Positions 1 to 59,270 of a DNA stretch of 59,270 nt are shown here, in pieces. The notes below the pieces were generated by a model. That model did no database searches. It saw nothing but the letters and a program-made list of their open reading frames with translations, and was not told where the DNA came from. The position numbers were made by a program, and so were the translations under genes. The stretch spans positions 1 to 59,270 of the IMG/VR virus record IMGVR_UViG_3300005096_000097; one strand, written 5' to 3'. The stretch comes from a virus. How positions within the stretch are numbered: the first letter of the stretch is position 1; each line of letters begins with the position of its first letter.

Positions 1-72
1 GTCGAATAGGCGCGACAAATCAAGGCTGTTGGGCATGATTTGAGTTTCGCCACGTACTAGTGTGAGAGCCAT
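1..72 (-). CDS. Partial gene at the left edge, probably structural
   Basis: Only the first 24 codons lie in the window (protein begins MALTLVRGETQIMPNSL). An AAGGGGAA ribosome-binding site lies just before the ATG on the minus strand, which supports a real start. It is the next gene of the head/tail operon, 54 bases after the preceding gene. Its function cannot be told from so short a piece. Confidence 0.6.
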   Translation of the reverse strand, partial: MALTLVRGETQIMPNSLDLSRLFD

Positions 73-126
73 AAAGTTCCCCTTTTCAAAATAGATTAGT
101 CGTAGTTCACTACAACTCTGTTGTGT

Positions 127-1041
127 CTATGATTCGTATCGCACGGTGAGGAGGTCACCCACTCGGATATCGGAAGTGGGTTCAAAGGTGATAGTCACAC
201 CACTGATGGTATACTCGCGACCTGAGGTTGCCATCACCCCATTGACATATACAAGCTCGCTACCAAGCACTGGTGTATAGGTCAGAATAATTACTTTCCC
301 AGCAACAATGCCGGCATCCACATCAAAGACGTCCTGACGTTGGGTTGTTGAAGGTCCTCCGCCACCATCACTCGGGAGCTTTGGTCTATAAGGTAATAGG
401 ATACCTTCGGTTTCAGATATCGCGAAGAGTCGGGGGACACTCACATCCAGAGGGTCTGTTAAGGTGATGTCTCCAGATCCGTCCGTCTCCACATAGTAGA
501 CGCGACCTGGTAACAACCCGGGTGCTTGACAGAATGGACCGATAGGTTTGTAGCAGAAGTGGTCCATATCTTCAACGGACACAACTGAAGCTACTGAATC
601 ATCAACGAGGGTGGCTGAGGGGTCAAATGACTGGGTCCATTCTCCGGTATTAGAGTCCAAAGTGATCCAGTTACCCGCTGCTAAGCCATGGTTTATTTGA
701 GTGACACAACGCTGAGTCGAAGGTTGTTCGACACGTCCACCTGTGGTATCTACCTCAGTTGTAACAAGTAAAGTCGAGACGGCATCTCCGAAAGCTGCTC
801 TTAGTCGGTCACTCGTGTCGGCAAGAACAATAACACTGGTCGTTGTAAGATCCCAGTATCCGGGGGCTCGTTGGTCTAAAGTGATTGCAGATTCTGCACC
901 ACGGCCTAGGATTTGACATACCCTAGCCTCGTGTGTCAAGGAAATACCTGATTGGGCAATTCCTAGGGGGCAGGAGTCCGTGATTAGAGCACTACCCCGG
1001 CTGGACTGCCCGGCGGGGCAGCTAATCATTGTCCGGGACAT
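127..1041 (-). CDS. Putative phage structural (tail fibre or appendage) protein
   Basis: A 304-residue protein, rich in Thr, Val, Asp and Gly and predicted beta-rich, with no signal peptide. Its last 60 residues (LTYTPVLGSELVYVNGVMAT onward, ending GDLLTVRYES) match the 'pGSevVyvNGv...Y.isG..ItF.p.i..GD.l.v.Y' pattern common at the ends of phage tail-fibre, baseplate and decoration proteins. It follows the coat gene in the head operon, so a virion role is likely. Whether it is a fibre, decoration or tail-completion protein cannot be decided here. Confidence 0.55.
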   Translation of the reverse strand: MSRTMISCPAGQSSRGSALITDSCPLGIAQSGISLTHEARVCQILGRGAESAITLDQRAPGYWDLTTTSVIVLADTSDRLRAAFGDAVSTLLVTTEVDTTGGRVEQPSTQRCVTQINHGLAAGNWITLDSNTGEWTQSFDPSATLVDDSVASVVSVEDMDHFCYKPIGPFCQAPGLLPGRVYYVETDGSGDITLTDPLDVSVPRLFAISETEGILLPYRPKLPSDGGGGPSTTQRQDVFDVDAGIVAGKVIILTYTPVLGSELVYVNGVMATSGREYTISGVTITFEPTSDIRVGDLLTVRYES

Positions 1042-1068
1042 AAACTTACTTTCTAAACAGGAGCCTGG

Positions 1069-1335
1069 TTAATTACCACCACTTGCTTGAATGAACGCTC
1101 CGATTAGATTTCCGCTCAAATCTTTCACTGCTAGTGCAATTACTGCGGTTGCAAATATCCAGAACAAACGGGTCTGAAAGACACCTCGCTGTTCCAGGCG
1201 GTCAGTTCTGAGTACAAGACCTGGTTTCCCATTCCCTAGAAGACATGTTTTAATCTCGTCACATACCTTCTCAATGCTCTCAATCTTCACCCCCTGCGCA
1301 GACTGCTCTGCGATGATCTCGTTAAGCTCTGACAT
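1069..1335 (-). CDS. Small XhlA/holin-like membrane protein
   Basis: An 88-residue protein. The start was placed at MSELNEII because GGAG lies 7 bases upstream; an upstream in-frame ATG would run through the capsid gene's 3' end. An N-terminal amphipathic helix is followed by GNGKPGLVLRTDRLEQR and one C-terminal membrane helix (about residues 58-82). This layout (helix, 'GNGxPGL', 'RxxxLEQR', one TM) resembles XhlA-type and other small phage membrane proteins often found near structural or lysis genes. A role in lysis or in the virion is inference. Confidence 0.5.
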   Translation of the reverse strand: MSELNEIIAEQSAQGVKIESIEKVCDEIKTCLLGNGKPGLVLRTDRLEQRGVFQTRLFWIFATAVIALAVKDLSGNLIGAFIQASGGN

Positions 1336-1370
1336 AATGACTCCGTCCATTGTGGTTAGGAAAGAGCTGC

Positions 1371-1395
1371 ACCTCCCGCCCCTGTGGCGGGAGGT
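1371..1395 (-). terminator. Perfect 10-bp hairpin downstream of the coat gene
   Basis: The arms ACCTCCCGCC and GGCGGGAGGT enclose a 5-base loop, starting about 25 bases after the coat stop on the minus strand. It is very GC-rich but has no U-run after it (CAGCTCTTTCC follows). It could therefore be a partial terminator, or an mRNA-stabilising 3' hairpin setting coat expression apart from the downstream genes. Confidence 0.5.
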
Positions 1396-1420
1396 AAACA
1401 GCTTTGAAGGACAGAATCTC

Positions 1421-2830
1421 TTAGCCAAGCATGATGACGCCCAGGTCAGTATCAAGGACAGCCACACCTGCGAGCATGTCCAGTGTGATCACTGTACCCT
1501 GCTGTGCGAGGTTGTACTGCATCGAAACTCGCATGGAGATGTCGTTGTGGACACCAACTTGCGAACGAACGCCAAGGTCAGATGCTGGCAGAGCCAGAGG
1601 ACGATTGACCAAAGCCAAGGCATCCTTGTGGAAGCCCATGTTGAAGCTACCAGCCGGTCCAGGGAACGCTGGGTCGTTATCATTGATTGCCAATTCCAGA
1701 GGACGATCCGTGAGGATACTCTGAACGGTACCACTGATAATTTCGCTCTCGATGATGGTGTACACCCGGCGTGCAGCACCCGTTCCGAAAGCGATGAGCT
1801 GACCAACCTGTGGGGGCTTGCCAGTTGCAAAACCATCAACATTGATTGGCAGATTGACGCCTGCGGCATAACTGGCAGCCGCTGCACATGCAGAGTAGAT
1901 ATTGACAACAGCACCCGAGGCAGTGTCTGATTCCAGACCTGCATCCAGCGTGATATCACCAACATCACCTACGACATTCGTGAATGCCACGATGTGTCGA
2001 GGTTGGTCATCACCAGCAACCGTGACATACTCGCCACCAACAGCGTTGTAACCAATAACGGTGACGTCGATGAAGGTGTCACCGACACTGTCCGCACCAT
2101 CTGTCACGCCAGCAGAGACATCGCTATCCACAACTCGGGTGGAGGCAATGTTTTGGTCGAGCCAGAAATCAAAGCCCAGAAGGCGACCAAGGGATGCTTC
2201 TTCAAGAGCTGAACCATCATCACCACGTTCGTTAGCACGTAGGAAGAGGTCCGTCTTCAGGAGAGCAGTTTCACTCGAAGGCGAAACAATCATGTTACGC
2301 CGTTGGACGTGTGCCTTGTTCTCGTTCAACTTTTGACGAGCATCAAGGATGGTGTTTCGTGCGTTAGCACCACTGAGTGTTCCCAGACCACCAACTGCGT
2401 TTGCAAGGTAGGCATGTGCCTGACCAAGAACTACGCGGTCAATCGCGCGGGCGACATTCTGCATACCAGGAAGCAAGTGCAGGTCAACCAGGTCTTGGAA
2501 GGACTTCGACGCTTCGCCATCCTTGATGGTGAAGTTGGTGTAGAAGTGCTGGTTCAGCGGCACTTGGACGTTGACCGTGTTCGCATCTTGACCGAGTACA
2601 GGGTCATTGTCACCCTTACGTCGAATCTTGAATTGACCAGGTCGGCGAGTGTTGACAACATCGCCAAAATTGGCAACATCATTCGAGAAATCTCTGTGGA
2701 CCAAGGCCGCTGCGACCATGTTCTCTTCGAGGATTGCAAGACCCATGTTTGCCCAGATCTCCGGGATCATGGCGTCATTGTCATTGATGTACAAAGCCAC
2801 TACAGGCGTGGCAAGGTAAAGAAAGTTCAT
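1421..2830 (-). CDS. Major capsid (coat) protein, P22 gp5-like family
   Basis: A 469-residue protein. The N-terminal region (MIPEIWANMGLAILEENMVA, then HRDFSNDVANFGDVVNTRRP) is the typical start of P22-type coat proteins: a helix, then a 'GDTV.i..p' stretch. Positions near 180-230 (MIVSPSSETALL, GRLLGFDFWLDQN) fit the same family, and the length is close to P22 gp5 (430). It assembles the icosahedral shell with the scaffold encoded just upstream in transcription order. CGGAG lies 9 bases before the ATG. The gene sits between scaffold and minor structural genes, the standard position. Confidence 0.85.
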   Translation of the reverse strand: MNFLYLATPVVALYINDNDAMIPEIWANMGLAILEENMVAAALVHRDFSNDVANFGDVVNTRRPGQFKIRRKGDNDPVLGQDANTVNVQVPLNQHFYTNFTIKDGEASKSFQDLVDLHLLPGMQNVARAIDRVVLGQAHAYLANAVGGLGTLSGANARNTILDARQKLNENKAHVQRRNMIVSPSSETALLKTDLFLRANERGDDGSALEEASLGRLLGFDFWLDQNIASTRVVDSDVSAGVTDGADSVGDTFIDVTVIGYNAVGGEYVTVAGDDQPRHIVAFTNVVGDVGDITLDAGLESDTASGAVVNIYSACAAAASYAAGVNLPINVDGFATGKPPQVGQLIAFGTGAARRVYTIIESEIISGTVQSILTDRPLELAINDNDPAFPGPAGSFNMGFHKDALALVNRPLALPASDLGVRSQVGVHNDISMRVSMQYNLAQQGTVITLDMLAGVAVLDTDLGVIMLG

Positions 2831-2929
2831 TACTTGTTTCTCCGAGGGGAGTTGAATTTAAGGGATAATCACTCAACGATGAGTGGGGGCACTCAACATT
2901 GAGTGCGAAGATTGAAAGTCCCCGTTTGC

Positions 2930-3847
2930 TTATCGCTGCTTTCGGTCGCGAAGCCCTAACTTGGACGGGTCATCCTTGTAGAGCTTAAACCATTGATCAG
3001 TAGTTAGTTCCTTCTGGTCAATACGTCCGTCTGCACCCGGTTGGATACCACCGGTGGTTGAATTGCCTCCGACACCAGATACCACATTACTCTTGAACAG
3101 GTTGGGTTGCAATTCTTTCAACCGGTCAATGGCATCCATCGGGGTCCGTTGAGTGATGATAGCCTTCTGAGTGTCTGCATCAACATCAGGTAGATCCACC
3201 ATCGGGGTCAGTTCGCCAGTTTTCACGCCGTTCTCGTCAACAGCATCGACTAGCTTTGTCCATTCGCGGACAACTGACAGAATCTGGGCGGGCAGGAATG
3301 CGTCATTTGCATGTGCGGCGTCCATAAGTGATTTCTCAATCAGGAACTGCTTATACTTGTTTTCCCAAGTAATCGCAGCTTCTTTGTATCCGACCAGCTC
3401 ACTCTCATACTTCTCAGTGAGCTGGTTCTTCTCGTGCTTGGCTTGCTCTTCTTTTGAGCGGTGTTGCTTTCGCAAATCCTCCAAGCTTTGTTCCAGTTGG
3501 GTTCGGTCCTCGTCCGAGAGGGCTTTCGTCGCAAGTACATCTTGATAGGACTTTTCAAGTCCCTTGTACTTGTCGTCATGTTTCTTTCGGTCTTTCGCAA
3601 GTCGGTCTTGAACGATCTTGTTTACCGCATCTTGGTCAAAACGCGCCTCTGGATTTACATCAACCAGGGCGTTTGGGTCATCACCAACCATACCAAGACC
3701 ACCTGTACCAGGGGCTGGTGGGGTTGGGTCAATCGGGGTGACTACACCAACGGGGGCTCCATCTTCGCCATCATAGAGGGCGAGGACTGGGTTGGCCAGG
3801 TGTCGGGAATCGAGGAAACGAACATTAAGGGGGTTACGGAACGTCAT
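2930..3847 (-). CDS. Capsid scaffolding protein
   Basis: A 305-residue acidic protein. The start MTFRNPLNVRF was chosen because GGAG lies 6 bases upstream; the longer reading has no ribosome-binding site. A flexible Pro/Gly-rich N-terminus (about 20-60) is followed by a long charged coiled coil (about 75-180; heptads in KGLEKSYQDVL and LEQSLEDLRKQH), then a C-terminal helical tail. Coiled-coil scaffolds of about 300 residues directly before the coat gene are typical of P22-like and many siphovirus heads. No protease domain is seen. Confidence 0.75.
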   Translation of the reverse strand: MTFRNPLNVRFLDSRHLANPVLALYDGEDGAPVGVVTPIDPTPPAPGTGGLGMVGDDPNALVDVNPEARFDQDAVNKIVQDRLAKDRKKHDDKYKGLEKSYQDVLATKALSDEDRTQLEQSLEDLRKQHRSKEEQAKHEKNQLTEKYESELVGYKEAAITWENKYKQFLIEKSLMDAAHANDAFLPAQILSVVREWTKLVDAVDENGVKTGELTPMVDLPDVDADTQKAIITQRTPMDAIDRLKELQPNLFKSNVVSGVGGNSTTGGIQPGADGRIDQKELTTDQWFKLYKDDPSKLGLRDRKQR

Positions 3848-3982
3848 TGCTTCTCCAAAGTACCTCACAAGGGTAGAATATGCTGCCCAGCCGTGAGTAT
3901 TCCGGGACAACCCTGCTCTGAGGTGGCGCCAAACAAGGTCACTACCCAGCAGTATTTGAGCAAACAAGCTCGAAAACGCAAT

Positions 3983-4540
3983 CTAACTGACACGTGTGAG
4001 GATAATTCTGTCCTCGTCGTACAGGAAGGGTTTCAACCATCGCCACGCTAATGCGTTGGGCACATAGTTGATGATGTGTTCAATTGGCACATGGCTCCGG
4101 CTGTACGCAACACGGACAGACGCATATCCTTGGCTAAGAACACCTAAGTTCTCCAACTCAATCTCGGGGTCTTTACCATCGAGAAGGGAATGGGAGATTT
4201 CATAACAGGCACAGATAACATCTTGGGGAGGTGCCGTGTCATGTCCTCGGGGGAACGCTAGGTTCTGAGACAGCGATGCCTCTTGAACCCCATGCTGGGT
4301 GACACACCCAGCGTCAATGGCTTGTTGAGCGTAGCATTGTGTGCAACCGTTCGTGTCCATCAAGGTCTGAATGGAAGATTTATTACCCTTCCAGTTCAGG
4401 GTGTCAATAATACGTGTGGCAGCTATCAAAGCCTTGGGACGGTCAGTGGGTTTTGCGCGAGTCCAGGCAAATTCGTGGAGTCGGTTGGCAAAGTAATCAG
4501 TGGCGTCCGCTACCGTACCATAATGGTCCGTGTAGTCCAT
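3983..4540 (-). CDS. Head-tail connector/adaptor protein (DnaT-like fold family)
   Basis: A 185-residue protein. Its N-terminus (YGTVADATDYFANRLHEFAW, then RPKALIAATRIIDTLNWKG) follows the 'YgTvaeA.aYf..Rl....W......r..aL..Atr.ID.l.w.G' pattern. This pattern is known in phage proteins labelled DnaT-like, which act as head-completion adaptors. It lies directly after the portal gene, and its start codon overlaps the portal stop (TAATG), as expected for translationally coupled connector genes. Confidence 0.65.
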   Translation of the reverse strand: MDYTDHYGTVADATDYFANRLHEFAWTRAKPTDRPKALIAATRIIDTLNWKGNKSSIQTLMDTNGCTQCYAQQAIDAGCVTQHGVQEASLSQNLAFPRGHDTAPPQDVICACYEISHSLLDGKDPEIELENLGVLSQGYASVRVAYSRSHVPIEHIINYVPNALAWRWLKPFLYDEDRIILTRVS

Positions 4541-6408
4541 TAGGAGTCACCTTTCTTTACTCGCTTACCTTTACCGCGAACCTTAGGTTTTCGGTCAGGT
4601 TGTAAATCCTTATTCCGGGAGTCTGCCTTTTCGTCTTTCGCCTTAGTTGGGTCCACATCCGCAGTTGGGTTTCCCCTCGCTGCTTCCGTACCTGGCTCGG
4701 CAACCAGTCCTTGACCCTGTGATGTCTGGGCAGCTTGGATACGGATTAACCGTTTCATTGCATCCTCTTGGGCTGCCTTAATCTCAGTCTTATCAAACCC
4801 AAGGGCCAGAGATGCAGTGGATTCTCCGACCAGTCCTGCTTCCACAGCAGCAATAATGACGTCAGGATCACTTGTCGTGAATTTGGCTTCACTGATTTCC
4901 TTGTTGATTTCTTCAATCTTCTCAACACTAACACGACCACTGAGCAACACTGCGACCAGGTTCTTCCACATTTCTTGACGGGCAGTCTTGGACGGGGTGG
5001 TCTGGATGAGTGCTGAAAGCTCTTGTGCTTCCCGGACACGGTCCGCATCATCTTTGAGGCTGTACCGATCAGGGTATTTTACAATTGCTACAAGACGCTT
5101 CTTCTTATTGGCGTCTTCATATGATGCCCACAGGTCCGCAACTCGCCGCTCGGCACTCTCTAGAACAAGTCCAATAAAGGAGAGACCGGCTTCAAGACCC
5201 TGGTTATCCATTGATTTGGACTCTGCCGAGGCTCGGCTAGCCATAGTCTGGACTGCGAGGTTGACAAGCTTCCGAATACCCGCTTCTAGTCTGTCTTGGA
5301 GCTGCATGGAAGCCAAGAGGGGTTCCGAGGAGGGGTGTATAAACCCTGGTCGATCAGCTTTCATGTCATAGGCTCGACCTTGGGTCGGTCCGGTTGACAT
5401 ATCCCGTAAGTGGGTCTGTTGGCCTCCAGCTTCCGCAGTGCCATCCGCAGACATGCTCTGTTTGAGATGGTCCCCCACCCCACGCATGTCCCTCTGTTCG
5501 GTATAGAAGGGGAAGTTTGACTTGAAAGCATAACTGACGTCACTGGAACCTAAGTTCAACAACGCCGACTGGTGGTACGACACATCCGTTAGGATGGAAC
5601 CATCAATGTCCGGCATAATGAATGGGATGCGGTCCAGGTTCAGTTCAGTGGGACCCTCTGAGAAGCCTCCGTCACGGCTAATAGGGTGACCATCCTCATT
5701 GTAGAACTGCATATTGACTTTACCAGTTGTCTGGTCAATCCACAGTAATCGGTACCGTTCAAAACCATCCAAGGGGAGGAGGGTCTGAGGGTCATAATTC
5801 ATGCAGCTATCCCGCAAGAGCAATGACTGGAACTCACTGGGGTCCTCAGGTCGGGCACATCTCCAGGATAGGATGTCTTCAATTCGGTAGAGGTAGAGGT
5901 AAGGGTGTGTACCCTGGGCGTCTGCCAGGGACGGGGAAAGACCATCGGTGCGGGTGATGACTGGATTGTCAACAAAGATGCCCACACGTCCCATAACAAG
6001 GAGTTCCGTGAGGACATTCATCCCCATGAAGGCATTCATGGTGGAGCCCCGGAGATCAACACCTAAATCAAGACCTTGGATAGCCCGTGTGTAACTGTGA
6101 CTACCATCCCGACGAACAACATCACGGAGGCGTTGGAAGATACTATTCCGAATATCATTCACGGCTGCGGCGGCAAACGCTGGGACTGGGGTCATGTCCC
6201 GCCTGTTGTGGAAGTCCGCAGTATCTTCTTTCTGGTCGTACTTCTTCAAGTACTTCAGGACGTATTGACGACCACCTCGGTATGTCCGCCGCCACCTATC
6301 CCACTCCCCAGAATCGGCTAAGTAGCTTGGGTGCCGAGAACTTATGATATCAGACTTGCCAGTCTTACCCCACATATTATCGGTTCGTGGTTGTACAGTG
6401 GACGTCAT
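4540..6408 (-). CDS. Portal protein
   Basis: A 622-residue protein between the large terminase and the connector gene. The N-terminal part (RWRRTYRGGRQYVLKYLKKY, FHNRRDMTPVPAFAAAAVND) and the 'LLVMGRVGIFVDNP' segment match portal families in which an early helix is followed by 'G.v.ilvD.P'. The C-terminal 200 residues are helical (DADRVREAQELSALIQTTPS), as in portal stem/crown regions, and end in a Lys-rich tail. It forms the dodecameric DNA gateway that binds terminase. GGAG lies 7 bases before the ATG. Confidence 0.8.
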   Translation of the reverse strand: MTSTVQPRTDNMWGKTGKSDIISSRHPSYLADSGEWDRWRRTYRGGRQYVLKYLKKYDQKEDTADFHNRRDMTPVPAFAAAAVNDIRNSIFQRLRDVVRRDGSHSYTRAIQGLDLGVDLRGSTMNAFMGMNVLTELLVMGRVGIFVDNPVITRTDGLSPSLADAQGTHPYLYLYRIEDILSWRCARPEDPSEFQSLLLRDSCMNYDPQTLLPLDGFERYRLLWIDQTTGKVNMQFYNEDGHPISRDGGFSEGPTELNLDRIPFIMPDIDGSILTDVSYHQSALLNLGSSDVSYAFKSNFPFYTEQRDMRGVGDHLKQSMSADGTAEAGGQQTHLRDMSTGPTQGRAYDMKADRPGFIHPSSEPLLASMQLQDRLEAGIRKLVNLAVQTMASRASAESKSMDNQGLEAGLSFIGLVLESAERRVADLWASYEDANKKKRLVAIVKYPDRYSLKDDADRVREAQELSALIQTTPSKTARQEMWKNLVAVLLSGRVSVEKIEEINKEISEAKFTTSDPDVIIAAVEAGLVGESTASLALGFDKTEIKAAQEDAMKRLIRIQAAQTSQGQGLVAEPGTEAARGNPTADVDPTKAKDEKADSRNKDLQPDRKPKVRGKGKRVKKGDS

Positions 6409-6421
6409 TACCTACTCCAGT

Positions 6422-8104
6422 TTACAGGAAGGAACTAATGTCCTGACCCTGAACGTATGATGCTGCTAGAGGCAGCGAAATTTCACAGTAACAGCGGGCA
6501 TGAGCATAGTGATCAGCACCCGTCTTCACATAGACGGCTCGTAAGTTGCCATTTTCATCTTTCTCGTATGTCCGAATCAGATTCTGCATATGGCTACGTG
6601 GTTCCAGCCCCATGTCACGGGGGAGTGCAATCCTGTCTTCAACATGGAACCGACCGAAGGAGCAATCAAGCCAGTTTGTTCGGTCCACCGTTGCAATTTG
6701 AATCTGATTTCCATCCTCAGATAGTTGGATGTCTTTCTGGGAGACACCTCGCCGATACCGGCATAAGGTGACATACCCGGGGAATCGTTGCGCAAATCGA
6801 CGGGCTTCAAGGGTGTTGGGGTCCGCGTCAATCACACAGTGCAGGATTTGCCACTCTCGCATGAGTGCATCTAAGCGGGTCCAGCCGTTCTCAGCTTTGC
6901 CGTTGAATTTCCCGTGCCAGACATTCTTTGCCTTGGCTATGACGTTGATGTCTCGACCATAGCTGTCAAAGAACCATTCATCAATCCAGACGTGGCACCA
7001 ATCACCTTGATCGACACCCATTGTAATGAATCGATTCTCGCCAACCTTTGGGCGAACATCGTCCATACCATGGTTCCGAATACATCGGTCAATCTTATCG
7101 TCCGTGACTTGGCCCCCTTCAGGGACGAAGGGTTGACCTAGTTTGGATTTGTAAAACTCGGACATTGCCCCTTCGTCACCCATACCTCGGTGGTATGCCA
7201 TGGCGATTTTCTTAGGGGACACTGTGAAGCTGTACAACTGGTTGATATTAAAACCACGTTGGTCTTTGTCGGCATTATGATCAGTGGGTAACCAGCCCCC
7301 TGACTTCAGATAGGTTGGTTTCTCTTTATGTTCCAACTTGTGCTGACACTCCATGCACTTTAGGTGGGACTTGGCACAATCCGGGTCATTGACAGTTTCA
7401 CCACGTAGCTCAAAGGACTCAGGCCACACCATCTCAATGCTTTTGCTACAGTGAGGACACTTGAAGTAAAAGTGCTCTTGGGTAGTCGCCTGGTATAGCT
7501 TGTGGATTCCATGATTTGGGACAGTCGGGGTCGAGATCGCCCAGATGTTCTGGGTTACTTGACCACTAAGACGCTCGAATGCTAACCAAATCTGCTCCTG
7601 TGCCATCTCATCGACTTCGTCCAAGATAAGCTCGGACACAGGGATGGATTTTAGGTTACTGTCACCCCGTGAACCACGGATGTACAAGGTGTTTGCACCA
7701 GCTTGCTTCAGGTTTACTGTATTCGTATCAGTAAACATGTTCTTGAGGTACGAGGAGTACTGCAAAGCTGGAGCGAAACGTGACCTGGAAAAGTCGGAGG
7801 CATTCAAAGATGTTGGGAGTACATATAACACATCACGATTGAGGATGTCTAAGATGAAGAAGGCCCGGTTAATCCCAATCTCCGTAAACCCCATCTGGGC
7901 AGCTTTCATGGAGACATTGAAACTCGCGATGGAGTCATGGGGTCCCCTTGCCCAAGGATGGTATTTGAAACCATAGTTTCCTGCAAAATCACCACCCATG
8001 ATTCTGCGTTCTTCTGCCCACCGCGAACATGTCGTGAGGGTCTTTGTTCGGATACCTGCGACAATAGCTTCTCTCAGGTCATCGACGAGTTCTTCACTGG
8101 CCAT
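6422..8104 (-). CDS. Terminase large subunit, GpA-like
   Basis: A 560-residue packaging ATPase/nuclease. The start MASEELVDDL was taken because AAGGA lies 6 bases upstream; a longer ATG at 8131 has no ribosome-binding site. Visible elements: a Walker A-like KAAQMGFTE (about 67-75), Walker B LILDEVDEM (159-167), and a zinc knuckle CPHC (216-219) with CAKSHLKCMEC (243-253), typical of GpA-type terminases. The nuclease-domain acids lie in GVDQGDW and CVIDADPNTLEARRFA. It cuts and pumps DNA through the portal encoded 13 bases downstream. Confidence 0.85.
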   Translation of the reverse strand: MASEELVDDLREAIVAGIRTKTLTTCSRWAEERRIMGGDFAGNYGFKYHPWARGPHDSIASFNVSMKAAQMGFTEIGINRAFFILDILNRDVLYVLPTSLNASDFSRSRFAPALQYSSYLKNMFTDTNTVNLKQAGANTLYIRGSRGDSNLKSIPVSELILDEVDEMAQEQIWLAFERLSGQVTQNIWAISTPTVPNHGIHKLYQATTQEHFYFKCPHCSKSIEMVWPESFELRGETVNDPDCAKSHLKCMECQHKLEHKEKPTYLKSGGWLPTDHNADKDQRGFNINQLYSFTVSPKKIAMAYHRGMGDEGAMSEFYKSKLGQPFVPEGGQVTDDKIDRCIRNHGMDDVRPKVGENRFITMGVDQGDWCHVWIDEWFFDSYGRDINVIAKAKNVWHGKFNGKAENGWTRLDALMREWQILHCVIDADPNTLEARRFAQRFPGYVTLCRYRRGVSQKDIQLSEDGNQIQIATVDRTNWLDCSFGRFHVEDRIALPRDMGLEPRSHMQNLIRTYEKDENGNLRAVYVKTGADHYAHARCYCEISLPLAASYVQGQDISSFL

Positions 8105-8233
8105 CCGGTATCCTTGTGTGTCTGAGACCATCCCAGTAGCGCGTGTTGATATTGAGCGGCCTGTTCGTTCTTGACGGTTGCGGCGGCTCGTTTTACGTCT
8201 GCTCTTTTAGACTGTTATGGTCTCATGGGGTTC

Positions 8234-8950
8234 TTAGCCGTCACGCCGTTCGATAGTGGCGTCCGCTGAATCATTGGGGCTGATATCCGAACATGGGACG
8301 TCATCACACATGTCCTGACAATGGGTATCACACTCTGATCGCGTACAATTACCTAAACCCTCACTGGCTCGCTGGTTGTTACACTCAGTCTTGCAATCTG
8401 CACCATCACATAAATCTGGTAGGATCAGGCAGCCATCTTCGCCCGTGACATGCTCGTCACTGAGTTCCACATCCCCGCATAATTTGACTGAAGGGGTTTC
8501 TTCGCCAGCGTCTTCGCCAGCGTCTTCGCCAGCGTCTTCGACAGCGTCTTCGCCAGCGTCTTCGACAGCGTCTTCGACAGCGTCTTCGACAATTGAGGTG
8601 GCTTCAATGACCAGTGGCTCAGGCTTGATGGTCTCGTCTTGGTAGATGTGTCCCCGACCAACTGGATTCCCTTGCGGGTCCACAGGGATGAGGTGGATTT
8701 CACATTCATCAAGAGGTCCGGGGAGTTTAACAATGGCTTCGATAGCACCTGGCTGTACACCACCTGTGCGGTTGAGTTCGCCTGCATGGTAAACTTCAAT
8801 CCGGGTTGCAAGTTGACTAGCCGGGATTGGAATTGTGATTCTCTGTGTCATGGGGTTCTTTGCTTTCGAGGGAAGTAATTTCCCGGCTGGCGGGGCACCC
8901 TTTACAATCGCGGGTGTGGGAGGATGTTTGTTTGTGCTGGCCTCGACCAT
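8234..8950 (-). CDS. Hypothetical protein with EDAV/EDAG repeats and Cys-rich tail
   Basis: A 238-residue acidic protein. An N-terminal beta-like part (from MTQRITIPIPASQLATRIEV) is followed by a run of EDAV/EDAG tetrapeptides (about 122-150) and a Cys-rich tail with about nine Cys (CDGADCKTEC, CTRSECDTHC). The start is uncertain: 8950 sits 20 bases after the previous gene, but an inner ATG at 8851 begins the better-looking domain, and neither has a strong ribosome-binding site. Odd features are the microsatellite-encoded linker and the Cys density. Its function is not recognised. Confidence 0.55.
   Translation of the reverse strand: MVEASTNKHPPTPAIVKGAPPAGKLLPSKAKNPMTQRITIPIPASQLATRIEVYHAGELNRTGGVQPGAIEAIVKLPGPLDECEIHLIPVDPQGNPVGRGHIYQDETIKPEPLVIEATSIVEDAVEDAVEDAGEDAVEDAGEDAGEDAGEETPSVKLCGDVELSDEHVTGEDGCLILPDLCDGADCKTECNNQRASEGLGNCTRSECDTHCQDMCDDVPCSDISPNDSADATIERRDG
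8500..8590 (-). repeat. 12-bp in-frame tandem repeat encoding EDAG/EDAV
   Basis: About seven copies of a 12-base unit, CGCCAGCGTCTT or CGACAGCGTCTT on the plus strand. Read on the minus strand they encode alternating Glu-Asp-Ala-Gly/Val. All units keep frame. Confidence 0.9.
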
Positions 8951-8970
8951 TATCTGGTGCGGGACCTCGC

Positions 8971-9297
8971 TCAGTTAGGGGGTTCTGTCGTACCATCCAA
9001 GTTTTCACCTTCTGGTTCATCAATGTCGGAGTCCCAGTGTCCCCATGGGCAGCACTCCGTGGGCCAGGCAAGTTTGTTGAGTGCATCTTTCGTGGCTGAC
9101 ACATTCTTGATGTGGCAACCACACTCATCACATTCGCCTGTCGTGTCCGTCTTGCGAATGTAGAGCTTGGAGGGGCAGCCTTCGCATATCTTAAACAGGT
9201 CAGCAATATAAGTGTCATCACGGAGTGGCTTCCCAGCTAGTGCCCACTTTGCATAGGCTCTGGCGAAATTGACGCCCTTCTTGATGAAACTTGCCAT
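8971..9297 (-). CDS. Small zinc-ribbon protein
   Basis: A 108-residue protein with two Cys pairs, CEGCPSKLYI and CDECGCHIK (about residues 38-62), then a CCPWGHW segment and an acidic tail. Small phage proteins with a 'CxxCp.l..........CxxCgC.' zinc ribbon are common near structural genes, but their role is unknown. AAGGAG lies 7 bases before the ATG, a strong site. It sits in the minus-strand operon with 10 bases to its upstream neighbour. Confidence 0.65.
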   Translation of the reverse strand: MASFIKKGVNFARAYAKWALAGKPLRDDTYIADLFKICEGCPSKLYIRKTDTTGECDECGCHIKNVSATKDALNKLAWPTECCPWGHWDSDIDEPEGENLDGTTEPPN

Positions 9298-9307
9298 TCC
9301 GAACTCC

Positions 9308-9661
9308 TTAAATCATGACCAACATGAGAAACATCTTCATAATGGGGATGATGTTTTCAATGACCCATGCCATGATGGCTTCCCAGTCGAGATTGTCAAA
9401 CATGCCACGGAGGGGTTTCTTGGTTTGCTTGGCATACAGACGGGCAACCTTACGCTTCCACTGCTTCCGGACTTGTACTGGTCGAACCCAACCCCCGGGG
9501 CCTTCGAGAGATAGGATTGCTGGGTAATCAATCAATTTGTCATAGATGCTAACATCTACCTGGGGGACGTGACCAGCTTTCTTTGCGGTCTCGTATGCTT
9601 GTTTCACAACAGCGTGGAACTGTTGTTCGTTGGCCCTGTCGCGTTTGGCAGAAATACTCAT
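9308..9661 (-). CDS. Hypothetical protein with C-terminal hydrophobic helix
   Basis: A 117-residue basic protein (AKRDRANEQQFHAVVKQAYE, then RKQWKRKVARLYAKQTKK) ending in a hydrophobic, Met-rich helix (about 95-117, VIENIIPIMKMFLMLVMI) that may be a membrane anchor. Its ATG overlaps the stop of the thioredoxin-like gene (TAATG), so the two are translationally coupled. No family is recognised. Confidence 0.55.
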   Translation of the reverse strand: MSISAKRDRANEQQFHAVVKQAYETAKKAGHVPQVDVSIYDKLIDYPAILSLEGPGGWVRPVQVRKQWKRKVARLYAKQTKKPLRGMFDNLDWEAIMAWVIENIIPIMKMFLMLVMI

Positions 9662-10527
9662 TATATGGCTTTCGTAGTTTTAAGACCCTGTTGCTCACGA
9701 GTCTTGAGATGTTTGGCGATTTTAGCAGCCTTGGTAAAGCCTACAAATAGGATGGTGGGCTTCCCGGCATCCATCACAATAGTGGTGGGCGTGAATCGGA
9801 TATTAAATTGTTCCAGTACTTCAGGAGCTTGCTCAATATCGACATAGAAGACGATGTAACCATCTTTCCGGAGCTGTGCGATTTCCGCATACATCCTGAT
9901 ACAGGGAGCACATGACGGGGACCCAAAGATTACTGCGTAGTTGTGTCGACAATCTTTGGCGTCACAGACGTACGGGGGGCATAGGCAGTCCTTCCCACAG
10001 TCACATTTATGGTCGGCCTTAACCTTCGAGGTGATTATCTTCGTCCGTACGACAGGTGTCCTGTCAGGGTTGACTATTTCCGGCGTCGGGGTTTTGGGGT
10101 TTTCTTCGGAATCCGTGTCCGACGTTCCTTCTTTTCTGCCTTCTTCTGAGCCCTCTTTTGAGCCTTCTCCTTGGCTTTCTCCTTGGCTTTCTCCTTGGCT
10201 TTCTCCTTGGCTTTCTCCTTGGCTTTGTCCTTGGCTTTGTCCTTGGCTTTGTCCGAAGAGCTTGTCGTAGGGGCTGGGTCGGAGTCCGAGGTAGATTCGG
10301 AGTCGGGCACGGTTGCTCGTTCTTCGCGGACGGCTTGAACTAAATTGAGGACCTTCTTCAGTTCCTCGCCCCAGTTGATCTTCCGCTTGGTGCCAAAGCG
10401 AACGATAATCGAAATCAGTTGATTCCTGAACCGTCGCCAAATGCTGTACAGGTTGAGAATTCCCATTGTTGGTGTATCCTATTGTAATCAAGGCAAAGGC
10501 AACACTCATTAACAGAAACAAACGCAT
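9661..10527 (-). CDS. Exported thioredoxin-like protein with Cys-rich cluster
   Basis: A 288-residue protein. Residues 1-24 look like a signal peptide or membrane anchor (MRLFLLMSVAFALITIGY). Residues 93-121 are Gln/Glu-Ser-Gln-Gly repeats. A six-Cys cluster follows (C175, C177, C181, C183, C188, C193), then a thioredoxin fold with active site C206-A-P-C209 and cis-Pro region FTPTTIV (P247). The CDCGxDCxCPP-type cluster before the Trx domain may bind metal. It probably acts in disulfide chemistry outside the cytoplasm, fitting the Cys-rich exported neighbours. Part of residues 20-152 also lies over a second open same-strand frame, so the N-terminal half is uncertain. Confidence 0.7.
   Translation of the reverse strand: MRLFLLMSVAFALITIGYTNNGNSQPVQHLATVQESTDFDYRSLWHQAEDQLGRGTEEGPQFSSSRPRRTSNRARLRIYLGLRPSPYDKLFGQSQGQSQGQSQGESQGESQGESQGESQGEGSKEGSEEGRKEGTSDTDSEENPKTPTPEIVNPDRTPVVRTKIITSKVKADHKCDCGKDCLCPPYVCDAKDCRHNYAVIFGSPSCAPCIRMYAEIAQLRKDGYIVFYVDIEQAPEVLEQFNIRFTPTTIVMDAGKPTILFVGFTKAAKIAKHLKTREQQGLKTTKAI
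10074..10466 (-). CDS. Overlapping same-strand frame: K/E/A-rich protein, alternative to the Trx N-terminus
   Basis: A 130-codon frame open inside the thioredoxin-like gene, shifted by one base. It begins MGILNLYSIWRRFRNQLISI with AGGA upstream, has ordinary-looking codons, then KDKA/KEKA repeats from the same 12-bp units that give GESQ in the other frame, and ends PKPRRRK at the point where the Cys cluster of the Trx protein begins. Either it is a true overlapping gene, or it is the original N-terminal coding frame joined to the Trx part by frameshift. Which is translated cannot be settled from sequence alone. Confidence 0.35.
   Translation of the reverse strand: MGILNLYSIWRRFRNQLISIIVRFGTKRKINWGEELKKVLNLVQAVREERATVPDSESTSDSDPAPTTSSSDKAKDKAKDKAKEKAKEKAKEKAKEKAKEKAQKRAQKKAEKKERRTRIPKKTPKPRRRK
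10160..10251 (-). repeat. 12-bp tandem repeat within two overlapping frames
   Basis: About seven copies of TTGGCTTTCTCC or TTGGCTTTGTCC (plus-strand view). On the minus strand they encode GESQ/GQSQ in one frame and KEKA/KDKA in the other. As the unit length is a multiple of three, copy-number change keeps both frames open. Confidence 0.9.
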
Positions 10528-10541
10528 AGTGGGGGGTGCCT

Positions 10542-12101
10542 TTAGTAAAGCTTGTAGTCAAGGTTCTGGCTAGGGTAGCCAAGGTAATTTGACAGGGCAT
10601 AACTGTCGTCCCATGCCAACATCTTCTCAAGGATTCGAGCGTCAACCCAGAAGGACCCCGGGGGCTGCCCCAATCGTGTTGGTCCACTGTTCCAGTCAGG
10701 TCCCCAGCTATTCAGTAGGAGTCCGCCAGATCGCTTCCCTGAGTCATCAATACCTGCCAGTAACATACAGTGATACCAGGTATCTTTGGCTTTTGCAAAG
10801 CCATCCCGGTCGCGGGTGTCTTTGAAGCCTTGGTCAGAGCAGATGACTACCGGGTAGCCATTATAGACCGAATCTCGTGCTTCTTCCCAGGTTCTGACTA
10901 GGGTTGTGGTCCTGACCGGGTGTCTCTTGGAGATTACCTCAAGGTCATCGGGTACTCCGCCACCCCAGGTTGTGCATTTCTCACAGTTGTGTGCCCAGTC
11001 ACGGGCTTTGGCACCACTGTAGTTGGTAAAGTCATACTTACCATCGAGGTAGGGTCGTCGGAGTAACACCCCACCTTCGCGACACCACTGGGCTGCCCAG
11101 CTACCTGTCGAACCATCTCCATTAACAACTCCTTTGCCAACTTCGACTCGGGAGCCCGCATAAATGACCTCAGTGGCACACTTGGCTTGCCACTCGCCAT
11201 TCCCTTGACTTGCTTGGACGGCGTCCAGGATATCAATTCCAAGACCCCACCCATGGGACACACAGTTGTGGACGGCAACCCCATTTGCGATAAAAGAGTG
11301 GTGTGCATCTGCTACCCCAATATCATAGACCTTGGAGGGGGCTTCAATACTCGTCACACCTTTCACAGGTCGGCAGTAAAAGGAGAGGAATAACCAGTCG
11401 GGGTCTTGGAACAGGTTCGGAACCTGGCTAAGGTCACTTTTAGGTGTCAACAGGTAATCGGTGTCTCGTAAGTCACCAGCTTGTATCCACTCAGGTTGGC
11501 GTGTTTCATAAACCTGGCAAACAGCCTGGTTACTGGATCCATTAACACATCGTTCGTAAAATGCTTTGTTGACTCGTTTTCCAGCAACCCAGCACGTCCT
11601 GTACACTAGGAACTGGTGATCCTCAGTGACTTCGATGGCTTCACCCCCCGTCACATCAACACGGACCATACCTGACCGAGGGGTCAGTTCCCGAGTACTA
11701 ACGACGTCGGTCAGTGTTCCTAACCCCGTAAAGACCTGGTCACCAACTTGGATGTCTTCAATGGGGACCACACTCATACTAGTTTGGACCATTGTGCCAG
11801 CCGCAAAGCAGTCACCAATGGCCTGGTCGTGAGGCGCAATGGGCGTGCCAGTGGCAGTCTCCATGAACTTCCACAGTGGGGCAACTTTACCCTCACCTGA
11901 ACCTGCCAATTGGCGTCCGGCTTGAGCAAAGTAGTGGACCTTGTTCTGTGACTTGAACTTAGCGGTTGCTCGTTTGTTTGGCTTCCAACCCGCATAGACA
12001 GGGCGACTACCAGCTAGGAGTTCTTTTGGAAGGAGGAGACCTGCGGCGAGTCCCGTGGCGAGTCCCGTGGTTGTTTTGAGGAAGTCTCGCCTAGAAACCA
12101 T
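10542..12101 (-). CDS. Tat-signal papain-like cysteine protease interrupted by a mini-intein
   Basis: A 519-residue precursor. Residues 1-30 form a twin-arginine signal (SRRDFLKTTTGLATGLAAGL). A papain-like (C1-type) domain follows, in which the oxyanion Gln region HDQAIGD (91-97) is cut from the catalytic Cys by an intein (98-279). After splicing the site reads QAIGDCVSHGWG. The catalytic His lies in DTWYHCMLLAG (H443) and Asn in LLNSWGPDWN (N463). The protease is therefore inactive until spliced, and it would be exported folded. Location in the head operon next to other secreted proteins suggests a late role in lysis or envelope attack (inference). The phage's own TatA lies at 32396. Confidence 0.8.
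   Translation of the reverse strand: MVSRRDFLKTTTGLATGLAAGLLLPKELLAGSRPVYAGWKPNKRATAKFKSQNKVHYFAQAGRQLAGSGEGKVAPLWKFMETATGTPIAPHDQAIGDCFAAGTMVQTSMSVVPIEDIQVGDQVFTGLGTLTDVVSTRELTPRSGMVRVDVTGGEAIEVTEDHQFLVYRTCWVAGKRVNKAFYERCVNGSSNQAVCQVYETRQPEWIQAGDLRDTDYLLTPKSDLSQVPNLFQDPDWLFLSFYCRPVKGVTSIEAPSKVYDIGVADAHHSFIANGVAVHNCVSHGWGLGIDILDAVQASQGNGEWQAKCATEVIYAGSRVEVGKGVVNGDGSTGSWAAQWCREGGVLLRRPYLDGKYDFTNYSGAKARDWAHNCEKCTTWGGGVPDDLEVISKRHPVRTTTLVRTWEEARDSVYNGYPVVICSDQGFKDTRDRDGFAKAKDTWYHCMLLAGIDDSGKRSGGLLLNSWGPDWNSGPTRLGQPPGSFWVDARILEKMLAWDDSYALSNYLGYPSQNLDYKLY
11265..11810 (-). other. Mini-intein (182 residues, no homing endonuclease)
   Basis: The splicing domain starts at C98 (CFAAGTMVQT) with the block-B motif VTEDHQFLVY (TxxH, about 159-162). 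It ends with the block-F/G motif SKVYDIGVADAHHSFIANG then VAVHN (N279), followed by Cys +1 (C280) of the extein. All splicing residues are present: Cys1, block-B His, penultimate His, terminal Asn and Cys+1. No LAGLIDADG or HNH region lies between them, so it is a minimal Hint intein. The +1 Cys is also the protease nucleophile. Confidence 0.85.
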
Positions 12102-12141
12102 GTCTTATCCCTTCAAGTTGTGGGGTCCATTTATTCTGCGT

Positions 12142-12945
12142 TTATTCTGCGGTCCGGGCATAGTCCCGGAGGGCTTGTGCTACTTCTTTCCAAACGAAGG
12201 CATGGGATTTCACATCTGAGAGCTTCCCATCTTGAGCCATGGCTCGTAATTCTAACATGAGGGAGTCCAGAAGGGGTGCCCAGGCTTGAACCCGAGTCCC
12301 CAGTGCGTCTCGATTCGAGGTGGCTGTTGCTTGGATAATCTCGACGGGTGTGGTGAATGTGTCTTGGTCAATAATGATGGCAATTGAGGAGAAGGACTGT
12401 GCCAGCTTCATTGCGTCATCACGTTTGGAGGGGCTCTCCACATCTTCGATCCAATCCAGCACCTTTGCCTGGAGGTCCTCACCTGGCTTTGGTGGGGGTC
12501 CGTTGGCTTGACCACCAGTGACTCGGACTTTGTGGATAGCAATATCAGAATCGCCACCCAGAGCACACGAAACCATAAAGGTATAAGTCACATCTTTGGC
12601 ACCTGTACCACACACAATGATCCGTCCATCATCAAACGTACGGAGACCAGGGGGTTTGGGCTCCACCTCATAATCAAATCCACCACCAAGGCTGCCAGAT
12701 AGATCGAGGGTAATTAGGGTCCCAACCTTCACTTTGTCTGGTCCTTGGATAACTACCTCAGCTTTGTCTTCGCGAGGGGTTTGGTCATCTGCATCGCCAT
12801 AGACCTGCATTGAAGTGTCAGGGTGCCCATGGTGTGTTGGTGTTTCAGCGGCGAAACCCCAGTTTGTGATGGTACCATATCCAATAATTGTGGCAGAGAT
12901 GGTGAGGGCAACAACAAGCAGTTTGATTTTACTCAGGCGGGACAT
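12142..12945 (-). CDS. Secreted protein with Ig/PKD-like domain
   Basis: A 267-residue protein. The N-terminal signal peptide (SRLSKIKLLVVALTISATII, cleavage near AAET at about 33) is followed by an Ig/PKD-like beta domain (about 60-145: GPDKVKVGTLITLDLSGS and KDVTYTFMVSCALGG). A helical C-terminal part (about 155-267) completes it. The 'GP..v.vGtli.ldlsgS' opening is typical of PKD/cadherin-like modules. It lies between the Tat protease and a tRNA, in the exported-protein block. It may be a surface or periplasmic partner of the protease; no enzyme motif is seen. Confidence 0.6.
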   Translation of the reverse strand: MSRLSKIKLLVVALTISATIIGYGTITNWGFAAETPTHHGHPDTSMQVYGDADDQTPREDKAEVVIQGPDKVKVGTLITLDLSGSLGGGFDYEVEPKPPGLRTFDDGRIIVCGTGAKDVTYTFMVSCALGGDSDIAIHKVRVTGGQANGPPPKPGEDLQAKVLDWIEDVESPSKRDDAMKLAQSFSSIAIIIDQDTFTTPVEIIQATATSNRDALGTRVQAWAPLLDSLMLELRAMAQDGKLSDVKSHAFVWKEVAQALRDYARTAE

Positions 12946-12966
12946 ATGTTTTCCTTAGGGTGGGAG

Positions 12967-13037
12967 CAGAGCAACAAGGAATCGAACCCTGTCCTAGTGG
13001 ACCAAAACCACCCGTGCCACCAATACACCATTGCTCT
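12967..13037 (-). tRNA. tRNA-Gln (anticodon UUG)
   Basis: It folds as a full cloverleaf on the minus strand: acceptor AGAGCAA/TTGCTCT (7 pairs), D stem GTGT/GCAC, anticodon stem GGTGG/CCACT with loop TTTTGGT (anticodon TTG), T stem CAGGG/CCTTG with loop TTCGATT, discriminator G, and no encoded CCA. Gln identity fits the UUG anticodon and G73. Its first two bases overlap the stop codon of the neighbouring gene. It probably supplements CAA decoding in late genes. Confidence 0.85.
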
Positions 13038-13287
13038 AGGGTTTGACTTCTGGGGGCTCGGTGGGGTTGGGACGCTCTCCGAGTTTATTAAATGCTAGGA
13101 GTCGGGCTTTTGTTTCGATAGCCGCTGCTAGGCGATTCAGTTGTTCAGTTGATTGGGGTTGGTTAGCGAGTTTTCTCAGAATTCTCGTGCAGTCAACGAG
13201 TGCATCATACTGACCTTCCCAGTATTGCCGGGAGCCATATGGTAGGTTTACCAGAGAAGAAGCACTGCTTGGTTGTTTCCGTGCCAT
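13036..13287 (-). CDS. Hypothetical helical protein
   Basis: An 83-residue protein with a central helical stretch (WEGQYDALVDCTRILRKLAN, then LNRLAAAIETKARLLAFNKL) and a Pro-rich end. Its stop codon shares two bases with the 5' end of the tRNA-Gln, and its start overlaps the preceding gene by 40 bases, so it is packed into the operon. Function not recognised. Confidence 0.5.
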   Translation of the reverse strand: MARKQPSSASSLVNLPYGSRQYWEGQYDALVDCTRILRKLANQPQSTEQLNRLAAAIETKARLLAFNKLGERPNPTEPPEVKP

Positions 13288-13679
13288 CGTTCAGTGTCTT
13301 CCGCAAAACAGTTCTCACAACGGTCATAATAAATAACGTGTGCTGGTTTGCCACAAGCACACTGACCCTCTATCCGTGGGGTCACCTCTGGCTTTGGTGT
13401 GGGTTTGGTTTTGGTAGGTGCGCGAAAAGAACGCTGGGGTGTAGCAGTGGGTTCTGGGATGTTATCGGTATATTGGGTGAACTGGGCTCCAAAGCACGCC
13501 TGGCGCCCGTGGCTACATTGGGTGCTACTCGGGGATCCCGAGGCAGTGGCTTGGGAGACGTGAATCGGGGGTGCAGATTTGCCATTGTCTTGTTTCCGAT
13601 TTTGAAGAAACCGCTGAAGCGGGGGTGTCCCCACTTCAGGGGTTGTGTTTGTTTGCTTTGACAGCTTACAGACTTTCAA
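13248..13679 (-). CDS. Hypothetical protein with C-terminal zinc ribbon
   Basis: A 143-residue protein, mostly low-complexity (Pro, Thr, Lys, Ser), with a Cys motif near the end: CACGKPAHVIYYDRCENC (about 107-124), which looks like a small zinc ribbon. The long disordered N-terminus suggests a linker or scaffold rather than an enzyme. It overlaps the next gene by 40 bases. Function unknown. Confidence 0.5.
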   Translation of the reverse strand: MKVCKLSKQTNTTPEVGTPPLQRFLQNRKQDNGKSAPPIHVSQATASGSPSSTQCSHGRQACFGAQFTQYTDNIPEPTATPQRSFRAPTKTKPTPKPEVTPRIEGQCACGKPAHVIYYDRCENCFAEDTERWHGNNQAVLLLW

Positions 13680-13680
13680 C

Positions 13681-13920
13681 TTAGGGCTTTAATCGACCAG
13701 TATCACTCGTGGACCCTGGTGGAATTGGTTGTCCAGGGTGGCTATTGAACACATTTCGCTCAATAGTCCCTTCCGTAGGTTCCGCAGCATTCGGGGCATC
13801 CCTGTAGGTGTTACTGGATCCTAGGGGTGAACCATTACGGGCGTCAGCAATGCTTGCTTCCTGCCGGCTCTCTTCTCGGGCCTTCCCACTAGGGGAGGTA
13901 TCGGCAACATGTTTTGGCAT
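13681..13920 (-). CDS. Hypothetical disordered protein
   Basis: A 79-residue hydrophilic protein (MPKHVADTSPSGKAREESRQ...), predicted unstructured. The start was set at MPKHVAD because AAAGGA lies 6 bases upstream; a longer start at 13956 lacks one. No motif was found. It sits two bases before the zinc-ribbon gene in the same operon. Confidence 0.45.
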   Translation of the reverse strand: MPKHVADTSPSGKAREESRQEASIADARNGSPLGSSNTYRDAPNAAEPTEGTIERNVFNSHPGQPIPPGSTSDTGRLKP

Positions 13921-13992
13921 GGTATTCCTTTGAGTGTGGATTGTGGCGAGTCCCACTAGAGGTTATTTCATTGTGGTGTGGGTCGCCAGGGA

Positions 13993-14277
13993 CTATTTGA
14001 TTGTGACAGCGGACTTGGTGACAAATCGGAGACCAATATTGAGGACACCGATGAGGGTCGCTGCCATGGTTGCCCATTCTGGGTTGTTTTGGATGAGGTC
14101 ACTACCACTCACGGTGGCCGCAAGTCCTGCGACGACTGTGAGAAGATTGACCCAGAAGGTCTTAGACTTAATGATGGGTTTGGTCATTGGGGGCTCCGGG
14201 GGTGTAATGATTGTGATATTTGGGATATTTGGGGTCTCTGGCTTAGGGACTAAGCCATCATATGGGGATTTGCTCAT
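13993..14277 (-). CDS. Holin-like two-helix membrane protein
   Basis: A 94-residue protein. A Pro-rich N-terminus (about 1-35) precedes two hydrophobic helices (FWVNLLTVVAGLAATVSG about 41-59 and EWATMAATLIGVLNIGLRFV about 67-86). The 'SKTfWvN.lt..aG' opening and 'Ai.GvlNi.LRf.T' ending match a widespread family of short phage/prophage membrane proteins regarded as holins. ATGA overlap with the upstream gene shows coupling. A pore-forming lysis role is inferred from family resemblance. Confidence 0.6.
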   Translation of the reverse strand: MSKSPYDGLVPKPETPNIPNITIITPPEPPMTKPIIKSKTFWVNLLTVVAGLAATVSGSDLIQNNPEWATMAATLIGVLNIGLRFVTKSAVTIK

Positions 14278-14816
14278 TTGAGGTCCTCAGTATTTTGGGT
14301 TTGGCAGATGATACCTGCAATAATGTCGCTCAACTTGATGAGGTCGTCCTCCCAGCCATCGTACTTGTCCTCAACCATCTCAGAAATAGCCTGAACGATG
14401 CGTTGACCCCATGTGATTAGGGCTGGCTTGGCCAGGAGGAGTCCAGAAGACATGGCAAGTCGATTTAGAGAGACAGTGACCTTCTCAGATTTCATCAGAA
14501 GTTCGGCGATGGGCGCCGAATGGACAAGAAGCGTAGCCTCATCAGTGATAAGCTGGGTGCGGGCCACCAACATCATGTTGAGCTGCATCAGGTTTTCCCG
14601 CAATAATGCAATTTCATCGCCATCCTTGCCCTCCAGGATGAGACGACGCTCAAACTGTTCGGTGAGGTAATTCTGTGTCTCTTGGAGGGTTTTCTTCCGA
14701 CCCCCGTGCCTGAGACAGTACTCGAACCCTTCAGCGGAAATATTCCAACACTGACCACCATCTGAACCAGACGCCCGGCATCTACGTTTGTCGTCGGCGT
14801 CCTTTACTCGTTCCAT
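14274..14816 (-). CDS. HGG-motif zinc protein, possibly terminase small-subunit-like
   Basis: A 180-residue protein. The N-terminal zinc-finger-like segment (RRCRASGSDGGQCWN, then CLRHGG; Cys at about 13, 23, 33 plus His) is followed by helices. The 'C....g.qC.n.......C..HGG' signature is common in phage proteins encoded near packaging genes. A small-terminase or DNA-binding role is therefore possible, but it is far from the large terminase here and unproven. It is the first gene of the leftward operon. Confidence 0.55.
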   Translation of the reverse strand: MERVKDADDKRRCRASGSDGGQCWNISAEGFEYCLRHGGRKKTLQETQNYLTEQFERRLILEGKDGDEIALLRENLMQLNMMLVARTQLITDEATLLVHSAPIAELLMKSEKVTVSLNRLAMSSGLLLAKPALITWGQRIVQAISEMVEDKYDGWEDDLIKLSDIIAGIICQTQNTEDLK

Positions 14817-14891
14817 GATGTTCCTGCTGAAAAGTGTGTCCCCAATTTACTGTACACTATACTATAACGGTGAGATACACTTTCGACCCGG

Positions 14892-14920
14892 AATAATGGC
14901 ATAATCGGTAAAATAGTCAA
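14892..14920 (-). promoter_or_regulatory. Candidate leftward promoter
   Basis: On the minus strand TTGACT is followed after 17 bases by ATTATT, about 75 bases before the first leftward gene. The -35 is good but the -10 is poor. An alternative -10 (TATAGT, near 14860) lacks a clear -35. One of them should drive the structural operon. Confidence 0.35.
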
Positions 14921-14959
14921 AAGTATCCAAAGTATTTCGGTTTTAATGGTTAAACCCCT

Positions 14960-14969
14960 ACCCTAGGGT
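14960..14969. promoter_or_regulatory. 10-bp perfect palindrome in divergent region
   Basis: ACCCTAGGGT lies between the leftward and rightward promoters, a typical place for an operator. Similar 'TTAGGGTG' strings occur right after the -10 boxes of other rightward promoters in this window. Confidence 0.4.
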
Positions 14970-15015
14970 GCCTCTATATACGCTAATCGAGGGGATTAAA
15001 GTCCAACACAACGGG

Positions 15016-15044
15016 TTGACATCCCACCTTGTGCAGGTTATCCT
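15016..15044 (+). promoter_or_regulatory. Rightward sigma70-type promoter
   Basis: TTGACA, 17-base spacer, TATCCT; the first rightward gene starts 33 bases after the -10. It is likely to drive the overlapping gene chain starting at 15077. Confidence 0.65.
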
Positions 15045-15076
15045 AGAGGATATCCCTTAACTCTGGAGACACACAC

Positions 15077-15319
15077 ATGCGACAGTACCGAATTATTACG
15101 AAGACACCTACCGTCAAGCAGGTCATTCTACGCCCTGGGATGGATTCCAGTCAGTACAACATCCCCGAAGTCCGGGATGCAGTGGATTACTTAAAGTCCC
15201 AGCCCCACGTAGAAATGATTGGAATCCGAATTGGCGCTAAGTATTTCTCACTTGTGGTGGTCCACAACGATGAGTTACAACCCGATCATTTCCGCCTGGA
15301 CGAGCCCAGCAATGGTTAG
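15077..15319 (+). CDS. Hypothetical protein, first gene of rightward operon
   Basis: An 80-residue protein of mixed alpha/beta character (YRIITKTPTVKQVILRPGMD, VEMIGIRIGAKYFSLVVVHN). GGAG lies 9 bases upstream of the ATG. First position behind a strong promoter suggests early, high expression, but no family is recognised. Confidence 0.55.
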   Translation: MRQYRIITKTPTVKQVILRPGMDSSQYNIPEVRDAVDYLKSQPHVEMIGIRIGAKYFSLVVVHNDELQPDHFRLDEPSNG

Positions 15320-15506
15320 TACTGACATCAGTGGCGAGCCGATCTTGAATTTTAGGGGTAAAAGACGTGGAAACTTGGTCCAAACCCTTGACGGGGACCC
15401 CAATGTAAACGATAATAGGATTGTAGGTCGATTGTTGTTCTTTCTGCACAGTCCTGAGTGTCAGGGGTGGCTCAAAGACCATTCTGACTATTTCCTGACC
15501 CAGTGA
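15312..15506 (+). CDS. Hypothetical protein
   Basis: A 64-residue protein. The start at 15312 gives an ATGGTTAG overlap with the preceding stop, a junction style seen repeatedly here; earlier in-frame ATGs at 15219 and 15270 are possible. The C-terminal part (RIVGRLLFFLHSPECQGWLK) may be a helix. Function unknown. Confidence 0.4.
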   Translation: MVSTDISGEPILNFRGKRRGNLVQTLDGDPNVNDNRIVGRLLFFLHSPECQGWLKDHSDYFLTQ

Positions 15507-15517
15507 AAGAGTGTAAA

Positions 15518-15907
15518 ATGCCAATCAATTTGGACAAGTTCTTCAAGACCCAGAAGGGTCAAACTGTTGACGAGGCTCTGATTAAGGAGCTGGCCGCCTG
15601 CCTCCCGGACTTATTGGCTTCCACCAATGAGGCCATTAACCAGAAGGGGCGTAAAATCGAAGGGCACTTAGAGAAGATTGTTGCCCTTACCGCCGAGTAC
15701 GAGACCCTGGAGAGGGTCTCGAACGACGTATGGCTGACCCCCGTGACAGACTTTGAAATCCATTATGGTGGCGGCAATGGTATGTCGATGGACAAGGCAT
15801 CCGGACCTCGGGTGAAACAAGTCGCGATGGATCTTCTGTCAGACTCACTCAAGACCAACCGTCTGGAGTACCTAACGTCCTCGAATGCTCTGTTGAAGCT
15901 AAAATAA
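15518..15907 (+). CDS. Hypothetical helical protein
   Basis: A 129-residue protein. ATG at 15518 is chosen over a GTG at 15503, with GAG 7 bases upstream. The helical N-terminal half (LDKFFKTQKGQTVDEALIKE, LEKIVALTAEYETLERVSND) precedes a Gly-rich loop. Its TAA overlaps the lipase start (TAATG), so the two are co-translated. Function unknown. Confidence 0.5.
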   Translation: MPINLDKFFKTQKGQTVDEALIKELAACLPDLLASTNEAINQKGRKIEGHLEKIVALTAEYETLERVSNDVWLTPVTDFEIHYGGGNGMSMDKASGPRVKQVAMDLLSDSLKTNRLEYLTSSNALLKLK

Positions 15908-16596
15908 TGCCCAGTATCCACGACTATTCACTCTTAGCTGAGATGTGTAAATCCACCTACACCTGGTACCCCTGGAGGGATCGCGAAGGGGTCGAGGTGG
16001 TGGAAGTCGAAGAAGGTCCTATGGTCTTCTATCTCGTGAAGTGGCCTGGTAACCTTGCCTGTGTTATTCGGGGCACTGATGACATTAGGGATTGGATATA
16101 CAACTTCCGTGTGAGTAGTAAGAGCACTGGTGGTGTCCACCGGGGGTGGTTTCAGTTGTTCCAACGGATATACCCAAAGGTGACTGAGTTTTATCTGGAC
16201 CATTATTGCCCTGGTGAAGGTTGTTGTCTGAGCTTAGCAGGGCACAGCCTTGGGGGCGCAATCGCCACACTGATTCACCGGGAAGCCACCCATGTCCACA
16301 ATATCCAATTAAACAAAGTGTGCGTGTTTGGGTCACCTGCCCCTTATAGTCACCGGCGTGGCCTCCTGGAAGATAAGCTCCCCTGGTCAGATAATCTCGT
16401 CCGTTTTGTTAATGGTAACGATATTATACCCTCAGTGCTCAACTGGCGGCGAAACACCCATGTAGGGACAGAAGTACAAATCGGAAACCCCTCATGGTGG
16501 CGGTGGCGCCACATGGTGACCGACCATGATATGCCTCAGTATTTAACAAGTATGAATGCGGACCTGAACCGCTCAATCCAACTCCCGAGGTCCTAA
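15907..16596 (+). CDS. Class 3 lipase (alpha/beta hydrolase)
   Basis: A 229-residue protein of the fungal-lipase-like class 3 family. The nucleophile elbow is LSLAGHSLGGAIAT (S114), the acid is in FVNGNDIIP (D172) and the His in DHDMPQYL (H207). RGTDDIRDWIYNF (about 55-67) fits the family's 'RGT.s..Dw..d' strand. No signal peptide is visible, so it would act in the cytoplasm or be released at lysis. It heads a set of hydrolase genes (nuclease-like, trypsin-like) and may help degrade host membrane lipid (inference). Confidence 0.8.
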   Translation: MPSIHDYSLLAEMCKSTYTWYPWRDREGVEVVEVEEGPMVFYLVKWPGNLACVIRGTDDIRDWIYNFRVSSKSTGGVHRGWFQLFQRIYPKVTEFYLDHYCPGEGCCLSLAGHSLGGAIATLIHREATHVHNIQLNKVCVFGSPAPYSHRRGLLEDKLPWSDNLVRFVNGNDIIPSVLNWRRNTHVGTEVQIGNPSWWRWRHMVTDHDMPQYLTSMNADLNRSIQLPRS

Positions 16597-16597
16597 G

Positions 16598-17248
16598 ATG
16601 AAGTATCTTTCAATGTCCCTAGTTTCCTTGGTGCTTGCCCTCCTAATGGTTACATTTAGTTTCGCGGGGAAGAAACCAGGCGAGCGGGAACATGCAGAAC
16701 GCATTGCCATAAAATACAATGCCAAAGTTGAGGTCAAACTCTGGGATCACACCCGGGTGGACCTGCTCAATGACACCCACGCCTACGAAGTAGATTGGGT
16801 TCGGAAGTACGCCGAGGGTGTCGGGCAGGCTCTATACTATGGTGTGGTGACAAACAAGAAACCCGCTCTAATCCTTCTGGTGCGTGACTTGGTTAAAGAA
16901 TCACGTTACATCTACCGTGCTCAGACTGTCTGCGCACGCGCGGGTGTCGAACTCCATTTGGAAGTGATCCCAGCCGACCCAGTACGCAACTCCCTAACCA
17001 CAGCCCCACCCATATATCCACCGTATACACCCCCACCAGTGAAGGTGTATATGGTGTACGACCCTGTTGGTAAGGATTGGTTTGGGAAGACACTATTCAA
17101 CTTGTCAAGTTGGGGTCCTCAAACAGCGGCTGAGGTCTGGACCTCCCGAAAAGCTTGCGAGAAAGGCTTCTCGATATACCTTGGTGAGCGGTCAAAGCGG
17201 TCGAAAATCAAAGCCTTTGTGATAATACCCGCGAAAGACAATAAATAA
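16598..17248 (+). CDS. Secreted PD-(D/E)XK nuclease-like protein
   Basis: A 216-residue protein. Signal peptide about 1-23 (MKYLSMSLVSLVLALLMVTF...FAG). Residues 30-95 carry 'TRVDLLNDTHAYEVDWVRKY' then AEGVGQALYYGVVTNKKPAL, matching a known exported family with a restriction-endonuclease-like core (D..., ExD, K, then 'EaiGQaLyYg..T.kkp'). The C-terminal half is Pro-rich then basic. If active it would cut DNA outside the cytoplasm, perhaps competing DNA or lysed host DNA; activity is inferred from the fold pattern only. Confidence 0.6.
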   Translation: MKYLSMSLVSLVLALLMVTFSFAGKKPGEREHAERIAIKYNAKVEVKLWDHTRVDLLNDTHAYEVDWVRKYAEGVGQALYYGVVTNKKPALILLVRDLVKESRYIYRAQTVCARAGVELHLEVIPADPVRNSLTTAPPIYPPYTPPPVKVYMVYDPVGKDWFGKTLFNLSSWGPQTAAEVWTSRKACEKGFSIYLGERSKRSKIKAFVIIPAKDNK

Positions 17249-17598
17249 TGGCAAAGATATCCTTAACTGACCACTTCGGGCAGTCCATACCCCGTTTTGG
17301 GGCGGCTGGTGTCAAGAAGGCACTCATGGCAAAGTGGCATGACCCAGAGGTGGAGCCAATGGAATTTGCAATGGTGCATTGCGAACTATCGGAGTGCTTC
17401 ATTTTGCGGATAGGTGCTAACGTGCGAACCTGCACCTACCAATTGGTGTACTGGGACCACCCCGTTGGTGATGAAGTAAATGCGACAGAAGTCTGTATGG
17501 GTGCCATAACAGAGAACTTCACGCATAAAGAGCAGACTAAAGCAATCACCACTTTCTTGAAACTCTGTAAGAGAGACCCCTTGTATGAAGTTGCATGA
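17248..17598 (+). CDS. Hypothetical protein
   Basis: A 116-residue protein with seven Cys-region segments (HCELSECFILRIG, RTCTYQLVYW) and predicted beta strands. ATG overlaps the preceding stop (TAATG). No recognised family; it lies between the secreted nuclease-like and protease genes. Confidence 0.5.
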   Translation: MAKISLTDHFGQSIPRFGAAGVKKALMAKWHDPEVEPMEFAMVHCELSECFILRIGANVRTCTYQLVYWDHPVGDEVNATEVCMGAITENFTHKEQTKAITTFLKLCKRDPLYEVA

Positions 17599-17614
17599 GT
17601 CCAAGAGTTGCTAC

Positions 17615-17884
17615 ATGAAGATTGTCGAGGTGGATCACCCCTTTCTCCCTCAGGAAGCATACACTGGACCAGGTCGGGGCCAGTACACTATGGTGGGTGG
17701 GCATCCACAAATTCACAATGTGGTCCTAGAGTTGCTGAAACTCGACATTGTGTGGAGGGTGACCTGCGCCAAAGGGTACTTCCTGGTGATGGTCAGTGAG
17801 CCACACCGGTGGGGTGAAGTTGATGGTCCAATTCAACGAATCATTGGGCTGGCTATTGATACTGAATCAGGGGACGCCAAATGA
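17615..17884 (+). CDS. Hypothetical protein
   Basis: An 89-residue protein. The start at 17615 has AAGAG 7 bases upstream; a longer start at 17585 would overlap the previous gene by 14 bases. Beta-like segments VVLELLKLDIVWRVTC and GYFLVMVSE end with IIGLAIDTE. The next gene starts within its stop (ATGA). Function unknown. Confidence 0.45.
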   Translation: MKIVEVDHPFLPQEAYTGPGRGQYTMVGGHPQIHNVVLELLKLDIVWRVTCAKGYFLVMVSEPHRWGEVDGPIQRIIGLAIDTESGDAK

Positions 17885-18234
17885 GTGATACTCAAGAGAT
17901 AATCACACTTTTGAAAGCCCTTCTATCCGTTCAATCTGAGCAGAAGGCCCTGATGACTGCCACCGCGCTTCGTCAGAATGGCCAAGGTCGCCAGAACTCC
18001 CAGTGGAAGACCACAAACTCAGATCTGTCGAAACGATGTTTCCAAGCCCACAAGAAGGCAGGTGAACTGCTTACCCACCTCATCTCAGAAGTTGTCACCG
18101 AAATCGAAGACTTGGATAACTCGGATAGCTGGGATGTCAATTACTCCCTGTTCGAGATACTGGATAAGTATGGACACAAATTCCAACAATTCACGATGTT
18201 ACTTCAGACCCTCTCTCAGTTAGGAACCCCATGA
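17881..18234 (+). CDS. Hypothetical helical protein
   Basis: A 117-residue protein, almost all helix (EIITLLKALLSVQSEQKALM, CFQAHKKAGELLTHLISEVV), with ATGA overlaps at both ends. No signal peptide. It could be a cytoplasmic partner of the protease it precedes, but nothing in the sequence proves this. Confidence 0.5.
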   Translation: MSDTQEIITLLKALLSVQSEQKALMTATALRQNGQGRQNSQWKTTNSDLSKRCFQAHKKAGELLTHLISEVVTEIEDLDNSDSWDVNYSLFEILDKYGHKFQQFTMLLQTLSQLGTP

Positions 18235-19022
18235 AAGCAGTATTCTTCCTCCTCGCATTACTAGTCGTGACACCTGCCCTTGCCCAGCATGAGCCTAAGA
18301 TTCACCAATCTGTGGTTCGCATTTATATCCACACTGATGGGGACCGGTACCCAGATGCGTTTGGATCAGGGTTTATCGTTTCACCCACCCAGATTCTGAC
18401 GAATTGGCATGTGGTGGCCCGCCGTCGGCAGGACGAGATTGGCAATGACCGTTCCATCCAAGTGCGATTTGCGGATGGTTCCCGGAGCTTTGCGGCCGTT
18501 ATCCATCAAGACGAAATCTGGGACGTGGCTCTGCTCAAAATACACCCCACCAAGCTGAAACCCATTCCTTTTGGCAGCGACCCCCAGCCAACTCAGACAT
18601 ACACAACCCATGGGTTTGGTTTTGACTATGAGTACCGTGCCCGCGAGGGTATCATGACCAAGACCCGGTATGTACCCACCCAGGAGCAAGCTGGGGAATC
18701 TCCTGACTTATTTCTGTTAGAAGGACATGCTGCCTGGCGAGGGAGCAGTGGTGGACCTGTGACAGGTAAGGATGGTCGTATCGTGGGGATACTCCACCGC
18801 TCTAATGCCGTCCTCAATACCACCCTCGCGACCAACGTATCAAGGATTAAGATTGTTCTGGGTGATAAACTGAAGTTAGGAAGTAGTGATCCAAAATCAC
18901 CACCCTACATTCTCAGGAGCAAGCCCCCGCAAAGGGTGTCGAGCCCCATCCGTCCTAAGGGAGATACACTCCTTCGTTGGGTCCCTAAGATTCAGGGGTA
19001 TCCAAATGACTATCCTCTTTGA
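18231..19022 (+). CDS. Secreted trypsin-like serine protease (S1/HtrA type)
   Basis: A 263-residue protein. Signal peptide 1-19 (MKAVFFLLALLVVTPALAQ). Protease domain: GSGFIVSPTQILTNWHVV (H60), WDVALLKI (D98) and RGSSGGPVTGKDGRIVGIL (S173), the order and spacing of S1 proteases of the HtrA/V8 kind. No PDZ domain follows; the last 60 residues are a basic Pro/Ser tail. It would act in periplasm or medium. It is the second exported protease of the phage, after the Tat-dependent papain-like enzyme. Confidence 0.8.
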   Translation: MKAVFFLLALLVVTPALAQHEPKIHQSVVRIYIHTDGDRYPDAFGSGFIVSPTQILTNWHVVARRRQDEIGNDRSIQVRFADGSRSFAAVIHQDEIWDVALLKIHPTKLKPIPFGSDPQPTQTYTTHGFGFDYEYRAREGIMTKTRYVPTQEQAGESPDLFLLEGHAAWRGSSGGPVTGKDGRIVGILHRSNAVLNTTLATNVSRIKIVLGDKLKLGSSDPKSPPYILRSKPPQRVSSPIRPKGDTLLRWVPKIQGYPNDYPL

Positions 19023-19290
19023 AGTGACAATTCAAGTGCGAAACTTGGTGACCAAGCTTCTCTTTCCTCAGGAACCCTGTCTCGGGAGTATTTGCCGTGT
19101 TGTCGAACAGGTTTTTGCGGATAATGATAAAATTGCTGAGGGTATGGTTGCTCTCATCCTGAGTGTTGGCGACGGCGATGGTGGTAAATCCACAGTGCTA
19201 GAGGTTGGCGACGAGATTACCTTTTCGGACGACGTCGGGCAAATCGGTTTTCTGGATGTTCAGACAAGGACCCTCTTTGATGTCAGCTAA
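19006..19290 (+). CDS. Hypothetical protein
   Basis: A 94-residue protein beginning MTILFEVTIQVRNLV, overlapping the protease 3' end by 17 bases. Beta-strand pattern with GDGDGGKSTVLEVGDEITFS near the end. The Gly/Asp run is not a P-loop. Function unknown. Confidence 0.45.
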   Translation: MTILFEVTIQVRNLVTKLLFPQEPCLGSICRVVEQVFADNDKIAEGMVALILSVGDGDGGKSTVLEVGDEITFSDDVGQIGFLDVQTRTLFDVS

Positions 19291-19546
19291 ACAGCACTTA
19301 CCAACAATCACCTCCGCAACCCTCGACGGCATGCTAGCCTCCATGTCTAAGGATTTGCAGATACATGACTGGGTTGCCAAGTTGTGCCGGGAGAACCCAC
19401 AAATCGTCTATGTCTTGGACATGTTACCCTCCGAGTCTAAGTCGTCCCTGCTTGTGGCCTCCATGGTATACAAAATGCTGGATTCACAACTGGAAGCTGA
19501 CCAGATGAACAAAGACTTTGGACTAACTGGAGACACACATGAGTAA
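19280..19546 (+). CDS. Small helical protein, paralog 1 of 2
   Basis: An 88-residue protein, start ATGTCAGCTAA overlapping the previous stop. Residues 36-74 (WVAKLCRENPQIVYVLDMLP, then LLVASMVYKMLDSQ) match the next gene (RWIEQMATENPGILRVVMAI, then LLVYKLLEAQ). The pair arose by tandem duplication. Helical, cytoplasmic, function unknown. Confidence 0.55.
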   Translation: MSAKQHLPTITSATLDGMLASMSKDLQIHDWVAKLCRENPQIVYVLDMLPSESKSSLLVASMVYKMLDSQLEADQMNKDFGLTGDTHE

Positions 19547-19808
19547 ACCTGGTCACCCTCGACTCCCCGAGGAGGCATTTGATAGGCTCACCGCCGAATT
19601 AAATGGCGATCCTGATACGGTCCCCAGGTGGATTGAACAAATGGCCACAGAGAATCCTGGTATCCTTAGGGTCGTGATGGCCATCACCGGGGGTAACGCA
19701 AGCGTCCGATCTGCCCTCCTGGTTTACAAGCTACTTGAGGCACAACCTGATCCACAACCACCAGAGGACGATGAATTCTGGTGGGATATCAACCCAAGTC
19801 AGAATTAA
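19539..19808 (+). CDS. Small helical protein, paralog 2 of 2
   Basis: An 89-residue protein, related to the preceding gene over about 45 residues ('W.......ENP.i..v.......s..s.Llv.k.L..Q'). It ends in an acidic, Trp-containing tail (EDDEFWWDI). GGAG lies 8 bases upstream inside the preceding gene. Last gene of this transcription unit before a new promoter. Confidence 0.55.
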   Translation: MSKPGHPRLPEEAFDRLTAELNGDPDTVPRWIEQMATENPGILRVVMAITGGNASVRSALLVYKLLEAQPDPQPPEDDEFWWDINPSQN

Positions 19809-19810
19809 AC

Positions 19811-19839
19811 TTGACAGATGTCCTTTCCTCAGGTAGACT
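19811..19839 (+). promoter_or_regulatory. Rightward sigma70-type promoter
   Basis: TTGACA, 17-base spacer, TAGACT, followed by AGGGGTGTACGAGTTACT. The same post -10 wording recurs at the promoter near 30951. It should drive the small membrane protein and the SPFH gene. Confidence 0.65.
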
Positions 19840-19890
19840 AGGGGTGTACGAGTTACTTTTCCCCTGGAACCCTTACTGAAGGACACTTCT

Positions 19891-19902
19891 ATGAAATACT
19901 AA
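19891..19902 (+). other. Three-codon minigene-like ORF (M-K-Y-stop) in a leader
   Basis: ATGAAATACTAA preceded by GAAGGA at 7 bases, an almost ideal ribosome-binding site, inside the 5' leader of the SPFH unit. It may be a minigene or a leader affecting downstream translation; it could also be chance. Confidence 0.25.
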
Positions 19903-19927
19903 TCAAACTGTGCCATGAGGAGGTAGT

Positions 19928-20170
19928 ATGATGTTCTTACTCCGCTGGCCAGGCATGCTTCTCATGTCTCTGGCATTTGCTTACGTCCTGTTTCGAGTAT
20001 TTATCTGGGCTCTAACCAGTTCCCGTATCTCGAACGCCATCAATCGGGTATCTGATCCGTTGATTGAATCATCCGAGACTCCTCCTGCGTCTCCACCTTT
20101 TGATAAGCGTAAAGCTTCCGAGAGTCTGATGCAGGAAATTAGACGATCACGACCCCATAACAAATCTTAA
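19928..20170 (+). CDS. Small membrane protein
   Basis: An 80-residue protein with one N-terminal membrane helix (about 4-29, LRWPGMLLMSLAFAYVLFRV) and a hydrophilic tail (residues 30-80, ending SLMQEIRRSRPHNKS). GGAGG lies 5 bases before the first ATG. It is directly before the SPFH gene, so a partner role at the membrane is plausible. Confidence 0.55.
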   Translation: MMFLLRWPGMLLMSLAFAYVLFRVFIWALTSSRISNAINRVSDPLIESSETPPASPPFDKRKASESLMQEIRRSRPHNKS

Positions 20171-20183
20171 AGGAACAGCGACA

Positions 20184-21536
20184 ATGCGTACTTCAAGTAC
20201 AATCAAACTCTATGCGGCAGGTGGTGCCGTAATTATTGCATTACTACTCGGACTTGGCGTCTTCTTTGGAGCCGTCGGTTACAATGTTGATCAGAATTAC
20301 CAAGTTGTCCAAGGCGTCACCGGCTCTGTCCGTATCCAGGACAAACCAGGTTACTACTACAAAGGCTTTGCGACGATTACCAATTATCCTCGGACCCTCG
20401 AAGGCGCCTATTCGGCACACCCTCTCGAAGGGGACCCCACGGATACTTCGATTCGCGTTACATTCAATGATTCGGGCACCGCTCAGGTTTCGAGTTATGT
20501 GAAAGTCCAGATGCCATCAGACCCTGTGAAACGGCGTAAGTTGCATCAAGATTTCCAAGGTAACTTCGCGAGTATCAAGGTTGCAATTCGAGCCCACCTC
20601 GTCAATTGTATCAAAGCCAGTGGACCTGTGATGTCCGCGTCAGAGAATCAAGCCTCTCGTAAGGCCGAGTTCAACCACATTGTGGAAGCTCAGCTTGCCA
20701 ATGGTCTCTACAAGATGCGTAGAACGAAGATCACACTCGATGATTTGACTGAGATTGTTGACGCAGGTGTCGACAAAGACGGGAATCGGGTTACTAAAGA
20801 GAAGAAGGCTGTTGTGAATGCCACACAGATTGTCAACAACAAAGATGGACAGCCCATCGTTATCCAGACGTCGCCACTGAAATCCTACGGTATCACAATC
20901 ATGCAGTTCTCGATCACCGAGACCCAGTATGATGAAGCTACCCTTCGGCAGTTTGCCGCTAAGAAAGAGTCTTACCTCAATGCCGAGAAGTCAAAAGCTC
21001 AGCGACAAGAAGAAGTTCAATCCCGTCTGATGATCCAAGAGAAGGGTCGCCGCCAAGTCGCGGAGATTCAAGCTGAAGAGAATCAGAAGAAGGAACGTGC
21101 TTTGATTCAGGCTACCCAGGCTGAAGAAGTTGCCGAGATCGCCAAACGTCAGGCAGTTATTGCTGCGGAACAGCGAGTCGAGGTTGCCTTGCAACTGAAG
21201 ACTGAAAGTGAAACGCTTCGAGACATCGCGGGAATCAACGCTGAAACGGCTGAGCTTGATAAGAAAGCTGTTATCTCGTCTGCCGAGGCTCGACAGCAGG
21301 AGATCGAAATTGGCGGTGGTATCACTGAAGCCCAGCGTGTCCTTGCTGAGATTAAAGCAGACAGAGATGTCAAAGTCGCTATTGCACTCGCCAAAGTCAA
21401 GACACCTGGTGTCGTGATGGTTGGCGGCGGTGGTTCTGGTGGGAGCGGAAACGTCATGGAGAACCTCATCAACATGTGGTTGCTGAAATCCAATGGTATT
21501 CTGGAACCTGTTGTCGAAGACGCAGATGATGAATAA
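20184..21536 (+). CDS. SPFH/band-7 (stomatin/prohibitin-like) membrane protein
   Basis: A 450-residue protein. Membrane helix at about 9-32 (LYAAGGAVIIALLLGLGVFF), SPFH-like beta/alpha domain about 35-260 (YQVVQGVTGSVRIQDKPGYY, SYGITIMQFSITETQYDEAT), then a long Ala/Glu/Lys coiled coil (about 265-405) and a Gly-rich tail. This is the flotillin/HflK-like order. Such proteins form large membrane rings. Their presence in a phage is unusual; a role in shielding or remodelling the host membrane is inference. A strong terminator follows, so it is well isolated from the next unit. Confidence 0.75.
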   Translation: MRTSSTIKLYAAGGAVIIALLLGLGVFFGAVGYNVDQNYQVVQGVTGSVRIQDKPGYYYKGFATITNYPRTLEGAYSAHPLEGDPTDTSIRVTFNDSGTAQVSSYVKVQMPSDPVKRRKLHQDFQGNFASIKVAIRAHLVNCIKASGPVMSASENQASRKAEFNHIVEAQLANGLYKMRRTKITLDDLTEIVDAGVDKDGNRVTKEKKAVVNATQIVNNKDGQPIVIQTSPLKSYGITIMQFSITETQYDEATLRQFAAKKESYLNAEKSKAQRQEEVQSRLMIQEKGRRQVAEIQAEENQKKERALIQATQAEEVAEIAKRQAVIAAEQRVEVALQLKTESETLRDIAGINAETAELDKKAVISSAEARQQEIEIGGGITEAQRVLAEIKADRDVKVAIALAKVKTPGVVMVGGGGSGGSGNVMENLINMWLLKSNGILEPVVEDADDE

Positions 21537-21586
21537 GTTGACTTGAGAAGAGTTGTTATCGGTTTGACTTACGCCGATAAATAGTT

Positions 21587-21625
21587 GCGGGGTGGTGTGG
21601 CAGGCTTCACCACCCCGCTTTTTAT
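21587..21625 (+). terminator. Rho-independent terminator after the SPFH gene
   Basis: Perfect 11-bp stem GCGGGGTGGTG/CACCACCCCGC with a 10-base loop, followed by TTTTTATT. A smaller hairpin (TATCGG/CCGATA, 21558-21580) precedes it. Confidence 0.9.
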
Positions 21626-21645
21626 TACCCTATTATGGAATTCAG

Positions 21646-21933
21646 ATGGCAACCGCATACACAATGCTGGATGATAAGCTCATCCGTGACCCCGCCGTAG
21701 ATACAACTCTGGACACCACCCGCTACACGACACTTGAAGACACCCAGAGGTATTGGGTAGGGTTCCGCGCAGGGACGCAGGCAGTCTACCTAATCGCCTT
21801 TGGCTACTTCGAGGATAGACGGGACTACATTGTTTGCAACTCCCCGGGTGAGTTGCTCCAAGCCTTGAAACTTGTCAGGACGGCATTCCCCGCGAAGAAC
21901 TCCAGAACGAAGTCCCCCAGAAAGAAGAAATGA
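21646..21933 (+). CDS. Small protein, paralog A of a three-gene tandem family
   Basis: A 95-residue protein, start MATAYTMLDD, placed after the terminator. It shares the pattern 'Y.....W......f.V.f.......i.C..pG..lQAL.lVr.Af' with the next two genes (here VCNSPGELLQALKLVRTAFP). Basic tail SRTKSPRKKK. Function unknown. Confidence 0.55.
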   Translation: MATAYTMLDDKLIRDPAVDTTLDTTRYTTLEDTQRYWVGFRAGTQAVYLIAFGYFEDRRDYIVCNSPGELLQALKLVRTAFPAKNSRTKSPRKKK

Positions 21934-21934
21934 C

Positions 21935-22195
21935 ATGTCTACCTACCAGATGACGGAGAATGGTGGATTGATACCCATGCCCGAGGATACCACCGACTCT
22001 TCCCCATACCATACAATCCTGGACGAGGACCCTGTCTGGGGTTTGCAGAAGGAATCGGATCCAAATATGTTCCGCGTGTCCTTTGAATTAACTGGGGTGG
22101 GTGGACCTACGCACCATACCATTTCCTGTAGGGGCCCCGGACGTTATGTCCAAGCTCTTGCGCTTGTAAAATCTGCTCTCACACCAGGGAATTAA
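21935..22195 (+). CDS. Small protein, paralog B of the tandem family
   Basis: An 86-residue protein (MSTYQMTENGG...). It shares DPVWGLQKESDPNMFRVSFE and SCRGPGRYVQALALVKSAL with its neighbours. It begins one base after the previous stop and ends at the start of the third copy, so the three are one transcript. Function unknown. Confidence 0.55.
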   Translation: MSTYQMTENGGLIPMPEDTTDSSPYHTILDEDPVWGLQKESDPNMFRVSFELTGVGGPTHHTISCRGPGRYVQALALVKSALTPGN

Positions 22196-22468
22196 ATGCC
22201 TTCTTACACACTCGACCATCAGAGTACCCTTCAAGCTACGGAATGTGACCGCACCCCCACCCAAGAAGATCGGGAACGTCGGTACTATACAATTCACCAG
22301 GAACCTGGTCTATGGGTTAGTCAGCGAAAGGGCATATCACAGCAGTTTCTAGTGACTGTGAGTTTCCCTGAGGTCCCCGAGGCTGAGTCCCACACTGTTT
22401 TCTGTGAGGGGTTCGGCAAATGCCTCCAAGCCATATCCACTGTTAGGTCTGCGTTCCCCTCCAGATAG
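22196..22468 (+). CDS. Small protein, paralog C of the tandem family
   Basis: A 90-residue protein ending FCEGFGKCLQAISTVRSAFP, the same closing motif as the two genes before it, and with the W-containing strand LWVSQRKGISQQFLVTVSFP. Tandem triplication followed by divergence is the simplest explanation. Function unknown. Confidence 0.55.
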   Translation: MPSYTLDHQSTLQATECDRTPTQEDRERRYYTIHQEPGLWVSQRKGISQQFLVTVSFPEVPEAESHTVFCEGFGKCLQAISTVRSAFPSR

Positions 22469-22515
22469 AGACCCAGGTTTCGTTATCTCGGAAATTATAC
22501 CTCAGGAGAAGTAAA

Positions 22516-23085
22516 TTGGAAGTCCTCAACTACCCACACCCATCTCTACGATTCAAGACTCATCAGCTCCTACGAGTTGATGACCACATCCGCAACGTCG
22601 CTGCCAAAATGGCGGAAACGATGGTTTCCGAACAAGGTGCCGGCTTGTCTGCCAACCAGGTTGGATTACCCTTCAGTATGGTCGTCGTTAAGATCGACAA
22701 AGACAACGAGGCCGCGTTCATTAACCCGGTGATTAAACCCTTTGGAAAGATTGAGTCGAAGCTCGAAGGCTGTCTCTCACTCCTTGACTGTGAGCCTATC
22801 CGGGTGAAGAGACATACGAAAGTTCGGTTGACTGCTTGGGATTTGTATGGCAACAACCTAGATGAAGTGTTCACTGGTCCAATGGCTCGTGTGCTCCAGC
22901 ATGAGTGTGATCATCTAAACGCAATCTTAATCAGTGATAAGGCCGATGCCACTCAGGCAAGGCAAATTGCTCCTTACCTTCGAGAATGTGAAGCTGCTTG
23001 GAACAAGTATCCTCAGCTCATCCACGCCGAGGAATTTAATTCGCTCCTGGAGGCATATTGTGGTGTGAAGGTGCCAGTGGCATAA
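22516..23085 (+). CDS. def: Peptide deformylase
   Basis: A 189-residue protein, TTG start with AGGAG 7 bases upstream. All three motifs are present: GAGLSANQVG (about 41-50), EGCLSLLD (about 83-90) and QHECDHLNAIL (about 128-138, the HExxH metal site). It removes formyl groups from new proteins. Phage deformylases are known from marine viruses and are thought to sustain protein maturation during infection. The C-terminal helix after the HECDH motif is longer than in minimal forms. Confidence 0.85.
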   Translation: MEVLNYPHPSLRFKTHQLLRVDDHIRNVAAKMAETMVSEQGAGLSANQVGLPFSMVVVKIDKDNEAAFINPVIKPFGKIESKLEGCLSLLDCEPIRVKRHTKVRLTAWDLYGNNLDEVFTGPMARVLQHECDHLNAILISDKADATQARQIAPYLRECEAAWNKYPQLIHAEEFNSLLEAYCGVKVPVA

Positions 23086-23104
23086 TGACTTGGGTCATGC
23101 TGAG

Positions 23105-23314
23105 GTGCATATCCCTGACAGTAGTCCTATTCCTCACCCATTTCTCGCACTTGTGATTCTGGGGTACTATAATGGGCAGAGACTCTTGACAAACTCCGAA
23201 TCTAGCGTATACTTATGGTGTGAAGAGACAGATTGCCCGTACCTCCAAGTCCCTGGTACGGTGTGGTGTAAGAAACATGGACTGCGAAACCCCTGTAAGG
23301 ATTTAGACACATGA
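23105..23314 (+). CDS. Small membrane-anchored Cys/His protein, paralog 1
   Basis: About 69 residues from a GTG start (a TTG at 23090 is also possible). A hydrophobic N-terminus (FLALVILGYYNG) precedes CEETDCPYLQVPGTVWCKKHGL. The C-x5-C-P-Y ... W-C-x2-H-x-L-R signature is shared with the next gene and could bind zinc. Start uncertain. Function unknown. Confidence 0.5.
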   Translation: MHIPDSSPIPHPFLALVILGYYNGQRLLTNSESSVYLWCEETDCPYLQVPGTVWCKKHGLRNPCKDLDT

Positions 23315-23556
23315 TACCTCTGAGCGTGGTCATCCTTCTAATGTTGGCAACTGTCGCGTGTACCACAGCCTATCTGGAGTATGCGGATAAGCAACTCCTC
23401 GCGACCGCCATGAAATCGAAAACAACCGGGAGATGCGAGGAATTGAAGTGTCCATACCCTCGGCTACCTGGGAAACCCTGGTGTGAGGGTCACGAACTAC
23501 GTAAACGTTTTCAAATCCCTGAGGTTCCCGTACAGGATAAGGATTTAGACATATGA
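23311..23556 (+). CDS. Small membrane-anchored Cys/His protein, paralog 2
   Basis: An 81-residue protein. Membrane helix about 3-20 (PLSVVILLMLATVACTTA), then CEELKCPYPRLPGKPWCEGH, and end DKDLDI, parallel to the previous gene's end KDLDT. Overlaps both neighbours by 4 bases (ATGA). A membrane-tethered zinc mini-protein is the best description. Confidence 0.6.
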   Translation: MIPLSVVILLMLATVACTTAYLEYADKQLLATAMKSKTTGRCEELKCPYPRLPGKPWCEGHELRKRFQIPEVPVQDKDLDI

Positions 23557-24407
23557 GACTGATTTATTTGCATGGTCAACAGGAAGACGACCGAGTCGAC
23601 CACATCACATTCCCAACCGGTGAACAGCACATCCGTATCCGTGGCTTGGAAGCCGGTGAGGATGTAACCATCGTTTACAACGAACCCTCGGGTCGCGACC
23701 TCATAAAGCTAGGTCTTGCGGTCAATATCTGTCGCCGGGCTCGGGTTGGCTCCATGACGCTCGTGATGCCCTTCATCCCGTATGCCCGACAGGACACTTG
23801 TTTCGTCGAGTCCGATCCACTGTCCATCGATGTGTTCGCTCGGTTGTTGAACACCTTTGAGTTTGACCGGGTCCTTGTTGCGGACCCACATTCTCTGGTG
23901 AGCCCAGCTCTTATCAGGAATGTTGAGGTCATTCACCAGCATGAGATTGCCGCAGCAGCAGTAATGGATTTGGTAGAGAACCTTAGTGATCCCATCGCTC
24001 TGGTTGCTCCGGACTTAGGGGCAGCAAAGAAGATCAAGAAGCTTCAGCAGTATCTCGCTGATACAGAAGACATCCTGTTACCAGTAATCCAGTGTGACAA
24101 GACCCGGGACCCAGTGACGGGTAAAATCACTGGGTTCAAGATACTGGATGGGGACCCGGACGACCCAGTTGCCCATCATTGCATTATGATCGATGATTTG
24201 GCCGACGCAGGAGGTACATTTCTGGGACTTGCGGACGTTATCCAACAAGCAGGAGCCTCCGGTCAGTCGCTTTACGTCACCCATGGCATATTCTCGAAGG
24301 GGACAGATCACATTGTCGAGAAGTTCTCCCATGTATACGCAACTGGGTCATTCAAGGCCCAACCAGGTGTGATTCTGGTTAAAATCCGCTCGGAGTATTA
24401 TGTCTAA
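23553..24407 (+). CDS. Ribose-phosphate pyrophosphokinase-like protein (candidate NARP1 Adps)
   Basis: A 284-residue PRPP synthetase-family protein. It keeps FPTGEQHIRI, PFIPYARQD, SDPLSIDVFARLL, ADPHS and the PRPP loop MIDDLADAGGT (about 211-221). Family enzymes make PRPP from ribose-5-phosphate and ATP. In phages, Prs-like proteins paired with NAMPT-like proteins were described as NAD+ reconstitution pathway 1, where the Prs-like Adps makes ADP-ribose pyrophosphate instead. A NAMPT-like gene lies 3.7 kb downstream in the same run. Substrate choice cannot be read from motifs. Confidence 0.75.
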   Translation: MRLIYLHGQQEDDRVDHITFPTGEQHIRIRGLEAGEDVTIVYNEPSGRDLIKLGLAVNICRRARVGSMTLVMPFIPYARQDTCFVESDPLSIDVFARLLNTFEFDRVLVADPHSLVSPALIRNVEVIHQHEIAAAAVMDLVENLSDPIALVAPDLGAAKKIKKLQQYLADTEDILLPVIQCDKTRDPVTGKITGFKILDGDPDDPVAHHCIMIDDLADAGGTFLGLADVIQQAGASGQSLYVTHGIFSKGTDHIVEKFSHVYATGSFKAQPGVILVKIRSEYYV

Positions 24408-25041
24408 AGAAACCATCACCATCTCGCGAAAAGCGTACAAAGAACTGCAATACTACCAGAATCTGGTAGAATCTCTGCGCAATCTTGGTGTTTCTCAGTG
24501 GGAACTTTACGAACTAGCCGTTAGTATGGCAGGCGAGTGTGGACGTCCCCAGGATGTAGAGACGGCTGAATCTCTCACGGAGAAGGCTCGCCGTCTCCAA
24601 GCTGAGGGGCGGCGGCGTGAGGCAGGACATTCGGATGAAGTTCCAACACTGGTGACAAACGAATCCCTTGTCAGTCCAGAGCAGGCGGCTCTGTGGGAAG
24701 CGAAGAGAAGCTCAAAGAACTCAACGAGAGAAAACCATCCGATGATTCCAAATGACCAAAACAACCCAGGACCCGCCCGCGCGCCCCATGATGTGCGGGA
24801 CAATCAGGCGACAGGCTATTGTGAGTCCCACCCAGTTCATAACCAGGGGCGGACCTTAGAGGTTCAGGACACCAATGATCCCCTCAGAATGGTGGAAGTG
24901 AACAAAGGACTCCTTGACAAACTCGTGGAGGATAGTAAGCTTCTAGCAGCAATGCGTCGGCATGGCGTCCACCACTGGGACGGCTATGCTTACGCGGTCG
25001 AGTACGTGTATTTCAAAGATGGTAAGAAAGATGCCAGATAA
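24400..25041 (+). CDS. Protein with two 'GVxxWxGY' domains
   Basis: A 213-residue protein. An N-terminal domain (about 5-42: LVESLRNLGVSQWELYELAV) and a C-terminal domain (about 170-200: LLAAMRRHGVHHWDGYAYAV) share the pattern found in the next three genes. The middle is a charged, disordered linker rich in Glu, Arg and Pro. It is the largest member of a tandem family. Start overlaps the PRPP synthetase stop by 8 bases. Function unknown. Confidence 0.55.
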   Translation: MSKETITISRKAYKELQYYQNLVESLRNLGVSQWELYELAVSMAGECGRPQDVETAESLTEKARRLQAEGRRREAGHSDEVPTLVTNESLVSPEQAALWEAKRSSKNSTRENHPMIPNDQNNPGPARAPHDVRDNQATGYCESHPVHNQGRTLEVQDTNDPLRMVEVNKGLLDKLVEDSKLLAAMRRHGVHHWDGYAYAVEYVYFKDGKKDAR

Positions 25042-25222
25042 GATAATATCTGAGGAGTCTTACAAAGTTCTCTGCTTTAATCATCACCTTCTGGAGAGCT
25101 TGTATACCTATGGTGTGCAAACCTGGGAGGGCTACAATGACGCCTTCAATAAGGCACGCGAGAACTACCATGCCCCAGGCGGTGATCAGATTCCAGGCAT
25201 ACCACCCAAGGAGGTGGTATGA
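25031..25222 (+). CDS. Single-domain 'GVxxWxGY' protein
   Basis: A 63-residue protein (MPDKIISEESYKV...) with LLESLYTYGVQTWEGYNDAF at about 20-39. It ends with DQIPGIPPKEVV, which is repeated in the next gene as DQIPGITSKEVG. A clear recent tandem duplicate. Function unknown. Confidence 0.6.
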   Translation: MPDKIISEESYKVLCFNHHLLESLYTYGVQTWEGYNDAFNKARENYHAPGGDQIPGIPPKEVV

Positions 25223-25410
25223 AAACAGTAACGATACTGAAGGCAGACTACAAAGGCTACCTCTTTGCGACCCGAATCTTGAACAGTTTGTATCATAATG
25301 GCGTACGCGATTGGGAAGGGTACGATGAAGCCTTTAACACTGCATGTGAACAGCACGAAGCCGCAGATGACGACCAGATTCCAGGCATAACATCCAAGGA
25401 GGTGGGATGA
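25219..25410 (+). CDS. Single-domain 'GVxxWxGY' protein
   Basis: A 63-residue protein, MKTVTILKADYKG then ILNSLYHNGVRDWEGYDEAF and DDDQIPGITSKEVG. Same length and layout as the preceding gene, with ATGA junctions on both sides. The N-terminus (TVTI...Y) matches the next gene too. Function unknown. Confidence 0.6.
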   Translation: MKTVTILKADYKGYLFATRILNSLYHNGVRDWEGYDEAFNTACEQHEAADDDQIPGITSKEVG

Positions 25411-25802
25411 ACACAGTAACGATACCCGAGACGGAGTACATGGTACTCCAAGAGGCTGCTCACTACCTGTTCGCACTCGAAGATCATGGGGTGGTTACTT
25501 GGGGCGGACACAATGAGGCAGCCAATCAGGCATCAATTAACATTGCCTCAGGTATCCCTCTAAAGGAGTTGTATTCTAGGAAGATGGGAATGGACCCCAC
25601 TCAGGAGATTGGGGATTGTACCTACCAGTACATCGTGGCTTCCGAAGCGACGCCAGCTATGGTTTCAATTCCGGAACTACAGTACAAACGTTTCCAGTCT
25701 GACCGGGCACTGATGGAGGAGATGTTCAAACAAGGGCTGGATGAGTGGTACGGCTACTCGGCTGCAATTGTTGCCTTAACAGACCGAGGCGTTGAATTAT
25801 GA
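25407..25802 (+). CDS. Two-domain 'GVxxWxGY' protein
   Basis: A 131-residue protein with two copies: MNTVTIPETEYMV... LFALEDHGVVTWGGHNEAAN (about 1-40) and MVSIPELQYKRF... MEEMFKQGLDEWYGYSAAI (about 85-122). Each copy has the order 'T/S-V-T/S-I-P-E-x-x-Y, helix, GVxxWxGY, helix'. Fusion or internal duplication of the single-domain form. Function unknown. Confidence 0.6.
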   Translation: MNTVTIPETEYMVLQEAAHYLFALEDHGVVTWGGHNEAANQASINIASGIPLKELYSRKMGMDPTQEIGDCTYQYIVASEATPAMVSIPELQYKRFQSDRALMEEMFKQGLDEWYGYSAAIVALTDRGVEL

Positions 25803-26170
25803 GTGGCTACAGTGACTTCAAACACAGTACTGTCCAGGTGGTGGAGATTCATTACAAGAATCTCAAAGCGGCGGGTTTGTATTTGGACGGTGAGCTGAGG
25901 GTTAACGGTGAATTCGCCTACGAAGTCTGCCAGTGCATAAATCAGAAGTGGATGGAATGCCTAACCGAATTTGGGTGGGATGGCGATTATGGGCGGCGCG
26001 TACTTAAAGGGTACTACGCCAAGAGGTTCTTTACTGGTAGTCAGTGGGTCCTCCCTGATCACTTCTCGAAGTTCCCTTGGCATCAGAGTACAACAACCTG
26101 GCATGGACCTACAGTTGAGCGAGTGGCAGCAAATAATCGCGAGAAGGAACGGTTATATGCACAATCTTGA
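25799..26170 (+). CDS. Divergent member of the 'LYVDGEL-GWxGxY' family
   Basis: A 123-residue protein with strand AAGLYLDGELRVNG (about 25-38) and TEFGWDGDYGRRVL (about 56-69), the two landmarks of the next genes. It has a longer, basic C-terminal tail. ATGA overlap at the start. Function unknown. Confidence 0.5.
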   Translation: MSGYSDFKHSTVQVVEIHYKNLKAAGLYLDGELRVNGEFAYEVCQCINQKWMECLTEFGWDGDYGRRVLKGYYAKRFFTGSQWVLPDHFSKFPWHQSTTTWHGPTVERVAANNREKERLYAQS

Positions 26171-26456
26171 TGCAATCAAAGTCGTTTATGTTGTAATTGA
26201 CGACGATACCCGGCAGGCATATGTCCTCTATGTTGATGGTGAGCTAGAAGCCACGGGCTTCAACAGCATCCAGAAAGCCATGTCTGCGTCCCTTGAATCG
26301 GGGTGGTCTGGTCGCTACGAACGCATCAACATGAATGGACTAAGTGCCTACTTGACCTATACAGAATATGCACATATGCCTGACAGTCTTGAGAATTTGT
26401 TAGAACATCGGCGTGTCGAGCATGTGGCTTGTGTATTTTCGGGAGAGCTTGACTGA
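26157..26456 (+). CDS. 'LYVDGEL-GWxGxY' family protein, tandem copy 1
   Basis: A 99-residue protein: MHNLDAIKVVYVVIDDDTRQ, LYVDGELEATG, ASLESGWSGRYERINMNGL, MPDSLENLL, FSGELD. The next two genes have the same order and length, with over 30 bases of nearly identical DNA around VVYVVIDDDTRQ. Strong GAAGGA site 7 bases before the ATG. Function unknown; small acidic alpha/beta protein. Confidence 0.65.
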   Translation: MHNLDAIKVVYVVIDDDTRQAYVLYVDGELEATGFNSIQKAMSASLESGWSGRYERINMNGLSAYLTYTEYAHMPDSLENLLEHRRVEHVACVFSGELD

Positions 26457-26752
26457 TGAATCTTGATTACGTTAAAGTCGTTTATGTTGTAATTGACGAT
26501 GATACCCGGCAGCGGCGTGGGCTCTACATCGATGATAAGCTAGAAGCTGTTGGTATTGAGGGCTGTCGGTTGGCGATGGCTGCGTCTTATGAATCGGGGT
26601 GGTCTGGGCTCTACGAGCGAATGTACATGAACGGATTAGGGGCTTATCTTCTCTGCGAAGAGTACATGATCATGCCTGTCACCCTTGAGGAATTGTTAGA
26701 TGGTGGCTGTCTCGAATCTGGGGCTTGCATATTCCCTGAGGAGCTTGACTGA
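26456..26752 (+). CDS. 'LYVDGEL-GWxGxY' family protein, tandem copy 2
   Basis: A 98-residue protein, MNLDYVKVVYVVIDDDTRQR, LYIDDKLEAVG, SYESGWSGLYERMYMNGL, EELLDGG, FPEELD. Closest relatives are the flanking copies. TGATGA junction with copy 1. Function unknown. Confidence 0.65.
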   Translation: MNLDYVKVVYVVIDDDTRQRRGLYIDDKLEAVGIEGCRLAMAASYESGWSGLYERMYMNGLGAYLLCEEYMIMPVTLEELLDGGCLESGACIFPEELD

Positions 26753-26753
26753 A

Positions 26754-27050
26754 ATGAATCTTAATAAAATCGAAGTGGTCTACGTTGTAATTGACGATGA
26801 TACCCGGCAGCGGCGTGGGCTGTATGTGGGTGGTGAGCTAGAAGCTGTTGGTAAGGATGCTGCCCGACAGAGTATGACTTTGTTATGGGAGTTGGGGTGG
26901 ACCGGTCCCTATGAGCAGGTGTTTCTGACTGGTATTTACTCGTATGAGTTTTGTGAAGATTATGCTGACATGCCTGACACTTTGGATGAAGTTCTTTTAT
27001 GTGGTGGTGTCGAGAATGGTTTTCGTCAATTCCCTGCGGAGCTTGATTAA
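26754..27050 (+). CDS. 'LYVDGEL-GWxGxY' family protein, tandem copy 3
   Basis: A 98-residue protein, MNLNKIEVVYVVIDDDTRQR, LYVGGELEAVG, LWELGWTGPYEQVFLTGI, MPDTLDEVL, FPAELD. Third in the row, one base after the stop of copy 2. Function unknown. Confidence 0.65.
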   Translation: MNLNKIEVVYVVIDDDTRQRRGLYVGGELEAVGKDAARQSMTLLWELGWTGPYEQVFLTGIYSYEFCEDYADMPDTLDEVLLCGGVENGFRQFPAELD

Positions 27051-27053
27051 ACA

Positions 27054-27431
27054 ATGGCTGACATCAAAGACATACGAATCACGTTGGTTGTGGTCAATCC
27101 CGAGGAGTGCCACCCGCTGATTGGACTCTATGTGAACCATCACCTGACTGACGGCGGGCATTGGGATCCGAACGACACAATCAAGCGGATTGACGCCTGG
27201 CTATCCGTGCTACAGTCCTCCGGGTGGGGTGGGAAGTACACCTGTATGGAGTACAACCAAGTCAATAAAGACGTCTACTTCATGAATGGACTTCCAGTGT
27301 GGGACGACGAATTACGATCTGCCCCACCAAATCGCTATGCAAAGTGTGTACGCTCATTTGGGGATACGAATACGATTCGTGAATCGGCGTGGGACATCGA
27401 ATACAATCCTCCTTTAGTACCTTTTGATTAG
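27054..27431 (+). CDS. Divergent 'LYV-GWxGxY' family protein
   Basis: A 125-residue protein: IRITLVVVNPEECHPLIGLYVNHHLTDGG (pattern only), then LQSSGWGGKYTCMEYN. The order of strand, LYV, helix and GWxGxY agrees with the three copies before it, but identity is low. Function unknown. Confidence 0.5.
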   Translation: MADIKDIRITLVVVNPEECHPLIGLYVNHHLTDGGHWDPNDTIKRIDAWLSVLQSSGWGGKYTCMEYNQVNKDVYFMNGLPVWDDELRSAPPNRYAKCVRSFGDTNTIRESAWDIEYNPPLVPFD

Positions 27432-27440
27432 GGAGTAGTT

Positions 27441-28091
27441 GTGGGAAGAGGCGAGACTTACAAGTATGATTACAGCCCCGGGACGAAGTACGGGAAGCTC
27501 ACGATTGTGAAGTGGGAGAGGCCCTATGTCATTTGCGACTGTGATTGTGGAAACAAGGGGAGTACGCACCACTCACGAGACGTTAGTAACGGGAATACCA
27601 AATCATGTGGTTGCTTAGCAAGTGGAGCTGGTGCAAGTAACTTCAACCATCGACATGGGCAGTGTCGGACACGGGTGTATCGTATCTGGTGTGCCATGAA
27701 GTCCCGGTGCTATAATGAGAAGGTGCCACACTACAAACATTATGGTGGTCGCGGGATCACAATTTGTGAGGAGTGGCTGGGTCCCAAGTGTTTTGAAGTG
27801 TTCCAATCATGGGCTCTCGCCAATGGGTACAAGAAGCATTTGTCAATTGACAGAATTGACAATGACAAAGGGTATAGTCCAGCAAATTGCCGGTGGGCTA
27901 CCCAGAAAGAACAGACAAACAACCAACGCCCAATGCGGAGCACAAACACCAGCGGGTTCAAAGGTGTGTATGCTACCAAGTCGAGTACAAGCCCATGGAA
28001 CTCCCGGTACAAGGGTAAGTACATTGGCTGCTACAAAACAGCAGAAGACGCAAACGAAGCCTATCTCCTTTATTTAGAAAGTCTTGAATAA
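27441..28091 (+). CDS. HNH endonuclease with AP2 DNA-binding domain
   Basis: A 216-residue protein, GTG start. It has Cys-rich N-terminal knuckles (CDCDCGNKGS, KSCGCL), an HNH-like core (YGGRGITICEEWLG, LSIDRIDNDKGYSPANCRWA, about 90-155) and a C-terminal AP2 domain (SGFKGVYATKSSTSPWNSRY... IGCYKTAEDANEAYL). This is the layout of phage free-standing homing endonucleases. It sits between the paralog array and the NAMPT-like gene, with paralogs on both sides, as expected for an inserted selfish gene. Confidence 0.8.
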   Translation: MGRGETYKYDYSPGTKYGKLTIVKWERPYVICDCDCGNKGSTHHSRDVSNGNTKSCGCLASGAGASNFNHRHGQCRTRVYRIWCAMKSRCYNEKVPHYKHYGGRGITICEEWLGPKCFEVFQSWALANGYKKHLSIDRIDNDKGYSPANCRWATQKEQTNNQRPMRSTNTSGFKGVYATKSSTSPWNSRYKGKYIGCYKTAEDANEAYLLYLESLE

Positions 28092-29560
28092 TGCCTAACT
28101 TACTTGTAAGCACTGACGACTATAAAGTTCAGCATAAAGAAATGATGGTTCCGGGGACCAACAAGTCCTACTCATATTTGGAATGTCGAGGGTCCCGCAC
28201 AGATGGTTTAGATTACTCTGTGTTCTTTGGGCTTCAATACTACCTGAAAGAGTACTTTAGTCGGGCAGTCACCCACTCAGATGTGGACCATTTAGAACGA
28301 ATCCTTAACCATGTCAATGGTCCTGGATCTGTGAATATGCAGAAGTTCCGCGACTTAGCTGACCTCGGCTATCTGCCCTTGAGAATTAAGGCAGTCCCTG
28401 AAGGGACCGTCATGCCTCTTAAACATGTTATGCTCACTTTAACAAACACTGATCCTGACTTTGGCTGGTTCGTCCAGTATGTTGAGTCACTCCTCCTTAA
28501 AGTGTGGTTACCTATTACAGTCGCCGCAAACTCCTACAGATTCTTTAGAATGTTCTCAGGACTTGCTCAAAAGTCAGCCGGACACACGGACTTTGTCCCG
28601 TTCCAGATGCACGACTTTGGGTATCGAGGTACAGACAGCGATGAAGCGGCCCGGATTGCTGGTGCTGCCCACTTGCTATCCTTTACGGGCACCGACAATC
28701 TCCCCGCTGTCGATTTTCTCATGCAGCATTATGATGCAGGGAATTGTGACCGACCCATTGGACTCTCGGTCCCGGCGAGTGAACACTCGGTCATGTGTAC
28801 ACACAGCACAGACAACGACGATAAATCTGCTATCAAACATCTCCTGGACAATTTCCCGTCAGGTATAATATCCGTAGTCAGCGACACCTATGATTTATTT
28901 AAGGCAGTTGGTCAATACTACAACATTGATTTCCACGACCGAATCATGGAACGTGATGGCAAGTGGGTCGTTCGACCGGACAGTGGTGACCCGCCAAACA
29001 TTATCTGTGGTGATCCTGCTGGCGAGACAATTGAAGAGCAAATGGGTGTTGTTCGCCTCCTTGAGAAGGGATTTGGCTCCACAACCAACGAACTTGGCTA
29101 CAAAACCCTCGATCCTCATGTCGGTTGCCTCTATGGGGACGCTATCTTCTACGAACGCGCCCAGCAGATTCTCAGCCGCTTGATGGGTATGGGCTACAGC
29201 ACCGAGAACATCCTGTTCGGAAGCGGAGGCTTACTACTTAACAACTGGTCCCGCGACACACTGGGCATGGCACTCAAAGCCACGTACTGTGAAGTCAACG
29301 GTGAACCAAGACCCGTCGAGAAGAAGCCGAAGACGGACACGACTAAGACGTCCAAGAAGGGTCTACTCAGATTGGAACGATACCAAACCGAACTGGGGAC
29401 TCAATACAAGACCCTCCAGAATGTCACCCCAGAACAGGAACAGGGCGGCATCTTGGAGACTGTCTTCGAGGACGGTAAGATTCTACGATTCCAGAACCTC
29501 GATCAGGTTCGAGACACACTTGAGTCTAACGAGAACAAGCCAGCGGGGTTACTAGTCTAA
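28091..29560 (+). CDS. nadV: Nicotinamide phosphoribosyltransferase-like protein (NadV; candidate NARP1 Namat)
   Basis: A 489-residue NAMPT-family protein. Visible are DDYKVQHKEMMVPGT near the start, QMHDFGYRGTDSDEAA (about 174-189), SVPASEHSVM (about 228-237), VVRPDSGDPPN (about 291-301) and FGSGGLLL (about 377-384), all classical NAMPT landmarks. The family joins nicotinamide to PRPP; in NARP1 the Namat version joins it to ADP-ribose pyrophosphate, giving NAD+ directly. The upstream Prs-like gene supplies the partner. Motifs do not distinguish the two versions. Confidence 0.85.
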   Translation: MPNLLVSTDDYKVQHKEMMVPGTNKSYSYLECRGSRTDGLDYSVFFGLQYYLKEYFSRAVTHSDVDHLERILNHVNGPGSVNMQKFRDLADLGYLPLRIKAVPEGTVMPLKHVMLTLTNTDPDFGWFVQYVESLLLKVWLPITVAANSYRFFRMFSGLAQKSAGHTDFVPFQMHDFGYRGTDSDEAARIAGAAHLLSFTGTDNLPAVDFLMQHYDAGNCDRPIGLSVPASEHSVMCTHSTDNDDKSAIKHLLDNFPSGIISVVSDTYDLFKAVGQYYNIDFHDRIMERDGKWVVRPDSGDPPNIICGDPAGETIEEQMGVVRLLEKGFGSTTNELGYKTLDPHVGCLYGDAIFYERAQQILSRLMGMGYSTENILFGSGGLLLNNWSRDTLGMALKATYCEVNGEPRPVEKKPKTDTTKTSKKGLLRLERYQTELGTQYKTLQNVTPEQEQGGILETVFEDGKILRFQNLDQVRDTLESNENKPAGLLV

Positions 29561-29561
29561 G

Positions 29562-29888
29562 ATGATAAATCTTGATTCAATCGAAGTTACTTGGGTACTG
29601 ATTGACCCCTACAATCAATCACGGGAGGCTTTCTACATCAATGGGGAGCTGGTATTGACCGACCATGTGGACTACCAGGCTGAGGGGTACATGTGCGGGT
29701 GGTTAGACTGCCTGTATTACCAGGGTTGGACTGGGGAGTATACGGTCCGAACCCTTGAGAAACCACCTGAGAGCAAGTATGCGCATGGCAACTGGGACTT
29801 CCCCGAGAAATTAGACGACTTGCGTCTCCCCGGCGTGGATTTCACGAATATGCTATATGATAGAGACATAAACGGACCCACTCGATAA
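29562..29888 (+). CDS. 'GWxGxY' family protein, copy beyond the NAMPT gene
   Basis: A 108-residue protein beginning MINLDSIEVTWVLIDPYNQS, with FYINGELVLT and LYYQGWTGEYTVRTL. The MxNLDxIxV opening matches tandem copies 1-3 located 2.8-3.4 kb upstream, so it belongs to the same family. The endonuclease and NAMPT genes lie between copies. Function unknown. Confidence 0.55.
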   Translation: MINLDSIEVTWVLIDPYNQSREAFYINGELVLTDHVDYQAEGYMCGWLDCLYYQGWTGEYTVRTLEKPPESKYAHGNWDFPEKLDDLRLPGVDFTNMLYDRDINGPTR

Positions 29889-29908
29889 CACTCATTAAGG
29901 AAGATGAC

Positions 29909-30373
29909 ATGATTAAACCACAACTACGAATTGTCGGACCTCGGAGCTTTCTACTGGAACAGGGCTACTCTCAAGGAGACTGGTTTCTTCAGTACCCGGC
30001 TGATGAATGGGAAGTCTTGGATGGTCGGGGTCTGGATATCTTTGTCAATAGTGTCCGAATGAAAGCAGTTGATTGGGACTCGGAACGACGAATCCCGGTC
30101 TACAAGGACCAAGACATGCCTGCTTACAATGACATTAGGAACCGGGCAGACAAGGATGATACATGTCAGTGGGGACCTGAGTTTACCCTGACCCTAGCAA
30201 ACGGGGTCCAAGCTACATTGTGGCTCGGGAATCCATCCAGCAGGGTGTTGATGTCCTCAATCCGTGTCCACGGGGACTATGTGTTGATTCCTCAGGTGCG
30301 AAATCATAACGAGCACACTTGGTACGTGCCAATTGTCATAGAAACCGTTGTTTTTGATGAGATTGTTCAATGA
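29909..30373 (+). CDS. Hypothetical protein
   Basis: A 154-residue beta-rich protein (LRIVGPRSFLLEQGYSQGDW, FTLTLANGVQATLWLGNPSS, WYVPIVIETVVFDEI). No recognised motif. Overlaps the HAD gene start by 4 bases (ATGA), so co-translated with it. Confidence 0.5.
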   Translation: MIKPQLRIVGPRSFLLEQGYSQGDWFLQYPADEWEVLDGRGLDIFVNSVRMKAVDWDSERRIPVYKDQDMPAYNDIRNRADKDDTCQWGPEFTLTLANGVQATLWLGNPSSRVLMSSIRVHGDYVLIPQVRNHNEHTWYVPIVIETVVFDEIVQ

Positions 30374-30936
30374 AAATCTTCCTTGACATGGATGGCGTGC
30401 TGACCAACTGTCACTTATCAGCTCTTAGTTACTACGGACTCCACATTGACGAGTATCCCCTAAACATGCGGGTGAAGGACATCCTGGCCGGGAATGGTAT
30501 TGCCGTCCCGGCTGATCATGACGTGTTCTGGGAAAGCTTCACTGAGGACTTCTGGGATGCTCTGACAAAGACAGACATCTGCGATATCCTCTTGAAGACC
30601 TCCGTCAGTATTGCAGGTCAAGAGAATGTCTTCCTGGCGACCCGTCCGACGCTCAATCCACAATCCTACTCAGGTAAAGCTATCTGGGTGCGCGAGAACC
30701 TCCCGGAATGGATATGGGGTCAGGTCATTATGACTGGGAACAAAGAGTTTCTGGCATCCCCTGATGCTCTGTTGGTGGACGACCACCCTGTCAATTGCGA
30801 GAAGTTCGAGGCAGCAGGTGGAACAGCTCTACTGGTCCCCCGCCCGTGGAATGGCAACGAAGATATCTCGAAACACGAGATGTTAAGCCTGCTGTTCGGT
30901 GCAGCCGGATCTATTAAAGTGGACATCGGAGAATAA
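30370..30936 (+). CDS. HAD-family 5'(3')-deoxyribonucleotidase-like phosphatase
   Basis: A 188-residue protein with HAD motifs: I, FLDMDGVLTN (D6 and D8); II, FLATRPT (about 96-102); III, K in MTGNKEFL (about 124); IV, LLVDDHPVNCEKF (about 134-146). Size and the 'FxxxFW' cap segment (VFWESFTEDFWDAL) fit NT5C-type nucleotidases, common in phages, which balance deoxynucleotide pools. Last gene before a new promoter. Confidence 0.75.
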   Translation: MKIFLDMDGVLTNCHLSALSYYGLHIDEYPLNMRVKDILAGNGIAVPADHDVFWESFTEDFWDALTKTDICDILLKTSVSIAGQENVFLATRPTLNPQSYSGKAIWVRENLPEWIWGQVIMTGNKEFLASPDALLVDDHPVNCEKFEAAGGTALLVPRPWNGNEDISKHEMLSLLFGAAGSIKVDIGE

Positions 30937-30950
30937 TCCGAGAAATTGGC

Positions 30951-30978
30951 TTGCGTTTCTCAGATTATGGTGTAGACT
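30951..30978 (+). promoter_or_regulatory. Rightward promoter upstream of ParB-like gene
   Basis: TTGCGT, 16-base spacer, TAGACT, then TAGGGTGTGAGCAGTTACT, almost the same as after the promoter at 19811. Confidence 0.55.
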
Positions 30979-31020
30979 TAGGGTGTGAGCAGTTACTATT
31001 CTTATTTCGGAGACCACAAG

Positions 31021-32076
31021 ATGCCCAAAACCACCACAAAGAGTAAGACCACAAAGAGTAAGACCACAAAGAGTAAGACCACAAAGAGTAAGAAGACCAC
31101 GGCAAAGAAGGTCAGTACAGTCATGGCAACAAGGCGACCCACGAAAACTGGAAAAGTGGTGTCCTCGCCAAAACCTCCAAGTGTTGCTCACTTACCCCCA
31201 CTCGTGATACCACCTCAGCGGAAAACGTTCCCACACCCCTTTAAGGGTTGCGAGGACATCATCACTCGTGTCGAGGTCATGACACCAAAGCGGGCAACAG
31301 TTCTTATGTCACGAAATGTGTGCAACCGGAAATTCACAAAGTCTCGCGTAACAAATTATACCCGGTATATGGGCCAAGGTGAGTGGGTGTATTCCAACGA
31401 TGCCATCTGGCTCGATAAAGACGGCACAGTGGTCAATGGTCAGCATCGGTTAACAGCCTGCATTGCTTCAGGGATCGATTTTGCTTGCCAAGTGGTTTAT
31501 AATGTTGACCGGAAGTGGTCAACAGGTCTAGACCAGGTCGGGAACCGAACCGCCTCTCAGAAGTTATGGGAAGCAGGGCATGGTGATAAGTCGGCCGCCT
31601 CCAAACTGGTGCGGGCTCTCGCTCGTCCATCCCTGGAGAAACAAGGTACCGGGATAAAGTTATCACCGGCGGAGACAGTAGACTTGTTTGAATTATATGA
31701 GGACGGGATTAACTTTGTTCTCGAACACGTCTCCGGGCAACCTCGTTGTGGTAGGGCAACCTACCGGGCGGCCTTGGTCAGGGCATACTACTATGTGGCT
31801 GAGGATGTCTTAATTCGATTTATGAACATCGTGAGTGGTGAAGAGGAGGGGCTATCCTCGAAGTTGGATAATGGGGCTGTGCTTTTTCGGTCCTTCCTAC
31901 ACAACTCCTATGGGGTTAAGGCTGGGGGTAATGGTGACAAGCATGTTCATGGGAAAACAGAGCGGGCTCTTATCGCCTTTGTTAACCGTGAGCCAATTGA
32001 ACGTTTAGTCGCCTTTAAGGATGAACAATTCCCTCTAGTGGACTGCGATATGGCGGTTATTCCCAAGGGAACCTAG
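31021..32076 (+). CDS. ParB N-terminal-like domain protein
   Basis: A 351-residue protein. A Lys/Ser/Thr repeat tail opens the protein (KTTKS repeats, about 6-27). It then carries 'YTRYMGQGEWVYSNDAIWLD' and VVNGQHRLTACIASG (NGQHRL at 139-144), the ParB/sulfiredoxin-like signature found in many phage proteins of unknown function. The C-terminal half is helical. GGAG lies 9 bases before the ATG. The basic repeated N-terminus may bind nucleic acid (inference). It has its own promoter. Confidence 0.65.
   Translation: MPKTTTKSKTTKSKTTKSKTTKSKKTTAKKVSTVMATRRPTKTGKVVSSPKPPSVAHLPPLVIPPQRKTFPHPFKGCEDIITRVEVMTPKRATVLMSRNVCNRKFTKSRVTNYTRYMGQGEWVYSNDAIWLDKDGTVVNGQHRLTACIASGIDFACQVVYNVDRKWSTGLDQVGNRTASQKLWEAGHGDKSAASKLVRALARPSLEKQGTGIKLSPAETVDLFELYEDGINFVLEHVSGQPRCGRATYRAALVRAYYYVAEDVLIRFMNIVSGEEEGLSSKLDNGAVLFRSFLHNSYGVKAGGNGDKHVHGKTERALIAFVNREPIERLVAFKDEQFPLVDCDMAVIPKGT
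31036..31095 (+). repeat. 15-bp in-frame tandem repeat encoding TKSKT
   Basis: Four copies of AAGAGTAAGACCACA at the start of the ParB-like gene, giving a Lys-rich repeat; unit length keeps frame. Confidence 0.9.
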
Positions 32077-32084
32077 ATTTCCAC

Positions 32085-32112
32085 TTGCATCCCTGAGAAT
32101 CGGATGTATACT
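32085..32112 (+). promoter_or_regulatory. Rightward promoter upstream of small membrane protein/TatA unit
   Basis: TTGCAT, 16-base spacer, TATACT preceded by TG, then TAGGGTAGTTAACTTA. Fits the window's promoter style. Confidence 0.6.
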
Positions 32113-32140
32113 TAGGGTAGTTAACTTAATGGAGAACACA

Positions 32141-32317
32141 ATGTCCGAGACCTACGAAGTTGTTGACGATGCCTTTTGGCGAAACCACATGGACAAGAGA
32201 CTCAAGCGATTCCGACGCCCCTTGTACAGTGGTAACGAGTACGTGATTTTGTCGATGCCTGCATTCCTTGGACTCATTGCGATTTTGAACTTCCTACCCG
32301 ACTGGGTAGGGTCTTAA
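32141..32317 (+). CDS. Small membrane protein
   Basis: A 58-residue protein, start MSETYEVVDD with GGAG 6 bases upstream. A basic stretch (HMDKRLKRFRRPLYSG) precedes one membrane helix (YVILSMPAFLGLIAILNFLP). It is followed by a hairpin and then TatA, so it may be a partner in the membrane. Function unknown. Confidence 0.5.
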   Translation: MSETYEVVDDAFWRNHMDKRLKRFRRPLYSGNEYVILSMPAFLGLIAILNFLPDWVGS

Positions 32318-32320
32318 AGT

Positions 32321-32365
32321 CTTGGGCACCACACCTGAAGACAGGTTGGGGTGCCCAAGCATTTT
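32321..32365 (+). terminator. Nested hairpin between small membrane protein and TatA
   Basis: Outer stem CTTGGGCACC/GGTGCCCAAG (10 bp) with an inner stem ACCTG/CAGGT, followed by CATTTTAC. Likely a terminator or attenuator that sets TatA expression. Confidence 0.65.
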
Positions 32366-32395
32366 ACTTTCCACTTTCTATTTGAGGAGACACAG

Positions 32396-32686
32396 ATGAG
32401 TAACTTATTTGCTTTCATGATGCCAGGCGCTCCAGAGTTGTTGATTATTGGCATTATCGCCGTCCTACTCTTTGGCAGCAGGCTTCCTAAGCTTGCATAC
32501 TCCATGGGTAATAGCTACACTCAGTTCAAACAGGGTTTGTCAGAGACGACTTCCGAAATCTCATCCTGTAAGGATAAGATTAACGCGGGACGTGATGCCG
32601 TCCAGGCGTCAATTGAAAAGGACATCCAGAAGGTTAAGGCCTCGGTTGACAAGGGCGTCCAGTCCGTCAAGGACTCGGTCAAATAA
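32396..32686 (+). CDS. tatA: Phage-encoded TatA/TatE-like translocase subunit
   Basis: A 96-residue protein, start MSNLFAFMM with GGAGA upstream. 'PGAPELLIIGIIAVLLFGSR' is the short TatA membrane helix (about 10-27) with the FG hinge, then LPKLAYSMGNSYTQFKQGL, the amphipathic helix. The charged helical tail (about 50-96) repeats Lys/Val/Ser (KVKASVDKGVQSVKDSVK). TatA rings form the pore of the twin-arginine system. A TatA gene in a phage that also encodes an RR-signal protease is unusual and suggests a dedicated export route. Confidence 0.85.
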   Translation: MSNLFAFMMPGAPELLIIGIIAVLLFGSRLPKLAYSMGNSYTQFKQGLSETTSEISSCKDKINAGRDAVQASIEKDIQKVKASVDKGVQSVKDSVK

Positions 32687-32883
32687 TGGCACTTGACAAG
32701 CCAACCGAGGGTGAGTACGATTTGGTTTTGTACCACCCTCGGGAAAACGAGTCGGGAGCTATTCATCGGGTAACAAACTACCCAATCAAATGCCAGGGTA
32801 ATTGTAACTGGCGGAAGCGGCGGTGGCCTTATCGGGCTGGGTGGCATAACGTTTGTATTGATTGCGGAGCATTTGCGAGATGA
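32686..32883 (+). CDS. Small Cys-pair protein
   Basis: A 65-residue protein, TAATG-coupled to TatA. KCQGNCNWRKRRWPYRAGWH and VCIDCGAFAR give two Cys pairs (a zinc-ribbon-like layout) around a very basic Trp-rich stretch. Function unknown. Confidence 0.5.
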   Translation: MALDKPTEGEYDLVLYHPRENESGAIHRVTNYPIKCQGNCNWRKRRWPYRAGWHNVCIDCGAFAR

Positions 32884-33158
32884 GCCTGGCTGATGAACTT
32901 AATATGTTGGTGTTGGCTTCCAAGGATACCCCCACCAAACGCCGACCTATTGATCATGCCTATGCAATTACAGTCCAGAGCATGCAGGAAGCTGCCAGAC
33001 GGGGCTTACCATGGTGCTGCCTTCCGGAGGGGTTATTTGAATTGAACCCCACTCAACTGGATCGCCTATTGATAATCCTGATAGCAGAGGGTATCAATGT
33101 CACCAAGTACACGTGTGCCTATGACACTGACCTTCATTACACCAACTTGGAGTGGTAG
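32880..33158 (+). CDS. Hypothetical protein, paralog pair member 1
   Basis: A 92-residue protein: AITVQSMQEAARRGLPWCCL, then LLIILIAEGINVTKYT. The order helix-'A..GL', helix, 'eGi.VT.y' recurs in the next gene. ATGA junction with the previous gene. Function unknown. Confidence 0.5.
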   Translation: MSLADELNMLVLASKDTPTKRRPIDHAYAITVQSMQEAARRGLPWCCLPEGLFELNPTQLDRLLIILIAEGINVTKYTCAYDTDLHYTNLEW

Positions 33159-33419
33159 ATGCTTTTCGCACGAGAGCTGATTGACATTACGCGGCGGAAG
33201 TTGTTAGAGACTGAGGCTGTGGCGACCACCTACAAGAAGATTAAAGGGGTGCTCCGGGAGTGTGCCGACCAGGGGCTTAGCTCCCGTGATTTCCCGCTGA
33301 CGGGACTTCTCAAGCATAACGACGACGCGATATTTTACCTACTTCGGACTGATGGGCTCTCGGTAACTGCCGCATACAAGAATCCGATAGGTGAATTTTG
33401 GATCATTCGGTGGAGATAA
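33159..33419 (+). CDS. Hypothetical protein, paralog pair member 2
   Basis: An 86-residue protein: KKIKGVLRECADQGLSSRDF, then IFYLLRTDGLSVTAAY. It probably shares ancestry with the preceding gene though identity is low. It starts immediately after that gene's stop. Function unknown. Confidence 0.5.
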   Translation: MLFARELIDITRRKLLETEAVATTYKKIKGVLRECADQGLSSRDFPLTGLLKHNDDAIFYLLRTDGLSVTAAYKNPIGEFWIIRWR

Positions 33420-33426
33420 TTGTAAC

Positions 33427-33645
33427 ATGACAGTTGTATGGACATTCTTGGTAATGGACACGTATTTTGCGTGGATATTATCTCTCTTGTACTTCGGCAT
33501 CCAAGCCAGCGACCGAACGGTGTCGGCTTGGTACTCAAATTATCGTAAATCGGCAATCTGTCTCCAGATTATACGGTCATGGGGCTCATGGATGCTATAT
33601 TTCACCCTTGGATTGGTACTATTTTCGATAGGGGTTCTAAAATGA
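33427..33645 (+). CDS. Two-helix membrane protein
   Basis: A 72-residue protein, start MTVVWTFLVMDTYFAWILSL. Hydrophobic helices at about 3-25 and 52-70 (YFTLGLVLFSIGVLK). First of the small membrane proteins that dominate the right half. Function unknown. Confidence 0.5.
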   Translation: MTVVWTFLVMDTYFAWILSLLYFGIQASDRTVSAWYSNYRKSAICLQIIRSWGSWMLYFTLGLVLFSIGVLK

Positions 33646-33947
33646 TTGCTTTGTGTTTAGGGATAATTTGGTGCCTGCTGGCCACACTGACTATGGTACT
33701 CTGGGTTGTTACGCGCATTGAGATACACGTCGTTAGGGAGCGGGAACGGGCAGGTCAGAGTACCACAGGGGACTGGGCTGATGTCCGGGGTGCTGGTGGT
33801 GGCGCCCTCCTCTTCACTGGGCTGTTAGTGGCAGTTGCTATTACATGGGTACCCTACGCGGGTTTGCCCGTTGTGTTAACCCTTACCCACCTGGGACTCC
33901 TGGGTGGTGTTTTATTCACATATAATTTAATGAGTCAGGATGGTTAG
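33642..33947 (+). CDS. Three-helix membrane protein
   Basis: A 101-residue protein, start MIALCLGIIWCLLATLTMVL in an ATGA overlap. Helices at about 2-24, 52-72 and 76-96, with a charged loop (RERERAGQSTTGDW) between the first two. Function unknown. Confidence 0.5.
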   Translation: MIALCLGIIWCLLATLTMVLWVVTRIEIHVVRERERAGQSTTGDWADVRGAGGGALLFTGLLVAVAITWVPYAGLPVVLTLTHLGLLGGVLFTYNLMSQDG

Positions 33948-33952
33948 ATCAG

Positions 33953-34645
33953 ATGGATGCTGAACCCACACACACGATCACAGTTCACGAAGATGGTCTG
34001 AAGTATGGTCAAATTGATGGTCACTACTTCAGCCCACAGCGGGACGCCAAATTCACTGTCAAGGATTTACAGAACATCATCCGGTTGATGGAAAACCATC
34101 AGACCTCAGACACCCCTGTATGGGAGTATGTCTCCATCCAGAAACAGAAGGACGACTTTGGCCGCCTGATATTAGTGGTCCATCCTGGTGTGTATACCAC
34201 CCGTCCCGATATTGGGTCTGCCATTACTGTGGATGGGAACCCGTACACCTTGGATGCCATCTGCAAGGGTGTTCGAGGGAGTGATAACCTCCATTTTGCT
34301 GTCACACCCGTTGTTGAGAATCTGGAAGAAGCATTTAAGAGATTTGGACCAATGGGACAAGTGCCGTCTAGTCTCAACCAGGTCGTCCAGATGGAATCTC
34401 GGCAGGAGCGAATCCCATCGACGCAACACTTCACGAGTGTGTGCAACACAAAACATGGCGATGGCTGGACTCATGTGGTCCAGTTCCCTCTTGGGAGCGA
34501 GCGTCCATCAGCCGGTAAACATGTCCTCATTGATGGGGGTGCCTACAAGGTGCTCGACGTTAAGGATGCAATGCAACCTGCTCGCCTGGCTCTGACGGTC
34601 ATCCCAGTACTCGTACCTCAGAGGTCAGAGAAACAGTATGTGTGA
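33953..34645 (+). CDS. Two-copy 'G-V-x-I-D-G-x-x-Y' beta-domain protein
   Basis: A 230-residue protein. The N-terminal part (GQIDGHYFSPQRDAKFTVKD... IIRLMEN) resembles the starts of the genes at 37392 and 37792. Two beta-domain copies follow: GSAITVDGNPYTLDAI (about 88-103) and GKHVLIDGGAYKVLDV (about 188-203). Each is followed by a strand 'l.ltv.Pv'. First member of a 9-kb run of related genes. No signal peptide, so cytoplasmic. Function unknown. Confidence 0.6.
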   Translation: MDAEPTHTITVHEDGLKYGQIDGHYFSPQRDAKFTVKDLQNIIRLMENHQTSDTPVWEYVSIQKQKDDFGRLILVVHPGVYTTRPDIGSAITVDGNPYTLDAICKGVRGSDNLHFAVTPVVENLEEAFKRFGPMGQVPSSLNQVVQMESRQERIPSTQHFTSVCNTKHGDGWTHVVQFPLGSERPSAGKHVLIDGGAYKVLDVKDAMQPARLALTVIPVLVPQRSEKQYV

Positions 34646-35798
34646 CGCAGAAGCTCAGAGGCTCAAAGAAATCCATGCGAGGATGCACGCCGTCATGGCC
34701 GGGGGAGCCCTGGCGAGGGCTCAGAGGCACCTCAATAAGTCGGATTCGTTACCACCTCCTGAGACAACCATCACTATACCCCGCGATGACTATAACGCCC
34801 TGGTGTCCGCCAAGACTCCCACCATTACTACACCCCTTGACGGTAGAGACACCCCACCCTCGATGGTTCCTCGAAGAAATGCAATGCCAGTCATGGCATT
34901 ACGCTTAGAATCCACGGTGGAACACTACAGTCCTGATGATACCAAGCGGGGGCTTCGCAGATTCGACGTTGTCCCTCGCCCGGATTACACCCCAGAGTTA
35001 GGCGGCATCGTTTATATTGATGGGGAGGAGTTCTGTGTCCAGGGTTACTATATCTATGATGGTGATGTGGGATGGGAAATGCTAGTCTCCGAGGTCATTA
35101 AAACCCCATCAGAAATACCCTGCCACGAAATGATTGCGGGGTCCTTCAAATCCCTCGCTCAGACCTCCGTCGGGTTTACTGAGAAGGAAGGGGCCTCAAC
35201 CTTCATTCTGAGTACTGCGTCCCATGACCGACCCATGCCTAAGAAAGGCTCCGCCATTCTCATTGATGGTTCCCCATACCAAGTGTGGCACTGGGGACCT
35301 GGGAAAGACAAGGTGCTTGTCCAGGGTACAGCTCAGACAGCTCGGGTTGTTGAAAGGTCTATGACTATTGACCCTGCGAGTGAAGTGGAAGGTCAGGAAG
35401 ACCTGGTTATTGTTGGGCGGTTCACTGCGGAGATGTACGGCCACGATGGGCATGGGGGCTTTATGGCCCTCATTAAGATACCAGTGTTCTACACCTATGA
35501 TCTGAAGCCCGAGGACACAATAACACTCGATGGGCTCCTATTTGAGGTGGAGGGTGTGGAGGGTGTGCCTGATGAGAACCTGTACTGGTGGATCTCATGC
35601 AAACCGGTCTTTCTGCCGCCAACACTAACCCCCTGCCCGGGTGTCAGACGGTCTGCCCAGGTGGACATACAAATCCGACCTCGGGAGTGGCCCGATGGTA
35701 TGCACACCTACCTAACTGGTAGTCAAGACACCCAATGGCAGCCGACTTCGCCCCAGGGCTCAGACAGGTCTAACCGCTTATTCGGACTAGGATCATAA
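34638..35798 (+). CDS. Three-copy beta-domain protein
   Basis: A 386-residue protein. A helical, disordered N-terminus (1-80) precedes three copies: GGIVYIDGEEFCVQGY (about 121-136), KGSAILIDGSPYQVWHW (about 202-218) and EDTITLDGLLFEVEGV (about 296-311). Before each copy is a strand pattern ending 'p.p.y/h.p.p'. Largest member of the array by length. Function unknown. Confidence 0.6.
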   Translation: MCDAEAQRLKEIHARMHAVMAGGALARAQRHLNKSDSLPPPETTITIPRDDYNALVSAKTPTITTPLDGRDTPPSMVPRRNAMPVMALRLESTVEHYSPDDTKRGLRRFDVVPRPDYTPELGGIVYIDGEEFCVQGYYIYDGDVGWEMLVSEVIKTPSEIPCHEMIAGSFKSLAQTSVGFTEKEGASTFILSTASHDRPMPKKGSAILIDGSPYQVWHWGPGKDKVLVQGTAQTARVVERSMTIDPASEVEGQEDLVIVGRFTAEMYGHDGHGGFMALIKIPVFYTYDLKPEDTITLDGLLFEVEGVEGVPDENLYWWISCKPVFLPPTLTPCPGVRRSAQVDIQIRPREWPDGMHTYLTGSQDTQWQPTSPQGSDRSNRLFGLGS

Positions 35799-35801
35799 TC
35801 C

Positions 35802-36101
35802 ATGAGTAACCCAATTCTAAACCTTGTGTGGTGCATCCTAACCTTCTCGTTCTGTGTCGGGGGTATTGTGGGTATGGTGCTGCTAACTGTGCCCACGCGG
35901 TACCCCAACCATGAACCAGGCGAGCCTGACACAACCCACTGTTACAAGTATGCAATGTGGACCTTGACATTCTCAGGGGTATTGGCCTGTGGGGCTATTT
36001 TCCTTGATCCTATTGCCCTAATTGAGGTTGTGGCACTAACCGGGTTTGGTATTGTAACACTTTGTACCTCAAAATGGCGAAACCGGGAGACTCCCACATG
36101 A
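35802..36101 (+). CDS. Three-helix membrane protein
   Basis: A 99-residue protein. Helices at about 6-30 (LNLVWCILTFSFCVGGIVGM), 50-66 and 70-90, with a Cys/His-containing loop (TTHCYKYAMW). Paired with the next membrane gene by ATGA overlap. Function unknown. Confidence 0.5.
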   Translation: MSNPILNLVWCILTFSFCVGGIVGMVLLTVPTRYPNHEPGEPDTTHCYKYAMWTLTFSGVLACGAIFLDPIALIEVVALTGFGIVTLCTSKWRNRETPT

Positions 36102-36367
36102 TATTCTTCCTTTGCTTCCTGATTGCGTCCTTTATGGTCTGTGGTTTGTGTGGGCTATGCCAGTTGTACTCAGCCGCCCGTACATTTCCTGGTAAACGGC
36201 AGCGAGAATACCAAGGGTCAGGCTTGACAATGTTTGGCGTTGGACTTACACTTGCAGTATTGTCAGTAGCAATTCACTGGTCCGCCCTGATCCCCCTCGG
36301 CGTGATGCTGGGATTGATATTCAACCAACTTATACTCCGCCGACCAAATCCCGAGGACTTCAGATGA
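36098..36367 (+). CDS. Three-helix membrane protein
   Basis: An 89-residue protein, start MIFFLCFLIASFMVCGLCGL. Similar layout to the preceding gene (helix, charged loop with 'YqgsGltmf', two helices), so the two may be paralogs. ATGA junctions both sides. Function unknown. Confidence 0.5.
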   Translation: MIFFLCFLIASFMVCGLCGLCQLYSAARTFPGKRQREYQGSGLTMFGVGLTLAVLSVAIHWSALIPLGVMLGLIFNQLILRRPNPEDFR

Positions 36368-37308
36368 TAGACCCAACTGTCAATTACAATTTCAATGGCG
36401 ACCAAATACTAAGCCAGAACCCAAGTGGGCAGGGTACTGAGTTCTTCGTACTTGGGGATATGCAGTTCCAGCCTCAGTGGGGTGAGACTGCCTTTATTGA
36501 CGGTGTGTATTACACAGTCCTGGAGTCCCATGAAGTACATAATGCGGTTTCATTGACTTGTGAGAAGAGATCTGACCAGACCCCCCTACGTGCTCGGAAC
36601 CTGGATCACCTACCCTGGCGACTTACTCTGGAAAAGGAGGGGTTTCTGACTTATGTCTTCAATGAGGAAGACCGGGTGACCTTGGAAATGGGGATCTACG
36701 TGGTTATTGGGGGTTCTATTCACTACCTTAAGGGGCAATGGGTTCAGGATGAGGAATGGTACCTTAGGACTTTGCCAACTCCTGACGTGCTGCCAGGACC
36801 CTGGGACCCCGCCTACAGTTTCAGATCTGCCAACGAATATGCCCTCAACTCCGACAAGACTGGGTTCAACATTTGGGTACCCAAGTGCCCTGACTTTGTA
36901 CATCCAAAACCAGGAGACCTGGTTCAGATTGATCACGCCTATTACCTAGTGGAGCACTATGACCCTCTACAGCAGGGTATGGGTATGTCAAAACTTACTG
37001 GATGCCGGTGGCGGTTACCCCTACCAACTGATCACCCAGCACACGACACAACCATTTATGGACTTGACGTACTACGAATCATGGATAAGGACCCCGTGTC
37101 CTTTGGTGAGACAGTCTTTACGCTGCATGCAGATGGTCCATCACTGGGTACCTTTAACAAACTACGCCACAATGGCGACGTCTACCAAATCCTAGGACAG
37201 TCTGGTACTAAAGACTGGTTAAGGGTCTGGTGCCGGCTTATAGAAGAACCAGATATCATTCCAGGGGACCCTCAGGTCTCCGTAGGCGTCCAACACATGG
37301 TCTCATAG
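36364..37308 (+). CDS. Four-copy beta-domain protein
   Basis: A 314-residue protein with four copies of the array domain: WGETAFIDGVYYTVLESH (about 39-56), MGIYVVIGGSIHYLKGQW (about 115-132), PGDLVQIDHAYYLVEHYD (about 181-198) and FNKLRHNGDVYQILGQ (about 265-280). Highest copy number seen per protein. Between copies are Trp- and Pro-rich strands. Function unknown. Confidence 0.6.
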   Translation: MIDPTVNYNFNGDQILSQNPSGQGTEFFVLGDMQFQPQWGETAFIDGVYYTVLESHEVHNAVSLTCEKRSDQTPLRARNLDHLPWRLTLEKEGFLTYVFNEEDRVTLEMGIYVVIGGSIHYLKGQWVQDEEWYLRTLPTPDVLPGPWDPAYSFRSANEYALNSDKTGFNIWVPKCPDFVHPKPGDLVQIDHAYYLVEHYDPLQQGMGMSKLTGCRWRLPLPTDHPAHDTTIYGLDVLRIMDKDPVSFGETVFTLHADGPSLGTFNKLRHNGDVYQILGQSGTKDWLRVWCRLIEEPDIIPGDPQVSVGVQHMVS

Positions 37309-37391
37309 AGCCCAGAGGGGTTTGTTGGCGTTCCGAGGCACATATTTACGACCAGGGCTCTGAAAGCCCCTTGTTGGAGCTAAGAATTGAT

Positions 37392-37799
37392 ATGACTGAC
37401 CCATTATTCGTAGTCAGACTGGTTAAAGGGGGTTCCGAACGTGAAGTCCACTACAATGGGGTTTACGTGGGACGTATTCATGGTGGGGACTTTAGGTCCT
37501 GTGGGACTCGTTGGTACACACCCAAATTGCTGGCTCTCATCCTGGAATACATTGCCGAGCACCCAGCCGGGAGCATCCCGGAGCAATGGAGCTTCGAGTC
37601 CATTGATGATGTGATACACATTCACGATGGGGAATTTATGGCTATCTTTGAATTCCCGGAGGAGGCGTCCCAGCGACCTTGGCGGGACTGCATAGTGTTG
37701 ATGGATGGTACACCAACAAAACTCGCCCACATCCTGGAACTAAAAGATGACACCCGGGTAGTTGCCCGTTGTAAATACGTGGAGATGACCAATGACTAA
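37392..37799 (+). CDS. Beta-domain family protein with shared N-terminal module
   Basis: A 135-residue protein: HYNGVYVGRIHGGDFRSCGT, LLALILEYIAEHP... PEQWSFES, then DCIVLMDGTPTKLAHILEL, one degenerate array-domain core. The N-terminal module (G..G.dF, helix, 'p.W.f') is shared with the next gene. Start MTDPLF at 37392; the region 37309-37391 holds no gene. Function unknown. Confidence 0.55.
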   Translation: MTDPLFVVRLVKGGSEREVHYNGVYVGRIHGGDFRSCGTRWYTPKLLALILEYIAEHPAGSIPEQWSFESIDDVIHIHDGEFMAIFEFPEEASQRPWRDCIVLMDGTPTKLAHILELKDDTRVVARCKYVEMTND

Positions 37800-38235
37800 T
37801 ACTGTAACGTTTGCGCAGACGAACAATGGCTATCGGACTGCAACATGGGTTGGCTGTACTCTGGGCACTCTCGTTGGGCAGGATTTCCACCCAAATGAGG
37901 GTGTATGTGTCCCAAAGGACCAATTAGCGGAGATTATCCGGGAATTGAACCGCGACCCACAGGAAACAGTGCCCGAACGATGGAGGTTCAAGTCCGAGGG
38001 TTTGAGTCTCGACAGCCCAAGAGGGTGTCAGGTTATTGCCAGAATAGATCTTGCTGGGTCCTATGTGCAGGGACTTGTTCCAAATACTGGGTCCTACATT
38101 ATAGTTGATGACATTGTGTTGGAAGTCACTCGAATGTACCGATTACATGACACCCACTTCTACATTGTGGTGGGAAATCGGATTCCGGCACCTCGTGGGA
38201 CACATATGCACTTCAAAGACACCCCCTCTAGGTAG
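37792..38235 (+). CDS. Beta-domain family protein, paralog of previous
   Basis: A 147-residue protein: MTNTVTFAQTNNGYRTATWV, TLVGQDFHPNEGVCVPKDQL, AEIIRELNRDPQETVPERWR, then TGSYIIVDDIVLEVTRMY, one core copy. Same two-part plan as the preceding gene, starting 8 bases inside it. Function unknown. Confidence 0.55.
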   Translation: MTNTVTFAQTNNGYRTATWVGCTLGTLVGQDFHPNEGVCVPKDQLAEIIRELNRDPQETVPERWRFKSEGLSLDSPRGCQVIARIDLAGSYVQGLVPNTGSYIIVDDIVLEVTRMYRLHDTHFYIVVGNRIPAPRGTHMHFKDTPSR

Positions 38236-38262
38236 GACCTAAGATGTACTGGGTCAATAGTT

Positions 38263-38517
38263 ATGGACACTGAGTATGATGAAGTACGTGGCTTTGAAGC
38301 CCGAGGTTATGGGCCACGGATAGTTGATGGTCAGGTAACATATGACCTAATCGAAGTCCACATGTGTTGGGATGCGATCCGCGAACTGGAGCCAGGGGAT
38401 ATTGTCCGGGTGGAATATATTGATTACACCCTCTATGACTTTTCGTATGGGAGTGCTGGACCAACATATTACTTACGGGTGCTGCCCGTTGATGATGCAG
38501 ACGACATAGAGACTTAA
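38263..38517 (+). CDS. Single-copy beta-domain protein
   Basis: An 84-residue protein, essentially one array domain: ...YDLIEVHMCWDAIRELEPGD, IVRVEYIDYTLYDFSYG, then YYLRVLPVDD. It shows the minimum unit of the family: about 75-80 residues. Acidic end. Function unknown. Confidence 0.55.
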   Translation: MDTEYDEVRGFEARGYGPRIVDGQVTYDLIEVHMCWDAIRELEPGDIVRVEYIDYTLYDFSYGSAGPTYYLRVLPVDDADDIET

Positions 38518-38519
38518 TA

Positions 38520-39233
38520 ATGACAACTGATACACCCGGATTTGAAAATACACACAAGCGCCCTGGGATTCTTGAGAAGAGCCTCCTCCATGACGGGTCG
38601 GGGTTGAGGCTGAATATCCCCCAACCATACATGAACAATGCGACCATTGGTCAGTTCGTGCAACTGGGGTCCAGCACCTACCAACTCACCTGGGTAGAAA
38701 GGTTGGAGAATTGCAGTCACTTCAAATGTACATGGGATCCCAAATATGGGGGTATTGGGATCGACGCGATACCCTCGCTGGACATCCGTCGTTGCCGCCC
38801 CGTCACGGATTGTCAATGTGATGACTATGCGGTGAAATGTGACTCCTTTGAGGGGTTTCCCACCCCAGATAGTCTAATTTGGACACCAAATGGGGTGGAT
38901 ATCCTTCGACAGGTACTGATTCGCAACCGTGAGTACTTCCATGTGAGTCTCCAACCCCTAGCAGCAGCCTATGCGAGCAACTACGGGGGGTACGTCCATC
39001 GTTTTGATGTTCCAGACGCCGAAGATTATGAACGAATGTGGTCCATGGAGGGTGAAACACTCCTCCGCATCCCGGCTGTGGGCCCTGCAAGCGTACCCAC
39101 TCCTGGAGAGTTGTTGAATTGGTTTGGCACCATATACGTGGTTTTGAAGAGTCGATATGTCCCGGAACGTCCAAGTAAGGATGCAGGGTGGGATTTACAT
39201 TGTTTACGAATTGAACGGAACACCGATGGTTGA
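38520..39233 (+). CDS. Multi-copy beta-domain protein
   Basis: A 237-residue protein with at least two array cores, IGQFVQLGSSTYQLTWVE (about 41-58) and TPGELLNWFGTIYVVLKSRY (about 195-214), and a more altered middle copy (SLIWTPNGVDILRQ...). It begins three bases after the single-copy gene. Function unknown. Confidence 0.55.
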   Translation: MTTDTPGFENTHKRPGILEKSLLHDGSGLRLNIPQPYMNNATIGQFVQLGSSTYQLTWVERLENCSHFKCTWDPKYGGIGIDAIPSLDIRRCRPVTDCQCDDYAVKCDSFEGFPTPDSLIWTPNGVDILRQVLIRNREYFHVSLQPLAAAYASNYGGYVHRFDVPDAEDYERMWSMEGETLLRIPAVGPASVPTPGELLNWFGTIYVVLKSRYVPERPSKDAGWDLHCLRIERNTDG

Positions 39234-39765
39234 ACACCCAATTACAATACATGCTGACCCGAGATACATCTGGGCGCCCGAGGGACTTGCTGGGTACACT
39301 CTGGAAGCGACAGCGGACGAGCTACTAACCCTAACCCCCACCACGTCAGTCCTGATTAACGGGGAGACTCTGGCAACGTGTGTTGCATGCGAGCGACTGG
39401 ATGATGGGCAGTACCGCCTGTGGGTGCGTCAGGATGTCCATCCTAATCACTTGATATCTTTCAGCGAGATGACCTGTGCGAAGTTACCCCAGGTCAACAT
39501 CTGGTTAGTTGTGGTACCCCTCCGGAAAGCGAACCTGATTCGGAGGTGCAAGCCCGGGGATGTGGTGATGGTCAATGACTTCAAGGTTGAGATACTGGTA
39601 ATTGACGCTATTGACGCCAAAGATACCCTGGATCGTGTCCCAAAGTTCATTATGTCAGTTAAGAGTGAGGACACTCTTGATCCAACCGGTATCGGACACG
39701 ATAATTTGGGCTTCGACGAGGATGATTATGACCCTGGGAACGATCCCCGGAGTATTTTGGATTAA
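39226..39765 (+). CDS. Two-copy beta-domain protein
   Basis: A 179-residue protein from ATG at 39226, an ATGGTTGA overlap with the previous stop; an upstream ATG at 39157 would add 23 residues. Cores: TTSVLINGETLATCVACERL (about 48-67) and PGDVVMVNDFKVEILVID (about 108-125). Acidic C-terminus (EDDYDPGNDP). Function unknown. Confidence 0.55.
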   Translation: MVEHPITIHADPRYIWAPEGLAGYTLEATADELLTLTPTTSVLINGETLATCVACERLDDGQYRLWVRQDVHPNHLISFSEMTCAKLPQVNIWLVVVPLRKANLIRRCKPGDVVMVNDFKVEILVIDAIDAKDTLDRVPKFIMSVKSEDTLDPTGIGHDNLGFDEDDYDPGNDPRSILD

Positions 39766-39783
39766 CCAAGCTGGGAGAAACAC

Positions 39784-40266
39784 ATGACTGCAATACCAAC
39801 CGTAATGTACCGGAACACCGTGAACTTGTACGGACATAATTACTTCGTCTACAAAGTGACGGGGGACCCTAAAGTTGATTGGCTCGGGGAGTTCCTGGAG
39901 GGGCAAGCGATTGATTTGGACGGGGAGACGTTCCGCTACTGTACTCACAACCATGTTGGTTACGATGGTGAAGTGAATGAGTACGAAGTGTTCGTCGATC
40001 ATATTGGCGACCCAGTCCCCACTCAGGATGAGGTTCCAGAATTTGAGGGTCAGTTCCAGCACCGGATAGAACTGCAAGGTGTTATGTATAGGGTGTACAA
40101 CCTTCTTGGTACTGAGGCTGGGGGTCCCCTACCTGGGACCTACATTAACGCCATGGTGTGCATACTTGGGGAGAACCAGATACTGGCAGACATAGTGTAT
40201 ACCCACATGGAGTCTGGAGCCCGCCAGCTTGTTGCTTACTGTACCAACGTTCCGAGGGCAAGATGA
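39784..40266 (+). CDS. 'YxVF-ING' beta-domain protein
   Basis: A 160-residue protein. Two copies of a form in which a strand 'v.l.G..Y.Vy.v' precedes the core: NTVNLYGHNYFVYKV with GQAIDLDGETFRYCTH, and HRIELQGVMYRVYNLLG with a weaker second half. GGGAG lies 9 bases before the ATG. Function unknown. Confidence 0.55.
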   Translation: MTAIPTVMYRNTVNLYGHNYFVYKVTGDPKVDWLGEFLEGQAIDLDGETFRYCTHNHVGYDGEVNEYEVFVDHIGDPVPTQDEVPEFEGQFQHRIELQGVMYRVYNLLGTEAGGPLPGTYINAMVCILGENQILADIVYTHMESGARQLVAYCTNVPRAR

Positions 40267-40358
40267 AAGAATGTGATGGTGAACAAGTCGATGATATTTG
40301 GCTGGAAGATATTCGATCCCAGGTGTACAAGGTTATCCTTCCATGTTTGAGGGCGTAA
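40263..40358 (+). pseudogene. Truncated 'YxVF' family gene
   Basis: A 31-residue reading frame, MKECDGEQVDDIWLEDIRSQ then VYKVILPCLRA. It aligns with the start of the gene at 40488 (GEQTRDIHLGVHDYQVFTV) and then stops. ATGA coupling suggests it may still be translated, but the domain is cut short. Best seen as a decayed copy. The 129 bases after it hold no gene. Confidence 0.5.
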
Positions 40359-40487
40359 TCATGTAAATCGTGGCGACACTATCTGCATAAATGGTTAAAC
40401 AACTGCCTACCACGCCCAGATTCCAATAGATGTTGTCGATGGGGACGGAGGGTCTATTTCCTTGTTAATTCATAAAGGTAACACAAG

Positions 40488-40958
40488 ATGTACAAGCTAA
40501 TTGGTGAACAAACGAGGGACATTCATCTGGGGGTCCATGACTACCAGGTGTTTACCGTAGATTGTCAGGACATGGACGGGGGCGACCTCGACTCTATGCT
40601 CCACCCGGATGGTCTACTTCACACCTCTATGAATGGACTACCTTTCGATTTGCTGGACCTACGTCCCAAGGAAGGTAACCGCTATACCGCAACTGGGTTG
40701 GTTCGGAAAGAGGCCGTCATTCGACCAATGCCCACGTTTGAAGCTGACGAGCGTGAGCAAATAGACCTCCATGGGCACATGTACCAAACGTTCCATGTGT
40801 ACATTGACCCGTCGGACTATGGGACCTCGGACTTCACACCGGGGAAGGTAATTGGCGTGAACAACCAGTTTTATGTTCTGCACGCGAAATTGCGAATACC
40901 TTATCGGAATTCACCAAAGGCAAATATGCACATACTCATTATGGAGGGACCATGTTAA
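40488..40958 (+). CDS. Two-copy 'YxVF-ING' beta-domain protein
   Basis: A 156-residue protein. Copy 1: RDIHLGVHDYQVFTVDCQD (about 11-29) with HTSMNGLPFDLLDLRP. Copy 2: EQIDLHGHMYQTFHVYIDP (about 86-104) with TPGKVIGVNNQFYVLHAKL. AAAGG lies about 10 bases upstream. Function unknown. Confidence 0.55.
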   Translation: MYKLIGEQTRDIHLGVHDYQVFTVDCQDMDGGDLDSMLHPDGLLHTSMNGLPFDLLDLRPKEGNRYTATGLVRKEAVIRPMPTFEADEREQIDLHGHMYQTFHVYIDPSDYGTSDFTPGKVIGVNNQFYVLHAKLRIPYRNSPKANMHILIMEGPC

Positions 40959-41167
40959 GATTCATTGGTACTCAGTGCCCAGCCATTCGGCTAAAGAACA
41001 AATGCTACCCCGTGTTCTGGGTGGACGTGAAAAACAACACGAAGCCTATTGAACAGAACACAGTGGTTCAGATCAACGGTCGTAAATACACCTACCTGGA
41101 CTGTGTCGTGGATAAAGGTCCAAACTCTTACTACTTTTTCATTGTGGAGGAGTTATGCTCAGAATAG
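40952..41167 (+). CDS. Single-copy 'YxVF-ING' beta-domain protein
   Basis: A 71-residue protein, the cleanest single domain: PAIRLKNKCYPVFWVDVKN, then EQNTVVQINGRKYTYLDCVV, ending YYFFIVEEL. It is nearly superimposable on both halves of the next gene. Overlaps its neighbours by 7 and 13 bases. Function unknown. Confidence 0.6.
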   Translation: MLRFIGTQCPAIRLKNKCYPVFWVDVKNNTKPIEQNTVVQINGRKYTYLDCVVDKGPNSYYFFIVEELCSE

Positions 41168-41631
41168 AATTAGATGGATTGCCCGACTTTGTGCTGGACG
41201 GTAGGGCGTACCCTACATTCAAGATTTTCACGGAGGGTGAGAGGGCCAGGGATGCAGACCCGAACTCTGAAGCTGTTGAGGCACTCAGTGGTGGCCAGAC
41301 AATCCAAATCAATGGAGGGCTCTACGAGTTCCTGTTGTACGAACACTGGATAACAACCATCAGTCCTTATGAGCGATGGTACCGTGTGTTTACGCGGAGA
41401 CTAAATGTCAATTCTGGTGAACTCCCTGCGTTCGTTGGCGACTCCACGGTTGGGATACGCATCCAAGAGGTGAACTACCCCGTGTTCAAGATCCGTCCGA
41501 ACTCAATTAGTGATGAACCCCTGGCACCTGGGTCGCTGATTAAAATCAATGGCGTTCCCTATGTTTACGTGGATTGCATTGTTCCGGATCAGGAACTGGA
41601 TCGGTACCAATTCATCGTGGAGGAACTATGA
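41155..41631 (+). CDS. Two-copy 'YxVF-ING' beta-domain protein
   Basis: A 158-residue protein. Copy 1: DFVLDGRAYPTFKIFTEGE and GGQTIQINGGLYEFLLYE. Copy 2: VGIRIQEVNYPVFKIRPNS and PGSLIKINGVPYVYVDCIV, ending YQFIVEEL. Copy 2 is close to the single-domain gene before it, showing how units are fused. Function unknown. Confidence 0.6.
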   Translation: MLRIELDGLPDFVLDGRAYPTFKIFTEGERARDADPNSEAVEALSGGQTIQINGGLYEFLLYEHWITTISPYERWYRVFTRRLNVNSGELPAFVGDSTVGIRIQEVNYPVFKIRPNSISDEPLAPGSLIKINGVPYVYVDCIVPDQELDRYQFIVEEL

Positions 41632-42380
41632 TCAGGATCCAAGCGTACCCAAGGGCTCCCCTGATATTAGCGGGTCAAACCTACCACGTCTTTGATTACA
41701 AACACTCGGGGATAGCACCCTACTCAGGTGTTGTATTCCCGGAAGTCCTTATAAACGGGGATCCCTATCGGATCCTCGACCAGCGTCACAAGGAAACACT
41801 GGCTGGGACACCCAAAGTTCGCGCGGAAAAGGGGTTGCAGTGGGTCCATACCTTGATTACAATACCCATAGACAGAGAGATTGTACCTGCCCACTCATTT
41901 GAGGCAGAACTCTACGATGAGGTTACCCTGAATGGTCTGGAGTACCAGGTATTTGAGGTAATGACAGACGATGATACCCTCGATGACATTGGTCGTCGGG
42001 ACCTAGTTCGGTTCCCCGGCTGGGGAGATTACTACCTCCACTTGTACTTACCCGTAGGAACATTTGATGGGGGGCACGAACACCCGTCTCTATTACTTGT
42101 TTGTAGCAGACCAGTCAGCAGGAAGTTAGACACCATGAAAGAATTCAACGGACACTATAGTCAGCGTGTGGACATCACGGACTCCGTGCATATCGTCGGA
42201 CTTTTGGTGACAGCCACACTAGAGGAACTCGGCAGTGTTGAGACCGGTGACCAGATTAAGTTTGCTGACAAGTATTGGATTTACCTGGACCAACTCCCCG
42301 TGGACTTTGGTCCCGGACAGGCACTAGTGGTCTATTTCATTGTGCAACCTGCTCCGGAGACACAAACTAATGGGTATTGA
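41628..42380 (+). CDS. Three-copy 'YxVF-ING' beta-domain protein
   Basis: A 250-residue protein, ATGA-coupled. Copy 1: PLILAGQTYHVFDYKHSG and FPEVLINGDPYRILDQRH. Copy 2: DEVTLNGLEYQVFEVMTDD and RRDLVRFPGWGDYYLHLYL. Copy 3: HYSQRVDITDSVHIVGLLVT and TGDQIKFADKYWIYLDQL. Last soluble member before membrane genes begin. Function unknown. Confidence 0.55.
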   Translation: MIRIQAYPRAPLILAGQTYHVFDYKHSGIAPYSGVVFPEVLINGDPYRILDQRHKETLAGTPKVRAEKGLQWVHTLITIPIDREIVPAHSFEAELYDEVTLNGLEYQVFEVMTDDDTLDDIGRRDLVRFPGWGDYYLHLYLPVGTFDGGHEHPSLLLVCSRPVSRKLDTMKEFNGHYSQRVDITDSVHIVGLLVTATLEELGSVETGDQIKFADKYWIYLDQLPVDFGPGQALVVYFIVQPAPETQTNGY

Positions 42381-42468
42381 AGACATGTGGACCGTCCTGA
42401 GTCCACTCATCCTGCTTGCGTGTTTCATTACACTGTTCAAGATTATCGACAAGATTGACGATTGGTAA
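42370..42468 (+). CDS. Tiny single-helix membrane protein (32 aa)
   Basis: ATG overlaps the preceding stop by 11 bases. Sequence MGIEDMWTVLSPLILLACFI then TLFKIIDKIDDW: one membrane helix with a short charged end. Its neighbour at 42475 has the same plan, which supports that both are real. Confidence 0.45.
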   Translation: MGIEDMWTVLSPLILLACFITLFKIIDKIDDW

Positions 42469-42474
42469 AGACTC

Positions 42475-42585
42475 ATGGAATTACATATTACGCCAGCCCT
42501 TGGGCTGATGTTCGGCATGGCCTTATTGTGCTGTATCCTCATAGGAATTCGCCTCTTGGATTGGTACTTTGGAGACCACCGGTGA
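42475..42585 (+). CDS. Tiny single-helix membrane protein (36 aa)
   Basis: Sequence MELHITPALGLMFGMALLCC then ILIGIRLLDWYFGDHR. One membrane helix followed by 'I..LDW', like 'I..IDDW' at the end of the preceding tiny protein. Lies between a soluble array gene and a membrane-fused array gene. Confidence 0.45.
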   Translation: MELHITPALGLMFGMALLCCILIGIRLLDWYFGDHR

Positions 42586-42613
42586 GTAACTCAAACCTTT
42601 GGAAGGGATTGTG

Positions 42614-43048
42614 ATGGCAAACTTCAATAGCCGAGGGGGCGGTATGCAGGTTGGCAATAACCGCGTGTTCCATATCCCTATTAAGTATGTGGAACACAAC
42701 CTCTTGAGGCTAGAGGCAGGGGATGATGTTACGGTAGACTTCGCGGCCTACCAGGTTATGCACCCCCTCCCCAGAGCAAGAGTCTCAGGTCGTGGGTTGA
42801 GCACTATTGTCTGTCAGGGTATGGACCCACCCCCGGCACACGCAGAAGTTATATGTGTGATGCTGGGCTTTGGGTTAGTATGGGCGCTCTATCTCAGTAA
42901 CGTCCTACCGGTGTATGCCCTTGGGGTTGCTGGTGTGGTGGTTGCCAGATGGTGTGTGTGGTACCTAACTCGCCATAGCATTATAGATCAATTACCAATG
43001 GACGCAGATTTCCTTTATTTGAGTGTGAGGCCGCATAATGCCACTTGA
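42614..43048 (+). CDS. Beta-domain fused to two membrane helices
   Basis: A 144-residue protein. The N-terminal array-like domain (RVFHIPIKYVEHNLLRLEAG, DDVTVDFAAYQVMHPLP) is followed by helices at about 77-97 and 99-117, and the end MDADFLYLSVRP. The next gene repeats the order, so the two are paralogs. GGAAGG lies 8 bases upstream of the ATG. It links the soluble beta-domain family to the membrane. Function unknown. Confidence 0.55.
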   Translation: MANFNSRGGGMQVGNNRVFHIPIKYVEHNLLRLEAGDDVTVDFAAYQVMHPLPRARVSGRGLSTIVCQGMDPPPAHAEVICVMLGFGLVWALYLSNVLPVYALGVAGVVVARWCVWYLTRHSIIDQLPMDADFLYLSVRPHNAT

Positions 43049-43673
43049 CCCGAACCATGAACACATCGACCTAATCATGGGGCTCGTCACCGATGATTAT
43101 GATGACGCCAGGGCTCGTGGTGATATGCTCCGTGCGCACTACCTCATGGAGAATGCCCGACGTGATGGCTTCCTAATTGACTATGTCCCTGGTGGAAAGA
43201 CGACTTGGTCCCACACAAGCGGGAAGACAGCCGGTGACCCCCATGACTGGGATTCAAATTTCCAGGGTGATGAGGAGTTTGTAACGAAGCAGTTCCGTAT
43301 CTTCCGTGTGAAGACCCATCGGAAAATGAAACGCATTATGGACCTAAAGGAAGGTTCCCGTGTACGGGTTAACTTTGAGCAAGTGAAGGTAGGTAATCCC
43401 CTCCCCTCTATGTTGCTGAGTAACGAGGACGTGCGATGGTATGCCCAAGCCGTTCAGGACCGAACAAACATAATCCTCCGTGTGTACATCCCTACGTTCA
43501 CGATAGCTCTAGTTTGGTGGTTAGCGTTTGGCAGTTGGTTCACCTACGTTGTAATGGGTACAAGTGCCTTGTGGATATTTATGACCACCAAAGGCTGGGG
43601 GATGAGTAAGCCTCCAAACGTTAGGCTACCTGGTGATACTGAGTACGTTTACTTTGTAACGGAGAATGACTGA
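43038..43673 (+). CDS. CysRS-tail-like helix plus beta-domain plus membrane helices
   Basis: A 211-residue protein. The N-terminal part (DDARARGDMLRAHYLMENAR, RDGFLIDYVPGGKTTW) resembles the short helical tail of cysteinyl-tRNA synthetases. Then FRIFRVKTHRKMKRIMDLKE, GSRVRVNFEQVKVGNPLP (array domain), two helices (about 150-185), and the end PGDTEYVYFVTEND. It parallels the preceding gene with an extra N-terminal module. Function unknown. Confidence 0.55.
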   Translation: MPLDPNHEHIDLIMGLVTDDYDDARARGDMLRAHYLMENARRDGFLIDYVPGGKTTWSHTSGKTAGDPHDWDSNFQGDEEFVTKQFRIFRVKTHRKMKRIMDLKEGSRVRVNFEQVKVGNPLPSMLLSNEDVRWYAQAVQDRTNIILRVYIPTFTIALVWWLAFGSWFTYVVMGTSALWIFMTTKGWGMSKPPNVRLPGDTEYVYFVTEND

Positions 43674-43737
43674 TGGATGGACATTATCCTGTCCGAACTG
43701 AAGTCTACCACACCCATACCAACCAATGTGGCGAAGA

Positions 43738-44079
43738 ATGAACATTGAATTACGGACTATCCAGCTACGCCTCACAATCCAGAACCAATTGGATAAGAGG
43801 GAGGTGGCAAAAGCTGACAAGGACTTTGAAACAGCGGACGCCATCCGCGAGACACTTGTGAGTCAGGGGGTTACAATCAACGACACACCCTATGGTCCGA
43901 CGTGGACCTATGGGCGAGTGACCTATGGATCCATCAACTGCTTAGAGGACCTGAAGGTGGTCACTGAGAATGAGATTAAGCTTCGAGTCTTCCGGGACGA
44001 GATTGCAGTGGACCGGGCAGCGTTCGTCAAGAAACATGATCGCCCGTCCACCCCTCCGGATTACGAGGGAGGCAAATGA
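43738..44079 (+). CDS. Protein with CysRS C-terminal-like motif
   Basis: A 113-residue protein, start MNIELRTIQL (an ATG at 43726 is also possible). 'AKADKDFETADAIRETLVSQ' then GVTINDTPYGPTW closely matches the 'A...kdf..AD.iR..L...Gv.i.Dtp.G..W' ending of cysteinyl-tRNA synthetase, without any synthetase body. It may bind a tRNA or an accessory protein, or be a reused fold. Function unknown. Confidence 0.55.
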   Translation: MNIELRTIQLRLTIQNQLDKREVAKADKDFETADAIRETLVSQGVTINDTPYGPTWTYGRVTYGSINCLEDLKVVTENEIKLRVFRDEIAVDRAAFVKKHDRPSTPPDYEGGK

Positions 44080-44126
44080 TGGTAGGGACGGATACAATTT
44101 AGTCACTTGGTTTGGGAGTTAACGAA

Positions 44127-44402
44127 ATGATGCTTATGTTGAATGTGGCGAGTGCCTTGGCAGTACTGTCAATCCTCGGGAGCCTACTTTACCGTTTCAC
44201 CCGTGAGTGCTTTGAGGTTGATGAACTCCAATTCCTTGGACCCGTCGCGATTATCCTCTGGCTACTGGGAGGCTTCCTCCTAGGTGTCCTGATGACACAG
44301 CATGGGGCATTCGGATCCATTTTCGCCTGGGTGGGTTTCGTCCCGTGGTTGGGGTGCCCCATTTACCTGATTACCAAAACTAGGGAGACCCCTAATGTCT
44401 AG
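44127..44402 (+). CDS. Three-helix membrane protein
   Basis: A 91-residue protein. GGGAG lies 9 bases before ATGATG. Helices at about 6-25, 38-58 and 63-82. First of an uninterrupted run of membrane genes to 47085. Function unknown. Confidence 0.5.
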   Translation: MMLMLNVASALAVLSILGSLLYRFTRECFEVDELQFLGPVAIILWLLGGFLLGVLMTQHGAFGSIFAWVGFVPWLGCPIYLITKTRETPNV

Positions 44403-44598
44403 TATGATACCTGCCCTCACGGTTCTGCTCATCTTTAGCTTCTGGCGGAACATTGTCTGGGAGATTCGGGCGGGTCGTGATGACCCTACTCTCTGTGGCG
44501 CCTCAGCTTCTGATAAGCATGCTTATGCGTGGCAGAAGGTAGCATTTATTGGCTTTTACATTACTACATTCATCTGTTTCTTAGAGGCATGGAAATGA
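44395..44598 (+). CDS. Two-helix membrane protein
   Basis: A 67-residue protein starting 8 bases inside the previous gene. Helices at about 3-22 and 46-64, with a charged loop (RAGRDDPTLCGASASDKHAY) between. Function unknown. Confidence 0.5.
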   Translation: MSSMIPALTVLLIFSFWRNIVWEIRAGRDDPTLCGASASDKHAYAWQKVAFIGFYITTFICFLEAWK

Positions 44599-44792
44599 TT
44601 TGGTTCTTCGCGACACTCCTCAGTCTGCTGATGGTGCCTTTTATTGTGGGTGCTGGCTGGTTTGCTTACCAAGCCCTGGACTGCGAACGCTGGAAAGACG
44701 CAAGACTTCACGTTGGGGGTGTCGGCATTTGCGCAAGTGGCGTCTTCTTCTTCAGTGTCATGCTCTTACTTATAGGATACCTCCAATGTTAA
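44595..44792 (+). CDS. Two-helix membrane protein
   Basis: A 65-residue protein, start MIWFFATLLSLLMVPFIVGA with GAGG 7 bases upstream (an ATG at 44589 is an alternative). Second helix about 42-62 (GICASGVFFFSVMLLLIGYL). ATGA junction. Function unknown. Confidence 0.5.
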   Translation: MIWFFATLLSLLMVPFIVGAGWFAYQALDCERWKDARLHVGGVGICASGVFFFSVMLLLIGYLQC

Positions 44793-45043
44793 CTCCATGT
44801 CTTTGGGTGTGGTTCTCCGCAAGCATCCTCATTTGGGCAGGTTGTATGTACCGCTGGCGATGCCTGAACGACTCTAGTGACTTCAATGTGCTCATGCCGG
44901 TATTGGGCTGCATTTCCTCCTTAGTTTGCTTATCCACCATGGTGTACCATGTAGACAGCATGGCAACTGGGGTGATTGGCTTTGTAGCGACTATAGCATG
45001 GCTTGCTTGTGCCGGTACCTTATTCCTAGGAGACCCCGAATGA
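44786..45043 (+). CDS. Three-helix membrane protein, 'VWMFF' family, diverged
   Basis: An 85-residue protein: MLTPCLWVWFSASILIWAGC, helix at about 38-56, and VIGFVATIAWLACAGTLFLG. Same three-helix order as the four genes after it, with the final 'iw.a...' helix altered. Function unknown. Confidence 0.5.
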   Translation: MLTPCLWVWFSASILIWAGCMYRWRCLNDSSDFNVLMPVLGCISSLVCLSTMVYHVDSMATGVIGFVATIAWLACAGTLFLGDPE

Positions 45044-45303
45044 TTGCTTGTACAATTCTGTGGTTCTTAACTTCCGTACTCGTCTGTGTCTGCCTGGATA
45101 AGAAGATGAGAGCACTACAGCACCCCCTGCGAGACGATTATGTGTGCTACCGGGCACTAACCTGGGTGACGTCCCTGGTCGCCCTATCACTGCTCTTCGT
45201 ACAAACCGAAGGGACTTACTTCACGGGGGTTGTCTCAGCCACGGCTGGGTTGTGGGTTGCCGGCTCAGTGTGGATCTTTTACTTTAATCAAGAGGTGGAG
45301 TGA
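45040..45303 (+). CDS. 'VWMFF' family membrane protein, copy 2
   Basis: An 87-residue protein, MIACTILWFLTSVLVCVCLD KK..., ALTWVTSLVALSLLFV, and TAGLWVAGSVWIFYFNQEVE. GGAG-type site 8 bases upstream. The closing motif 'W.a.sVWiF.' identifies the family. Function unknown. Confidence 0.55.
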   Translation: MIACTILWFLTSVLVCVCLDKKMRALQHPLRDDYVCYRALTWVTSLVALSLLFVQTEGTYFTGVVSATAGLWVAGSVWIFYFNQEVE

Positions 45304-45599
45304 TGATTGCTTGTTTGGTTTTCGGCTATGTAGTTAGTCTGGTTATTTGTGCCCTAGCACATCAGAAGCTTAAGCAGATTCAAGGCCAACGTGGACATAT
45401 GGATCACCGCGAGCGGGAGATAGCTGAGTACATGCAAGGTTGGCGTGCCTTTGGATGGGTTTCCTCCATTGCACTAACCTTCCTTGGTCTAGCCCTCGCA
45501 AGTGGGTGGGGTTTCCTGCTTATGGCCCCTGTCGCCGGTATCTGGATTGCTGCCACAGTGTGGATGTTCTTCATTGACACAGTGGAGAACAATCGATGA
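45303..45599 (+). CDS. 'VWMFF' family membrane protein, copy 3
   Basis: A 98-residue protein, MIACLVFGYVVSLVICALAH, AFGWVSSIALTFLGLALASG, VAGIWIAATVWMFFIDTV. Start ATG at 45303 with GGAG upstream; a GTG at 45300 is possible. Function unknown. Confidence 0.6.
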   Translation: MIACLVFGYVVSLVICALAHQKLKQIQGQRGHMDHREREIAEYMQGWRAFGWVSSIALTFLGLALASGWGFLLMAPVAGIWIAATVWMFFIDTVENNR

Positions 45600-45928
45600 T
45601 AGGCTGCCTGGTTTTCGGATTTATTGTCTGTGTGGTTCTGTGTGGTTGCTGCCACCAAAAGTTGCTCCACTTAAAAACACTACCCGCCCCACTAAACGAG
45701 ATATACAACCCTGCGTGTTACCCAACCCCTGACCCAAACCAATACCGGGACAGTGCGATTATGTGCATGGAGATATTTCGAGGGGTAACTTGGGGCCTCA
45801 CGGTTGCTCTATTCCTTATCGCTTTTACCCATGCCAACACCTGGCAGACTATAGTTTTGGCTCCGGTCATGGCGGTCTGGTTGGCAGGGACAGTTTGGAT
45901 GTTCTTTATCAATGGGAGTTCGACGTAA
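45596..45928 (+). CDS. 'VWMFF' family membrane protein, copy 4
   Basis: A 110-residue protein, MIGCLVFGFIVCVVLCGCCH, IFRGVTWGLTVALFLIAF, VMAVWLAGTVWMFFINGSST. The N-terminus is close to that of copy 3. Loop extended by a Pro-rich stretch (CYPTPDPNQY). Function unknown. Confidence 0.6.
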   Translation: MIGCLVFGFIVCVVLCGCCHQKLLHLKTLPAPLNEIYNPACYPTPDPNQYRDSAIMCMEIFRGVTWGLTVALFLIAFTHANTWQTIVLAPVMAVWLAGTVWMFFINGSST

Positions 45929-46215
45929 TGCTTGTACTGTTTCTGTGGTTGACAACCACCTTCATGTTGTGTACCGGTTTCCATTTCAGAGCGGGTAGCC
46001 ATGAGAACAAAGATGTGGCGGAGGGGTTCATGATTGCACGTGGGGCGGCTTGGGTGGCAACACTTGGGTTGGTTTCATTTATGTGTGCAGTTAAACCAGA
46101 GACCAATGTATCCGTAGTACCCGTATTGGTGGCATTACCCATCGCGATGTTGTGGTTCGGGTGGTCAGTGTGGATGTTTTTCCTTGACAAGAGGGTGCAG
46201 AGATGGGATACTTGA
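45928..46215 (+). CDS. 'VWMFF' family membrane protein, copy 5
   Basis: A 95-residue protein, MLVLFLWLTTTFMLCTGFHF, IARGAAWVATLGLVSFM, AMLWFGWSVWMFFLDKRVQR. TAATG junction with copy 4. Function unknown. Confidence 0.6.
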   Translation: MLVLFLWLTTTFMLCTGFHFRAGSHENKDVAEGFMIARGAAWVATLGLVSFMCAVKPETNVSVVPVLVALPIAMLWFGWSVWMFFLDKRVQRWDT

Positions 46216-46484
46216 TAGTGTTGCTGTTTTTGGCAATGTGTGGGACACTAGCGGCGATCATTGTGATCGTTATATCTGAGTACCAGTCCCGCCGGGGTTA
46301 CCTCTCTGAGTGGGCGGTAGCCCTAATCGTAGCACTGACAGTTGTGTCCCTATTACTAGCTGGGCAGATAGGCGTCCTGAGTGCAACAACTGCGACTGTG
46401 CGTGGGATGTTGCAACCAGGTGTTGAGTTTTATGAGGGTGGTAACCCTCTTGAAGAAACACAGATTACTGGAGTTAAACAATGA
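46203..46484 (+). CDS. Two-helix membrane protein
   Basis: A 93-residue protein. Helices at about 3-25 and 37-58, then a soluble acidic C-terminal tail (about 65-93, GVEFYEGGNPLEETQITG). Starts 13 bases inside the previous gene. Function unknown. Confidence 0.5.
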   Translation: MGYLIVLLFLAMCGTLAAIIVIVISEYQSRRGYLSEWAVALIVALTVVSLLLAGQIGVLSATTATVRGMLQPGVEFYEGGNPLEETQITGVKQ

Positions 46485-46657
46485 TTTATGAGCTAATGAT
46501 GTTGCTGGCGTTTCTGACTGGTTGTTTCTGCCTGTACAAGTTTACCAGGTGGACTGACGCCTGGGTTATCTGGTTGGTAGCAGCGGGAGTTTCATGGGGT
46601 GTTGGATTGACGACCTTTGCTTTCTGGATGCTTGAGGGTATCAATGCGTTGATTTAA
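46481..46657 (+). CDS. Two-helix membrane protein (58 aa)
   Basis: Sequence MIYELMMLLAFLTGCFCLYK, then WVIWLVAAGVSWGVGLTTFA. ATGA overlap with the previous gene and TAATG with the next. Too short for routine gene finders but well placed in the chain. Function unknown. Confidence 0.5.
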   Translation: MIYELMMLLAFLTGCFCLYKFTRWTDAWVIWLVAAGVSWGVGLTTFAFWMLEGINALI

Positions 46658-46833
46658 TGAATGTGTTACTGTTCTGGGCGTTTGTGATGTGCTTCGTGAC
46701 AAGCTTGGCTTTGGATTTCTATGGTCTCCGCTGCCATTTTGGCACCGAGACAGGGCGTCGACTTGACAAAGTGTCAGCAACGCTAAAACTAGTCGGTCTT
46801 GCCTGTATCATCGCAAAATTTATCACCACATAG
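46657..46833 (+). CDS. Two-helix membrane protein (58 aa)
   Basis: Sequence MNVLLFWAFVMCFVTSLALD, FYGLRCHFGTETGRRLDKVS, then LKLVGLACIIAKFITT. Pattern 'MN.Ll....m....l....G.......T......v......lGl....' is shared with the next gene, so the pair are paralogs. Function unknown. Confidence 0.5.
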   Translation: MNVLLFWAFVMCFVTSLALDFYGLRCHFGTETGRRLDKVSATLKLVGLACIIAKFITT

Positions 46834-46842
46834 GGGGTATCG

Positions 46843-47085
46843 ATGAATCTTCTGATTGGAATTTGCCTGATGTTCTGGTGTATCCTAAACGTGTATGGCG
46901 TGAAGATGGTCGTGTATGAGTTCACGGACATCCTGTCTGACAGAGCGGGTAGTTACCTCACCACACGTATTCGGGTTTTAGGCGTCATTTTCGGATCATT
47001 CACTTTAGCGATTTCAGTTGCCGTCTTTGGATTTTCTATTGCAGCTTTCCGCGATGGGGTCTGCCCTATGGAGTACCTGAGATGA
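46843..47085 (+). CDS. Two-helix membrane protein
   Basis: An 80-residue protein, MNLLIGICLMFWCILNVYGV, a soluble loop with FTDILSDRAGSYLTTRIRV, then VIFGSFTLAISVAVFGFSIA. Related to the preceding 58-residue protein. Function unknown. Confidence 0.5.
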   Translation: MNLLIGICLMFWCILNVYGVKMVVYEFTDILSDRAGSYLTTRIRVLGVIFGSFTLAISVAVFGFSIAAFRDGVCPMEYLR

Positions 47086-47603
47086 AATTCCACACAATTG
47101 TTACTGTGACGCCCAAGTCAGACAAAACCGCGAACCCATTTGGGGACGACGCAACTGTTTATCAGTTTGTGACGGACGACCCACTCACCCTGGAGCTGGC
47201 AACACACTTTCTGAGGGCTAAGGGGGCGCCACTGCGAAACCGGACTGTAACTGTCAACGGGGTCCCGCCTCCCCAGGAGGTAGCCGTACATGCTCAATCT
47301 GCGGTCTTATGCAACCGTGACACTGGGACGCTGTACCTTGCCCGGTACGTGAATGGTGTGGTTGATTTCGTCACCCCAGTCGACTGGGTGTGGGCAGGGA
47401 GTACACCTCTCAGGGATATTCTGAAACAAATCCTGGCTGACTACGAAGGTGGCGTTGCAAACCAGATGTACTCGGACCTCGACCCTGATGTCCTGGAAAC
47501 TGTTGCCCTCTATGACGAGGACCAGGGTCTCCGGGACATGCGGCGGAACACAGGGGTCCAAGAAATGTGGTCGATGGAATCCCGAAGGTCAGCACCATGT
47601 TGA
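47082..47603 (+). CDS. Hypothetical soluble protein
   Basis: A 173-residue protein amid membrane genes. Segments TLELATHFLRAKGAPLRNRT, VTVNGVPPPQEVAVHAQ (weak array-domain core 'v.vNG') and acidic DYEGGVANQMYSDLDPDVLE. ATGA overlap at start. Function unknown. Confidence 0.5.
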   Translation: MKFHTIVTVTPKSDKTANPFGDDATVYQFVTDDPLTLELATHFLRAKGAPLRNRTVTVNGVPPPQEVAVHAQSAVLCNRDTGTLYLARYVNGVVDFVTPVDWVWAGSTPLRDILKQILADYEGGVANQMYSDLDPDVLETVALYDEDQGLRDMRRNTGVQEMWSMESRRSAPC

Positions 47604-47794
47604 TATTTATATTCATCCTTTGCATTGCATCAATACTGTGCTTACTTGCACCCCTGTGGGCTTGGTTATTCAGTCGAGCGGAATCATGGACACAGGATGC
47701 TGAGAATGTGAAAAGTAATGTCATTATGTCTCAGATGGCAGGTAGTCTTTTGCTTATTTTCATATTTCTATTCGTTGGGATGTGGCTTCAATGA
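47597..47794 (+). CDS. Two-helix membrane protein
   Basis: A 65-residue protein, start MLIFIFILCIASILCLLAPL. Helices at about 1-22 and 45-63 (AGSLLLIFIFLFVGMWL), with a polar loop between. Function unknown. Confidence 0.5.
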   Translation: MLIFIFILCIASILCLLAPLWAWLFSRAESWTQDAENVKSNVIMSQMAGSLLLIFIFLFVGMWLQ

Positions 47795-47970
47795 CCCTCG
47801 TACATTTACTCGCTGTGGCAGCATTCATTATCGCGGGCTGCATTACGTCAGCTCGATTGGATTGGACGCCCTACCACACTAAGATGGCGGACCAGGGGAA
47901 ATGCTGGATTGTTGGCCTCACAGCTTACTTGACCATTCTCGCTTTAGGATCCCTCTACCATGCCCTCTGA
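47791..47970 (+). CDS. Two-helix membrane protein (59 aa)
   Basis: Sequence MTLVHLLAVAAFIIAGCITS, then KCWIVGLTAYLTILALGSLY. ATGA overlap with the preceding gene. Function unknown. Confidence 0.5.
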   Translation: MTLVHLLAVAAFIIAGCITSARLDWTPYHTKMADQGKCWIVGLTAYLTILALGSLYHAL

Positions 47971-48169
47971 TGTACATGTTGTGTTTCAGGTCATTTACCT
48001 GATTGCCGGGATGATTGCCCTACATGCTGGGGCTGTGGCATTAGTGTGCAAGGTATTTGAGCCACGCTGGTTCATGGGCTGTGCAAGGGTGTGCATAGCT
48101 GCTGTGGCAGTGATGGCTTTGAACGGGCTGGTCGCTGGCGTGTCTACACTGGTGAGGTACGGGTTATGA
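47960..48169 (+). CDS. Two-helix membrane protein
   Basis: A 69-residue protein with helices at about 7-29 (VFQVIYLIAGMIALHAGAVA) and 40-60 (CARVCIAAVAVMALNGLVAG). Overlaps both neighbours. Function unknown. Confidence 0.5.
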   Translation: MPSDVHVVFQVIYLIAGMIALHAGAVALVCKVFEPRWFMGCARVCIAAVAVMALNGLVAGVSTLVRYGL

Positions 48170-48411
48170 GTAAAGACGAATTCACTGGCTTGGTCCATCT
48201 GAAGAACATGCGTGACATTGGCAAGTTCGCGGATACTCAGTGGCAGGTGTTTCGAGGATTGATTGCTGCCCATGACTGGGTGGACATCGAGCTACGGCGT
48301 AACATCCAAATTAACAAACATGTGTACAATGTGAAAGATATTCTGACGACCCCCTTCACATTGGGTAAAGCGGCCATGGGATTTGTGATAGTTGGGGATC
48401 CGGTCTACTAA
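48166..48411 (+). CDS. Short beta-domain protein, 'GKFADT' family
   Basis: An 81-residue protein: LKNMRDIGKFADTQWQVFRG, then NIQINKHVYNVKDILTTPF and FVIVGDPVY. 'iGkFADt...v.RG' and the 'v.iN...y.v' core recur in the three genes at 49774-50435. ATGA overlap. Function unknown. Confidence 0.55.
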   Translation: MSKDEFTGLVHLKNMRDIGKFADTQWQVFRGLIAAHDWVDIELRRNIQINKHVYNVKDILTTPFTLGKAAMGFVIVGDPVY

Positions 48412-48456
48412 TTTCAGTTCAGCGGATGGCTAAACGTGGGTATCAAAGAAGTGGTA

Positions 48457-48477
48457 AACAGGTCTTGAGAACCTGTT
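48457..48477 (+). terminator. Small hairpin after the 48166 gene
   Basis: AACAGGT/ACCTGTT (7 bp, 7-base loop) followed by ACAGACTTGC, with no U-run. A weak terminator or processing site at best. Confidence 0.3.
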
Positions 48478-48522
48478 ACAGACTTGCTTAGGACAAGAGA
48501 TATTATTGGTATTCGTGCTTAA

Positions 48523-48603
48523 ATGGGGCGTTTTATGCTCGGAATAATCTTTGGCTTACTGTTATTCTTCCTTTTACTGATGACGGGACCCTATCGTGAT
48601 TGA
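48523..48603 (+). CDS. Tiny single-helix membrane protein (26 aa)
   Basis: Sequence MGRFMLGIIFGLLLFFLLLM then TGPYRD. It overlaps the next gene's GTG start by 8 bases. Its strong hydrophobicity and coupling support expression. Confidence 0.4.
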   Translation: MGRFMLGIIFGLLLFFLLLMTGPYRD

Positions 48604-48844
48604 ACTAACGGGCGTAACCATCACTGGCTACACACTCGCAATGTCCTGCACGTTGCTGATGACTATTGGTTGTTTGGCTGCTGGGTTCTGGGTGTATAAC
48701 GTGGCAGTGATACTCAGTGGCTATGACGCGGATGCCTACGCAAAATACTGGAGCCACGCCGTGGTTCTGTTCCAATCGGCAGGTATCTGGGGTGGGTGTG
48801 CCCTGACAATTTGGGTACTGTCCTGGTTTACTGGCAGTCACTGA
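48596..48844 (+). CDS. Two-helix membrane protein
   Basis: An 82-residue protein, GTG start. Helices at about 12-38 (AMSCTLLMTIGCLAAGFWVY) and 55-77 (VVLFQSAGIWGGCALTIWVL). Function unknown. The 137 bases after it hold no intact gene. Confidence 0.5.
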   Translation: MIELTGVTITGYTLAMSCTLLMTIGCLAAGFWVYNVAVILSGYDADAYAKYWSHAVVLFQSAGIWGGCALTIWVLSWFTGSH

Positions 48845-48981
48845 ACGTCACAAATAGGCCACCCACCACTTAATGTGGAAAACCAGAGGCGAAATAGCAA
48901 AGATGTATGGACGTCTCGGCAAGCCATATTAGGATGGATACATGATGAACACTTTATTACAAGACAAACCCGTGGCGTTTT

Positions 48982-49065
48982 GTGTTGTTAAGTGGGTGTG
49001 ACAATGTCACGGGACTCTTTAAGTTGGCGGTGTCGCTGATTATTCCGGTGGTTTTTGCAGTAAGG
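48982..49065 (+). pseudogene. Decayed C-terminal piece of a small membrane gene
   Basis: One frame reads GCDNVTGLFKLAVSLIIPVV FAVRC. It aligns with the end of the protein at 49455 (YCDNAGNLFKLAFVLNVSVW) and, less well, the one at 49073 (DASHMFTLAMVLLLGSL). The upstream part of the gene is missing, so this is probably a remnant of a fourth tandem copy. Confidence 0.5.
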
Positions 49066-49072
49066 TGTGTAT

Positions 49073-49282
49073 ATGGACTCAGCACTCGTAGTAATGAATC
49101 TGTTATTTGGTGGGGCCTTAGCTGCCCTGACCATTGGCTGGGTTTGGCTGATAGTCGCGTATTTTCGTGACGCTGAAACAGAAGCAGACCTCATCATCGA
49201 ATGGAAGAAGGATGCCTCACATATGTTTACGCTGGCAATGGTCCTTCTGCTCGGATCTTTGATAGCGAGGTGTTTATCATGA
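49073..49282 (+). CDS. 'GWVWLI' membrane protein, tandem copy 1
   Basis: A 69-residue protein: MDSALVVMNLLFGGALAALT, IGWVWLIVAYFRDAET, then DASHMFTLAMVLLLGSLIAR. The order of helix 1, 'GWvWlI.a..R', acidic loop and helix 2 is shared with the next two genes. Function unknown. Confidence 0.55.
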   Translation: MDSALVVMNLLFGGALAALTIGWVWLIVAYFRDAETEADLIIEWKKDASHMFTLAMVLLLGSLIARCLS

Positions 49283-49458
49283 CTTTATTACTCGTATGGT
49301 CAGCCCCCTCAGTGGGTTGTTATTTGGTGGGGTGGTGTTACTTCATAGCAGCCCTGCGTGACCCTTGCCAGAGTGACCAACTCTGTGGGACTGCCCTGAA
49401 GTGGTTTGTGGCCACTTGGATACTGCTCATACCCAGATGGTTAGGGTGGATTGCATGA
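49279..49458 (+). CDS. 'GWVWLI' membrane protein, tandem copy 2
   Basis: A 59-residue protein: MTLLLVWSAPSVGCYLVGWC, YFIAALRDPCQSDQLC, then FVATWILLIPRWLGW. ATGA overlaps with both neighbours. Function unknown. Confidence 0.55.
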   Translation: MTLLLVWSAPSVGCYLVGWCYFIAALRDPCQSDQLCGTALKWFVATWILLIPRWLGWIA

Positions 49459-49652
49459 TAATGAATCTATTACTGATGTTCCTCCCGGTCTTTGGTTGCG
49501 TCATTGCCGGGTGGGTGTGGCTCATTGCAGCAATACTTCGTAGGCATATCCCAGAACTCCGCGAGGAGTATTGCGACAACGCTGGGAATCTGTTCAAGTT
49601 GGCATTTGTGTTGAATGTCTCAGTATGGTTGGTGCAATTACTATATTGGTAG
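49455..49652 (+). CDS. 'GWVWLI' membrane protein, tandem copy 3
   Basis: A 65-residue protein: MIMNLLLMFLPVFGCVIAGW, VWLIAAILRRHIPELREEYC, DNAGNLFKLAFVLNVSVWLV. Closest to the decayed copy at 48982. Function unknown. Confidence 0.55.
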   Translation: MIMNLLLMFLPVFGCVIAGWVWLIAAILRRHIPELREEYCDNAGNLFKLAFVLNVSVWLVQLLYW

Positions 49653-49773
49653 TTTGCTTAGGGGGCCAGATCCACTGGTCTCTGAGTATCCTGACCTCAG
49701 GTCATGCAGGAGTCAGGAGCTGATGACTCACCGGTTTAACATTTCTCAGTTTCTTTGTAGTGGAGTACAGGGT

Positions 49774-50001
49774 ATGATTGATTTGGGAGATATGGAAGAC
49801 CTTGGCAAATTCGCCGACACAGACTTGGACATGTACCGTGGTGTCCTGTCCCAGACTGAAATGCGCAACTTGATACCCGGTAACACACTTGTCACAGTCA
49901 ATGGGAAACGAGGTGTGCTTGTCGAACTGATTCCCTTGGAACAAAGTGGTTTGTATGACGGAATTGTGTTCGTCAAATCTCGGGAGGTGATCGATGGTTG
50001 A
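49774..50001 (+). CDS. 'GKFADT' beta-domain protein, tandem copy 1
   Basis: A 75-residue protein: MIDLGDMEDLGKFADTDLDM, YRGVLSQTEMRN, GNTLVTVNGKRGVLVELIPL, IVFVKSREVIDG. It ends with the sequence that also starts the next copy (CGGGAGGTGATCGATGGTTGA), so the stop/start overlap itself is duplicated. Function unknown. Confidence 0.6.
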   Translation: MIDLGDMEDLGKFADTDLDMYRGVLSQTEMRNLIPGNTLVTVNGKRGVLVELIPLEQSGLYDGIVFVKSREVIDG

Positions 50002-50221
50002 ACTCGAAAGTATGGAGTTGGTTCAGACGTTTCGGAATCAAACGGGATGTGCAGTGTTCCGGGGCATGGTACCACAAGGAGCTGTACTGGGTCTGTCACA
50101 TGACGTGATCTGTAAAATAAACGGCGTGAAATGGACTCTCGTCGAGGTCATACCCCTGGCTCACGAGGACACCTTTGAATCGCTTGTAATTGTCAAACCC
50201 CGGGAGGTGATCGATGGTTGA
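49994..50221 (+). CDS. 'GKFADT' beta-domain protein, tandem copy 2
   Basis: A 75-residue protein: MVELESMELVQTFRNQTGCA, VFRGMVPQGAVLG, CKINGVKWTLVEVIPLA, LVIVKPREVIDG. Same length as copy 1, same junction. The KINGVxW core links this family to the larger beta-domain array. Function unknown. Confidence 0.6.
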   Translation: MVELESMELVQTFRNQTGCAVFRGMVPQGAVLGLSHDVICKINGVKWTLVEVIPLAHEDTFESLVIVKPREVIDG

Positions 50222-50435
50222 TCTTGCTGAGTTGGATTACATTGGTGACTTCGGAAACTACGAGGGGTGGTCCACGTTTCGAGGACAGATCTGGCAGGCG
50301 GACGCGAAGGATTTGAAACCGAGCTGCCTTGTTAAAATCAATGGGAAGGAACAAGTCCTTGTCGCGTTGATTCCCCTGGGTGGTGGTCCGGTGTTTGAGG
50401 CAATTGTGGTGACCCGATTCGGGTGGTGTTACTAG
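50214..50435 (+). CDS. 'GKFADT' beta-domain protein, tandem copy 3
   Basis: A 73-residue protein: MVDLAELDYIGDFGNYEGWS, TFRGQIWQADAKDLK, CLVKINGKEQVLVALIPLG, AIVVTRFGW. It lacks the REVIDG ending and so closes the tandem run. Function unknown. Confidence 0.6.
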   Translation: MVDLAELDYIGDFGNYEGWSTFRGQIWQADAKDLKPSCLVKINGKEQVLVALIPLGGGPVFEAIVVTRFGWCY

Positions 50436-50452
50436 AAAAAGGACAAAAGATT

Positions 50453-50518
50453 ATGATGTGTACGCTACTGGTTGCTATGGAAGTCATTTACAATCCGATT
50501 GGGGTAAAGTCTGACTGA
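50453..50518 (+). CDS. Possible 21-aa leader peptide
   Basis: MMCTLLVAMEVIYNPIGVKS D, preceded by AAGGA at 9 bases and coupled by TGATG to the next gene. It may be a leader that sets translation of the 50518 gene, or just chance. Confidence 0.3.
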   Translation: MMCTLLVAMEVIYNPIGVKSD

Positions 50519-50964
50519 TGACATTTCTACTAAACATGCAGAGCCCACTTCATAACGAGCAGGTTACAATTGGGACGTACGCATATGCACTCATGTGGTT
50601 TACGTTCGGACCCGAGGAACGCCCAGGGGCTCTAACCTCACTGGGAGTCCATAAAAAGGTATGGGAGGTCCTCCACATGGACCCACTCCCACAGGGCACC
50701 CAGCCTGGTCAGAGATACACCTTGAGTTGTGTACTCCGCCGCCCCCTGGATATTGAGTACCCGAACCTAACGGCAACTGTCCTCTGGAGAGAGGGTCGGG
50801 TTGTGTCACTTCAGGTTAACGTCTTGAGGGGGCAGGAGACCGCTTTGTTTTATGCGGGAGATAAATTCCGTATCAACGACGAGCCAACGATTTACCATAT
50901 CAAGGTTGCGGGTGATAGTAGGCAGGGTGGTTGGCTTATTATGGCTGAGGAAATTGCCGGCTGA
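50518..50964 (+). CDS. 150-residue 'EVLHxDPxPQG' family protein, copy 1
   Basis: A 148-residue protein: VTIGTYAYALMWFTF, WEVLHMDPLPQGTQPGQ, CVLRRPL, ATVLWREGRVVSLQVNVL, FYAGDKFRINDEPTIYHIKV, LIMAEEIAG. The same landmarks recur in the genes at 51007 and 54270. Predicted all-beta, cytoplasmic. Function unknown. Confidence 0.6.
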   Translation: MTFLLNMQSPLHNEQVTIGTYAYALMWFTFGPEERPGALTSLGVHKKVWEVLHMDPLPQGTQPGQRYTLSCVLRRPLDIEYPNLTATVLWREGRVVSLQVNVLRGQETALFYAGDKFRINDEPTIYHIKVAGDSRQGGWLIMAEEIAG

Positions 50965-51006
50965 GATGTGGTGTAACAAACATGCAAAAATAGAAAGATT
51001 GAAACG

Positions 51007-51471
51007 ATGACAATTCTTTATAACGTTCAAGCAAGCTCCCTGAGATTAGCATCCATCGGAACATACACGTACGGAATGTACGAGGTCAAGCTCCGGCCCG
51101 AAGAAGTTCCCGACGATTTGCAGTATATCATCATCGACGGAGGTCATATGTCCGTCTGTTACCTGGAGCCATTCCCAGAGGATGCCGTCCCCGGGCAAGT
51201 GTACAAATTGCTCGCCACTCTAAGGTGCAAGGCATCCTCGTATCCTGAAATAGAGGCCGAGCAACTCTGGAAGGATGGAAGCACTGTTGCTTTGGCAGCA
51301 GACCTACTTGATGATGATATTTATGGTATCTATAACGCAGGGTATCGATTCCTGCTTAAAGGTAGCCCACAAATCTACCGGTTACAGAATGGTGACGCAT
51401 TGGACAAGTTCCAGACTATGCTCCGGGACGGTCGAAAATACTTCTTAGCGGTTGAGATTTCCAGTAGCTGA
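51007..51471 (+). CDS. 'EVLHxDPxPQG' family protein, copy 2
   Basis: A 154-residue protein: ASIGTYTYGMYEVKLRPEEV, VCYLEPFPEDAVPGQVYKLL, AEQLWKDGSTVALAADLLDD, YNAGYRFLLKGSPQIYRLQN, FLAVEISS. Co-linear with copy 1. Function unknown. Confidence 0.6.
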   Translation: MTILYNVQASSLRLASIGTYTYGMYEVKLRPEEVPDDLQYIIIDGGHMSVCYLEPFPEDAVPGQVYKLLATLRCKASSYPEIEAEQLWKDGSTVALAADLLDDDIYGIYNAGYRFLLKGSPQIYRLQNGDALDKFQTMLRDGRKYFLAVEISSS

Positions 51472-51474
51472 GAT

Positions 51475-51500
51475 TTGATCCTGATTTGGTGTGGTATTCT
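51475..51500 (+). promoter_or_regulatory. Degenerate copy of duplicated promoter
   Basis: TTGATC ... TATTCT with only 14 bases between, in the context GATTTGGTGTGGTATTCTTC, matching the promoter at 52616 (GATTTGGTGTGGTACACTTC). Spacing is too short for a good promoter, so it may be decayed. Confidence 0.35.
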
Positions 51501-51546
51501 TCGGGGTACCATCTGTTCAACGATGATTTAACGTGAGGACAACTTG

Positions 51547-52014
51547 ATGGAATTCAAGAGTAAATTGATGTGTGGGCCAACGGTAATTGGACGGTGGAAG
51601 TACGAGACCCATGAACTTGAGGGCCCGAGCAACCACCTATATGCAAGTACCCACGTAATCACCCTGAATGGGGTGGATGTGGAGGTGGTGGCCTGGCCCC
51701 ACGACCAATCCTCCAGTGACCCACCCAGACGTGCATACGTCACGGTAAAAACACCCATCCAATTATTCCCGGTACTTATTACCGAGGACTTCCCGTCTCA
51801 CCACACGGGGGCTGATGGTACGGCCGTGGTTGTCATTGAGGCTCGGACAACGTACGGGGGCATCAAGGGGATTATAGAAGCCACTGATAAAGGTCTGGTC
51901 TGCGTAAATGATTCGCCGAAGACATTCCGAATACACACATGGACGCAGGTTGGTCCCCCAACTGAGGAACATGAGCTGCCACTGTATAGTCTACTCCTGG
52001 AGGAAGTGAAGTGA
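51547..52014 (+). CDS. Divergent member of the 150-residue beta family
   Basis: A 155-residue protein: VIGRWKYETHELEGPSNHLY, THVITLNGVDVEVVAWPH, YVTVKTPIQLFPV, IEATDKGLVCVNDSPKTFRI, LYSLLLEEVK. The order fits copies 1 and 2 (Y-containing strand, core, 'aG/dkG..f.v....tyri', end 'lllEE'). Function unknown. Confidence 0.55.
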   Translation: MEFKSKLMCGPTVIGRWKYETHELEGPSNHLYASTHVITLNGVDVEVVAWPHDQSSSDPPRRAYVTVKTPIQLFPVLITEDFPSHHTGADGTAVVVIEARTTYGGIKGIIEATDKGLVCVNDSPKTFRIHTWTQVGPPTEEHELPLYSLLLEEVK

Positions 52015-52071
52015 GGGCTGAGGAGATCGGCTGAGATTTGATAATGGTTGAGATTTGGAAGGTGGTTCCTT

Positions 52072-52134
52072 ATGAATACTGATGATTTGGTATTATGGCT
52101 GCTGGTGTTGTGCCTCTGGTGGCTACTAATTTGA
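52072..52134 (+). CDS. Tiny membrane peptide (20 aa)
   Basis: MNTDDLVLWLLVLCLWWLLI, almost purely a membrane helix, with GGAAGG 8-10 bases upstream. Located between two beta-family genes. Confidence 0.35.
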   Translation: MNTDDLVLWLLVLCLWWLLI

Positions 52135-52149
52135 TTGAAAGGTTTTGAG

Positions 52150-52611
52150 ATGCTTGAGACTAAAGGTTCAGTGAACATCACGACGGAATTCGTTAGCGAC
52201 GGGTACCGCTATTTTGTGGGTACAATCACGCAGTGTTTGGGGTGTCTGGATGTGCCAAAATACATCTCGGTTGAGAAACAGATAGGGTCCCGGGGTGCCA
52301 GTGCCGAAATCATATTTGTGGACGAATGCCCTAATGACACACCCTCGGACAAGTTGGTCGAACTCCAGATAGTGGCGAAGCGCCTTGATTACCCGTCACC
52401 TGTGTTGCCAATCGACGGTCGGTTCTTCGGGGATGGTGATATCCTACTTGTTGAGGCTCTGGAGACCGTTGCGCCAGGGATGAAATTCTGCCTGGAGGGT
52501 AAAAGTGGTGAGTATGTGTGCCAGAGCTGTACTCGGAGAACCATACATGGTGGTGACCCGGATGATGAGCTAGTGTTCCTGGTGGTTGCCACTGAGGTGG
52601 GGACAGCCTAG
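52150..52611 (+). CDS. 'SVNITxEFVxDGxRYFVGTI' family protein, copy 1
   Basis: A 153-residue protein: GSVNITTEFVSDGYRYFVGT, ITQCLGC, LVELQIVAKRLDYPSPV, APGMKFCLEGKSGEYVCQSC, LVFLVVATEVG. Very similar to the gene at 53737, with 'MKFCLEGK...CxSC' Cys pairs. It belongs to the 150-residue beta family by length and the ending 'lvvAtev'. Function unknown. Confidence 0.6.
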   Translation: MLETKGSVNITTEFVSDGYRYFVGTITQCLGCLDVPKYISVEKQIGSRGASAEIIFVDECPNDTPSDKLVELQIVAKRLDYPSPVLPIDGRFFGDGDILLVEALETVAPGMKFCLEGKSGEYVCQSCTRRTIHGGDPDDELVFLVVATEVGTA

Positions 52612-52615
52612 TGAC

Positions 52616-52644
52616 TTGACTTCCTCGATTTGGTGTGGTACACT
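52616..52644 (+). promoter_or_regulatory. Rightward sigma70-type promoter (duplicated unit)
   Basis: TTGACT, 17-base spacer ending GATTTGGTGTGG, TACACT. The same text occurs near 51481 and 54220, so gene-plus-promoter units were copied. Drives the NUMOD4 endonuclease gene. Confidence 0.6.
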
Positions 52645-52689
52645 TCAGGTGTACAATTTATTCTGGAGACACACTGGGGGACTGGTCTG

Positions 52690-53700
52690 ATGGTGGAAGA
52701 AGAATCTTGGAGAGATGTGGTTGGGTTTGAGAAACTGTACCATGTCTCAGACTGGGGACGGGTAAGGTCACCCGATCGTCAGATTCGGGCGACGTGTGGT
52801 AGCCAACGATTTTGTGCTGGTCGGATACTTACCCCTCACAGGACGGGCAAGTCCCGGATAAATGTGGTCCGCCTGTCTCGGGAGGGGAAGCTGTACATCC
52901 TCGACACCGAGGACCTGGTGCTGGAAGCTTTCGTAGGGCCTCGCCCGCCGGCTTGTATTGCTCACCACATCTCGGACGACCCGTATGATGTGCGGTTTGC
53001 CAACCTCGAATGGATGGTTGACCCCAACTATGCAGCGATACGATTGGCTCAGTTAGAGAAGGAGAGCCGGAAAGCCAAACGTGAGGCAACCCGACGTGAA
53101 GCAGCCCAACGGGACGCTGTCCGACTATCCGCAGCCCGACAAATTGCAACACTGCTTGGAGCCACTTCGTTCTCTGAGTCTAGATACCGGGAAGCCTGGG
53201 GTTGGGGAGCCTGTCAGGTTTTTAATTGGGGTACCCTACTTGCTGAATTGGAATATGGGGAGGTCCGGGAGCCCAAGAAGGATGCAGCCACGAAGTTGGT
53301 GAAGCCCAAGAAGCCCATAGCCACAAAGTTGGTGAAACCCAAGCAGGTCAAGCAGGTCAAGCAGGTCAAGCAGGTCAAGCAGGTCAAGCAGGTCAAGCAG
53401 GTCAAGCAGGTCAAGCAGGTCGCGCCGACCCCAGAACTGATAGCCAAACGGAAACGAATGGCTGTTGAGTACACACGGGAGTGGCGTGCCAACAAGAAGA
53501 AGGCAGCCGAACTACTCGCATCCGAACACTGGAGTGCTAAACTGGACGCAAAGTACACAGTGATGCGGGATGACGGGATCGAGTTTGATAATTACGCGGA
53601 GGCTGGTCGGGTTGCAGGCGCGACGCCGGCGGAGATCAGTGATGCGTGTGAAACTGGAGAGCTTCTTCTAGGGCACCAGTGGGCTCAGATAAGTGTGTAG
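52690..53700 (+). CDS. NUMOD4/HNH/NUMOD1-type endonuclease with KQV repeats
   Basis: A 336-residue protein, start MVEEESWRD. The N-terminal NUMOD4 motif (WRDVVGFEKLYHVSDWGRVR) precedes an HNH-like region (CIAHHISDDPYDVRFANLEW, about 92-111), a long charged helix, KQV repeats (about 216-243) and a C-terminal NUMOD1-like motif (DDGIEFDNYAEAGRVAGATP, about 294-313). This is the modular plan of phage homing endonucleases. It splits two close paralogs (52150 and 53737), as expected from insertion. The HNH seems to lack the usual third motif residue, so activity is uncertain. Confidence 0.7.
   Translation: MVEEESWRDVVGFEKLYHVSDWGRVRSPDRQIRATCGSQRFCAGRILTPHRTGKSRINVVRLSREGKLYILDTEDLVLEAFVGPRPPACIAHHISDDPYDVRFANLEWMVDPNYAAIRLAQLEKESRKAKREATRREAAQRDAVRLSAARQIATLLGATSFSESRYREAWGWGACQVFNWGTLLAELEYGEVREPKKDAATKLVKPKKPIATKLVKPKQVKQVKQVKQVKQVKQVKQVKQVKQVAPTPELIAKRKRMAVEYTREWRANKKKAAELLASEHWSAKLDAKYTVMRDDGIEFDNYAEAGRVAGATPAEISDACETGELLLGHQWAQISV
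53341..53421 (+). repeat. 9-bp tandem repeat encoding KQV
   Basis: Nine copies of AAGCAGGTC, almost perfect, giving a Lys-Gln-Val repeat inside the endonuclease gene. Confidence 0.95.
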
Positions 53701-53736
53701 ATACAGGAAATCGAAGATAATTGTGGAGGATGCCTG

Positions 53737-54204
53737 ATGAGTGAGACTAAAGCTTCAGTGAACATCACGTCGGAGTTCGTCATCGACGGGTTTCGATATT
53801 TCGTAGGTACAATCACGCACTGCCGGCGGTGGTGTACTGGGGGTCCCAAATACATCCAGTTGAGCCCTCAGGAGGATCGTGCCCAAGTTCAGTTTATGGA
53901 AGACTTCCCTAAGGATGTGACCCTGGACCAGTTAGTCGAACTCCAGATAGTTGCGAGGACATTTGATTACCCGAACCCTGTGGTGGCGACCTACGACGAA
54001 TTGCTTGTTGACGACCACATATTGGTTATTGAGACCCTGGAGGGCATCACGATAGGGATGAAGTTCTGCCTGGAGGGTAAAATTGACGTGTACCTGTGTG
54101 AGAGCTGCCGGCGGATCACCAAACATGATGATCCTGCTAACAACAAGGACCAGAAAGAAGTGTACCTGGTGGTTGCCACCCGCGTACCGTTTGGGACAAG
54201 CTGA
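53737..54204 (+). CDS. 'SVNITxEFVxDGxRYFVGTI' family protein, copy 2
   Basis: A 155-residue protein: ASVNITSEFVIDGFRYFVGT, ITHCRRWC, LVELQIVARTFDYPNPVV, IGMKFCLEGKIDVYLCESCR, VYLVVATRVP. Clear duplicate of the gene at 52150. GGAGG lies 10 bases upstream. Function unknown. Confidence 0.65.
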   Translation: MSETKASVNITSEFVIDGFRYFVGTITHCRRWCTGGPKYIQLSPQEDRAQVQFMEDFPKDVTLDQLVELQIVARTFDYPNPVVATYDELLVDDHILVIETLEGITIGMKFCLEGKIDVYLCESCRRITKHDDPANNKDQKEVYLVVATRVPFGTS

Positions 54205-54208
54205 GATT

Positions 54209-54237
54209 TTGACTTCCCTGATTCGGTGGGGTACCAC
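54209..54237 (+). promoter_or_regulatory. Rightward promoter (duplicated unit)
   Basis: TTGACT, 17-base spacer with GATTCGGTGGGG, TACCAC. It matches the promoters near 51475 and 52616; the -10 is weak. Confidence 0.45.
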
Positions 54238-54269
54238 TGAGGGCTGTAAATTCGACGAAAGGTAGACGT

Positions 54270-54707
54270 ATGTCAACTGAAATCCTGAAGAATCCACTCT
54301 GTTCCAAATTGACTTCTGAGATAATTGGGAACTACAAATACATCACGGCCATATTTGAAATGGATCCAGCGAGATACCCGGAGGGTGTCGAGTGGATGGA
54401 AGTCAGCGGGTACACATTTGAGGTACTGCATCTTGACCCGTACCCCCAGGGTGCCACACGGAGCCCGACAGTTCCCATCCATGGAGTGGTTCGGCGATTC
54501 CTGAATGGTATCATTCCGACTATTTCGGGAACAATCCTCTGGGTTGAAGGTGAAATGGTGGTACTCAAGGTATCGTTGGCACCTGATGATATCCAACGCA
54601 TTAACGAGGCGGGTGGGTACCTTGAGGTTGAGAGTTCAACCTACCGGCTGCGCACCAAGACACGGACGGACACTGGATACATTATTGTTGCGACGGAGGA
54701 ACACTGA
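54270..54707 (+). CDS. 'EVLHxDPxPQG' family protein, copy 3
   Basis: A 145-residue protein: EIIGNYKYITAIFEMDP, FEVLHLDPYPQGATRSP, GVVRRFL, GTILWVEGEMVVLKVSLA, NEAGGYLEVESSTYRL, YIIVATEEH. Co-linear with 50518 and 51007. Function unknown. Confidence 0.6.
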   Translation: MSTEILKNPLCSKLTSEIIGNYKYITAIFEMDPARYPEGVEWMEVSGYTFEVLHLDPYPQGATRSPTVPIHGVVRRFLNGIIPTISGTILWVEGEMVVLKVSLAPDDIQRINEAGGYLEVESSTYRLRTKTRTDTGYIIVATEEH

Positions 54708-54946
54708 TGGAATGGCTCAACAGAGTGGATGGTATGTGGTGGGGGTTTGGTATGGCCCTGATGTTCTGGGGTATCAACTCCGCCAGGCATTCAGTAGCAT
54801 GTATCATCAATACACGGAAGGGTTTACGGACCGAGGCTGACTTCAGTCTGGACCGCGCGGAGATATCCCTTTGCTATCTGATCGTGGGTGTTTTGATATC
54901 TCTTATCGTGTTTCAGCTTGTTGGGGGTACATTATTGCGTGGTTGA
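54707..54946 (+). CDS. Two-helix membrane protein
   Basis: A 79-residue protein. Helices at about 9-27 (GMWWGFGMALMFWGINSARH) and 54-74 (SLCYLIVGVLISLIVFQLVG). TGATG coupling to the previous gene. Function unknown. Confidence 0.5.
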   Translation: MEWLNRVDGMWWGFGMALMFWGINSARHSVACIINTRKGLRTEADFSLDRAEISLCYLIVGVLISLIVFQLVGGTLLRG

Positions 54947-55655
54947 AATCTGGAAGGACATCAAGGGTCACGAGGGTGCCTATCAGGTCAGTGATATGGG
55001 CCGCGTTCGTTCGCTGGCGCGGAGGGTGACTCGTAGTAATGGTTACCCCTATACGGTCAGGGCAAAGGTACTGAAGCCCTGCCCATCTTCAAGTGGCTAC
55101 TTAGCCGTTTGCCTACACAATGAGGGTGAAGACACAACGCAACCGGTAGCCTCCCTCGTGCTTACGGCATTTGTAGGCCCTCAACCATATGCAAAACATG
55201 CGTGTCACAAGTCATTAGGGAGACTGAACAACAGCCTGGGCAATCTATACTGGGGCGCCAGGGTGTCGACCGCATTAGGCAAACGGATCCACCCCGGGAA
55301 AGTTTATCTCCGACCGGTAGTGCGGAGTGATGGGGTTGAGTATGCCAGTGTTAGGCTGGCCGCCCAAGCAATGAAAGGGTCTGAGTCTGCCATTGGCAAC
55401 TGCTGTGCAGGTACGAGTAAGACCTCATATGGGTTTGGTTGGGAATATGCGGACGTAAAGGTCCTGCCCAAGAGGGGTACCAAGGGTCTCCGACCAGTTA
55501 TCCGGAGTGATGGGGTTCAATTTGAGAGTGTGGCCAGTGCCGGGCGGGCAGTTGGAGTGACTCCCGGCTGTATTGGCAGGGCCTGTACGAAACCTGAGAA
55601 CACCTCTGGTGGCTTCGGATGGAAATACGTGGACGCGGACGACTCAGAGAATTGA
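54939..55655 (+). CDS. NUMOD4/HNH-like/NUMOD1x2 endonuclease-like protein
   Basis: A 238-residue protein, GTG start with GGGGG upstream. NUMOD4 motif EIWKDIKGHEGAYQVSDMGR VRS, an HNH-like stretch HACHKSLGRLNNSLGNLYWG (about 85-105), then two NUMOD1 repeats (VVRSDGVEYASVRLAAQAMK and VIRSDGVQFESVASAGRAVG). The HNH has lost clear catalytic His residues; it could be a degenerate, DNA-binding-only relic. Last rightward gene before the repeat region. Confidence 0.65.
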   Translation: MVEIWKDIKGHEGAYQVSDMGRVRSLARRVTRSNGYPYTVRAKVLKPCPSSSGYLAVCLHNEGEDTTQPVASLVLTAFVGPQPYAKHACHKSLGRLNNSLGNLYWGARVSTALGKRIHPGKVYLRPVVRSDGVEYASVRLAAQAMKGSESAIGNCCAGTSKTSYGFGWEYADVKVLPKRGTKGLRPVIRSDGVQFESVASAGRAVGVTPGCIGRACTKPENTSGGFGWKYVDADDSEN

Positions 55656-55880
55656 CACCACGCCGAGTCGTGGGCGTCCTCGGATTCCTCACCACGCTGA
55701 TGCACGGCTTCCCCGATAAACTGCTTCCTCGGAATCTACCACGCCGAGACCTCTGAATCTACCCCACCCCCTGTTGGAGGGGTACTCTCTTTCTGAAAAT
55801 CGCTACGTAATTTTCGGCATATGCGATCGTCGAACATGCGTTATTTGGTCAGAGGTCGGAATTTGATCCCACCCTCCCTA

Positions 55881-55988
55881 GGTTCGAGCCTTGGTTCGAG
55901 CCTTGGTTTGAGCCTTGGTTCGGTGTGGTTCGATGGTCCACTGATTCGGTGTGGTCCACTGATTCGGTGTGGTCCACTGATCCGGTGT
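55881..55988. repeat. 12-bp and 18-bp tandem repeats
   Basis: GGTTCGAGCCTT about 3.5 times, followed by an 18-base unit GGTCCACTGATTCGGTGT three times. Confidence 0.85.
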
Positions 55989-56240
55989 GGTTCGAGCCAT
56001 AGCCGGCCTCGGATTTATCTCCGGATATCTTTGTCCGATTTAACTATTTAATCCCAGAAAATCCCAATTCCAAGTCACTAAAGGGCTAGGAGACGTTATA
56101 ACCCCCATACCCCGCTTCACCCTCACAATCAGACCCACCCGATTCATTGATACAACCAGCACAATACATACCACCCCTACCCCTCTCTACTACTAGTACC
56201 AACATACTGTACACATGGACACGTACTCAATCCACACCCT

Positions 56241-56308
56241 TCATTACAACCACACTCTCCACTACAACCACACTCTCCACTACAACCACACTCTCCACTA
56301 CAACCACG
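56241..56308. repeat. 18-bp tandem repeat
   Basis: ACTACAACCACACTCTCC repeated about 3.7 times, ending in ACCACGCC, which is part of the recurrent decamer. Confidence 0.9.
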
Positions 56309-56819
56309 CCGACACATGATACCACACTACAGAACCCCAGCCAGGCCCCAATATAACTAACCTCAGACTCCCACCCTATAGGGCGCGCCCTACCCGCCAT
56401 TGTGACCACGGCGACACAACGGCACAATGATACCCCACTCCAGGGGACCCACGAACCCCCATGCCTAGCGATCGACCAGCGCCCACCCTATCCCACCTTT
56501 ACAACGTGGAATTTAATGAACAATGAGAGACCCCTCTCCAGGGGACCATACCACCCCTCGTCTCGTTGGTTCCTTGAATACTAGCCATTCAGGGTATGTC
56601 CCGCCCCTCCGAAGTGGTAGTTGACATATCCTCCCCCCTAGGCTCTAGGCCCCTGCCCCCATCCGATGGGTAGGAGTTATGCCGGCACCACCCGTCGAAT
56701 TATGAAGGAGGTAGATAGTATCACCACTCGGTGGGGTTCCGATTGTATCGTCTTCATTATGTTGGGGTGTGATACTTACCCCTATAGCGTACCCCTCCCT
56801 GGCAGGGGTGTCGGCGTGT

Positions 56820-57240
56820 CGGCGTGGTATGCCACCCCTATCAGGGGCATAGCCACCCCTATCAGGGGTCTCGGCGTGGTATACTACCTCAGAGGGGTAG
56901 GGCATAGCCACCCCTATCAGGGGGTAGGGCATAGCCACCCCTATCAGGGGGTAGGGCATAGCCACCCCTATCAGGGGTCTTGGCGTGGTATACTACCTCA
57001 GAGGGGTAGGGCATAGCCACCCCTATCAGGGGGTAGGGCATAGCCACCCCTATCAGGGGGTAGGGCATAGCCGCCCTATCAGGGGTCTCGGCGTGGTATA
57101 CTACCTCAGAGGGGTAGGGCATAGCCGCCCCTATCAGGGGGTAGGGCATAGCCGCCCCTATCAGGGGGTAGGGCATAGCCGCCCCTATCAGGGGTCTCGG
57201 CGTATCGGCGTGGTATACCCCCATCAGGGGGTAGGGCGGG
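56820..57240. repeat. Higher-order repeat array, 27-bp units within 108-109-bp blocks
   Basis: Inner unit of about 27 bases, GTAGGGCATAGCC then A/G CCCCTATCAGGG. Every three inner units are followed by TCTCGGCGTGGTATAC and TACCTCAGAGG. Blocks start at 56871, 56980, 57088 and 57197. Each unit carries the near-palindrome CCCCTATCAGGGG. Confidence 0.9.
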
Positions 57241-57344
57241 CTCATGTCGCAATATGCCACCTATAGGGGGTGTATACCACGCCGATGCACCTATCAGGGT
57301 ACCCACCACGCCGATACCCCTATCAGGGGGTGTATACCACGCTG

Positions 57345-57472
57345 ATACGTTGTGCTGGTTGCGCTGGTTGCTCTGGTTCTATGAGTCGGCGTGGTTGCTC
57401 TGGTTGCGATGGTTGCGCTGGTTCTATGAGTCGGCGTGGTTGCTCTGGTTGCTCTGGTTGCTCTGGTTGTGA
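57345..57472. repeat. 9-bp repeats with a duplicated 'TATGAGTCGGCGTGG' segment
   Basis: TTGCTCTGG or TTGCGCTGG units in tandem, interrupted twice by TTCTATGAGTCGGCGTGG. Confidence 0.85.
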
Positions 57473-58110
57473 GGGGCACCCCCTATAGGTGGCATATATA
57501 CATACCCCCCTAGGAGTGGGGTAGATTGTGCTAGGCAATGTGGGGGGTATTAGGGGGGCTGATGCGGGATCCATGTGTCGGGGTGGTAACGGTAGTAGGG
57601 ATTCTAGCCTCAGAAAGTGGAAATTGTAGGCGCTAGCGCCGCACATGTACTATCGAAATGACCAAAAACGGACAATCGACCCGCGTCCTAAGTCGTTGAT
57701 ATCAAAGGACTTAGAGAAACGAAGACCGATAAAAGGGTTGATTATATATTATACTGGTTAGAGAGAGAGAGTCAGTTAAACAAATAGTAATAGTTATATA
57801 GGGTGTAAGGGGGTTTTTCTATTCTGCCCAAATAGGGGCGTATGTGAGCGTAACCCGTTGGTATATAAGACTTTACGTCAATTGACATCGACCCTTGTTG
57901 TCGTTCCACCCCCTCTAGAGGGTGGTTTTCCAAAAGAATCCCAATCCAGAAGGGGGGTATATGAGAAGCCTGCCATATTGGCAGTTTTATTCGACTGTAT
58001 AGGGGTTTTCGGCGGTTTTGGCGTTACAAAAGGTAAACCAAGCCGATTCAAGTACCCATAAATCGGATATGCCGAGAATCGGGGTGGTGATTGCCAGAAT
58101 AACCGGAATT

Positions 58111-58216
58111 GCCGCCGCATGGGGTTTGCCGCCGCATGGGGTTTGCCGCCGCATGGGGTTTGCCGCCGCATGGGGTTTGCCGCCGCATGGGGTTTTTTGC
58201 CGCCGCATGGGGTTTG
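58111..58216. repeat. 17-bp tandem repeat
   Basis: GCCGCCGCATGGGGTTT in about six copies, the last with extra T, ending just after the stop codon of the leftward endonuclease-like gene. Confidence 0.95.
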
Positions 58217-58222
58217 GAGTTA

Positions 58223-59068
58223 CTATGATCCGGTGTGGCTCGCGAATCGGAAACCGTAGCCAGCAGTTTGTCGGGTTGCCCCTCGGCAAACAGACTCGAC
58301 AAAATGGGGCCGCCGCTTAATAGCCAAACCAGCATCAAACAAGGAGGAAAATCGTTTCCCGTCTGATCGGATAACCGGAATTGGCGGATCCTCTGGTTTC
58401 CCTACTTTTGGGGTCTTAATAAGTACCTCTAGTGGGGTCCAAGGTTCACCCCCGCATTTATTGGCATACTTAAAGCCGAAACCCTTTATATTCGCGCGTT
58501 TGCCCTTGCAAACGCTCGCTATGGTGGTTGCCCGTGAATCTACGGAATCGGCGGCCTTAGAGAGGCTAGGGAACAAAACGCCATCTGATCGGTATATCGG
58601 AAACGACGTACAGGGTATGGAACCAATGTCCCATGCCTCCCCATTGCAAGACTCGGCAAACTTGAAGCCGAAACCTCGTAAACTATGCTTTTTACCGGTA
58701 CAAATCCGATATACCTCATTTTCATAACCCCCTGTAAGCCGGGCAGCCTGTCTTACACTGGGGAACCGAACGCCATCCGATCGATAGACGGTGTGGCCCT
58801 CGCCAGTGTCGCCCGGTTTATTTAATGTGGGAATGTCCCAACGGAGGTTAACAAGCCGATTATCTGTATTCACGCCGTTGCAATGCTGGCAAGCGTAGTC
58901 AGTTGGGCAGGGCCCTCTGAATGTTTCGAGCACTAGGTGATCGATTCGGCACCCATCGACGAATAAGAATTGATTATCCCCAAAATAGGGGGCAAGCATA
59001 GCCACCCCAATGCGAACACGCCCGAGGTCAGATACTTGGCGGCCCTCTATGTCTTCCCATGTTTCCAT
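58223..59068 (-). CDS. NUMOD4/HNH-like/NUMOD1x3 endonuclease-like protein
   Basis: A 281-residue protein, start METWEDIEGRQVSDLGRVRI (an upstream ATG at 59137 lacks support). A shortened NUMOD4 motif is followed by an HNH-like region DYACQHCNGVNTDNRLVNLR (about 57-76). Three NUMOD1-type repeats follow: YRSDGVRFPSVRQAARLTGG, YRSDGVLFPSLSKAADSVDS and IRSDGKRFSSLFDAGLAIKR, each followed by 'GfGFkfA'. Related in plan to the gene at 54939. It is flanked by about 60-bp direct repeats. Homing or relic endonuclease. Confidence 0.7.
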   Translation of the reverse strand: METWEDIEGRQVSDLGRVRIGVAMLAPYFGDNQFLFVDGCRIDHLVLETFRGPCPTDYACQHCNGVNTDNRLVNLRWDIPTLNKPGDTGEGHTVYRSDGVRFPSVRQAARLTGGYENEVYRICTGKKHSLRGFGFKFAESCNGEAWDIGSIPCTSFPIYRSDGVLFPSLSKAADSVDSRATTIASVCKGKRANIKGFGFKYANKCGGEPWTPLEVLIKTPKVGKPEDPPIPVIRSDGKRFSSLFDAGLAIKRRPHFVESVCRGATRQTAGYGFRFASHTGS

Positions 59069-59171
59069 AGTTTCTAGTCTAGTTGGGCGGCCCCCGGTCG
59101 TCAAGCATACCCGAATCGAGTACCCTAGAATCGGCATATTGGAGAATCGGCGGGTGGTTGCCAGAATAAAT

Positions 59172-59270
59172 CGGACCGGCTCGACCTTCGGACCGGCTCG
59201 ACCTTCGGACCGGCTCGACCTTCGGACCGGCTCGACCTTCGGACCGGCTCAGAGGTTGGACCGGCTCAGA
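59172..59270. repeat. 17-bp tandem repeat at the right edge
   Basis: TCGGACCGGCTCGACCT in about five copies, then two degenerate ones, running off the window. Confidence 0.95.

Follow-up and report, generated by a model that had tools for sequence, protein, structure and literature searches.

The window, by which we mean the whole stretch of DNA analysed here, is a virus contig of 59,270 bases that may be a fragment. Its minus strand carries capsid, portal and terminase genes, and its plus strand small genes. Four plus-strand ORFs with overlapping stop and start codons (24400-25041, 25031-25222, 25219-25410 and 25407-25802; genes 1 to 4 below) carry six diverged copies (c1 to c6) of a module of about 45 residues. 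Gene 1 (213 aa) holds c1 (24400-24537, with GVSQWELYELA at 24487-24519) and, after a linker of approximately 110 residues, c2 (24871-25014, with GVHHWDGYAYA at 24964-24996), which is nearest to gp5.9 of phage phiYeO3-12 (18 of 36 residues identical). Genes 2 and 3 (63 aa each) hold c3 and c4, respectively, followed by the tails DQIPGIPPKEV and DQIPGITSKEV. Gene 4 (131 aa) holds c5 and c6 (25653-25799, with GLDEWYGYSAA at 25734-25766); c1 and c6 were delimited by copy alignments and the family profile described below. The original prediction had placed six copies in four genes, one copy each in two of them and two each in the other two, directly after a Prs-like gene, and all of this agrees with what we find. 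The upstream neighbor is a Prs-like gene for ribose-phosphate pyrophosphokinase (23553-24407, plus strand; PHROG 619, E 6.7e-71), and a NAMPT-like gene lies downstream (28091-29560, plus strand; PHROG 448, E 1.3e-151). Elsewhere in the record are a phage peptide deformylase gene (22516-23085; PHROG 2890, E 2.9e-25) and an HNH endonuclease gene (52630-53700) with two further paralogues in the window, at 54918-55655 and 58223-59137 (minus, near contig end).

Several comparisons indicate that the six copies are one module. All 15 copy-to-copy local alignments gave z values of 5.3-16.4, with scores that were reached by at most one of 500 shuffles each. A family profile built from 81 outside modules, with no window row in it, found exactly six window copies (domain E 3.4e-9 to 4.6e-5); a seventh copy sought in the window with this profile was not found, the next match having an E of 0.64. 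With all six reading frames of the window considered, the pattern G[VL]..W..[YH]..A was present six times, compared to a mean of 0.07 and a maximum of 2 in 200 shuffles, although this test is post hoc because the loose motif was derived from the same six copies. In the alignments, the window copies have the module end G-V/L-x-x-W-x-x-Y/H-x-x-A together with an N-terminal strand and a helix.

Part of the array is a tandem DNA duplication with a unit of 188 nt (25092-25440, plus strand), in which the 161-nt copies 25092-25252 and 25280-25440 are 71% identical. This direct repeat takes in the start of the gene behind it, along with that gene's ribosome-binding site. The tail DQIPGI..KEV, which had been reported as shared by neighboring copies, is real in genes 2 and 3 and lies, at the DNA level, within the repeat; moreover, the codons for KEV double as the Shine-Dalgarno sequence (AAGGAGGT) of the gene that follows. 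Conservation of the tail is therefore attributable in part to a translational signal and to recent duplication. A weaker version, SGIPLKEL, follows c5 in gene 4 and precedes a linker and c6, and this vestigial tail suggests that gene 4 arose by fusion of two former genes.

The duplication is not confined to these genes. An all-against-all comparison showed that, between 21592 and 54707 on the plus strand, paralogous small genes form about ten tandem clusters: first 21592/21872/22196, 23090/23311 and 25971/26456/26700 (47-60% identity; also 29562), and then 40952/41155, 44600/44926/45300/45763, 49615/49994/50214, 50518/51007/54270 and 52135/53737 (50%). A general duplication tendency is therefore likely in this genome, and the whole early region looks to have been built by repeated gene duplication. 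The module array is one case of this genome-wide habit. Hence, the tandem domain expansion itself was borne out, while its description as an independent event is doubtful. The abundance of clusters, together with a loss of acidic residues described below, could also mean that small genes were amplified at random and that the copies are drifting duplicates with no distinct function. We consider this very unlikely, given that the motif keeps its G, W and A in 6/6 copies, all frames are open, ribosome-binding sites are retained for genes 3 and 4, and the differences between genes 2 and 3 are weighted to third codon positions (12, 7 and 20 of 42, 43 and 43 for the three positions, so that, within the gene 2 part of the duplication, 20 of 39 differences are at third positions).

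The domain had not been recognized in the original prediction. Both Pfam PF25708 (Phage_T7_Gp5_9, "RecBCD inhibitor") and PHROG 6234 ("host RecBCD nuclease inhibitor", category host takeover) contain the module, so that it is not new. Whole-protein scores against PF25708 were 47 bits for gene 1 (E 2.3e-12, in two stretches) and 36.1 bits for gene 4 (E 6.1e-9), above the Pfam cut-off of 24.5 bits, whereas gene 3 (22.6 bits) and gene 2 (21.7 bits) fell just below it. The latter two are closely paralogous to one another and to c1/c5, and both were found by the outside-only profile. PHROG 6234 matched all four proteins, with E values of 1e-13 (gene 1) to 5e-6 (gene 2, 4.9e-6). Membership of the window modules in the gp5.9-like family PF25708 is near certain.

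The name of the family has to be read with caution. T7 gp5.9 scores 27.8 bits against PF25708, compared to 71.2 bits for phiYeO3-12 gp5.9. The T7 protein has the N-terminal strand and the start of the helix and lacks a GVxxWxGYxxA half, whereas in phiYeO3-12 gp5.9 the strand, helix start and GVxxWxGYxxA half are all present. The two are identical at 14 of 27 residues and align over T7 residues 3-30 only. Likewise, a search of solved structures with phiYeO3-12 gp5.9 returned 8b1r at 3.8e-5 over residues 6-33 only, and a profile of 87 modules, run against the PDB with E values allowed up to 10, did not retrieve any gp5.9 entry. All six window copies align with phiYeO3-12 gp5.9 (z 6.4-17.5), while for T7 gp5.9 only c1 clearly does so (z 6.0; the other five, -0.5 to 2.1); past the helix, the window copies align with phiYeO3-12 and not with T7. 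The GVDNWxGY module is a better description of the PF25708 type than gp5.9.

The experiments found on the family concern the T7 type. A cryo-EM study describes T7 gp5.9 as a proven inhibitor of RecBCD, with its C-terminal end seated on the RecB arm, ion pairs made by D4, D11, D15, D21, E24, E36, D38/E39 and E45, and the N-termini of the dimer braced by an antiparallel sheet (PMC9836394). MukBEF is also inhibited by T7 gp5.9, according to another report (PMC7617805). T3 gp5.9, which was used in a further study (PMC13192584), is of the T7 type, with 98.1% identity to T7 gp5.9 in a phage T3 record. For GVDNWxGY-type proteins, the literature searched, to the extent that its text was accessible, yielded no experiments, and the string "GVDNW" appeared in no searched paper.

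One explanation of the array is that its products are acidic DNA mimics of the T7 style that block RecBCD or AddAB, with the extra copies providing dose or heterodimer variety. The database names of PF25708 and PHROG 6234 favor it, and so does the charge of the family: modules elsewhere had a median net charge of -6 over 42 residues (n = 117), compared to a median of 0 for 286 control ORFs from the same loci, and of 545 family cells at the T7 contact positions, 208 were acidic (background 0.22). Further points in its favor are the fusion of some modules to RecE-like exonucleases, described below, and the gene 6 exonuclease as direct neighbor of T7 gp5.9. The window copies do not fit this picture. 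Their module cores have net charges of 0, 0, -3, 0, -6 and -2, unlike the family (p 8e-4) and like the control (p 0.21), these p values being rough because the sequences are related. The near-neutral window copies thus do not match the strong negative charge of the T7 type. Whole proteins are at -4, -4, -5 and -11 for genes 1 to 4, which makes gene 4 an exception to the near-neutral set. Among the T7 contact positions in the shared half (D4, D11, D15, D21 and E24), 6 of 30 window cells are acidic, with an uncertain register at D21 and E24 because of a heptad difference. The T7-type C-terminal coiled-coil half, which carries E36, D38, E39 and E45 and binds the RecB arm, is absent from the window copies as judged by alignment. 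Furthermore, a YqaJ exonuclease and an SSB were sought in the window record and neither was present. Hosts do not fit well either, since a search with phiYeO3-12 gp5.9 (E up to 10) matched 495 phage records that included 48 Enterococcus and 28 Bacillus phages. Enterococcus and Bacillus use AddAB and are not known to use RecBCD. Overall, T7-style inhibition by the window proteins is unlikely, and the function label "RecBCD inhibitor" is not earned by these copies.

Structure prediction supports a helical mini-domain, as had been proposed. In the AlphaFold2 model of gene 3 (87 modules aligned; pLDDT 76, pTM 0.53), residues 1-7 are predicted to be extended and are followed by a helix (8-27), a loop over the motif (28-34) and a second helix (35-49). 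The model of gene 4 (44 rows; pLDDT 81, pTM 0.63) has strands at 3-7 and 85-89, one per copy, plus 74-76, and renders the second copy, which had no homologous alignment rows of its own, as one long helix (90-126) that lacks the break of the first. Because a strand assignment needs a partner, intrachain pairing of the two copies is a natural reading, and such pairing would echo the braced T7 dimer; the unbroken helix of the second copy speaks against it. Foldseek returned no matches with E <= 0.001 for the gene 3 model against viral models or for the gene 4 model against the PDB, and the best VIA-align match (Z 4.3, to a myosin segment) was uninformative.

An HMM search had been suggested originally, with a lack of outside hits to count against the domain, and the family proved to be abundant outside the window. 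A degenerate DNA pattern for GVDNW[DEKN]GY matched at least 120 stretches in viral contigs, and among the matches listed the frame was open in all 120. In bacterial and archaeal genome contigs (257 Gb) there were 25 motif matches, of which approximately 7 are expected by chance (our own estimate, assuming equal base use); 16 of the 25 had a recognizable N-terminal half (E below 0.001), including matches in Streptomyces, Macrococcus, Xanthomonas and Sphingomonas. Seven matches (L127, L130, L133, L134, L138, L144 and L145) were omitted from the count of core charges. Among the 120 listed stretches, the spacing from strand to Gly was 22 in 61 and 29 in 3, none of the nine spacings tested other than these two was found, and 56 had no recognizable strand at the expected place. 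One heptad separates 22 from 29. The window copies belong with the 22 spacing, and their length difference from phiYeO3-12 gp5.9, which lies in the first helix, is exactly seven residues.

Copy number sets the window apart. By PF25708, one copy was found in 44/44 viral records (44 of the 120 listed stretches were submitted), and by the family profile a single copy was found at 117 of 120 loci and two at three, among the matches listed. The same PF25708 search gives five copies in the window record and our own profile six, in a comparison that may under-represent arrays because the outside set was chosen by a strict motif. At one two-copy locus (L083) the second copy overlaps the first in another frame. 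Two copies lie in adjacent genes at L047:5285-5686 and about 3 kb apart in L107.

Most modules occur in free-standing small ORFs, and the module is typically at the C-terminal end of its protein; among the matches listed, 24 of the 120 stop-to-stop stretches have the motif no earlier than residue 85. Three loci (L015, L128 and L146) encode a RecE-like exonuclease that terminates in the module and whose YqaJ domain is over the Pfam cut-off, and L135 has a homologous exonuclease cut by the locus end. Because these four exonucleases are all homologous and 5/5 other phage homologues examined (Pseudomonas, Vibrio and Shewanella phages) end differently, one exonuclease lineage has swapped its tail. 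These fusions raise the alternative that the module is a general dimerization or docking end-piece for phage proteins, enzymes included, rather than a host inhibitor, and its place at the C-terminal end of many unrelated proteins, including families with no known function, is in line with this. So is its position, in some cases and as read by eye, directly after a coiled-coil-like stretch. The alternative is unlikely in view of the free-standing state of most members and of the exonuclease homologues with other ends, which indicate that the enzyme does not need the module. In addition, T7 gp5.9 is a proven inhibitor (PMC9836394).

A link of the module to DNA-end processing is suggestive only. 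A YqaJ exonuclease was present in 4 of 45 records examined (fused in one, with distances to the module of approximately 2, 8 and 15 kb in the others) and an SSB in 2 of 45, so that a general link with recombination genes does not exist in these records. Replication genes were found among both the near ORFs of the relatives (143 of 172 collected) and the far ORFs (143 of 152); exonuclease PHROG 107 and MazG attained four members each in the near set only. Given that the far control also contains replication genes, the neighborhood says little and points to no specific partner. Direct relatives of the window phage were not found by megablast of 24 kb of the window against phages, nor in viral contigs scanned with gene 3, the Prs gene and the protein encoded at 20184-21536. 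A scan with the NAMPT gene found one record, L152, in which the 17 kb examined had no convincing module (best E 0.7). The Prs-like and NAMPT-like genes, which flank the array and its neighbors, possibly form an NAD-salvage pair. We also considered an anti-defense role for this pair of the NARP1 kind (Adps + Namat). The Namat signature of NARP1 is GS-aromatic-...-TRD (PMC12774641). The window NAMPT-like protein, the best structure match of which is 9w5x, reads GSGGLLLNNWSRD at the motif (by eye), and the NARP1 reading was rejected since the aromatic signature is absent.

The reading that we prefer, at a probability of about 0.42, is that the array is an amplified gp5.9-like set of strand-paired, host-binding modules that work without T7-style charge mimicry. 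Tandem duplication, together with gene fusion, would have expanded the array within the phage's early region. Each copy would form a short N-terminal strand, a helix, the GVxxW turn and a second helix, and the strands would join modules in pairs, with both partners on the same chain in the double-copy proteins or on separate chains. The conserved contact surface would be the GVxxWxGY end. Such small host-takeover proteins may bind host enzymes that process or organize DNA, by shape and hydrophobic contact, the acidic surface by which T7 gp5.9 imitates DNA having probably been largely dropped in the window phage. The divergence of the copies suggests more than one target or allele. A broader version is possible but doubtful: the GVxxWxGYxxA half would itself be the host-binding module, a very common one, and the RecBCD label would have been inherited from T7 gp5.9, a member that is atypical in lacking this half. 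The window phage would then carry six mostly neutral variants, two ready-made dimers among its proteins, and address several host targets.

These distinctions affect annotation, as many phage genes are named "host RecBCD nuclease inhibitor" through profile matches to this family, while typical PF25708 members do not have the half with which T7 gp5.9 takes hold of the RecB arm. If another half has taken the place of the T7-type one, the target of a module that is very common in phages can be sought directly. For separating dimerization and binding from charge mimicry, the window provides natural variants, double-copy and non-acidic forms among them.

Compared to known systems, the window array shares parts with several. 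RecE-like exonucleases with a C-terminal module (PHROG 7655; L015, L128, L135 and L146) carry the same module at the C-terminal end, but there it is fused to an enzyme, and the window record has no YqaJ enzyme. T7 gp5.9 (PDB 8b1r and 9gmb) resembles the window copies in its N-terminal strand and helix start (VTIPRDVW..), with a direct match to c1 only; it differs in its long parallel coiled coil, its lack of a GVxxWxGY half and its net charge of -8, and its contact acids are mostly missing from the window copies. All four window proteins have profile matches to PF25708 and to PHROG 6234, 4790 and 14858, whereas PF25708 members elsewhere are acidic and single-copy in the 44 records examined. 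In gp5.9 of the Yersinia phage phiYeO3-12 (T3 group; NP_072071), strand, helix and the GVDNWDGYSDA end are arranged as in the window copies, in a protein that is single-copy, has a net charge of -10 and has a helix one heptad longer.

Follow-up and report, generated by a model that had tools for sequence, protein, structure and literature searches.

Expansion of a small domain within one phage lineage has a precedent in Bacillus phage G, in which about 35 copies of a zinc ribbon form a lineage-specific expansion (PMC7824862). The head-closure proteins known as stoppers share a common beta-barrel core and a flexible loop (PMC9701221). The literature search yielded the phage G precedent, and no description of a barrel array was found. 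The window analysed here, a whole stretch of 59,270 nt from the genome of an uncultivated tailed phage, carries between 33953 and 43673 about 28 copies of one beta domain of ~55 residues, distributed over 15 genes on the + strand. The array resembles the expansion in phage G in that a single lineage of phages has multiplied one small domain dozens of times. It resembles the stoppers (lambda gpFII of PF05354, SPP1 gp16, and Hc1 of PHROG 161) in that the domain is predicted to be a small barrel and has the hairpin signature 'pGd.V..g..Y.v'.

The domain follows the motif 'f.v.p ... pGd.V.I[DN]G..Y.V ... w.v.v.p'. A hand-anchored profile of the 28 copies matched 15 ORFs, every one inside the array, with E-values of 3e-24 to 3e-4, and the iterated profile was stable at exactly 28 domains in 15 ORFs, which confirmed the observation. 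The first-pass annotation had described about 25–30 copies of one beta-rich domain in more than ten genes, and this agreed with the profile. Its counts per protein (one copy in the products starting at 38263 and 40952, two at 41155, three at 34638 and 41628, and four at 36364) were reproduced, as was the low identity between copies; the core identity had a median of 14% and a maximum of 51%. The loops ranged from 3 to 19 and from 2 to 16 residues in length, and the strands stayed alignable. The proposed bounds of 33953–42380 enclosed array throughout, but the end had to be moved, because g14 and g15 extend to 43673. Some of the array genes overlapped as described, whereas others were spaced (Table 1).

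Shuffled and reversed ORFs gave nothing comparable to the array (best E 0.22 and 0.59, respectively), and the best E for the ORFs of related phages in the same comparison was 1.8. Circularity was controlled by rebuilding the profile without the tested gene and ranking that gene among 797 ORFs. Seven of the 15 genes (g1, g2, g3, g11, g12, g13, and g14) were regained at E <= 0.005 and outscored by none of the other ORFs, and g8 had one ORF above it. The remaining seven (g4, g5, g6, g7, g9, g10, and g15) were individually non-significant, at ranks 21–52, and their membership therefore depended on motif and position.

Table 1. Genes of the array (g1–g15) and of the second cluster, whose copies probably belong to the same family. 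Ranks are among 797 ORFs.
Gene	Position	Strand	Length (aa)	Barrels	Leave-one-out	Remarks
g1	33953..34645	+	230	2 (34166-34348, 34463-34633)	E 9e-6	N-terminal domain common to g4 and g5
g2	34638..35798	+	386	3 (34953-35120, 35193-35363, 35457-35630)	E 3e-4	
g3	36364..37308	+	314	4 (36433-36594, 36643-36795, 36859-37032, 37108-37260)	E 0.005	
g4	37392..37799	+	135	1, weak (37629-37796)	fails	N-terminal domain as g1 and g5
g5	37792..38235	+	147	1, weak (38023-38196)	fails	N-terminal domain as g1 and g4
g6	38263..38517	+	84	1 (38338-38502)	rank 23	E 8e-10 if included in profile
g7	38520..39233	+	237	2 (38598-38765, 39048-39230)	fails	
g8	39226..39765	+	179	2 (39292-39450, 39496-39681)	rank 16	
g9	39784..40266	+	160	2 (39814-40023, 40057-40260)	rank 26	'i.l.G..Y.VF.v' type
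g10	40488..40958	+	156	2 (40512-40724, 40752-40955)	rank 21	
g11	40952..41167	+	71	1	E 0.001	Predicted five-strand barrel, pLDDT 86.2
g12	41155..41631	+	158	2 (41179-41427, 41449-41628)	E 2e-5	
g13	41628..42380	+	250	3 (41652-41888, 41913-42131, 42177-42365)	E 0.002	
g14	42614..43048	+	144	1	E 6.5e-4	Inserted membrane hairpin
g15	43038..43673	+	211	1	fails	Membrane insert; g14 paralog
	48166..48411	+		Single-domain		Listed ORF 48091-48411, ATG 48166 likelier; BLAST paralog of 49994 and 50214 genes
	49774..50001	+		Single-domain		Listed ORF 49615-50001, ATG 49774 comes after GGAG
	49994..50221	+		Single-domain		
	50214..50435	+		Single-domain		
	50518..50964	+		Two-barrel		Structure predicted, pLDDT 84.7
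	51007..51471	+		Two-barrel		
	51544..52014	+		Two-barrel		
	52150..52611	+		Two-barrel		Weakest sequence match in cluster, low profile score
	53737..54204	+		Two-barrel		Near copy of 52150-52611 (55% identity, dN/dS 0.45)
	54270..54707	+		Two-barrel		

About 16 further copies form a second cluster at 48.1–54.7 kb, in 10 + strand genes. The highest-scoring decoys in the leave-one-out control were genes of this cluster, and the cluster as a group scored above the other genes of the window (Mann-Whitney p 8e-5 to 7e-4). An alignment of its single-domain proteins matched the array profile at P 2e-4. This suggested that the copies of the second cluster probably belong to the array family, on weaker evidence than that for the array itself, and that the family probably totals 44 copies. 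The genes of both clusters represented ~21% of the window.

No relatives of the array were found in IMG/VR, among GenBank phages, or in the closest phage, which was syntenic with the window up to the array. ORFs of related phages, most of whose records are fragments (the longest 104 kb), matched the array profile at E values of at least 1.4. The array is a lineage-specific paralog expansion, with 28 copies here and none detected in close relatives. When eight query proteins were searched against viral contigs, only the terminase had relatives and the other seven had none; a terminase scan of genome contigs found no host. One candidate, from Photobacterium phage PDCC-1 (tblastn of g2 against GenBank phages, E 2e-3), was rejected: the aligned region lacked the motif, and the protein starts like a signal peptide. 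The 50518 protein had no tblastn match in GenBank phages.

AlphaFold2 models were built from disjoint sets of copies, and both predicted the same five-strand barrel topology, in line with the claim that the copies share one fold. When the g11 model was compared with solved structures (Foldseek, PDB), ranks 1–5 were all phage or GTA virion or neck entries. The T1 stopper was matched at E 0.018 (prob 1.00), which is below significance, and further matches were lambda at prob 0.98, the R4C stopper at prob 0.97, a GTA entry, and the NF5 neck. VIA-align gave the R4C stopper a Z of 6.4, too low to rule out a commonly shared arrangement, followed by the lambda neck (Z 5.4), 2pp6 (Z 5.3), and the SPP1 connector (Z 4.2). 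Among predicted viral structures (BFVD), the matches included several head-tail adaptor or joining proteins. Phage_attach (gpFII, PF05354) was the sole Pfam family listed for g2 (E 0.012) and g3 (E 0.018), both sub-threshold; the best score of the array proteins was 16.7 bits against a cut-off of 26 bits. The PHROGs search of the family matched no connector family. The gene adjoining the capsid gene in related phages was identified as head closure Hc1 (E 8e-4), and of 28 gene-family profiles from these relatives, Hc1 matched the array profile best (P 8e-4; runner-up 0.03). The head-closure gene of the phage itself sits past the left edge of the window. Each of these lines is sub-threshold alone, and no single sequence or fold match reached a conventional cut-off. 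That the copies have a head-closure barrel fold and may derive from such a protein is supported by the models and profiles, yet unproven. We give about even chances to the reading that the array is a lineage-specific tandem expansion of a head-closure or tail-type barrel (head-closure barrels being related to those of the tail tube), reused as accessory binding modules.

Alternatively, and somewhat improbably, the copies would be duplicates of a generic small barrel that came from cells, SH3/KOW or OB-like in type, and the likeness to stoppers would reflect convergence on a simple fold. When PDB sequences were searched with the array profile, the hits included eIF5A (E 0.013) and ribosomal proteins, and phage neck proteins were absent. 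Among 21 family members scanned, one matched the EF-P KOW domain (E 0.056), short of the Pfam EFP_N cut-off, and no family was significant in these members. The KOW barrel of eIF5A/EF-P has a hairpin, 'G..V.I.G.p..v.di', similar to that of the array, but the sequence match is limited to this central hairpin, and eIF5A/EF-P was absent from the best 50 fold matches listed for the g11 model. The Foldseek values for that model were non-significant, and the fold matches of the 50518 model were weak and mixed, its second domain being closest to Lon N-domains (Z 5.5). However, in two structure libraries head-tail proteins were the best or among the best matches of the g11 model, and the Hc1 of the relatives was an outlier among the 28 profiles. 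No family was matched convincingly in searches of Pfam, PHROGs, and PADLOC, and no PADLOC defence model matched the array proteins tested at E 0.1.

The proteins could instead belong to the virion, for example decorating the neck or capsid or forming parts of the tail from repeated barrels. The fold matches of the g11 model are virion proteins, and minor tail proteins were matched weakly in PHROGs. We consider this unlikely, however. The structural genes take up the left end of the window and are encoded on its - strand, whereas the array occupies the + strand at 33.9–43.7 kb, more than 20 kb away, among small membrane-protein and NAD-salvage genes; moreover, the closest relative retains the structural block, and the array was undetected there. 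Sites resembling promoters or terminators were no commoner in this region than in shuffles.

The proposed tandem duplication of one beta domain was supported by the shared profile, by the agreement of the predicted folds, by a gene junction that recurs, and by the similarity of neighbours. Adjacent copies were slightly more similar (Mantel p 0.024), and the nearest copy of g15 was g14. The genes g11, g12, and g13 were each preceded by '(G/A)TGGAGG', encoded within the last strand of the upstream gene, and an equivalent junction was present in the second cluster. We infer that the copies arose when a small gene was duplicated in tandem, its last strand also encoding the ribosome-binding site for the gene that follows. 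The diversifying selection invoked earlier was not supported, since every paralog pair with unsaturated synonymous divergence had a dN/dS of 0.29–0.58; the measurable pairs are under purifying selection on average, a value that applies to the average across sites. The array could also be largely non-adaptive, a duplication-prone region where copies would build up and drift, with hardly any function of their own. Several unrelated families are tandemly repeated in the same genome, which points to a general duplication tendency, but the 15 genes are uninterrupted, most have ribosome-binding sites, and the dN/dS of the measurable pairs suggests selection that keeps the proteins, so that this explanation appears improbable.

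As a proposed expansion of a head-closure-type barrel, the array may supply accessory binding modules inside the infected cell. The barrel would be a rigid scaffold, and differences in the length and sequence of the two longer loops would suit the copies to different host or rival-phage proteins. By hydropathy, the insert in g14 is a membrane hairpin of two helices that separates the last strand from the central hairpin, and through such inserts two copies (g14 and g15) would be tethered to the membrane. It is possible that the products bind many variants of host defence or surface molecules, as the first-pass annotation proposed from the sequence. A surface target seems less likely than an intracellular one, because inspection by eye noticed no secretion signal in the array proteins and there is no virion context. 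Some NAD-destroying defences respond to phage proteins: DSR2 is triggered by a tail-tube protein (PMC11087589), and SpbK interacts with YonE of phage SPbeta (PMC12847820). That the array is a decoy bank, whose barrels resemble the phage's own neck or tail barrels and occupy NAD-defence sensors without triggering them while the NAMPT- and PRPP-synthetase-like genes that the phage encodes rebuild NAD, is very improbable.

One barrel, possibly derived from the virion, has been multiplied and varied over about one fifth of the window. Small accessory phage proteins of no known function are abundant, and g11, a natural protein of 71 residues and a single domain, lends itself to study. Should the ancestry from a head-closure protein prove true, a structural part was turned into an accessory protein family, and the array is a defined candidate set for screens of host and defence interactions.

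The array differs from the zinc ribbons of phage G, whose genome is much larger, in having another fold, in forming two clusters, and in the frequent fusion of its domains into multi-domain proteins. Unlike the stoppers, the array domains are shorter (~55–70 aa) and multi-copy, often with two to four per protein, and they are encoded in an accessory region, on the opposite strand and away from the structural module.

A profile of 28 copies, anchored by hand on three blocks (the first strand, the 'pGd.V.I[DN]G..Y.V' hairpin and the last strand), detected 15 ORFs, all of which were on the + strand within 33,953–43,673, and exactly 28 domains were retained on iteration. The lowest E values among control ORFs were 0.22 (shuffled), 0.59 (reversed) and 1.8 (related phages). 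Thus, the array of one repeated beta domain described in the first-pass annotation was borne out. Because any profile recovers its own seeds, each array gene (g1–g15) was removed in turn from the profile and 797 ORFs were ranked. Seven of the 15 genes were recovered at E ≤ 0.005 with no decoy above them, one ORF scored above g8, and the other seven were individually non-significant, all being within the top 7% of the 797 ORFs. The membership claim was therefore weaker for the last seven.

The top-ranked decoys, ORFs 50,211 and 50,515, bore the array motif, and ten genes at 48.1–54.7 kb (the second cluster) resembled one- or two-domain forms of the array protein. Their scores as a group exceeded those of the 98 remaining gene calls (three profiles, Mann-Whitney p 8e-5 to 7e-4), and these p values were somewhat optimistic because the grouping was picked after two members had scored well. 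Against the array profile, hhalign gave P 2e-4 for their single-domain set and a weaker P 0.006 for the two-domain set. In total ~44 copies were counted, of which the 16 from the second cluster are probable.

AlphaFold2 was given two disjoint sets, the single-domain array protein g11 (40952) with 20 array copies and the two-barrel protein 50518 with five second-cluster paralogs. Both models (pLDDT 86.2 and 84.7, respectively) displayed the order of a strand-strand hairpin, a longer loop, a second such hairpin and a fifth strand, with a short helix inside the loop in one 50518 domain. The first five PDB matches of the g11 model all came from phages or gene transfer agents, most of them being structures of the neck or stopper, and several head-tail adaptor or joining proteins were among its BFVD matches. 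E was above 0.001 throughout and Z below 8, so the predicted likeness to stopper-type proteins was consistent but not conclusive. The 50518 model gave weak and mixed matches, Lon N-domains among them.

For g2 and g3, the Pfam listing contained only Phage_attach (the lambda head-completion protein gpFII), below threshold. In the relatives, the gene just past the capsid gene matched the PHROG head closure family Hc1 (E 8e-4, one ortholog). Among 28 orthologous-family profiles from related phages, Hc1 ranked first against the array profile (P 8e-4, or ~0.02 when multiplied by 28; runner-up 0.03), and this was upheld in two further comparisons. The rival explanation is that the domain is a generic barrel, and the best PDB sequence match of the array profile was eIF5A (E 0.013).

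The array lay in the genome's variable region, and its strand was the opposite of that carrying the structural block. In this 59,270-base IMG/VR virus record, that block was truncated at the left end, ahead of the tail genes. Of the relatives found, the closest was G002 (104 kb), whose terminase was 77% identical. It was syntenic from the left end to ~30.4 kb and diverged thereafter; the array starts past this point. Around the array were ~20 small ORFs predicted to contain membrane segments, and NAD-salvage genes were not far away. Only two of the 15 array proteins, the paralogs g14 and g15, had a predicted membrane segment, which sat inside the domain in both.

Most likely, the array proteins would be a set of intracellular binding modules directed at host or competitor proteins, with the loops as the variable part. 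A lineage-specific tandem expansion of a head-closure-type five-stranded barrel, reused as accessory modules of this kind, was judged about as probable as its opposite, with higher confidence in the shared fold and lower confidence in the function. Decoys against defences sensing virion proteins were considered very improbable.

The sequence '(G/A)TGGAGG' precedes each of g11, g12 and g13 and lies where the previous gene encodes its last strand, and a second junction of this type was common to 49,994 and 50,214. These junctions suggested that a small gene was duplicated together with its embedded ribosome-binding site. Similarity was slightly higher between adjacent copies than distant ones (Mantel p 0.024). 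The diversifying selection proposed in the first-pass annotation left no sign in the pairwise data: dN/dS was 0.29–0.58 in pairs with unsaturated synonymous change, most array pairs being too diverged to measure, and the proteins therefore appeared to be maintained by selection.

Further tandem families with no apparent relation to the barrel domain indicated that this genome is generally prone to duplication. The PRPP-synthetase-like and nicotinamide phosphoribosyltransferase-like genes are the pair expected for a pathway that reconstitutes NAD+, such as NARP1, a countermeasure to defences that deplete NAD (PMC12774641).

Positions of other genes and repeats in the window
Feature	Position	Strand	Remark
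Terminase, portal, major capsid genes	1-8 kb	-	
Set of four genes	15907-16596, 18231-19022, 20184-21536, 22516-23085	+	Includes class 3 lipase (Pfam E 2e-12); trypsin-like protease and peptide deformylase by eye; weak SPFH/Band 7 match
Small tandem families (at least four)	21592-22468; 23090-23556; 24400-25802; 25799-27431 with 29562-29888		
PRPP-synthetase-like gene	23553-24407	+	PHROGs E 7e-71
Nicotinamide phosphoribosyltransferase-like gene	28091-29560	+	PHROGs E 1e-151
TatA/B/E-family protein, phage-encoded	32393-32686	+	Pfam E 6e-11
N-terminal parts of g1, g4, g5	33953-34160, 37392-37620, 37792-38010		Apparent common second domain by eye, ahead of barrel copies: 'YnG.y.G.i.G.dF.p...L..Ii.ei..hp...P..W.F'
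~14 small proteins in a row	44112-49652	+	One to three membrane segments each; several paralogs; between the two barrel clusters
Three paralogous proteins	52630-53700, 54918-55655, 58223-59137		First is an HNH endonuclease
In-frame 9-base repeat run (CAAGCAGGT) in HNH endonuclease gene	53340-53421		
Low-complexity repeated DNA	56600-57500		Probably non-coding; repetitive peptides if read on either strand

Literature searches gave no match for the fold, the clustering or the apparent virion-type ancestry of the array, and these would be what is new here compared with the precedent. As in Bacillus phage G, where ~35 zinc ribbons represent a small-domain expansion within one phage lineage (PMC7824862), one small domain appears to have been expanded in a single lineage.

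Follow-up and report, generated by a model that had tools for sequence, protein, structure and literature searches.

Why a phage would carry about twenty tiny membrane proteins in one run of genes, and whether such proteins work together or one by one, are questions raised by a 59-kb tailed-phage contig (IMG/VR record IMGVR_UViG_3300005096_000097, positions 1 to 59,270). This entire stretch of 59,270 nt is referred to as the window, and genes are named by their start coordinates within it. Small membrane genes of phages are mostly without an assignment, and here approximately twenty of one design occur in a single run. A preliminary description of the sequence had offered two readings of the locus, multi-component membrane assemblies or variant membrane-acting inhibitors.

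Gene Layout and Coding Evidence

The region 44127–49652 contains 22 curated genes, all on the + strand, which they tile; they are given here together with one decayed copy.

44127..44402, +, membrane protein, 91 aa, three predicted helices, predicted N-out hairpin type
44395..44598, +, membrane protein, 67 aa, two helices
44595..44792, +, membrane protein, 65 aa, two helices; overlaps the preceding gene by 4 bases
44786..45043, +, membrane protein, 85 aa, three helices; weaker VWMFF candidate, its sole link being to 45040
45040..45303, +, VWMFF paralogue, 87 aa
45303..45599, +, VWMFF paralogue, 98 aa; AlphaFold2 model with three helices, mean pLDDT 75
45596..45928, +, VWMFF paralogue, 110 aa
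45928..46215, +, VWMFF paralogue, 95 aa; scores weakly in the codon model
46203..46484, +, membrane protein, 93 aa, two helices
46481..46657, +, membrane protein, 58 aa, two helices; 4-base overlap
46657..46833, +, membrane protein, 58 aa, two helices; no detectable paralogy to 46843
46843..47085, +, membrane protein, 80 aa, two helices
47082..47603, +, soluble protein, 173 aa, breaks the membrane run; without Pfam match
47597..47794, +, membrane protein, 65 aa, two helices
47791..47970, +, membrane protein, 59 aa, two helices; 4-base overlap
47960..48169, +, membrane protein, 69 aa, two helices
48166..48411, +, soluble small beta-domain protein, 81 aa; relative of 49723/49994/50214 and 40488–41631
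48523..48603, +, single-helix ORF, 26 aa, weak coding support
48596..48844, +, remote GWVWLI member with a GTG start, membrane protein of 82 aa
48945..49074, +, decayed GWVWLI copy; its N- and C-terminal ends survive as fragments in two frames, its middle is lost
49073..49282, +, GWVWLI paralogue, 69 aa
49279..49458, +, GWVWLI paralogue, 59 aa; annotated frame best, codon score negative
49455..49652, +, GWVWLI paralogue, 65 aa

A Kyte-Doolittle window (threshold 1.2–1.4) scored a segment in 21 of the 22 genes, and since that of 48166 sits in a soluble beta-domain protein the membrane total is 20, with 47082 and 48166 as the soluble exceptions. These 20 proteins have 26–110 residues each, and 18 of them have two or three predicted helices (threshold 1.4), a feature of superinfection-exclusion proteins. 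The composition of the region thus agrees with the preliminary description, which had further counted more than 15 consecutive membrane genes; 20 are indeed present, but the longest unbroken run comprises 12 (44127–46843).

The linkage of neighboring genes by ATGA- or TAATG-type overlaps was also borne out, as the genes overlap by 4 bases or 1 base at 12 of the 21 junctions; the others consist of six overlaps of 7–13 bases and three gaps (9, 111, and 228 bases). Dinucleotide shuffles (n = 300) contained on average 0.6 and at most 4 such 4- or 1-base junctions, the opposite strand of the cluster contained none, and ORF coverage was 0.94 compared to 0.49 in the shuffles. The gene tiling is therefore far above chance. 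Signals of promoters and terminators were no higher than in shuffled sequence.

A codon model trained on genes outside the cluster preferred the annotated frame over all five other frames in 21 of the 22 genes. The exception is 45928, for which one reverse frame scored higher by 0.6. In 49279 the annotated frame was the best of six, yet its score was negative, and coding support for the 26-aa ORF 48523 was weak.

A Common Hairpin Architecture

Irrespective of sequence, 17 of the 20 cluster proteins share one design, a new observation made here: an N-terminal helix 1 without lysine or arginine is followed by a basic loop (9–40 residues in the cluster hairpins) and one or two further helices. 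Among 75 other small membrane proteins only three have this design (Fisher p = 5e-13); 15 of these controls come from the window, and two of the 15 (48166 and 50214) are in fact soluble, with a marginal segment. This count retains proteins shorter than 40 aa and the controls from relative G022, which are near-duplicates of those from relative G021, whereas both were removed for the stricter comparisons, including the between-family z scores given below. With gene-caller starts only, the design occurred in 14 of 15 cluster proteins and 3 of 57 others, and among proteins with at least two helices in 14 of 15 and 3 of 13, respectively (p = 0.0003).

Judged by the positive-inside rule, and hence by charge bias alone, the N-terminus would lie outside and the basic loop in the cytoplasm, so that these 17 proteins would be of one N-out, basic-loop hairpin type; the membrane concerned is probably the inner membrane of the host. 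The AlphaFold2 model of 45303 retrieved only generic helical bundles in a structure search (best Z 12.3 for a designed protein, followed by syntaxins), a range that is uninformative for bundles.

Paralogous Families

Paralogy was assessed by pairwise z scores against sequences that keep the hydropathy pattern, using 24 proteins, with 48523 left out. Two tandem paralogue sets are recognized in the sequences. The VWMFF set has four firm members, 45040, 45303, 45596, and 45928 (pairwise z 6.3–18.7); 44786, previously listed as a diverged fifth, is a weaker candidate linked to 45040 only (z 5.1), and the profile does not separate it from decoys. The C-terminal helix is similar among the members even at the DNA level, and the first loop varies in length from 13 to 40 residues. 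The GWVWLI set of 49073, 49279, and 49455 holds together through 49455 (z 6.9 and 8.1; 49073 and 49279 directly, z 0.5) and can be extended by 48596 (z 6.5) and by the decayed copy in the gap at 48945–49074, whose fragments, chosen by eye, scored z 5.1 and 6.0 against 49455. In contrast, the proposed pair 46657/46843 was not recovered (z −0.2; 111 of 200 shuffles scored at least as high as observed). A short DNA match between 46843 and 54707 failed at the protein level (z 1.9). In the three pairs of membrane paralogues tested, pN/pS was 0.46, 0.67, and 0.71.

The common architecture and the presence of two detectable families within the same run might suggest that all twenty genes derive from one hairpin ancestor and diverged past sequence detection, which would be compatible with our preferred explanation given below. 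Sequence comparisons lend this no support: between-family pairs had a mean z of 0.22 versus 0.08 for pairs with control hairpin proteins (p = 0.07), and a profile comparison of VWMFF with GWVWLI found nothing. We consider a single origin conceivable, if somewhat doubtful.

Tandem Arrays and Endonucleases in the Right Arm

Tandem paralogues are frequent in the right arm and include soluble genes. The following features are relevant here.

40488..41631, +, further copies of the soluble array domain, upstream: 40488 (twice), 40952, 41155
49723..50435, +, tandem array of three genes for soluble beta-domain proteins (49723, 49994, 50214), directly 3′ of the membrane run
52690..53700, +, NUMOD4/HNH homing-type endonuclease between paralogues 52150 and 53737
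54939..55655, +, NUMOD4/HNH homing-type endonuclease

The AlphaFold2 model of the soluble array domain is all beta (mean pLDDT 86); a structure search gave no firm match, with phage baseplate and tail pieces as the top entries at Z values up to 6.9, an uninformative range. Two by-eye impressions were not supported by profiles: 42614 and 43038 looked like this domain interrupted by an inserted pair of helices, and many additional copies seemed to lie in 33.9–39.7 kb.

HNH-type endonucleases (27441, 52690, 54939, and 58223) lie near tandem arrays. This setting, together with the decayed GWVWLI copy, would fit an accessory region that was inflated by recombination around homing endonucleases and is mostly slack, with small hydrophobic ORFs persisting with little function. 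A parallel is phage T6, where the homing endonuclease SegB brings about the segmental amplification of loci for anti-defence (PMC13096335); SegB belongs to the GIY-YIG enzymes, though, and the copies in the window are old (27–60% amino acid identity) rather than recent repeats. Furthermore, no endonuclease is located inside 44–49.7 kb, the codon signal favors the annotated frame in nearly all cluster genes, pN/pS between paralogues is below 1, and one architecture is common to most of the proteins. Slack as the main explanation thus appears rather unlikely.

Distribution in Relatives and Databases

A gene-by-gene comparison with the window covered the five records with the longest contigs (G003, G021, G009, G013, and G022) among 25 terminase relatives. 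In the nearest relative, TerL is approximately 77% identical and approximately 19 kb are colinear, and 1–30.4 kb of the window is colinear with a 104-kb relative, with an extra stretch at about 23–29.9 kb. In the five relatives, matches were found neither for window genes that start past 31 kb nor for any cluster protein; the cluster is located beyond the point where homology to the nearest relative ends. The longest run of small membrane genes was one or two in eight other phage sequences (the five relatives, two parts of T4, and one of SPO1) and nine in the window with the same gene caller.

A VWMFF profile matched none of the 25 TerL-relative records, a result that is weak on its own as the set included no record with a known match. 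Viral contigs were queried with two cluster membrane proteins (45303 and 49455), five other genes or gene sets, and TerL, in scans that reach close relatives only. Within this reach, 45303 had no credible match in viral contigs, genome contigs, or cultured phages (best phage E value 0.6), 49455 had none in viral contigs or phages, and the soluble 47082, the neighbors 43038 and 43738, and the right-arm genes 34638 and 52150/53737 had none in viral contigs. TerL had no relative in genome contigs and was 24–27% identical to cultured phages among the matches listed, whose hosts varied. Likewise, no credible match, and none to known exclusion or anti-defence proteins, was obtained in PHROGs (queried with the full set of 20 membrane proteins), Pfam (with 8 of them), or PADLOC, a library of bacterial defence proteins (with 10 of them; best E value 0.012, 46203 to PycTM). 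No account of a comparable array was found in the open-licence literature. The cluster is best read as part of a lineage-specific accessory region.

This distribution bears on the possibility that the proteins are subunits of one multi-component membrane assembly, kept at a fixed ratio by translational coupling. The strand-uniform tiling with its many −4 and −1 junctions and the uniform topology type would suit such an assembly. However, its genes are without a match in five relatives even though the nearest is so close, and the assembly proposed in the preliminary description is therefore unsupported. In addition, much of the right arm repeats the tandem-copy pattern in soluble genes, and one copy has decayed. 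We regard an assembly as unlikely.

Putative Function

Our preferred reading, with a probability of roughly 45%, is that hairpin proteins encoded in a lineage-specific accessory region duplicated, diverged, and serve as separate effectors at the host membrane, of a superinfection-exclusion or counter-defence type. About twenty helical-hairpin proteins would insert into the inner membrane of the host such that the N-terminus faces outward and the basic loop lies in the cytoplasm. Two or more of the hairpin genes appear to have been duplicated in tandem several times and to have diverged, one copy having since decayed. Translational coupling probably joins the overlapping genes into one operon, and the products most likely act separately, with duplication yielding variants whose variable cytoplasmic loop would set the partner. 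The idea of variant membrane-acting proteins fits the two diverged tandem families, the decayed copy, the pN/pS values of 0.46–0.71, the variable first loop, and the lineage-specific presence; their action may be inhibitory, as first suggested.

Overlapping genes would also suit a fixed-ratio complex.

A bolder and improbable version is that the phage carries a hairpin repertoire on a common N-out scaffold, its loops diversified by tandem duplication and every variant blocking a target of its own, be it a membrane-bound host defence or the DNA entry of a rival phage; the hairpins would then resemble a set of interchangeable adaptors. The internal copies reveal conserved and variable parts of the hairpin. 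Should the products serve in exclusion or counter-defence, this single operon would provide a ready panel for testing the choice of partner by the loop, and an example of a phage expanding its membrane effectors through a gene array.

Comparison with Known Systems

Holins are generally similar to the cluster proteins in size and helix number, which would fit a lysis-timing module of holins, antiholins, and their diverged copies. Yet no holin PHROG matched any of the 20 membrane proteins, no endolysin was recognized adjoining the cluster, and we know of no precedent for this many holin-type copies. Even with the statement in a review (PMC6832632) that T4 Imm reportedly resembles a holin, a lysis module seems very unlikely.

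Imm itself, annotated as conferring immunity to superinfection, has 83 aa, two helices, and no lysine or arginine before helix 1. Since these residues are mostly located after helix 2, unlike in the cluster design, the likeness is loose. The early non-essential regions of T4 (imm, ac, 52.1, and ndd.2 to ndd.6) likewise contain runs of tiny genes in one direction whose products are predicted to be membrane or envelope proteins, but the two T4 parts have at most two consecutive genes and six in 22, compared to nine and 17 here with the same caller. None of nine T4 proteins examined has the basic-loop hairpin as defined here, and no PHROG common to T4 and window proteins was found. The early region of the tailed phage SPO1 also harbors many small genes side by side, some annotated with host shutoff, but its longest run of small membrane genes is one in the 50 kb examined.

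Adjacent similar genes, as in tandem families, are seen in both VWMFF and GWVWLI. P22 SieA is encoded by a single gene and larger (162–164 aa), but it is also a small phage inner-membrane protein, the location presumed for the cluster proteins; three helices are predicted for it, and its sequences fall into divergent types (PMC10883804).

Genomic context

Terminase, portal, scaffold and major head genes are located on the minus strand at the left end of the record, whose 59,270 bases are all spanned by the window, and thus identify the virus as a tailed phage, of which the record may cover only a part. A terminase search recovered 25 related viral contigs. The nearest long relative (G003; 104,336 bases) is colinear with the window over 1-30.4 kb, the colinearity being broken by an extra window stretch at ~23-29.9 kb. 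Window genes starting beyond 31 kb had no match in the five terminase-related viral records compared gene by gene (blastp, E ≤ 1e-3; tblastn, E ≤ 1e-2), and the cluster of small membrane proteins therefore sits in lineage-specific sequence. Several other genes of the window were annotated.

Other annotated genes of the window
10542-12101, minus: protein carrying a Tat signal and Hint/intein-splicing pieces, and weakly matching C39 peptidase; relatives in three of the five related records
15907-16596, plus: class 3 lipase
18231-19022, plus: trypsin-like protease
20184-21536, plus: weak SPFH/Band 7 match
22516-23085, plus: peptide deformylase
28091-29560, plus: NadV-like nicotinamide phosphoribosyltransferase (Pfam and PHROG)
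32396-32686, plus: TatA/Hcf106-like protein (Pfam, E 6e-11)

An array of small membrane protein genes

The region 44,127-49,652 is tiled by 22 open reading frames (ORFs), here named by their start coordinates, with an ORF coverage of 0.94 as compared to 0.49 in 300 dinucleotide shuffles. The linkage by short overlaps noted in the preliminary description was confirmed: at 12 of the 21 junctions the genes overlap by 4 bases or by 1 (mean 0.6 and maximum 4 in the shuffles), the others being six overlaps of 7-13 bases and three gaps. A codon model trained on genes from outside the region favoured the annotated frame in 21 of the 22 genes, the exception (45928) being decided by a small margin; 49279 had a negative codon score, and 48523 (26 amino acids) is the weakest gene candidate. 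The cluster genes are real, and together they form an unusual, well-supported array. An inverted repeat (48457-48477), spotted by eye in the 111-base gap before 48523, is a possible operator or structure.

Hydropathy identified 20 membrane proteins in the cluster, whereas 47082 and 48166 are soluble and thus interrupt the membrane run twice. The initial observation of over 15 tiny membrane proteins was therefore right in number, but they are not all consecutive, since the longest strict run is 12. On the genes predicted by a gene caller, the longest run of small membrane proteins in the window was 9, with up to 17 per 22 genes; a search for similar runs in eight other phage sequences (the five relatives, two parts of T4 and one of SPO1) using the same gene caller found longest runs of only 1-2 and at most 6 per 22 genes. 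The extent and uniformity of the cluster are unmatched in these phages, and it is best placed among the accessory regions in which phages encode small membrane proteins.

Shared architecture

Lysine or arginine is absent before the first helix in 19 of the 20 proteins, and 17 also have a basic first loop (at least two K/R, and at least as many as the next loop) followed by one or two helices. Among 75 further small proteins for which a helix is predicted (60 from control sequences and 15 from elsewhere in the window), this architecture occurred in 3 (Fisher p 5e-13). The proportions were 14/15 versus 3/57 with gene-caller starts throughout, and 14/15 versus 3/13 when the comparison was restricted to proteins of two or more helices (p 0.0003). 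By the established positive-inside rule, the 17 proteins are predicted to be hairpins with an outward N-terminus and a cytoplasmic loop. A single family comprising all 20 was unsupported, as pairs from different families were no closer than pairs formed with control hairpins (p 0.07). Such a shared design without detectable sequence kinship implies either a common origin that has been erased or repeated selection of the design.

Paralogue sets

Paralogy was assessed by blastp, by profiles with shuffled decoys, and by pairwise scores against hydropathy-preserving block shuffles. All three tests recovered the VWMFF set (45040, 45303, 45596, 45928) and the GWVWLI set (49073, 49279, 49455), as proposed in the preliminary description. 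44786, regarded there as a diverged VWMFF member, was linked to 45040 only (z 5.1) and did not separate from decoys with the VWMFF profile, and the proposed pair 46657/46843 was rejected (z -0.2). Apart from this pair and the word "consecutive", the original observation was correct. 48596 was linked to 49455 (z 7.0; 0/2000 shuffles). The gap before 49073 contains two fragments in different frames that match opposite ends of 49455 (z 5.1 and 6.0, reached by 2/2000 and 1/2000 shuffles, respectively; values optimistic because the fragments were picked by eye) and represent a decayed copy. The pN/pS values of 0.46 (45303/45596), 0.67 (45040/45303) and 0.71 (49073/49455) are weak evidence of purifying selection, since synonymous change between the pairs is high to saturated.

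Pfam, PHROG, PADLOC and PDB-sequence searches gave no credible match among the cluster proteins submitted to each. In the VWMFF set the first loop varies (13-40 residues) and the C-terminal helix is conserved, which suggests that the loop would select the partner.

Tandem copies and endonucleases in the right arm

Tandem paralogy is a general trait of the window's right arm. At E 1e-3, 37 of the 124 window genes fall into 12 paralogue clusters; the corresponding gene counts were 27/160 in G003 and 16/130, 13/59, 9/44 and 6/95 in the other four relatives. A soluble beta-domain of ~70 residues is present in eight copies; its structural model is all-beta and confident (pLDDT 86), and a fold search with it gave no firm match. 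Two related genes (42614-43673, plus) resembled by eye this array domain with an inserted helix pair, for which a profile search gave no support.

Repeated domains and endonucleases, by gene start
Soluble beta-domain: 40488 (two copies), 40952, 41155, 48166, 49723, 49994, 50214
HNH-type endonuclease: 27441, 52690, 54939, 58223

The endonuclease 52690 is flanked by the paralogues 52150 and 53737 (53% identical to each other); none lies within the membrane run. In phage T6 a homing endonuclease is known to amplify anti-defence loci, and the authors of that report leave undecided whether other endonucleases, HNH included, act alike (PMC13096335). This precedent offers a lead on how the window's arrays may arise, not a test. 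Two more tandem families of soluble genes (25031-27050 and 29562-29888, plus; closest members 48-60% identical) are accompanied by the HNH endonuclease 27441. The right contig end (55877-59267) is gene-poor and densely packed with tandem repeats, 9-109 bases in length; the assembly may have stopped there.
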